IMG/VR virus record: IMGVR_UViG_3300005582_000090
Location: 1 to 25,685 of that record
DNA length: 25,685 bases
Origin: a virus
Strand: one strand, 5' to 3'
Shown here piece after piece: positions 1-25,685 of this stretch. The translations under genes and the position numbers were made by a program. The notes under the pieces were generated by a model. The model was not told the DNA's origin and did not search any database. It was given only the letters and a program-made list of their open reading frames with translations. Positions within the stretch are counted from its first letter, which is position 1. Every line of letters starts with the position of its first letter.

Positions 1-2
1 CA

Positions 3-677
3 GCAGCTACCCCTGCAATACGAGGTACTGACGCTAATACAGGTATATTCTTTCCAGCAGCCGACACCATTGCGTTCTCTGAAGGTGGTGCTGAAGCGAT
101 GCGTATTGACTCTAGTGGTATGGTAAATGTAGGAACGGGTGGAAATGGTGAAATTTATATTGGTAGAAACACAACCATTGCTAACGCTAAGTTGGAAGTT
201 ACTGGCAGCGCAAATATGCTTGTTACTAACAATACCGATACTGGTGTTGGAGCAATAAATGTTTTATATATTGTAAGAAATAATAATAATGTAGGTACTA
301 TCCAATGTACCAATATTGCTACTTCTTTTAACACATCATCAGATTACCGTTTAAAAGAAAATATTGCACCAATGACAGGTGCATTAACTACTGTTGCTGC
401 ACTTAAACCAGTAACCTATAAGTGGAAAATAGATGGTTCTGACGGTCAAGGCTTTATTGCTCACGAACTTGCTGAAGTCGTGCCTGATTGTGTTAGCGGT
501 GAAAAAGATGCAATGGAAACCTACACAGATGAAGATGGCAATGAGCAAACACGAATTAAGGCACAAGGCATTGATACTAGCTTTCTTGTAGCCACCCTTA
601 CCGCAGCAATCCAAGAACTTAAAGCAATCGTAGATGCACAAGCAGCACGAATTGCAGCGTTAGAGGCTGCCCCATGA
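3..677 (+). CDS. Tail fibre protein, C-terminal part with S74 intramolecular chaperone (5' partial)
   Basis: The reading frame is open from the window edge through codons before the first ATG (99), and they encode typical fibre sequence (NTGIFFPAADTIAFSEGG, then RIDSSGM), so the gene starts upstream. About 224 residues are visible. From nt 339 the protein reads SDYRLKENI, the Ser-Asp...Lys signature of the S74 chaperone that trimerises phage fibres and spikes and then cuts itself off. By analogy with endosialidase, cleavage falls before the Ser encoded at 339-341, and the Lys at 354-356 is the partner. The rest of the chaperone (QGFIAHELAEVVPDCV, DTSFLVATLTAAIQELKA) ends in a helix-forming heptad-like tail. 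The mature fibre would lack roughly the last 112 residues. The role is host recognition at the tail. The gene overlaps the next by 4 nt (ATGA). Confidence in the chaperone is high; the receptor-binding part is outside the window. Confidence 0.9.
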   Translation, partial: AATPAIRGTDANTGIFFPAADTIAFSEGGAEAMRIDSSGMVNVGTGGNGEIYIGRNTTIANAKLEVTGSANMLVTNNTDTGVGAINVLYIVRNNNNVGTIQCTNIATSFNTSSDYRLKENIAPMTGALTTVAALKPVTYKWKIDGSDGQGFIAHELAEVVPDCVSGEKDAMETYTDEDGNEQTRIKAQGIDTSFLVATLTAAIQELKAIVDAQAARIAALEAAP

Positions 678-886
678 AACAGACTATTCCTGCCCGAACA
701 CTAGAAGGTGGACTAATTGAGCCGCACCACGAAATAGAAGTGGTGTGTTCGGCTTGTGGTTACGACTTAGATGAAGCCGAATTGCAAGCCGATGTCTGCT
801 CAGACTGTAACGCTCCCTTAAACCTTAAACAACACATATCTATCCATGCGACATCTGTACCTGCCGCTGGTGGCGGAGTAATGTAA
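674..886 (+). CDS. Small zinc-ribbon protein, function unknown
   Basis: A 70-residue protein with two CxxC knuckles (C25-x2-C28 and C42-x2-C45) separated by 13 residues, the layout of a treble-clef or rubredoxin-like zinc ribbon. The C-terminal third is Ala/Gly-rich and probably flexible. An AGAGG about 7 nt upstream supports the start, and the ATGA overlap with the fibre gene suggests coupled translation. It sits between the fibre and the lysis genes. It could be a small virion component, a fibre assembly factor or a nucleic-acid-binding protein, and nothing in the sequence separates these options. The ORF is short, but its motif, ribosome-binding site and tight packing support it as a real gene. 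Confidence 0.75.
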   Translation: MKQTIPARTLEGGLIEPHHEIEVVCSACGYDLDEAELQADVCSDCNAPLNLKQHISIHATSVPAAGGGVM

Positions 887-895
887 GGTGAAGGT

Positions 896-1342
896 ATGCC
901 TGATCCATTCGGAATTACCGAGGGCGTTAAAGCCGTTACGAGCAGTATTAATGAATCGGTAAAGGCAAGCAAAGAATTATCTAAAGCAATTGACGGTGTC
1001 TTAGAATTAGCAGATTCAGCGGCAAAAGAAAGAACTGAGACAAGGAAAAAAGCTAGGCAAGTTAATCCTGATAGCGCAACGATTATTGAAGCAGTAGACG
1101 AATGGCAAAGACTTTTAATAGCACGGCAGTCAGAAGCAAAGATTCAAGAACAGATTACCAAAAAATACGGCAGTCACGCTTGGGATGAAATACAAGGTAT
1201 TAAGGCAAGAAAGTTGTGGGAAGAACGGCAAGATAGGTATTTAGAACAGCACGATAGGCGAGTTATGAAAAGCGTAATGTTGCTTTGTTACATATTTGCT
1301 GGTTGGATAGCATACGAATGTACTTGGGGTATGTGGAAATAA
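896..1342 (+). CDS. C-tail-anchored membrane protein in lysis region, unknown
   Basis: A 148-residue protein, mostly charged and predicted helical (residues 1-120, many Lys/Glu/Arg), with one hydrophobic segment near the C-terminus (about 125-143, VMLLCYIFAGWIAYECTW). This is a tail-anchored arrangement with most of the protein probably cytoplasmic. AAGGTG lies 5 nt before the ATG. It is the first of three consecutive membrane-protein genes before the endolysin, so a part in lysis or its timing is plausible (antiholin, holin partner). No lipobox or signal peptide is visible, so it does not look like a classical spanin. I do not recognise the family. Confidence 0.75.
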   Translation: MPDPFGITEGVKAVTSSINESVKASKELSKAIDGVLELADSAAKERTETRKKARQVNPDSATIIEAVDEWQRLLIARQSEAKIQEQITKKYGSHAWDEIQGIKARKLWEERQDRYLEQHDRRVMKSVMLLCYIFAGWIAYECTWGMWK

Positions 1343-1343
1343 T

Positions 1344-1961
1344 ATGGCTGAAGAAAAAATTAACGCCAACGACACGCTATCTAAAGTATTGGCGTATGTA
1401 GACTCACCGTTTAAATTGTTTGCAGTTATTTTAATGGCAGTTATTGCGTTTGCAGGTTACATTATTTATGACCATCAAGAATTAATTGTTGGTACTTACA
1501 AGGAAAGCCAAAGGCTGCCTAGTATTGCTGAAGATAGGGTGGATGATGTAGCGGTTCATTTGTTTAAAACAACTGACGCAACTGTAGTAGCAGTATTTAA
1601 AGTTAATCCTTTGTTTGGTACTCGAATACAGTACCGTGCCTACACAAAAAATGGCAGGGATAAAACGAATGATGGTTTAGATGTAGGGTTGTTTACTTCT
1701 AATCAGGCAAATAACCATGATGTAATAGCTTTAATGGCTAGTAATATACCTTGTGGTGAATACAAGGCGGCACAGTCAGAAATTGGACTTTGGTATATTG
1801 AAAAAGGGATGCGGTATGGTTGTAGAATTAGTGTACCGCCTGATCCCAGTAGGTTTGTAGGGCAGATTACGGTAGGGTGGGAGACGCCCCCAGCCGACTT
1901 AGAACAAGCAAAAGCAATGCTTTATATTGCTGCAACTATGTTATCAAGGAGTAAGAAATAA
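1344..1961 (+). CDS. Single-span membrane protein in lysis region, unknown
   Basis: A 205-residue protein with a short Lys/Glu-bearing N-terminus, one transmembrane segment at about residues 23-42 (KLFAVILMAVIAFAGYIIY) and a soluble C-terminal domain of about 160 residues. The positive-inside pattern is weak, but the arrangement looks like a signal anchor with the large domain outside the cytoplasm. The domain has mixed beta-type sequence and two cysteines (in IPCGEY and YGCRIS) that could form a disulfide in the periplasm. The gene follows its neighbour after 1 nt and overlaps the holin gene by 1 nt (TAATG), so it belongs to the lysis block. A spanin-like or signal-sensing role is possible but unproven. 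Confidence 0.75.
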   Translation: MAEEKINANDTLSKVLAYVDSPFKLFAVILMAVIAFAGYIIYDHQELIVGTYKESQRLPSIAEDRVDDVAVHLFKTTDATVVAVFKVNPLFGTRIQYRAYTKNGRDKTNDGLDVGLFTSNQANNHDVIALMASNIPCGEYKAAQSEIGLWYIEKGMRYGCRISVPPDPSRFVGQITVGWETPPADLEQAKAMLYIAATMLSRSKK

Positions 1962-2371
1962 TGTTTCCACTTACCGCATTAGTTGATGTTGGGATGAAAA
2001 TCCTAGACAAGTTTATTCCTGACCCTGAAGCTAAGGCTAAAGCCCAACAAGAACTTCTAAAGATGCAACAAGAAGGCAGGTTGGCTGAACTTAACGCTGA
2101 CAATATTGAAGCCCAAGAATTAACTAAACGCCAGCAAGCCGATATGGCTAGTGATAGCTGGTTGTCTAAGAACATCCGCCCAGGTACGTTAGTATTTATT
2201 TTGGTTGTATATACATCATTTGCGATTATGAGTGCGTTTGAAATGAATGTGCATCAACCCTATGTAGAACTGCTTGGGCAGTGGGGTATGCTGATTATGT
2301 CGTTCTATTTTGGCGGCAGAACGCTGGAGAAGATCATGGATATGAAGAGGTCAAAAGATGAGTCTAAGTAA
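1961..2371 (+). CDS. Holin, 3TM (GTA_holin_3TM-like) family
   Basis: A 136-residue protein. It begins with an amphipathic stretch (residues 1-20, MFPLTALVDVGMKILDKFIP), then DPEAKAKAQQELLKMQQ and a long charged helix, followed by SWLSKNIRPGTLVFILV and a second hydrophobic stretch. Membrane segments are seen at about 75-93 and 103-118. The order DPEAKAKA...D-x-W-x-x-x-x-RP...membrane helices is typical of the gene-transfer-agent/phage 3TM holin family. Such holins make the inner-membrane lesion that lets the endolysin reach the wall. The next gene, overlapping by 14 nt, encodes the peptidase. Family assignment is by motif recognition; the number of true membrane passes is uncertain. Confidence 0.8.
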   Translation: MFPLTALVDVGMKILDKFIPDPEAKAKAQQELLKMQQEGRLAELNADNIEAQELTKRQQADMASDSWLSKNIRPGTLVFILVVYTSFAIMSAFEMNVHQPYVELLGQWGMLIMSFYFGGRTLEKIMDMKRSKDESK

Positions 2372-2786
2372 ACACTTTACCTTTGAAGAGCTAACGCACA
2401 CAGACCATCGTGAGTTTGACAATACCCCAAATGTAGAAGAAACCGAAAATTTAACTCGATTGGCAGAGTTCTTAGAGCAAGTTAAAGAGGTGTTAGGTGG
2501 TAAGCCAATTATGGTTAACTCCGCCTTTAGGTCAGAAGCCGTGAATAATGCCGTTGGAAGTCGCAACACCTCACAACATCGCATAGGATGTGCTGCTGAC
2601 ATTCGTGTTCCAGGCATGACGCCAGATGAAGTAGTCAAAGCAGTGATTGCATCAGGGATTGGATACGATCAGATTATTCGTGAATTTGACAGGTGGACAC
2701 ACATTAGCGTACCCAATACAAAAGACATGACACCACGCCGACAAGCGCTTATCATTGATAAGCAAGGCACACGTTCATTTTCCTAG
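2358..2786 (+). CDS. Endolysin: M15-type zinc peptidase (Peptidase_M15_3-like)
   Basis: A 142-residue single-domain enzyme. The N-terminus, HFTFEELTHTDH, is the usual opening of phage M15_3 peptidases. The active site is visible: NSAFRSEAVN (residues 54-63), SQHRIGCAAD giving zinc ligands H74 and D81, and RWTHIS giving the third ligand H115. The expected activity is cleavage of the peptide cross-links or stems of peptidoglycan at the end of infection. There is no signal peptide or cell-wall-binding domain, so export should depend on the holin encoded just upstream. AAGAGG 7 nt before the ATG sits inside the end of the holin gene. Confidence 0.92.
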   Translation: MSLSKHFTFEELTHTDHREFDNTPNVEETENLTRLAEFLEQVKEVLGGKPIMVNSAFRSEAVNNAVGSRNTSQHRIGCAADIRVPGMTPDEVVKAVIASGIGYDQIIREFDRWTHISVPNTKDMTPRRQALIIDKQGTRSFS

Positions 2787-2795
2787 GGTAAACCC
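2786..2795 (+). promoter_or_regulatory. Short palindrome around the start region of the nozzle gene
   Basis: GGGTAAACCC is a perfect 4-bp-arm inverted repeat lying between the endolysin stop codon and the ATG at 2798. The only Shine-Dalgarno-like bases for the next gene (AGGG, 2785-2788) fall in its left arm. A weak hairpin could therefore reduce initiation. It is short and may be chance. Confidence 0.25.
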
Positions 2796-2797
2796 GA

Positions 2798-4843
2798 ATG
2801 CCATTACAGAAGCTCCAGTTCAAGCCAGGTTTAAACAGGGATCAAACTAACTACACCAACGAAGGTGGGTTCTTTGAGTGCAATAAAGTGCGCTTTCGCT
2901 CTGGTTATCCTCAAAAGATTGGCGGCTGGCTTCGTTACGGTACCTCTACTGTAGCTGGCATCTGTCGGCAGGTATTTAACTGGATTACCACGTCTTCGGA
3001 TAACTACTTAGCCCTAGGAACATCAAAAAAACTTTATATTGAGGCAGGACAGACTTTATACGACATCACGCCTATACAAGCTACTTTTGTTTCTCCAGCA
3101 ACAGATAACTGCTTTACCACTGTAAACGGATCTAAAACCGTCACTGTGACTATAACGGCTCACGGAGCTTCAGATGGAGATTACGTTACTTTTTCTGGAG
3201 CGGTAGCAGTGGGCGGAATCTTAGCGGTTACTCTAAATACAGAGTTTATTGTTGATCAAGTAACGTCAAGCACTTTTACGATTACCGCTGCTACTGCGGC
3301 TACGTCTTCTACTTCTGGAGGCGGTACTGGAATTACAGCTGCTGTTCAAATACCTATTGGTAACAACAATGCTTCGGCAGGATATGGCTGGAGTGCGGGC
3401 ACATGGAGCCGTTTGTCTTGGGGTTCTGGTAATCCTACACCTGTAGTCAACCCTCAGCGGGACTGGTTCTTGCAGAACTTTGATAACGACCTTGTGGCTA
3501 ATATTCGTAATGGCGCAATTTACTATTGGCAATATTCAGGTGGTGTGGGAGTTAGAGCTACTTTACTTTCTGCAACGACTATAGACAGCGTAGCCCCAGC
3601 AGACGTTCCTACGCAGGCAATGCAGGTTCTAGTCTCCCAGAACGATAAACATTTACTCTGTTTTGGTGCTACCCCTTATGGGGGAGGATCATTTGACCCC
3701 CTATTAATCCGCTGGGCTACCCAAGATCAGCCTAATGTTTGGACACCTTTAGTCACTAATTCGGCAGGTTTTATACGGGTTTCCCGTGGTTCAGCCATTG
3801 TTTGTGCAATTGCAACAAGGCAAGAGATTCTGGTCTATACCGAAGGAACCTTAAATTCCTTCCAGTTTGTAGGAACCACAGACGTTTTTAGTCTTAACGA
3901 ACTTGCAGACAATATCTCCATTATTGGTCCTCGTGCTGTTGTAGCCGTCAATAACACCGCCTATTGGATGGGGCATGATAAGTTCTATGCCTACACAGGA
4001 CGGGTTGAAACTTTGCCTTGTACCCTAAGAAATCACGTTTTTCAAAACTTTAACTACGACCAAGCCGACCAAGTTGTTTCAGGAACTAATGAAGGCTGGA
4101 ACGAGGTATGGTGGTTCTATCCCACGGCAGGTAGTCAAGTTAATGACGCCTACATCATTTACAACCATTTAGAGAAGATTTGGTACTACGGTACGATAGA
4201 TCGTACTGCGTGGTCAGACTCGTCTTTAAGGGAATACCCTCAAGCGCTTACAGGAACCTACGTTACAGGTTCTATTACCTCTACGACTTTAACAGTCACT
4301 GCGGTCTCGGTAGGCATTTTACAAGTAGGTTCAGTCATTACTGGCACAGGCATTTCTGTAGGAACCACAATAACGGCTCTAGGCACTGGCACTGGCGGGA
4401 TTGGAACTTACACCGTTAATATCTCTCAAAGTGTCGTATCAACTGCTATAACGGCTGATAGTATTATTTACAATCACGAAGAAGGACTAAATGACGGCAC
4501 GGATGCGATGACCTCGTTTATTGCGTCTTCGGACTTTGACCTAGTAGACGGAGATCAGTTTATCTTGACCAAACGGATTATCCCTGACCTCAATTTTGCT
4601 GGATCGACTGCCGCCCTACCTGCGGTCACAATGTACATAAAACCACGGAACTTCCCTGGCAATGCCTATTCCAACGTAGATTCCGAGCAAGTCATTGAGA
4701 CCTCGGTAGACGTATATACCGAACAGATCTTTATGAGGGCTAGGGCACGGCAGATGGCAATTGAGATTGAATCAACTGATTTAGATGTCCAATGGCAGTT
4801 AGGTAGTCCTAGACTTGACGGCAGACCAGATGGGCGCAGATAA
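2798..4843 (+). CDS. Virion structural protein, probable tail nozzle/tubular protein (P22 gp10/T7 gp12-like)
   Basis: A 681-residue protein opening [19 protein letters not shown], then a segment typical of environmental podovirus structural proteins ([22 protein letters not shown]). Repeated short beta blades ([52 protein letters not shown]) fit the beta-propeller-like nozzle proteins that close the tail. Two inserts stand out. Residues about 105-178 resemble the FCCH-type beta module of many phage proteins ([17 protein letters not shown]...STFTITAAT). Residues about 488-552 form a Gly/Thr-rich VTGS...[12 protein letters not shown] module. Without them the core is about 540 residues, close to P22 gp10 (472). 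The start overlaps nothing and the stop overlaps the next ATG by 1 nt. Structural role likely; the nozzle assignment is inference. Confidence 0.6.
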
Positions 4844-5142
4844 TGGGAATGCAACGATTTCGGGCACCAGCTCTTCCGCTTGCAACACCAGATTACGATC
4901 AACAACAACTGTCTCAGCTTATTGGTGTTTTAAGACTTTACTTTACGCAGTTGGATTCCAACGTACCTTTACAGGCAGACGGGATCAGGCTATTAAATCT
5001 ACCAACATCGGGGTACAATTTGCCAAACGGCACTGTATTTCAAGTTGGTGAAGACTTAAAGATTGTTGTACCTAACATTTCTTATCTATTTGGAGTATCA
5101 GCCACAGCTAGTGTGGGGACGGTAACGGTAACTATTATATGA
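4843..5142 (+). CDS. Small virion-block protein, unknown
   Basis: A 99-residue protein. The N-terminus is Pro/Gln-rich (APALPLATPDYDQQQ), followed by an amphipathic helix (LSQLIGVLRLYFTQLD) and a beta-rich C-terminus ending in TASVGTVTVTII. Its ATG overlaps the stop of the probable nozzle gene (TAATG), so it is probably translated with it, and its product may bind the nozzle or the vertex. No transmembrane helix and no catalytic motif are visible. I do not recognise it, but similarly short proteins often follow this structural gene in environmental podoviruses (general recollection, not a database result). Confidence 0.7.
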   Translation: MGMQRFRAPALPLATPDYDQQQLSQLIGVLRLYFTQLDSNVPLQADGIRLLNLPTSGYNLPNGTVFQVGEDLKIVVPNISYLFGVSATASVGTVTVTII

Positions 5143-5151
5143 AAGACATCT

Positions 5152-5706
5152 ATGGGATTTTTTGACAGCTTAGTTCCTACTGAACAATACCAAGCCCAGA
5201 CGCTGGCAAAACAGTCTGGTGGTCAAGGTGCGCCTATTCCAATGACTCCAATGCAGCCGCAAATGGCTCCCGCAGGATTGCCAGGTATGCAGCCGCAGAC
5301 TATGGCAAAAGGTGGCTTGGCTGCTGCAAATGAGCAAATTCAACAAACTCAGATTATGAAAGTAATTGCTAATTACTTTAAAAATGCAGGGATGCCAGTA
5401 GATAAAGCAATGGAAGGCGTTAAAAAAGAAATGGCAAACGGCCTTAAGTTGATTCCATTTGAAAGCTCTGTTATGGGATTTAAAGAGTTAGGGAAGAGTG
5501 TTGCTCAAATTCACTTCTTTACAGTGGGAACCATGCAAGACTTGGCAAATGATATTCAATACTTTTATAAGTACTTAAAAGATAATGGAATTAAAACTAT
5601 ATATGACTCAGTTCCAGCGCCAATTACTGTTCAAATGCTACAAAAATTGGGTGCAAAACCAGAAGAATCGGATAATCCAAAGTACAAATTCAAGGCAACA
5701 ATATGA
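5152..5706 (+). CDS. Virion-block protein with possible degenerate GNAT fold
   Basis: A 184-residue protein. The first 60 residues are Met/Pro/Gln/Gly-rich and probably disordered, including TMAKGGLAAA, a GG-[L/I] motif shared with the two large proteins encoded downstream. Residues about 64-184 look globular: an opening helix (IMKVIANYFKNAGMPVDKAM), then SVAQIHFFTVGTMQDLANDI, a helix, GIKTIYDSV and PITVQMLQKLGAKPEE. The order of a central strand, a helix, then 'PI-x-x-Q-M-L-x-K-L-G-A' resembles the C-terminal half of GNAT acetyltransferases, but the acetyl-CoA-binding [RQ]-x-x-G-x-[GA] loop is not seen, so catalysis is doubtful. It overlaps the following cupin-like gene by 4 nt (ATGA). Confidence 0.65.
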   Translation: MGFFDSLVPTEQYQAQTLAKQSGGQGAPIPMTPMQPQMAPAGLPGMQPQTMAKGGLAAANEQIQQTQIMKVIANYFKNAGMPVDKAMEGVKKEMANGLKLIPFESSVMGFKELGKSVAQIHFFTVGTMQDLANDIQYFYKYLKDNGIKTIYDSVPAPITVQMLQKLGAKPEESDNPKYKFKATI

Positions 5707-6122
5707 CATTAGTTGCAACAAAGCCTAAGAAAGCCTCTCTTTTAGAGAAGCAACTTGGTACTTTGTACGGCGCTGCTGCTGCCCAGCCGCAGATTAAATG
5801 CGAAGAAAGGCATCACTTTGGACCAAATATCTACATTAAAGAAGTAACCATGCCTGCTGGCGCTTTAATTATTGGCAAGCCGCATCGAATGGAACATCTG
5901 TGCAATATGATATCTGGACGGATGTTTATCTTACAAGAAGACGGATCAAAGAAAGAACTTATAGCGCCCATGACGTTTATGGCTAAACCAGGACGCAAAG
6001 TAGCCTACATAGTAGAAACAGTTGTTTTCCAAAACATTTATTCGACCCCTGAAACAGACATTGAAAAGTTGGAAAATATGTGTGTAGATAACTCAATACC
6101 TCTATTAGAGGAAGGGAACTAA
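5703..6122 (+). CDS. Cupin-like (double-stranded beta-helix) protein
   Basis: A 139-residue protein. After an Ala-rich start, the sequence alternates short strands and turns: VTMPAGALIIGKPHRMEHL (residues 48-66), then the block SGRMFILQEDGSKKELIAP, MTFMAKPGRKVAYIVE and VFQNIYSTPETD. A 'PAG...H-x-x-x-H...G...PG' order is the cupin pattern, with H61, E64 and H65 as possible metal ligands, although a full H-x-H...H set is not obvious. It could be a small structural beta-barrel of the virion rather than an enzyme. ATGA overlap with the gene before it and a 1-nt gap to the gene after it place it firmly in the virion operon. Confidence 0.65.
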   Translation: MTLVATKPKKASLLEKQLGTLYGAAAAQPQIKCEERHHFGPNIYIKEVTMPAGALIIGKPHRMEHLCNMISGRMFILQEDGSKKELIAPMTFMAKPGRKVAYIVETVVFQNIYSTPETDIEKLENMCVDNSIPLLEEGN

Positions 6123-6123
6123 T

Positions 6124-7347
6124 ATGGCATTCGTTGCAACAGCTACAGCCGTTGGCTTTGGAAGCGCTATTCTTGGAACCGCTATTATTGGCGCTGGCGT
6201 TGGTGGTTTATATAGTGCTGTTACTGGTGACGGAGATATTCTTAACAGTATGCTGACAGGAGCGCTGATTGGTGGTGCTGGCGCTGGCTTAATGACAGCT
6301 GCGGGAGTTGGAGGGTTTGGTGCGGCTGCTACTGCTGCTGAAACTGCTGCTGCAGCTGGAGCTACTGGATTAGGATCTGCTGGACCTGCAGCAACCGCTG
6401 TTAATATTCCTACCGCAGCTCAAATGGCTTCAATGACTCCTACACAAGTTGCTGCAATGACTCCAGCGCAATTAAATGCTGTAGCAGCAAGTCAAGGAGT
6501 TCTTGCTGAAGGTGCAGCCACCCTTCCTGGAGCCAATATGTTTGTTGCGCCTGAAATAATTACCCCAGATATTATGGCTGCATCAGGTAAGATTGCGGGT
6601 ACTGTACCTCCTACTATGTCAAACATGAAAGCACTTGGATATGGTTTAGCTGGAACATCAGCTATGCAGCTATTAGGCGGAAGAGGTAAAGGAGCACAAG
6701 GTCCCGCATCTGATCCTGGCATGATCCGCCCGTTTGAGTACACATCAACACCAAATGAGCCAACAGGCAATTACCCAGCTCCTTACGCTACAGCATCGTA
6801 TGATGAATCAGGTAATCCAGTTATGGATACTAGAGAACGTAATCACTTTGATCAGAAATTTACTGCATTAGAACCATACTCAGCCAAAATTGGCACTGTA
6901 AATCCAAATTTGCCGTTGCCTGCAAGTAGCTCAGTAAACGCTGCCAATGGCGGGATTATGCGTAACTATGATGATGAAATGGGCAGGGACGATACATCTT
7001 TAGACCAAGGCAATATGCAAAAAGGATTATTTGGGTTAGGTTATGCCCATGGTGGCGCAGCCAATCTAGGAGATTATTCAGATGGTGGTCGCTTACTTAG
7101 AGGTCCAGGCGATGGCGTATCTGACAGCATTCCAGCTACGATTGCCAATAAACAGCCTGCTAGATTAGCGGACGGAGAGTTTGTCATACCAGCTCGAATT
7201 GTGTCTGAATTAGGCAATGGTTCTACCGATGCTGGTGCTAAACGTTTATATGCCATGATGGATCGTATTCAAGCTGGTCGTAAAAAAACCATAGGTAAAA
7301 AGAATGTTGCAAAGGATACAAAGGCTAAAAAGCACTTATTAGCATAA
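6124..7347 (+). CDS. Gly/Ala-rich virion protein, probable internal (ejection) protein
   Basis: A 407-residue protein. The N-terminal 75 residues are strongly hydrophobic and Gly/Ala-rich (FGSAILGTAIIGAGVGGLY, LTGALIGGAGAGLMTAAG), like membrane-inserting parts of ejection proteins. The middle holds a degenerate tandem (QMASMTPTQVAAMTPAQLNA). The C-terminus (about 320-388) carries a block seen in many phage virion proteins: GGRLLRGPGDGVSDSIPATI, PARLADGEFVIPARIVSELG and AGAKRLYAMMDRI, then a Lys-rich tail. NGGIM, HGGAA and DGGRL repeat the GG-turn motif of its neighbours. AAGGG about 8 nt upstream of the ATG is a good ribosome-binding site. Expected site: inside the capsid or tail, delivered into the host envelope with the DNA. 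The role is inferred from composition and context. Confidence 0.65.
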   Translation: MAFVATATAVGFGSAILGTAIIGAGVGGLYSAVTGDGDILNSMLTGALIGGAGAGLMTAAGVGGFGAAATAAETAAAAGATGLGSAGPAATAVNIPTAAQMASMTPTQVAAMTPAQLNAVAASQGVLAEGAATLPGANMFVAPEIITPDIMAASGKIAGTVPPTMSNMKALGYGLAGTSAMQLLGGRGKGAQGPASDPGMIRPFEYTSTPNEPTGNYPAPYATASYDESGNPVMDTRERNHFDQKFTALEPYSAKIGTVNPNLPLPASSSVNAANGGIMRNYDDEMGRDDTSLDQGNMQKGLFGLGYAHGGAANLGDYSDGGRLLRGPGDGVSDSIPATIANKQPARLADGEFVIPARIVSELGNGSTDAGAKRLYAMMDRIQAGRKKTIGKKNVAKDTKAKKHLLA

Positions 7348-7782
7348 ATGTTACAGAGCGCCCAATCATTTGAAGCCAAGCAGATTGCAGCAGATATATT
7401 GCTTAGAGAAGTTGGCGTTCAACCTTGTAGCGATTTGCAAGCCTTGTTTTGGGTAGATAAAGAAAATAAAATTGAATGGATAGTAGGTTATACAGCTTTT
7501 ATAGGAAAAACATGCCAGATGCACGTTGTTAATTTAAGCGATACAGCTTATTTACCAAAGAAACTTGTGCGTGGTGCGTTTGACTATCCGTTTAATTATT
7601 GTGGCTTAGAAAAAGTTTTTGGTCTTGTAGACAGTAATAATGTTAGAGCTATGGAATACGATCAAAAGTTAGGATTTAAAGAGGCCATACGGTTTGCAGA
7701 AATGCACGATAGTGGTGGCGATCTTGTAGTTTTTGAAATGAATAAAGCTGACTGTAGATGGATTAAGGAACGCAAAAAATGA
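7348..7782 (+). CDS. GNAT-family N-acetyltransferase
   Basis: A 144-residue protein with recognisable GNAT features: strand IEWIVGYTAF (residues 42-51), strand QMHVVNLSD, helix LPKKLVRGAFDYPF, then LEKVFGLVDSNNVRAMEYDQ with the conserved Asn pair N97-N98 and Y104, and KLGFKEAIRF (G109-F110) before the last strand GGDLVVFEM. Phage GNATs of this shape often lie among virion genes; the substrate is unknown and could be host or virion protein amino groups, tRNA or a small molecule. The ATG follows the preceding stop directly with no visible Shine-Dalgarno, so translation probably depends on re-initiation. It overlaps the next gene by 4 nt. Confidence 0.85.
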   Translation: MLQSAQSFEAKQIAADILLREVGVQPCSDLQALFWVDKENKIEWIVGYTAFIGKTCQMHVVNLSDTAYLPKKLVRGAFDYPFNYCGLEKVFGLVDSNNVRAMEYDQKLGFKEAIRFAEMHDSGGDLVVFEMNKADCRWIKERKK

Positions 7783-9947
7783 GATATACACTAGATTCAA
7801 TGTTGCCTGAACAGGCTTTCTCCCCACGATTAGGTCGTGGTTTTGGCGGTGGTGGAATGACGCTTGAAGGCGGCAAAGGCGGTGGCGGTGGACAAGCTCC
7901 TCCTTCACAGCAAACCGTTACCAATACCTCTATTCCTGAGTATGCTGCCCCGTATGTACAAACCATGCTTGGCAAGACTGAGGCATTAACAGACATTAAT
8001 CAGAACCCATACCAAGCATATGGCGGTCAACGGATTGCACCATTTAATGCAAACCAAGAACAAGCATTTCAAAACACTCTTAATCAACAAACAGCAGGTC
8101 AGCTAGGAACAGGTAGTGCCATGGCTGGATTAGCTGGTTTAGGATCATTAGGAGCAGGAGCAGATTATCGCAACATGGCAACTAATCCAAATGCAACTGC
8201 TGCGTACATGTCTCCGTACATGCAAAATGTTGTAGATACACAAAAGGATGAAGCATTCCGTGATGCGCAGATACGAAATCTTGGATCTAATCTAGGGTCT
8301 GCCCGTCAAGGGACGTATGGTGGTGCTAGACAACTGTTAGGTGAGCAAGAAAGAAATCGTAATCTTCAACAGCAGTTGGGTAATATTCAAGCTACAGGAT
8401 CACAGAACGCATTTAATGCAGCGCAACAAGCACAACAGTTTGGCACAACCGCTGGTCTACAAGGCTATGGACAAGCTATTCAAGGTGCAAGTACATTAGG
8501 TCAACTTGGATCTACTCAGTTTGGACAACAGCAAGCAATTAATCAAGGCATCCAAAACGTTGGAAACGTACAACAAGCACAAGCCCAACAAGGTCTAGAT
8601 TTAGGTTATCAGGACTTTCTTAAGCAGCGTAATTACCCGTATCAGCAATTGGCATTTATGTCCGATATGACTCGTGGTATTCCGTTATCTCAATCTTCCC
8701 AGCAAATATATACCGCACCTCCAAGTGCCACATCTCAATTAGGCGGTCTAGGTATGTCTGCCCTAGGTATCTACGGCATGTCTGGTGGTTTCAGGCCAGG
8801 CGCTAAAGAAGGCGGATTGATGTCTGCTGCAGCATACAAAGAAGGCGGTTTAACATATGCAGGTGGTGGTGATATCTCTTCGATGTCTACCGAGCAACTA
8901 ACAGAAATGTTAAACAACCCATCTACCGATCCTATGTTGGCAGCGGAAATTGAAAAGTTACTAATGTTGCACCGTAGAATGGCTATGAACCCACAGACAG
9001 ATGAGATTATGGCTCCTGCTCTAGGGCGTTCAGGTATTGCCTCTATTAGTACTGGCGACATGGTTCCAGAAGAAATGGCTGGAGGCGGTATTATTGCTTT
9101 TGCTGATAGAGGGATGGTAAATCTAAAAGATCAACTATCAGACGATACAAAAGCCCGTAGAAAATTGTATGAAGATAGATTAGTCCAATCTTTTAACAAC
9201 ATGGCAACTAACGAGGCATTTAAAGAATCAAAAGCAACAGAAGCTGAAACTCGTGCTGCAATAACTGAAAGCAAGCAAATGAATCCATATGCAGCTTTGA
9301 CCAATGCTGGGTTTAAAATGATGAAAGGAAGTGATGACCCATCAAAACGTGGAAACTTTCTTTCTGAATTAGGTGAAGCTGGTGAAGCAGGACTAGGCAC
9401 TTACGCTAAAGGCAAAGCAAATGAAACAGATTTAGCTAAACAACTATCAGGTCAGATTGAAAAGAGAGAGGCTGGCAAATACGCTAGAGATTCTATAATG
9501 CACAACGCACTACAGTCTGCCGTCAATCAGATGGATACCAAAGAACTTGGCGCTATTAATGCTCGTATTACTGCAGGAAATACAGCAGCCACTAAAGAAT
9601 CTAACTTGTACTTAAAATCCATTAGCTTGTACAAAGACACTTTAGATGATGTCAAAACTAGTATGATCCAAAAGGATAAGTTTAGTCGTATGTACCGTGA
9701 TGATCCAGCGGCATTTAATAAAGCTGCTGAACAAGAAGCTAAGGCCATTCTTGGTCCAAAATTTTTGGAGTCTATTGGCAAAACATCAGCTATGACACCC
9801 AATGCTAATCCTGCGGCTCCTGTAGGTAAAGCATCTGCCCCAGTATTTGTAACAATTCCAGCTAAAGATGGTAAGCCAGCCCAGCAGGTTCAGTTTGCAT
9901 CAAAAGAACAGGCTGACGAATTTAAAAAGGCAGCTGGATTAAAATGA
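7779..9947 (+). CDS. Large Gln/Gly-rich virion protein, probable ejection protein
   Basis: A 722-residue protein. It opens with a Gly tract (RGFGGGGMTLEGGKGGGGGQ), followed by PYQAYGGQRIAPFNANQEQAF, a segment recurrent in environmental podovirus structural proteins. Residues about 90-320 are Gln/Asn/Ala-rich helix without charged clusters (QQQLGNIQATGSQNAFNAAQ), typical of long rod-like or internal virion proteins. Then come AKEGGLMSAAAYKEGGLTY and EEMAGGGIIAFADRG, repeated GG-turn motifs, and a charged helical C-terminal part ending in a Pro/Ala linker and a short PVFVTIPAKDGKPAQQVQF beta module. AAGGA 9 nt before the ATG supports the start. It directly precedes the giant gene, so the two products may be packaged together. 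Function inferred. Confidence 0.65.
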   Translation: MRYTLDSMLPEQAFSPRLGRGFGGGGMTLEGGKGGGGGQAPPSQQTVTNTSIPEYAAPYVQTMLGKTEALTDINQNPYQAYGGQRIAPFNANQEQAFQNTLNQQTAGQLGTGSAMAGLAGLGSLGAGADYRNMATNPNATAAYMSPYMQNVVDTQKDEAFRDAQIRNLGSNLGSARQGTYGGARQLLGEQERNRNLQQQLGNIQATGSQNAFNAAQQAQQFGTTAGLQGYGQAIQGASTLGQLGSTQFGQQQAINQGIQNVGNVQQAQAQQGLDLGYQDFLKQRNYPYQQLAFMSDMTRGIPLSQSSQQIYTAPPSATSQLGGLGMSALGIYGMSGGFRPGAKEGGLMSAAAYKEGGLTYAGGGDISSMSTEQLTEMLNNPSTDPMLAAEIEKLLMLHRRMAMNPQTDEIMAPALGRSGIASISTGDMVPEEMAGGGIIAFADRGMVNLKDQLSDDTKARRKLYEDRLVQSFNNMATNEAFKESKATEAETRAAITESKQMNPYAALTNAGFKMMKGSDDPSKRGNFLSELGEAGEAGLGTYAKGKANETDLAKQLSGQIEKREAGKYARDSIMHNALQSAVNQMDTKELGAINARITAGNTAATKESNLYLKSISLYKDTLDDVKTSMIQKDKFSRMYRDDPAAFNKAAEQEAKAILGPKFLESIGKTSAMTPNANPAAPVGKASAPVFVTIPAKDGKPAQQVQFASKEQADEFKKAAGLK

Positions 9948-9982
9948 TAGTAAAATAAATTAAGTTCAAAGCAGTAACTAAA

Positions 9983-9987
9983 TAGGA
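9983..9987 (+). promoter_or_regulatory. Ribosome-binding site deciding the giant gene's start
   Basis: TAGGA lies 9 nt before ATG 9997 and 6 nt before an in-frame TTG at 9994. Either could be used, but ATG is preferred, giving 4641 residues. The 49-nt gap before it (9948-9996) is one of the longest in the late region and shows no convincing promoter. Confidence 0.55.
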
Positions 9988-9996
9988 CACAATTTG

Positions 9997-12900
9997 ATGG
10001 CAGATATAGATAAGCTGATAGCTCAGTACGGTGGAAGTATTGTTCCAGAGCCAAAGCCAAGCCCATCAAATGAATTAGCCGATTTAGCTGCACAATTTGG
10101 CGGAACTCTAGTTTCCCCAGATACTCCTACCACTCCAGGAGGTTACGGAGCAGGTACTTTTGCCAAAGACATGGGCAAATTAACTGCTGCTGGAGCTGTT
10201 CCAGGAATATTGGGCGCACCAGAAGCAATTGAAGCTGCTGCTGTCCAACAATCAAAATCTACTTTTGCAGCCCCTTCTGAGATTTTAAGTTACCTATCAA
10301 GCCCAGATAAACTGGCTAACAAATTTGTTACGTCATTAGGCTTTAAGCCTATCTTTGGCGAAGAAAGCAAAGGACTTGTACCAGAAGAGCTTTTGAAAAA
10401 GCAAGAGATGTTGTTAGACGAGGTAAGAGCTAAAGGCAAGTCACAAAACTTAAAAGACTTATCCGCATACGGACAAAAGCTAGGTCGAGACATCACAGAG
10501 ACAGCATCTCCTGAAATACAGTTAGCAATGGCTAACTTTGTCCCTACTGGCTCATTGTCTGATATTGCCAATGGCAGAATAGAAAATTTAAGTTTTGGTG
10601 CTAAACCTACATTTTTAGGTTTTGCTGGTCAGTTTGCTAATATCTTTGGTTCTGTAGCTCCTGGAATGATTGGGACAATTCTTACCAAAGATCCTAGGTA
10701 CATGCAAGCCTTTGGATTTGGTCAGGCTGGATCAGAGGGCGTAAGCAATGCCCGTGAATACATACAAAGCCTAGATGACACTCAGCTGGCTGCTAACAGC
10801 CCTTATTTTAAAGATCTTTTAAAAACTGGTTACGATCCAAAAACAGCTCGGTTAATGACCGAGGAAAAAGCGGTAGACACTGCTGCAACTGCACAAGCTA
10901 TTGTGGGAGCAGTAGGCGGTAACTTTACTGCTAAATTAATTACAGGTAAGTTTGACGATGCATTACTATCATCAGTAAAAAACAGAGCACTAAACATCGT
11001 TGCAAGAACAAGCAAGGGTGTAGTTATAGGCGGTGCAGAAGAAGGTCTTCAGGAAATGGCTGAAGGCATTGCCAGTGATTTAGGTATTGACAAGACAGTT
11101 GTAAAAGAGATTGGTTCTGATGCTTTTGCTAATTTTGTATTAGGCGCTATTGGTGGTGGTGGAGTAGGCGGTGTAAAAGGTTTACTGACTAAAGATAAGA
11201 CAGTTACCAAAAAACCCACTCCTGATGAGCTATTTGCAGATCTTATTGGAACAGGTGTTCCACCATCAGTTCCTCCGACTGCACCACCATCTAACAGCCC
11301 AGTTGTTAGTACTATGCAAGTAAATGTTGGCGGCAATATTGGCACAAAAGTTACCAGACAAGATGGCAGTGTAGATATCGATGGGTTGCAGGTTGTGCCT
11401 CCAGCTGCCATGGTAGAGGAAGATGATGTCGCTCTATCATCCATAGTTCCTCCTAGCGTAGTAGCTCCAGTAGCTGCTATGGTATCTACAGTAGGCTTAG
11501 ACCCAGAAACTGCCCAAAGAGTAGATGCTCTTAAAGCCGAACTAAAGCTAATTGAAAGCAGGAGAGCAGACCCTAATAACATTCCTAACGAGTACGAGCT
11601 AGAGTTTTTTGATGAAAGAGAAGCCGAACTTGCTAAGGAAATTACTGATTTAGTAAGTCCTAAAGCTCCAGAAGCTCCTGCCGAGCCAACAACGGCAGAA
11701 AAGCTAGACAACGCTTTTATGTGGAGAAAAGACGGTGTTGATATTCCAATACAAGTTGTTGCTGAAAAATTAGGCACTAATGAAAATGGTCAAAGAGAAA
11801 TTTTGGCTTTGGTTGATGGTCAAGAACAAAGTATTCCAATTGATGAAGTTGTAAGAAATCCTGATTTTGTAGCTCCAGTATCAGAGGAAGTAGTTACTGA
11901 GCCAGAGGTAGCTCCAATAGCAGAAGAAGCGGCTACTGAACCAGAGGTTGCGCCAACTGAGCCAGAAGCTGTTACTACAACTGGAGGAGCAGCACTACCA
12001 ACGCCCACTATAGAAGAAAAGATTGCTGATAGTACAGCTCGCATGGAAGAGCAATTTAAGGCTGCTGCTGAAGCTATTGGAAACGATCAAAAGCTATTAG
12101 AAAAAGAATTAAAAGAAGCAAAATCTGTTTTAACTAATAAATATCAAGAACAGTTTAAAAATTCTACTTTTGATTTTGAAAAGAAACGGTTAACTTCTGC
12201 CGATGGCAAACTGGCTTTGCAGTGGGAAAACGATGGAAAAACTAATCGAGGTAGTGTAAAAGTAGTTCCAATTGAACCTAGCAAAGAAGAGCAGATTGCT
12301 ATTAACAAAGCTCGTCAGGAAGAGCAAAGAGCTGCTGCAGAAGCTGAGAAAAAAGCTAAAGAGGAAGCGCCTAAGGAAGAAGAGAAGCCTACTGGTGGGC
12401 CATCTATTGGTGGACCAGCTATTACTGGCGGACCATCTACACCTAAAAAGGTAGCACCAACGGAAGAAGAGAAGCAAGCTAAAGAAGAAGAGAAGAAGGC
12501 TAGAGAAGAAGAAAAGAAAGCCAAAGAAGAAGAAAAAGCTCAAAAAGAAGAGCAAAAAAAGAAGATAGCTGAATTAAATACAAACCCAATGAAGATTGCT
12601 ATGGAAACTGGCAATGCGGATGCGGTTGCAACACTTTTATACGGTCATGCTGTTGATGAAAGTTTACATCCAGTTATTTTCCCAGAAGAAATGTTGTTGC
12701 GTATTCCAGTTGAATTAAGTTTGGTAAGTCAAATGGAAGATGAATTAGTTGCAAACAAATTCCGTATTACTGACAGAGCAGTTCCAGCAACAACAGATAG
12801 TCCAGACTATGTAGGTCCTGAAAGAATTACCATATCTGCGTTATATAACCCAGAAAAAGTAAGCGTACAGGGTGGTGGTGCTGATTTTTTTGCCAACCGT

Positions 12901-15900
12901 AAGGGACAAATTACTGCTGCCCCATTACCAAAAGATGCCACAGAAAAACAAAAAGATGCGCTAGTAACTGAACTGTTAGATTTAGCAAACCCTAAAAAAT
13001 TATTAGACATTCAATCGAATCCAAATAATACATTTGGCGCAATGATGTTTAAAGAGGGGTTAGTATCTAAAATAAAAACGCCTGGAGACTATCTTTTTGA
13101 TTTAATCAAGTTAACTTCAAGAGCTGGCGGACAATTTAATACATACATTTCTCCTAAAGCGGGAAATCGCCAAGCCATTAAATTAGTTATAGACGATGGT
13201 CAAGAAACATTAGTTAGAAAATTATTAGTAGATTATGTAACGTCTTTACAAACCTTACAAGCTGTACTAAATGAGCATTCTAGTGTTACCCCTTTATACG
13301 ATGCATTAATGGCAAAATATATAAAGGATACGAATGCAGGCAGCATACCTGATATATATACACCAGAGGGTGTAGGTTTAAGAATTCAAATTGACAATGC
13401 ACAACTTAATCAGTTTATTCCTAGATTATTGTCTTTGTTTGGCGCTGATGAAAACTCTACCGATCAAACAAACAGAATTGTTAAAAAAGACGCAGAAACT
13501 CCACCAGAGTTAGGCAACATTATCAGACGTGGTATGCGTGACCATCGACAGGGACGAGATGTTGATGTACAAGACTTTTTACAAACATTTAAATTTTTAC
13601 CAGGCGGTATTGATTTTGGTAATTGGGTCAATCAGTCAGAACGTACAGCGCATTTAAACGCTATTTACGATGCGATGTATGACCTAGCAGATATTTCTGG
13701 TATAGCACCAGAAATGCTAGGCTTAAATGAAAAGTTAAAACTAGCTGTAGGTGCGCAGGGTCGTGGTGGCAAGACCGCAGCTCATTTTGTTTCTGGATAC
13801 AATGAAATTAACTTAACAAAAACAAAAGGTGATGGAACATTAGCGCATGAATGGCAACACGCATTAGATTTTAATTTAAGAGTAGTTCCTAACGGAAAAG
13901 TTTTAATGTCCGATACAGCATCTACTTTGCAAAGAACGATCAATGTAGAAAGAGTAGAAAGTAACTTACGGTCAATCTTAACTAATACAGCAAATAGTGA
14001 AAACAACCGTAATACGCCACCCAAAAAAGCATTCTTTGATGCTATTTCAAATAGTCGATACGGTGAAGCCGACATCTACCGTAGTTCGTATACTGATACA
14101 CAATTTTATAAAGATGCTTTAGAACTAGATAGAAGTAGAGAAAAACCATATTGGAGCACTCAAGTAGAGCTGTTATCTAGATCTTTTGAATCTTTAATAT
14201 TTGATCTAGCAAAAGGTGGATCTCCATATTTAGTTGGACCAACAGTAGCTGATGGTTATGTAACTAAAAGGAATGGTTATGCTGGCACTACTTATCCAGC
14301 TGGTAAAGAACGCCCTAAGATCAATGAAGTATATCAACAGATGTTGGATCAAATTGATCCCAAGACTTTAGAGATAAAGACATACAAATTAGAAAATAAA
14401 ATTATTGAGGTTGAAGAGTTAGGATATGTAGTAGTTGATCAGTATTACCTTGATCGTGGTCGAATGGGTGGTTTAAATTGGTTTAAGACAGAAGAAGAAG
14501 CAAAACAAGCCAAAGAACAACTTGATGGCAAAGAAGAAATATTAACGCCACGGCTAATGCAAATTAGCAAGGTTAATCAAAGTATCATTAACATGGCACA
14601 GCGTATTGATGCCATCATGGAAGAGATGGGCTTGTTTAAGTGGCCCGAAATTAAAAATGGCTCGATGGCTGAGTCAATGTTCTACCACATGCGTCAAGGA
14701 TGGTGGCCTAAAACCAACCGTGAACTAGCTGAATATGGCATTAAAGCGTATCTGCAAACGCCTGAGCTATTGGGATTCAACCCTGCTAAAGATCAAAGAG
14801 AAATAGACAACTACAAAATTGCTGATTTTGAAGGTGATCGAGTTAAATTAAAGCAAACTCAAGAAGACTTTGAGGCAGCAGCTGTACGGTTTATCAGCCA
14901 AGTCATTACCGATATGAGAGCAGAAGGCTCTGATACCAAAGCTATCTATGACCATATTGTCGGCTTGTACGAAACTCAACCTTCATTAGATGTTAAATCA
15001 GTATTAAGCGTATCTAACAACGCTTACTCTACCCCATTGCCGATTGCATACCTTGCTGGAATGTTATCCCGTGTTAAATCTACTACAACAGTATTAGATC
15101 CAACTGGCGGTAATGGAATGTTGGTAGTTACGGCTAATCCTAAAAACGTAACAACAATCGAATTAGACCAGCATCGTGCTAATAATTTGAAGTTGATGCA
15201 GATGGGGGATGTAATTGAGGGGGACGCATTAGTAAAAATAAAAGATATCCAAGCTCAAAAAGTAGATGTAGTTCTTGCCAACCCTCCATTCGGATCACTT
15301 CCATCGCCTGTAGATGTTAAGTCTTGGACAGGACAAAATTACAAGATTGGTACGCTAGATCAACTCATTGCTGCCGAGTCATTGCGAACAATGGCAAATG
15401 ACGGTAGAGCAGTTTTAATACTTGAGTCTCATACAAAACCAAACACTATTACATCAACAGATAGAGTGTTTTTGAATTGGCTATACAGCAATTACAATGT
15501 TGCCGACCATTATGAAATTGCTGGAAATTTATATCGTAAACAAGGTGCGTCTTTTCCGTTGCGTGTCTTAGTTATTGCTGGAAGAAATCAAACGGACAAT
15601 GTTTTCCCAAATGATTTTGTTGTTAATAGATTAACGTCATTTGATGAATTATGGAGCAGATATGTTCAAACCAGTGATCGTAGCGAAAAAGTCGTGGTGG
15701 GTACCAGAAAACAAAGGGCAACTACTGGCGGTGCAGATAGACCAAGCGGAGCAGTACCAACAGGCGATAATCTCCAAGATGGCGAACCTAGCGGAGGAGT
15801 GGGGGGGACTGGAGAGGGCGTTGGCATCGGCGAACAATTATCTCCGACAGGAGGGGTCAACGTACCTCCCAAAACCAGCGGACGTGGAACAGCTGGTGGA

Positions 15901-18900
15901 ATTCGTGATACAGAACAACAGCAGGATAGCGGAGATGGTCAACGAGGGGGACCCAGAAGTAGCGAATCCAGCACCGACAGAGGAAGCGATATATTACGTG
16001 AAGAATCAGGAGATCAACTGGGAGGACTTTCTGACTTAGATTTAGATGCGCTGTTTGACGATATTAATAAATCTTTGCAAGAAAAAGAAACAAAAGTCAA
16101 ACGGGAAAAACAAACTGGTGGGCCTAAAAAAACAAAAGAAGTTAAAGAACCAAGTGTTAAACGTGAACCTAAAACGCCTTCTGTTGAAATGTCACCAGAA
16201 ATGCAAATTTTAGTTGAAAAATTAAGAGCTGCTTTAAATGGAAAAGCACCACAAATAACAGAAGAAGTTACAAAAGAAAACAGTCAAGAACGTCTAGATA
16301 AACAAGCTGACGAAGCTATGGGCCGTATTGCCCAAAATTCTAAAAATACTAGTAATGATCCTGATAGTGGACTTTATTCTAGAAAAGATGATCAAGAATA
16401 TGCTAACGTAAAACCAATCATTCAAGAAATATGGGACTTAGCTGGGAAAACAACAAGTGATTTTAGAGAACGGGTTAAATATATTGTTGATGAATTAGTT
16501 CCCTTGTTAGGGAAAGCAATAGTAGCTCATGTTCAAGCATTTATTAATGGATTAAAAACTACAGTAAAAAGAAGACCTAAAAATCAAACTCCAGTACAAG
16601 GTGAGCCAATTGATACAGAATCAAGAGTTGTTTATTTAGGTAAGTCTAGATTTGCAAGCGATGGTATTTATTTGCCTCGTGCTCAATCACAACATGCGTA
16701 CACAGCTTTAGAAAAGTTAGAAGCTCAAGTTGGCAACATAGATGAATTTGTTACTAAAGAGCTAGGCTATTCATCTATTGAGCAAATGGCAGAAGGTCTT
16801 GCTGGTTATCAAATTGATGCATTAGGATTAGCAATCCAAGCTAACAAACTTGGAAAAGGTTTCATTATTGGAGATGATACTGGCGTAGGTAAAGGTAGAA
16901 CAGCTGCCGCCATGATTGTCTGGGCAAAGAAACAAGGGAAGATTCCTATTTTTGTTTCTCTTAACGATTCTTTATATACTGATATGTATAGAGATTTAAT
17001 TAACATTGGTCATGGCAATATTAAAATAGGAATGACAAATGGTGGTACAAAAATAATTAAAGATATTGGCGAAGGACAAACTGAAACAGTATTTAAAAAT
17101 AAAGTAGGCGATGATACAAAATTAACCAGCTATATATCAAAAAATAAAAAACTACCACCTGGAATAGATGTTTTATTTACAAATTATTCGCAGTTAAGTG
17201 GCGGACCAGGATCTGCAGCAAGACAGGAAGCAGTAGCATCTTTAGTTGCAAGTGGAGATGCTGTATTAGTTATGGATGAAGCCCATAACGCTGCTGGTAC
17301 GCCAACTGATAAAGACTCAATGGGTCAAAATGCTTTTTTTATGTCTTTGTTAACAGGTCAAAATTTATTAGGCAAAGGTGTAGATGCTCCTGAAGATTGG
17401 AAACCACCACCAACTGTTTATTTATCTGCTACGTTTGCAAAACGTCCAGATAATATGCCGTTGTATATTCATACAAATTTACGTTACGCTGCAGACACTC
17501 CAGAAGATTTAACAGCCTTGTTTGGTAAAGGCGTTAAAACAGATGTGTTGCAACAAGTGTCTTCAGAGATGTTGGTAGAGTCTGGCTCAATGATACGCAG
17601 AGAAAGATCTTATGAAGGCGTAACAATGGATTTTGTTATTGATGACAAGAACACTGCCAGAGATACCAGAGAAGTTGATAAGGTTACAGAAATACTAAGA
17701 TCTTTAGTCAATGCAGATCGAGCTTTAAAAGAATGGATAAAAACTCCTGAGGGTATGGAAGCAGTAATTAAACTAGGCCCTCCAGGATCGTATCTTGCGA
17801 GCGCAGATATGTTCAAACCATCGGGAGGAACAAAAGCATTTAAAGAAGTAAAAGGCACTCCATTTACTTCTGTTGTGCATAATTACATAGGAACCTTATT
17901 ACTTTCAACTAAAACTCAAACTGCTATAGACATGGTTGTTGAAAAACTTAACAACAATGAAAAAGTAGTTGTTGGATTGCAAAGTACCAATGGCAAAGCA
18001 TTAGAGGATTTTGTTAAACAAAATAATATTAAAAAAGGCGATGAAATTCCTGATTTTGGATGGCAAACATTAATTAGACGTGCTGTATCTTCCACCAAAA
18101 AAGTTACTTTAAAATCTTCCTTTGATGAATCTGATGAAGTGGTATTTATCCCTAACGAGCTAATGCCAAAAAATATCCGAGCTGGATATGATAACGTTGA
18201 TAATGCTTTAGAAAATTTTCAATCTGATTTACCTCCTGCACCAATTGATTTTATACGAACAGAGTTAGAACAAAAATATGTATGGACTATTGATGGCAAA
18301 GTTCAAGTTGGTGATACACCACCTAAAGGTGTAAAAGCAAGACACTTAGTTGTAAAAGAAATTACAGGTAGAAAAAACGGAATAGATTATTCTGGAGATA
18401 CACCAAAATATATAACTTTAGATAACCCTAGTCGTACAAGCATGATTTCGTCATACCAAAATGGCGAGGAATCTAAAGAAGGTCCAATTGATGTATTAAT
18501 CATTAACTCTGCAGGAGCAACGGGAATCTCGTTACATGCCTCAGTAGATGCATTTGATCAACGCCCACGGCATATGATTGTTTTACAGCCACACGGGGAT
18601 ATTAGTGTTTTTATTCAATTATTAGGAAGAATACATAGAACAGGTCAAGTTGAATGGCCTTCATTCACTATGTTAGCAACTGGAATACCAGCTGAAAGAC
18701 GCATCTTAGCCATGTTGCGTAAGAAGTTGTCTAGCTTAAAATCCAATACTTCTGGCGGATCTAGCAGTACAAAGGTTGACGGAGTAGATTTTATTAATAT
18801 GTACGGAGATGTAGCGACAGCCGAATATTTGAATGAACATCCAGACATACAAGCATTTTTAGATACAAAAGAATATTCAGACCCTGACGATGCAGCTGGC

Positions 18901-21900
18901 TCTGAATTGGCTCATACAGCCTCAGGTACAGCAGGGTTGCTATCTTCGGTAGACCAAAAAGAATTCTTTGATTCGATTGAAGCTAGTTATATAGCGGCAA
19001 TAGATCTAAGAAATGCTACAGGAACTAATGCATTAGAAAGAAGGGTTTTGCCGTTAGAAGCAGAAATAATCAAAGAAAACCTAATTGAAGAAGGTTTAGA
19101 TAGTTCCAATCCATTCTTAACTGATGTGGTAATGGCACAGTTTAACGTGGATATTATTGGCTCGATACCTACTGTACAAAACATAAAAGATGACATTAGC
19201 CTTGCGTTGAACGGTAGAACGGCTCAGGACGTTGTTAATGAAATAGAGACAGAGTTAAACAGCGTTTACATTGAAGTAAGAAACCAAATTGTTCTTAAAC
19301 AGCAAAAAATTGATGAGGATATAAAAAGTCCAACGGCTACTGAAAAAGATATAGAAGGACTAAACAAACAAAAAACAGCGTTAGATAATCAATTTTCTTC
19401 ATTAAATGAACGTAAAGATAAAACGCTATTGGCATTGAGTAATACCTTTGCGATTGGAAATGGTTTTGACTCTTTTATAGTTAACAGTGTTCCAGCCTCT
19501 GCTGTAGTTGTAGGAATAAAAGTAGATAAAACACGAATAGGTAAATCCAAGACTGGTAATCCTTATTCACCATCAAACTTCCAAATCATTATCAAACGAA
19601 ATATTCCTGAAGGTAGAGTATCTGTACCTTTATCAACGTTAGAAGGTACATCAATTGACCGATCTAACCCTTCTAGGAATCCTCCTTTAGAAGATTTTTT
19701 TGCATTAAAGTCGGTTACTGGCGGAAGAACAAATAGATATGTTGCTCTAGGAAACATACTAAAAGCTGCTCAATTATTTGGTCCTAGTGGTGGTGAAATT
19801 GCTAAATTTACTTTAAAGAATACTAAAGAAGCAATATCTGGCGTAGTCATGCCAGCCAAGTATGTACCAGTGTCAATTAGCGAACAACCAGTTCGTTTAA
19901 GAAATCAAGAATCAGCAGTGCAATATTTGTTAGCCGTTTGGGATTCCTTATTACAGAAAAAGTATGAGGATACTCAAATGGAGACATACAAAAATTTAAG
20001 TAATAGTCTTCAACCTTTAATGCTTCCTAATTTGCCAAAAGTTTCTGGAAACATGGGCAATGTTTTATTGCGTGGTTTAAAACAAGCATGGCAGTTGCGT
20101 ATTGAAACTTATAGACCAACTAGTTTTAAAGTATCTTTGATGGGAGATGCTCCAAAGAAAGTTGTAAACGACATTAAAAATTTAATCCCTGGCGAATTTA
20201 AAAAATCAAAAGGCACGTATGAGATGGAAAGCGGTGTTTCACTAACCGACCCAGAAAAAATAATAGCGTTAGTCAAGTTCTTACATAAAAACTTTCCAGC
20301 TACAGTAGAGGCAGATAACGCTACGTTTGCTCGTGAGGTAATGAAGGTTGAATTTGATAATAGTGAAAGTAAAAAAGGTTTAGCATCACGAGGTCCTGCG
20401 GAAGGTGGACAAACAGTTGAAGCTGTTGAAGCACAAGTTGTTCCTATAAAAGGAATTACCGTTAAGGTTCTTCAATCCGTAGATGAATTGCCAGACAATA
20501 CTGCGCCAGCAGACGTAGAGGGAATGTGGTTATCTGGCAGAACTGTTTACTTAATTGCAGATAACCTACCAAATGCAAAAAGAGTACAGGAAGTATTAGC
20601 GCATGAGGCTGTTGGTCACGCTCTGTTAGAAGAGATGTTGGGACCAAAACTAATGGCAGAATTGGTTAGAAATGTTCAAAATCTAGAAAAGACTTCTAAG
20701 ATTGTTAAAGAAATAGCTGCCAAAGTAGATCGCACACAACCTGGCTTGTCACCAGAGCGTAGGGCAAAAGAAATTGTTGCAAACATGGCAGAACGTGGTA
20801 TGTCCAAAATAGGGCTAATCCAGCGTGTTATTCAAGCCATTCGCAATTGGTTAAGAAGCCAAGGGTATACGATTAACTTCTCTGATGGCGACATTATTGA
20901 ACTATTAAACTTTGCCGAAAACTACTTTGATAGTAAAGGCAAAGCCAGCTTTCCATCTTTAACACCTGCACCAGCAAAGACTCAAGTAAAGACTCAAGCA
21001 GAGATTAACAGAGAGCGTCAGCAACAAAAGCTGAAAAATAGGGTTGGATATTTTAGTAGAGATGCTGAAGATAAAGATACTCAACCTGGCGTAGAAGACT
21101 TTGACAAGCAATTTGCTGAAGACGGCTTTAATAACACCCCAATAAAGTCATCCTCTACAGTCAAAGACACCTTGCTTGGTGGTGCAAAACAGGCAAAACA
21201 AATTTACGACAACACTGTAGATTCTCCAGCTTTAGCTTATAAAGCTATGAGTGGTAAGTTACTCCGTGGCATTACTTATGTTCGCAATAAGAACGTATTC
21301 TTTGGTGCTGGTCTTGAAATGGCTGAAAGAATCGTTCAGAAATCGCAAGGATTATCTGGCAATCTGCGTGATGGCTACGGAAAAGCCATGGCATCTATTG
21401 CCGTTACTAATGCTCTTAAGGGAGGTAACTTATCTGTAGAGGTTATTAGACTGGGATCTTTGGCATTTAATCAATCAGGACAGATGTTCCAAGCAATAAA
21501 ACGTCCGTTCTCTATGGCTAATATAGTAATAGCAAAATCAAAACTGATGGCTCGTGTAGGTGAGCAAAGAGCCACCAACATGGTCAATATGTTCTTTGAG
21601 GCTAAACGCTCTGCCAGCATTATGGAAGAGTACGAAGCGCTTGAAAAGGAAGTAGCCCGTTTAGATAAAGAGCGCCTTGCACCAGACTTGGCGCCAGATC
21701 AGCTTAATAAAATTCTTAATGATCTTTTGGATGCTCAACAGTCTTTAAAGCAGCTTGGTATTGCTAAGAAGAAGGTTCGCATGACAGATGTGCAGATTCA
21801 GGCATATAGCGATCTGGAGAAAAAGAATCCAGAGCTGCGTGAGATGCTGGACAACTGGACTAAAGTCAATGCAAACATGATTGACATGATGCTGTTTGGC

Positions 21901-23922
21901 AAGATTATCAGTAAGAAACGTGCTGAACGGCTTAAAGGTATTAAGGATTATGTTCCTTGGTATCGTATCCAAGACGATATGCAAGATGTCCATGACCAGA
22001 CTTCTATGGGCGGTGTCCGCAGCAATACCAATATCTCTCAAGAGAAGAAGTTCAAAGATACCGAAGTCGATATGGATATTGATGACATTGTGGATAACAT
22101 GTTCCACAATGTTATGACTATTACTCGCAACGTTATGAGAAACCATGCCGCTAATCGTGTGGTTGATTCCTTTGGAACTCGCATTAAAGGAAAAATAGCG
22201 GTCTTTCCAAAAGAGGGGCCTACCAAAAGTGGTGCTGTTCGCTTTAACATCTTGCGCAATGGTCGCAGAGTAATCGTAGAGATTAAAGATCCATTGGTTG
22301 CCGAAGCGGTAACTGGCATGGAAGAAATTGCCATTCCTGGTATGGAAATGCTTGGTGCGTTAGCAAACGGCTTACGCAGGGGTATTACGCTATGGCCTGA
22401 ATTCCAACTAAAACAGTTATTTATGGATGCCCCAACAGCTGCGCTGGTCTCTGGGGTAAAAAACCCAACTAAGCTCTGGGGTGAGGTATTTGTTGGTTTT
22501 GCCAAGGCAGTAAAAGGCGGTGATCCAGTAGTAGAACTTTTACAGTCCTTTGGAATAGGTGGTTATCAGGCATACAACCGAACTCCAGAAATGGAACTAA
22601 AACAACGAATTGGTTTGTTAGAAAACAATGTTTTATCTAAAGTTTTAAGCAAATTAGATCAAATTGGCGATGCTTCAGACATGGCACAACGTGTAGCTAT
22701 ATACAAACGTGTTTTAACTGAGAGTGTATCTAAAGAATTTCCTAACGGCGATCAAATGCAAGCCCTTGTAGCCGCCAACAATATTATTGACTTCAAAAAA
22801 CGTGGTTCAGGTAGATTAGCCCAAGTCCTGACTAAGACTGTATCTTTTATGAACGCCTACGCCCAGCAGATTGATGTGCTGGCAATGACTATCGTAGGTT
22901 CTGGCTACACTGGAAAAGATAAAGCAGCAGCCTTGGCACAGCTAGGTAAGACGGCAGCGCTGTTCTCTTTCTACGTCATGCTCTATTCATGGGCAGTCGG
23001 CGGAGAAGATGACTATGAAGAGCTAGATGACCAGACTAAACTGCGTAATATCTATGTTCCTAAAGCACTGACCCAATATATTGGCATGGATAACGGGTTA
23101 TTGTTCCCAATGCACACCTCGGCTAGTTTTATATTTAAATCCCTTCCAGAGATGACTTATAACGTAGTAGTAAAAGAGGGAACAAAAGACGAAATTGACG
23201 GAACTCGCCTTCGTAAAGTTCTTGCAGAAGCTGCTATGGATTCATTCTTGGGTCCTAATCCTGTTCCAACTGGCGCTAAACCATTGATAGAAATTGGTTT
23301 AAATCGCAGCTTCTTTACTGGCAGGGAAGTTACTCCAAAGAATCTAGAAGGACTTGATGCTGCAGAGCAATATAACGCTAGTACCTCAGAGCTAGGCAAG
23401 GCTCTTAGCGCTTTGACTGGCAATCCATTCAATGAGAGCCGTGCTTTGAACCCAATCGAGGCGGATCATTTGGTTCGCAGCTTATTTGGAACTACGGGCG
23501 CAGCTGTCCAGTGGATGAGTAATTTGTTCTCTGGTGATCGTCCAACACCAAGATCAAGGGATAATCCTTTATATGGCAGCTTTATTGCAGCGGAAGTAGG
23601 TCGTGCGCCAGAAGACTTGTTCTATTCCTTTAAAGATAAGGTAGACAGCAAGTACAAGACTTACACCAAACTACTTGAAGAAGCTAAGTTTGAACAGGCT
23701 GATAAATACTTTGATCGTTATACAAAAGAGATTGATGCTCATGAATACATCGCTTCTATGGATAGTTCTTTGGCACAAATTAATAGAGAAATCCGTAGTT
23801 TGGGTAGAACTAGCCAAGGTATGACTGCAGATCAACGTAGAGCAGAGATTACTGAGTTACAGCGTCTAAAAAACAATATTCTGGATGAAGTGATCCTGAT
23901 GCGTAAGGAAGCTGGACTGTAA
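9997..23922 (+). CDS. Giant polyvalent protein: virion N-terminus, LPD1-like, DNA methyltransferase, DarB/Strawberry-notch-like helicase, peptidase-like site, virion-type C-terminus
   Basis: One uninterrupted 4641-codon ORF. Residues 1-400 hold paired AQ[YF]GG motifs and Gly/Ala hydrophobic stretches like ejection proteins. Residues 400-870 are low-complexity (TEPEVAP repeats, a Lys/Glu helix). Residues 1190-1298 are LPD1-like, with H1284-E-x-x-H1288 and D1291. Residues 1675-1855 form an N6-adenine-type methyltransferase (motif I at D1701, N1762-PPF). Residues 1889-2008 are a Gly/Ser linker. Residues 2270-2920 form an SF2 helicase (K2299, D2427-EAH, S2477-AT, motif VI at 2874-2884), followed by a Strawberry-notch-type extension. 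A second site is H3536-E-x-x-x-H3541. The last 800 residues (FMDAPTAALVSG, a hydrophobic stretch near YVMLYSWAVGG) resemble the LPD38 region of polyvalent proteins. P1 DarB, a packaged antirestriction protein, is the functional model. Domain calls are by motif; combined function is inference. Confidence 0.9.
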   Translation: MADIDKLIAQYGGSIVPEPKPSPSNELADLAAQFGGTLVSPDTPTTPGGYGAGTFAKDMGKLTAAGAVPGILGAPEAIEAAAVQQSKSTFAAPSEILSYLSSPDKLANKFVTSLGFKPIFGEESKGLVPEELLKKQEMLLDEVRAKGKSQNLKDLSAYGQKLGRDITETASPEIQLAMANFVPTGSLSDIANGRIENLSFGAKPTFLGFAGQFANIFGSVAPGMIGTILTKDPRYMQAFGFGQAGSEGVSNAREYIQSLDDTQLAANSPYFKDLLKTGYDPKTARLMTEEKAVDTAATAQAIVGAVGGNFTAKLITGKFDDALLSSVKNRALNIVARTSKGVVIGGAEEGLQEMAEGIASDLGIDKTVVKEIGSDAFANFVLGAIGGGGVGGVKGLLTKDKTVTKKPTPDELFADLIGTGVPPSVPPTAPPSNSPVVSTMQVNVGGNIGTKVTRQDGSVDIDGLQVVPPAAMVEEDDVALSSIVPPSVVAPVAAMVSTVGLDPETAQRVDALKAELKLIESRRADPNNIPNEYELEFFDEREAELAKEITDLVSPKAPEAPAEPTTAEKLDNAFMWRKDGVDIPIQVVAEKLGTNENGQREILALVDGQEQSIPIDEVVRNPDFVAPVSEEVVTEPEVAPIAEEAATEPEVAPTEPEAVTTTGGAALPTPTIEEKIADSTARMEEQFKAAAEAIGNDQKLLEKELKEAKSVLTNKYQEQFKNSTFDFEKKRLTSADGKLALQWENDGKTNRGSVKVVPIEPSKEEQIAINKARQEEQRAAAEAEKKAKEEAPKEEEKPTGGPSIGGPAITGGPSTPKKVAPTEEEKQAKEEEKKAREEEKKAKEEEKAQKEEQKKKIAELNTNPMKIAMETGNADAVATLLYGHAVDESLHPVIFPEEMLLRIPVELSLVSQMEDELVANKFRITDRAVPATTDSPDYVGPERITISALYNPEKVSVQGGGADFFANRKGQITAAPLPKDATEKQKDALVTELLDLANPKKLLDIQSNPNNTFGAMMFKEGLVSKIKTPGDYLFDLIKLTSRAGGQFNTYISPKAGNRQAIKLVIDDGQETLVRKLLVDYVTSLQTLQAVLNEHSSVTPLYDALMAKYIKDTNAGSIPDIYTPEGVGLRIQIDNAQLNQFIPRLLSLFGADENSTDQTNRIVKKDAETPPELGNIIRRGMRDHRQGRDVDVQDFLQTFKFLPGGIDFGNWVNQSERTAHLNAIYDAMYDLADISGIAPEMLGLNEKLKLAVGAQGRGGKTAAHFVSGYNEINLTKTKGDGTLAHEWQHALDFNLRVVPNGKVLMSDTASTLQRTINVERVESNLRSILTNTANSENNRNTPPKKAFFDAISNSRYGEADIYRSSYTDTQFYKDALELDRSREKPYWSTQVELLSRSFESLIFDLAKGGSPYLVGPTVADGYVTKRNGYAGTTYPAGKERPKINEVYQQMLDQIDPKTLEIKTYKLENKIIEVEELGYVVVDQYYLDRGRMGGLNWFKTEEEAKQAKEQLDGKEEILTPRLMQISKVNQSIINMAQRIDAIMEEMGLFKWPEIKNGSMAESMFYHMRQGWWPKTNRELAEYGIKAYLQTPELLGFNPAKDQREIDNYKIADFEGDRVKLKQTQEDFEAAAVRFISQVITDMRAEGSDTKAIYDHIVGLYETQPSLDVKSVLSVSNNAYSTPLPIAYLAGMLSRVKSTTTVLDPTGGNGMLVVTANPKNVTTIELDQHRANNLKLMQMGDVIEGDALVKIKDIQAQKVDVVLANPPFGSLPSPVDVKSWTGQNYKIGTLDQLIAAESLRTMANDGRAVLILESHTKPNTITSTDRVFLNWLYSNYNVADHYEIAGNLYRKQGASFPLRVLVIAGRNQTDNVFPNDFVVNRLTSFDELWSRYVQTSDRSEKVVVGTRKQRATTGGADRPSGAVPTGDNLQDGEPSGGVGGTGEGVGIGEQLSPTGGVNVPPKTSGRGTAGGIRDTEQQQDSGDGQRGGPRSSESSTDRGSDILREESGDQLGGLSDLDLDALFDDINKSLQEKETKVKREKQTGGPKKTKEVKEPSVKREPKTPSVEMSPEMQILVEKLRAALNGKAPQITEEVTKENSQERLDKQADEAMGRIAQNSKNTSNDPDSGLYSRKDDQEYANVKPIIQEIWDLAGKTTSDFRERVKYIVDELVPLLGKAIVAHVQAFINGLKTTVKRRPKNQTPVQGEPIDTESRVVYLGKSRFASDGIYLPRAQSQHAYTALEKLEAQVGNIDEFVTKELGYSSIEQMAEGLAGYQIDALGLAIQANKLGKGFIIGDDTGVGKGRTAAAMIVWAKKQGKIPIFVSLNDSLYTDMYRDLINIGHGNIKIGMTNGGTKIIKDIGEGQTETVFKNKVGDDTKLTSYISKNKKLPPGIDVLFTNYSQLSGGPGSAARQEAVASLVASGDAVLVMDEAHNAAGTPTDKDSMGQNAFFMSLLTGQNLLGKGVDAPEDWKPPPTVYLSATFAKRPDNMPLYIHTNLRYAADTPEDLTALFGKGVKTDVLQQVSSEMLVESGSMIRRERSYEGVTMDFVIDDKNTARDTREVDKVTEILRSLVNADRALKEWIKTPEGMEAVIKLGPPGSYLASADMFKPSGGTKAFKEVKGTPFTSVVHNYIGTLLLSTKTQTAIDMVVEKLNNNEKVVVGLQSTNGKALEDFVKQNNIKKGDEIPDFGWQTLIRRAVSSTKKVTLKSSFDESDEVVFIPNELMPKNIRAGYDNVDNALENFQSDLPPAPIDFIRTELEQKYVWTIDGKVQVGDTPPKGVKARHLVVKEITGRKNGIDYSGDTPKYITLDNPSRTSMISSYQNGEESKEGPIDVLIINSAGATGISLHASVDAFDQRPRHMIVLQPHGDISVFIQLLGRIHRTGQVEWPSFTMLATGIPAERRILAMLRKKLSSLKSNTSGGSSSTKVDGVDFINMYGDVATAEYLNEHPDIQAFLDTKEYSDPDDAAGSELAHTASGTAGLLSSVDQKEFFDSIEASYIAAIDLRNATGTNALERRVLPLEAEIIKENLIEEGLDSSNPFLTDVVMAQFNVDIIGSIPTVQNIKDDISLALNGRTAQDVVNEIETELNSVYIEVRNQIVLKQQKIDEDIKSPTATEKDIEGLNKQKTALDNQFSSLNERKDKTLLALSNTFAIGNGFDSFIVNSVPASAVVVGIKVDKTRIGKSKTGNPYSPSNFQIIIKRNIPEGRVSVPLSTLEGTSIDRSNPSRNPPLEDFFALKSVTGGRTNRYVALGNILKAAQLFGPSGGEIAKFTLKNTKEAISGVVMPAKYVPVSISEQPVRLRNQESAVQYLLAVWDSLLQKKYEDTQMETYKNLSNSLQPLMLPNLPKVSGNMGNVLLRGLKQAWQLRIETYRPTSFKVSLMGDAPKKVVNDIKNLIPGEFKKSKGTYEMESGVSLTDPEKIIALVKFLHKNFPATVEADNATFAREVMKVEFDNSESKKGLASRGPAEGGQTVEAVEAQVVPIKGITVKVLQSVDELPDNTAPADVEGMWLSGRTVYLIADNLPNAKRVQEVLAHEAVGHALLEEMLGPKLMAELVRNVQNLEKTSKIVKEIAAKVDRTQPGLSPERRAKEIVANMAERGMSKIGLIQRVIQAIRNWLRSQGYTINFSDGDIIELLNFAENYFDSKGKASFPSLTPAPAKTQVKTQAEINRERQQQKLKNRVGYFSRDAEDKDTQPGVEDFDKQFAEDGFNNTPIKSSSTVKDTLLGGAKQAKQIYDNTVDSPALAYKAMSGKLLRGITYVRNKNVFFGAGLEMAERIVQKSQGLSGNLRDGYGKAMASIAVTNALKGGNLSVEVIRLGSLAFNQSGQMFQAIKRPFSMANIVIAKSKLMARVGEQRATNMVNMFFEAKRSASIMEEYEALEKEVARLDKERLAPDLAPDQLNKILNDLLDAQQSLKQLGIAKKKVRMTDVQIQAYSDLEKKNPELREMLDNWTKVNANMIDMMLFGKIISKKRAERLKGIKDYVPWYRIQDDMQDVHDQTSMGGVRSNTNISQEKKFKDTEVDMDIDDIVDNMFHNVMTITRNVMRNHAANRVVDSFGTRIKGKIAVFPKEGPTKSGAVRFNILRNGRRVIVEIKDPLVAEAVTGMEEIAIPGMEMLGALANGLRRGITLWPEFQLKQLFMDAPTAALVSGVKNPTKLWGEVFVGFAKAVKGGDPVVELLQSFGIGGYQAYNRTPEMELKQRIGLLENNVLSKVLSKLDQIGDASDMAQRVAIYKRVLTESVSKEFPNGDQMQALVAANNIIDFKKRGSGRLAQVLTKTVSFMNAYAQQIDVLAMTIVGSGYTGKDKAAALAQLGKTAALFSFYVMLYSWAVGGEDDYEELDDQTKLRNIYVPKALTQYIGMDNGLLFPMHTSASFIFKSLPEMTYNVVVKEGTKDEIDGTRLRKVLAEAAMDSFLGPNPVPTGAKPLIEIGLNRSFFTGREVTPKNLEGLDAAEQYNASTSELGKALSALTGNPFNESRALNPIEADHLVRSLFGTTGAAVQWMSNLFSGDRPTPRSRDNPLYGSFIAAEVGRAPEDLFYSFKDKVDSKYKTYTKLLEEAKFEQADKYFDRYTKEIDAHEYIASMDSSLAQINREIRSLGRTSQGMTADQRRAEITELQRLKNNILDEVILMRKEAGL
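10015..10113 (+). repeat. Paired AQ-[YF]-GG motif at the giant protein's N-terminus
   Basis: Residues 7-16 (LIAQYGGSIV) and 30-39 (LAAQFGGTLV) are two copies of one 10-residue motif, 6 of 10 identical and the rest conservative, spaced by a Pro/Ser linker. The position at the extreme N-terminus of a probable virion protein suggests a docking or packaging element. That role is inference. Confidence 0.6.
11896..11970 (+). repeat. TEPEVAP tandem repeat in giant protein
   Basis: TEPEVAP (residues 634-640), TEPEVAP (647-653) and TEPEA (654-658) are imperfect acidic Pro-rich repeats. They mark a flexible linker between the N-terminal region and the charged helix. Confidence 0.7.
12463..12573 (+). 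repeat. Lys/Glu-rich helix repeat in giant protein
   Basis: Residues from 823 repeat units of the type EEEK-K/Q-A-K/R about every 8 residues, with GA-rich DNA to match. It should form a long charged single helix or coiled coil, acting as a rigid spacer before the enzymatic domains. The Phe/Leu-rich ORFs on the opposite strand here are shadows of it. Confidence 0.75.
15653..15656 (+). promoter_or_regulatory. Internal Shine-Dalgarno for the overlapping ORF
   Basis: GGAG ends 5 nt before ATG 15662, which is out of frame with the giant gene. Spacing and sequence are as good as those of accepted starts in this window. Confidence 0.35.
15662..16039 (+). CDS. Candidate overprinted gene inside the giant gene, +1 frame, 125 aa
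   Basis: Starting at ATG 15662 with GGAG 5 nt upstream, this frame stays open for 125 codons inside the giant gene. Its product reads like a real folded protein: MFKPVIVAKKSWWVPENKGQ, helices such as IDQAEQYQQAIISKMANLAEE and VEQLVEFVIQNNSRIAEMV, and an acidic end NQEINWEDFLT, with three Trp positions and no low complexity. Over the same bases the giant protein is Gly/Ser/Thr/Arg-rich and probably disordered, and local GC is about 52-63 % in the lines examined. Against it: 12 of 14 Ala codons are GCG, unlike the phage's GCT/GCA usage, as expected if they arise from AGC-GGA or AGC-GAT in the main frame. It could be an overprinted gene, a remnant of a frameshifted domain, or chance. Confidence 0.3.
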   Translation: MFKPVIVAKKSWWVPENKGQLLAVQIDQAEQYQQAIISKMANLAEEWGGLERALASANNYLRQEGSTYLPKPADVEQLVEFVIQNNSRIAEMVNEGDPEVANPAPTEEAIYYVKNQEINWEDFLT

Positions 23923-23950
23923 AAAAAGGGGTAGTTTTTAGGCTACCCCT
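23921..23950 (-). terminator. Rho-independent terminator of rusA
   Basis: Read on the - strand, AGGGGTAG (stem, complement of 23943-23950), an 8-nt loop and CTACCCCT (complement of 23927-23934) form a perfect 8-bp stem followed by six or seven Ts (complement of 23921-23927). On the + strand the stem is preceded by As and followed by ATGAGG, so it is a terminator for rusA and not for the giant gene. The T tract overlaps the giant gene's stop codon. Confidence 0.8.
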
Positions 23951-23963
23951 ATGAGGACGTGAA

Positions 23964-23976
23964 GGAGCATAGCTCC
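23964..23976 (-). other. Small hairpin just after the rusA stop codon
   Basis: GGAGC-ATA-GCTCC is a perfect 5-bp-arm inverted repeat 5 nt beyond the rusA stop (- strand) and ahead of the terminator. It could protect the 3' end of the rusA mRNA or add to termination. No T tract follows it in either direction. Confidence 0.4.
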
Positions 23977-23980
23977 GTCT

Positions 23981-24319
23981 TCATTTTAGCTCAATGACCA
24001 CCATTCCAAGCACCTCTTCAGCAAATTTAAAGGTGGGTAGGAAGCGTTTATCGTTGACCTTGAGGGCATCTGCCAGCCCATCTAGCCCTGCCTTAATAGA
24101 AGCCACCATATTGTCTGCATCCCTATGCCGCTTATCAGGGGGGTAAAAGGTGATTTCTACGGGTATTTTGCCCTCTCCTGGGGCTGAGAGCTTTGCCTCT
24201 AGGGTTAAAGCCCAGCAAGCGGTGCGGTATTCCTTCTTCTTTTTAGCCTTTTTAGACCAATGGAGCGTGGAATTGGGGGATAGTTCTTTGGGAGGCCAAG
24301 GTAGTTTTACGGTATTCAT
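23981..24319 (-). CDS. rusA: RusA-type Holliday junction resolvase
   Basis: A 112-residue protein close in length to E. coli RusA (120). It opens LPWPPKELSPNSTLHWSKKAK, a substrate-binding start typical of the family. The catalytic block is DKRHRDADNMVASIKAGLDGL, with D67, D69, N70 and K76, then D90 in VNDKRF; this matches RusA D70, D72, K76 and D91. The enzyme is expected to cut four-way junctions during phage recombination or before packaging. It is the only - strand gene, transcribed towards the giant gene and away from the recombination operon with which it would work. No Shine-Dalgarno precedes the ATG; see the promoter entry for a likely leaderless mRNA. Confidence 0.93.
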   Translation of the reverse strand: MNTVKLPWPPKELSPNSTLHWSKKAKKKKEYRTACWALTLEAKLSAPGEGKIPVEITFYPPDKRHRDADNMVASIKAGLDGLADALKVNDKRFLPTFKFAEEVLGMVVIELK

Positions 24320-24327
24320 GTTGTTAT

Positions 24328-24336
24328 TTTATATCA
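24328..24336 (-). promoter_or_regulatory. Extended -10 promoter for rusA
   Basis: The - strand reads TGATATAAA, matching the extended -10 consensus TGnTATAAT. No good -35 is found at 17-18 bp (TGTACC or TTGTAC), which extended -10 promoters tolerate. The start site would fall about 6-7 nt downstream, only 2-3 nt from the rusA ATG, so the transcript would be practically leaderless. Confidence 0.5.
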
Positions 24337-24361
24337 GGTGAGCTAATATGGGTACAACCTA

Positions 24362-24390
24362 TTGACATGGCAAAAACAATGCTAGATACT
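24362..24390 (+). promoter_or_regulatory. Sigma70-type promoter of the recombination operon
   Basis: TTGACA at 24362-24367 is a perfect -35. After a 17-bp spacer comes GATACT (24385-24390), matching TATAAT at 4 of 6 positions including the A at position 2. Transcription would start about 24397 and run into the leader peptide gene at 24421. It is divergent from the rusA promoter, with about 26 bp between them, so one regulator could control both. No clear operator repeat was found. Confidence 0.7.
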
Positions 24391-24420
24391 TAGGTGTAGT
24401 TTAACTGCTAGGAGAACTAA

Positions 24421-24537
24421 ATGTACGAAAACGATATGTATTTGCTTCAGTCTGCGTTACTGAACAAGCACCCACACAAGCCCATATTAATAAGACTAAT
24501 GCTACGCATTAAATCTTTACTGCGGAGAATAGTATGA
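24421..24537 (+). CDS. 38-aa leader peptide gene, first gene of recombination operon
   Basis: ATG at 24421 has a strong AGGAG 6 nt upstream (24410-24414) and lies about 25 nt after the predicted transcription start. The 38-residue product begins MYENDMYLLQSALLNKH and ends very basic (RLMLRIKSLLRRIV), so the C-terminal half could be an amphipathic membrane- or nucleic-acid-binding helix. Its TGA overlaps the exonuclease ATG (ATGA), and the exonuclease start has only a modest site of its own (GGAG about 10 nt upstream), so reading the small gene may control exonuclease synthesis. I do not recognise it. Confidence 0.65.
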   Translation: MYENDMYLLQSALLNKHPHKPILIRLMLRIKSLLRRIV

Positions 24538-25412
24538 AATTAACCAATAAATACAACCTTCCACAGGCGATTATCAACGTCTTGGAGCGCCCTACCTACA
24601 CCAAAGGTAAGGCTCATATCTCGGCTACCCAACTACTCAATAGCCCAAAGATTGTGGCTTTAACTAGGAAGTTTGACGATCAACTGGAGCAGGATGCCTC
24701 AGAGATGATTTGGGCTGCAGTCGGCTCGGCTATGCACAACTTCCTTGAGCATGGCAAGGACGATAACAGCGTAGTGGAACAGCGCATCCATGCCACAGTA
24801 GACGGATGGCATATCACTGGTGCGGTGGATCTACAGATTGTCAACAAGGATTCCATTGACATTCGTGACTATAAGTTCACCAGTGTTTGGGCTGCTATGA
24901 ATGAGAAGCCTGACTGGGAGAACCAGCTCAATGTCTATGCTTGGCTAGTGGAAAAGGTCAAACAAGTCAAGGTTAATTCTGTAGGTATCGTGGCTTTCCT
25001 GCGTGACTGGAAAGGTCGTGAGAAGGAGACTAAAGAAAACTATCCTGAAGCCCCAGTAATCCAGTTACCCATCAAGTTATGGACTATGGAAGAGCGTGAG
25101 GCTTACATTCGTCAGCGTATTGCCCTGCACAGTGCCTGTGACTTTGCCATGGAAACGGATGGCGAGTTACCTGATTGCACCCCTGATGAGATGTGGGAGA
25201 AACCTACAGTGTGGGCTATCAAAAAGAAGGGGAATGTCAGAGCCAAGTCCCTATATGAATCAGAAGCCTTTGCCACAGAAGCCTTAGAGCAACTGGGCAA
25301 GGACTATGAAGTTGAAGTGCGTCAGGGTGAGCGTACTCGGTGTAAGTCGTATTGCCCAGTATCCGATTACTGCCAACAGTATCGGGATTATTTAAACAAG
25401 GAAAGCGTATGA
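24534..25412 (+). CDS. PD-(D/E)XK exonuclease, RecB/Cas4-like, with C-terminal cysteine cluster
   Basis: A 292-residue protein. Motifs in order: SAMHNFLEHG with H68, GAVD with D99, DIRDYKF with D112 and K114 (the PD-(D/E)XK core), and QLNVY (Q131-x3-Y135), the RecB-family motif. Near the C-terminus, C270-x3-C274-x5-C280 (RCKSYCPVSDYC) plus C202 or C215 could hold a 4Fe-4S cluster, as in AddB and Cas4. The role is probably DNA end resection to give single strands for the ERF recombinase encoded two genes downstream, the usual exonuclease-annealase pairing. It overlaps both neighbours by 4 nt. The family is clear; the iron-sulfur cluster and 5'-3' polarity are inference. Confidence 0.85.
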   Translation: MKLTNKYNLPQAIINVLERPTYTKGKAHISATQLLNSPKIVALTRKFDDQLEQDASEMIWAAVGSAMHNFLEHGKDDNSVVEQRIHATVDGWHITGAVDLQIVNKDSIDIRDYKFTSVWAAMNEKPDWENQLNVYAWLVEKVKQVKVNSVGIVAFLRDWKGREKETKENYPEAPVIQLPIKLWTMEEREAYIRQRIALHSACDFAMETDGELPDCTPDEMWEKPTVWAIKKKGNVRAKSLYESEAFATEALEQLGKDYEVEVRQGERTRCKSYCPVSDYCQQYRDYLNKESV

Positions 25413-25618
25413 AAGGGGATTACATTATTTGGGATACAAAAACTGGAATATATGACGGTGCTTATGTTGATGCAGACACGGCATTAGACAGATATTTCGA
25501 AATGTCTAAAGATAATAGGGATGGGAAATGGCTACTTGTACAAGTCGTTCATCCTGAAAAAGGTGTGTCTTTAGCAAATGAAAAGTTTCATGCAAATCAA
25601 GAGGAGAAATTGCAATGA
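25409..25618 (+). CDS. 69-aa protein between exonuclease and annealase genes, unknown
   Basis: The start at 25409 is chosen because AAGGAA precedes it and its ATG overlaps the exonuclease TGA (ATGA); an upstream in-frame start at 25352 would run deep into the exonuclease. The 69-residue product (MKGDYIIWDTKTGIYDGAYV, then DADTALDRYFEMSKD and KWLLVQVVHPEKG) looks like a small alpha/beta protein. It is acidic with no cysteine cluster or membrane segment. Given its place it may assist recombination, for example as a partner of the annealase or nuclease, but nothing in the sequence shows this. Confidence 0.75.
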   Translation: MKGDYIIWDTKTGIYDGAYVDADTALDRYFEMSKDNRDGKWLLVQVVHPEKGVSLANEKFHANQEEKLQ

Positions 25619-25685
25619 GTGTATATAAAAAGCTACAGGAGGCTAGGATCCTGCTGCAAAATACCAAGCTGAACAAGTCTGGTAA
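25615..25685 (+). CDS. erf: ERF-superfamily single-strand annealing recombinase (3' partial)
   Basis: Only 23 complete codons are visible before the window ends. They read MSVYKKLQEARILLQN, then TKLNKSGK, which matches the usual N-terminus of ERF-family annealing proteins (Y-x-K-L-x-x-A-R-x-x-L-Q...L-x-K-S-G-K-N). GAGGAG lies 8 nt upstream and the ATG overlaps the preceding TGA. P22 Erf anneals complementary single strands during genome circularisation and recombination; here it would work with the exonuclease. Assignment rests on a short but characteristic stretch. Confidence 0.75.
   Translation, partial: MSVYKKLQEARILLQNTKLNKSG

Follow-up and report, generated by a model that had tools for sequence, protein, structure and literature searches.

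The window studied here, i.e., the whole 25,685-base stretch of DNA that makes up one virus record, comes from a freshwater virus of bacteria and holds a reading frame for 4,641 amino acids (aa). This locus raises the question of whether so long a frame encodes a single maintained protein, to which class such a protein belongs, and what else the same bases might encode. We found one giant protein of an already known class; what is new here is its exchangeable-cargo architecture and a gene nested within it in another frame, above all the nested gene.

Coding capacity and domains of the giant protein

An earlier note on this DNA had described a single long open reading frame (ORF) without a stop and had named methyltransferase (MTase), helicase and two zincin motifs in it. 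The ORF was confirmed and is under purifying selection, and most complete relatives carry a single ORF of approx. 4,540-4,690 aa. All of the named motifs were located, i.e., HEWQH at aa 1284, DPTGGNG at 1701, NPPF at 1762, GVGKG at 2296, DEAH at 2427, SAT at 2477, GRIHRTGQ at 2877 and HEAVGH at 3536, and they are invariant or nearly so across 18 relatives, except in L025, which carries another type of cargo, and in L014. The dN/dS values of 0.05-0.24 in the folded modules, as compared to 0.4-0.75 in the linkers, indicate that the giant is one maintained protein. Its chain joins several unrelated enzymatic domains (MTase, SF2 helicase and two zincin motifs): Pfam matches above the cut-off were found for LPD1 (40.8 bits) and LPD38 (77.3 bits; cut-off 27 for both) as well as for AAA_34 and Helicase_C_4, a pair that marks the helicase as Strawberry notch and not SNF2, and a PHROGs DNA methyltransferase match covers approx. 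aa 1673-1820. A Pfam match to POTRA2_Toc75 was below the cut-off and was set aside. The locations of all features are collected in Table 1.

Table 1. Features of the window, with positions counted from its first base
Feature	Location	Strand	Remarks
Upstream ejection-type gene (phrog_4287, DNA ejection protein), 722 aa	7779..9947	+	PHROGs
Giant polyvalent protein gene	9997..23922	+	4,641 aa; uninterrupted ORF, kept in relatives
N-terminal end, Gly/Ala-rich, lineage-specific	9997..11196	+	
Short N-terminal motif, two copies (LIAQYGGSIV, aa 7-16; LAAQFGGTLV, aa 30-39)	10015..10113	+	Candidate capsid-targeting tag
Zincin 1 (HEWQHALD) with LPD1, aa 1181-1460	13537..14376	+	Pfam, PHROGs, motif
Adenine-type DNA methyltransferase domain, aa 1660-1940 (DPTGGNG, NPPF)	14974..15816	+	PHROGs, motifs
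Shine-Dalgarno-like GGAG, 5 nt before nested ATG	15653..15656	+	Invariant, 17 aligned relatives
Nested overlapping gene, +1 frame, 125 aa acidic protein (MFKPVIVAKKSWW...NWEDFLT)	15662..16039	+	Alternative ATG 15644
Gly/Ser/Glu-rich main-frame linker of giant, aa 1941-2110	15817..16326	+	
Strawberry-notch SF2 helicase/translocase, aa 2200-2960 (AAA_34 + Helicase_C_4)	16594..18876	+	Pfam, motifs
Zincin 2 (HEAVGH), aa 3461-3640	20377..20916	+	Motif, selection
C-terminal end with LPD38 (aa 4337-4525), virion-lineage-specific	20974..23919	+	Pfam

In L014 and L021, which have identical giants, MTase motif IV reads HPPA in place of NPPF, and the helicase motifs, the zincin motifs and the nested ORF are intact. 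Judged by this motif, the MTase is probably inactive in an otherwise conserved giant, which suggests that methylation may not be what matters in every case.

Searches by sequence for relatives of solved structure returned none for the MTase-helicase, the C-terminal end or the nested protein. AlphaFold models of the two ends of the giant, built from shallow alignments, were of low confidence (pLDDT 54 and 49), and a fold search of the PDB with the low-confidence model of the C-terminal end gave zero matches. Among the genome contigs searched, no relative of the C-terminal end or of the nested protein was found.

Relationship to known polyvalent proteins

By its domains and gene context the giant is a DarB-like phage polyvalent protein, a class that is already known (Iyer et al. 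2017, PMC5512222); this assignment, which had been proposed in the earlier note, holds on the strength of the LPD domains and of the late, ejection-type context. In the excerpted text of Iyer et al. (PMC5512222), the proteins described share with the giant the domain set, the phage-only LPD38 and the late-gene context, and both zincin variants of the giant (HExxH with an Asp three residues on, and HExxxH) occur there as well; the same excerpts mention neither fixed delivery ends that enclose an exchanged centre nor a nested gene. P1 DarB, given in the excerpts as a protein of approx. 250 kDa of the SNF2 family, resembles the giant, when compared by description and not by sequence, as an MTase-helicase protein; DarB is packaged in the head.

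The size of the giant and the number of its modules, which had been called unusual, are not. Bcep22-like podoviruses encode DarB-like proteins of 4,515-4,667 aa, BcepIL02 gp70 (4,667 aa) combines SLT, MTase, SNF2, LPD3, zincin and LPD38 domains, and BS-TP4 gp3 has 5,391 aa. The earlier reading is therefore partly supported, i.e., mostly right as to the kind of protein, overstated as to its novelty, and it had overlooked the nested +1 gene. BcepIL02 gp70 and JC1 gp69 (4,515 aa) resemble the giant in length (4.5-4.7 kaa), in being encoded by the terminal gene of the virion module of podovirus genomes of 61-63 kb, and in the order MTase-helicase-zincin-LPD38. However, the helicase of BcepIL02 gp70 is of the SNF2 type and is accompanied by LPD3 and an N-terminal SLT domain, whereas that of the window's giant is of the Strawberry-notch type; the latter giant also has an additional N-terminal zincin with LPD1, and a profile search found no match to an SLT domain in it. 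The C-terminal end of a group-B relative matches that of BcepIL02 gp70 with 26% identity over 1,055 aa (E=4e-54); for the window's own C-terminal end the match to gp70 is marginal (E ~0.05), with LPD38 present in both.

Separate evolution of the ends and the centre

A first scan for related loci yielded 25 loci. The centre of the giant (approx. aa 800-3640) is conserved in all of these except the L025 type, and conservation of the ends is confined to one virion lineage. Across 18 loci, similarity of the upstream ejection-type gene correlated with that of the C-terminal end (r=0.85) and of the N-terminal end (0.68) of the giant far more than with that of the centre (0.26). Moreover, within single pairs of relatives synonymous divergence was approx. 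0.3 over most of the centre as compared to mostly 0.4-0.75 in the ends, which indicates that the two have separate histories, best explained by exchange; the junctions between end and centre recur near aa 3643-3700. Overall, the ends and the enzymatic centre of the giant evolve separately, and the centre also occurs in phages with other ends.

Four cargoes were found between the same ends. In addition to that of the window, these are a diverged MTase-Strawberry-notch cargo (L025, L031, L035 and L039; hereafter cargo ii), a cargo that lacks both MTase and helicase (L040) and a cargo with a weak GNAT match (L043). In the giant of L043 (positions 3968-10546), this weak GNAT match and a YkuD-like SFGCIN motif recognized by eye stand in place of the MTase-helicase cargo. 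Isolated phages that share this C-terminal end carry pyrophosphatase, ParB-like, MTase or helicase cargo. For phage polyvalent proteins, these observations amount to a cassette rule by which the ends go with the virion lineage and the centre with the cargo.

The first 60-70 residues of the giant contain two copies of a short motif (Table 1), which we regard as a candidate capsid-targeting signal by analogy with P1 DarB, where the N-terminal 30 residues suffice for capsid targeting. Paired short motifs are also present in this region in L002, L003, L006, L010, L025, L040, L043, L045 and L048, and vary by phage (QYGG, WEKDP, NPFAKYV, YVTDPELL, ELGG and SFLG types). In group B the pairing was not significant.

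Genomic context and a possible role in the virion

The genes upstream of the giant encode a tail-fibre chaperone domain, a holin, an endolysin, a virion structural protein and, directly adjoining it, a DNA-ejection-type protein; an exonuclease is encoded downstream. In a complete relative (64,206 bases, with a 123-base terminal repeat) the gene order is terminase, portal, head, tail, ejection-type gene and giant. The giant thus sits among late virion genes, as is expected of a polyvalent protein. Just 3' of it, at 23984-24319, lies a small minus-strand ORF that is 75-96% identical in L006, L010 and L025.

We consider it likely that the locus closes a late operon of the podovirus type and that its product is a polyvalent protein packaged in the virion and injected, in which delivery ends specific to the lineage flank an antirestriction cargo that can be exchanged and that contains the nested +1 gene. 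By analogy with the class and its precedents, the ends would put the chain into the head together with the ejection proteins, and after entry the zincins may release the centre. The cargo, i.e., a zincin, a putative N6-adenine-type MTase, a Strawberry-notch translocase and a second zincin, would then protect the DNA: the translocase might travel along the incoming molecule and the MTase might mark it against restriction. Among the precedents is PTXU04 gp25, a protein with LPD38 and this C-terminal end that the phage requires to infect a laboratory strain.

Alternatively, the giant could remain unpackaged and act as an intracellular MTase-helicase in the infected cell, with ends that are mere solubility or membrane segments. 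MTase-Strawberry-notch pairs without virion ends are indeed common on plasmids (554 plasmid records), and PTXU04 gp25 was not among the proteins assigned to the virion bands of that phage. We nevertheless regard an intracellular giant as improbable: the gene is the last of a late operon and follows right after the ejection-type gene, with which its C-terminal end covaries, and JC1 gp69, a DarB-like protein of similar size, was detected with 51 unique peptides by mass spectrometry of CsCl-purified virions.

A nested gene in the linker between MTase and helicase

In the linker between the MTase and the helicase, synonymous divergence (pS) of the giant falls sharply, to 0.13 (aa 1921-2040), whereas the protein encoded in the main frame diverges. 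A previously unannotated +1 ORF occupies this region. Here the substitutions fall at main-frame position 1, which is position 3 of the nested frame, as compared to mainly main-frame position 3 elsewhere, and this phase flip was significant for single pairs of sequences (P = 3e-11 to 4e-9). When the giant was scanned for phase, the three lowest scan intervals were the three that span the nested ORF, and the site is the only place between aa 780 and 4600 with a phase flip. Nested-frame pN/pS, reported for 5 of 8 pairs, was 0.20-0.28 in pairs that include the sequence under study, with main-frame values of 2-5; for one group-B pair the values were 0.41 (nested) and 1.03 (main).

In every one of the 17 aligned relatives the +1 ORF (133-134 codons) is uninterrupted, with a length constant within one codon, and the nested ATG at 15662 and the GGAG before it are invariant among them; the distant relative L086 also keeps the ORF (39% identity). 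The length of the ORF was rejected as proof of a gene because synonymous shuffling attains it in some relatives (p up to 0.23). Taken together, the existence of a nested gene under coding selection is well supported, and we infer that it is translated. No published mention of it was found in the open-licence literature.

These shuffling results, along with a locally GC-richer linker, would also fit a +1 signal that is the footprint of an RNA structure or of a codon or GC constraint. We give this explanation hardly any weight, as substitutions concentrated at nested third positions and nested pN/pS values of 0.20-0.28 are not expected from an RNA element, the start codon and ribosome-binding site do not vary, and the version in Gloeobacter is annotated as a coding sequence (WP_230844304.1).

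A different objection is that ribosomes might enter the nested frame by a programmed +1 frameshift, so that the product would be an MTase ending in a different, acidic tail and not a separate protein. In the lineages examined, the ORF does begin just past the point where conservation of the MTase domain ends. However, in the phage family the likely ATG lies only 9 codons past a +1 stop, and in cargo ii the ATG, which has AGGAG upstream, directly follows the stop; this leaves little or no room for a shift and makes frameshifting very improbable.

Occurrence of nested frames in other lineages

Comparable nested ORFs are not confined to the family of the window. In cargo ii, a separate +1 ORF occupies the corresponding position, is preceded by a strong ribosome-binding site (AGGAG) and shows the same phase flip, which was also observed for a +1 ORF in the linker of Picosynechococcus plasmid genes; further +1 ORFs in this linker were found in Chroococcidiopsis, Leptolyngbya, Gloeobacter and phage BS-TP4. 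On plasmid pAQ6 of the laboratory strain Picosynechococcus PCC 7002, the nested ORF is located at approx. 100513-101013 of the complementary strand (NC_010480.1). Among the records examined, only the Gloeobacter one has the nested ORF annotated, as a separate hypothetical protein. The plasmid MTase-Strawberry-notch genes (Picosynechococcus pAQ6 and others) share the MTase-linker-helicase core of the giant at approx. 30% identity, and those of cyanobacteria have, as in the window, an acidic nested +1 ORF in the same linker; by contrast, no homology to the virion ends was seen in them, and their nested protein is not demonstrably homologous to that of the window. Several other MTase-Strawberry-notch genes (L052, L061 and L063) had no comparable nested ORF.

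Homology among the three nested families was not demonstrated (hhalign probability ~1%; HMM E=0.17-0.75). The cargo-ii nested ORFs were, on the other hand, the best non-member matches of the cyanobacterial nested HMM among approx. 2,000 other ORFs.

Properties and possible role of the nested product

The eight nested products compared are of 119-168 aa, with a pI of 4.3-4.6 and a net charge of about -9 to -14. In 8 of 8 the acidity exceeded that of a synonymous-shuffle null of the same linkers (p 0.0005-0.014), and acidity as a by-product of linker codons was rejected on these grounds. None of the Pfam, PHROG or PDB families convincingly matched the nested protein.

The nested product accompanies the MTase-helicase module in both phages and plasmids, and for this reason a partnership with the MTase-helicase is its most likely role; its charge suggests that it may bind a DNA-binding surface. 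Presumably translated from its own ribosome-binding site, the 125-residue acidic protein might, e.g., keep the DNA-binding surface of the MTase-helicase inactive in the producing cell.

It could instead be a free DNA mimic that, like Ocr or ArdA, inhibits host restriction enzymes. Its small size, its charge beyond the shuffle null and its location in an antirestriction-type gene agree with such a role. We consider a free mimic rather unlikely, since it was found only alongside the MTase-helicase module, also on plasmids, so that a partner role fits at least equally, and it has no sequence match to a known inhibitor.

With a partner of the MTase-helicase as the preferred reading, a broader generalization would be that MTase-Strawberry-notch modules of phages and plasmids commonly carry an overlooked nested +1 acidic protein of one ancient family, which works with the MTase-helicase as an inhibitor, immunity or DNA-mimic subunit and which phages carry within a swappable cargo cassette flanked by ends for virion delivery. 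We put this forward tentatively, at somewhat less than an even chance. Conserved in antirestriction-type modules of phages and plasmids alike, the nested gene matters more than the giant itself, and a protein that partners the MTase-helicase would be a missing piece in the control of these modules.

A further +1 ORF, of 139 codons, was noted in the MTase-helicase linker of an 18.5-kb strawberry-notch gene on a Thalassospira plasmid (L062).
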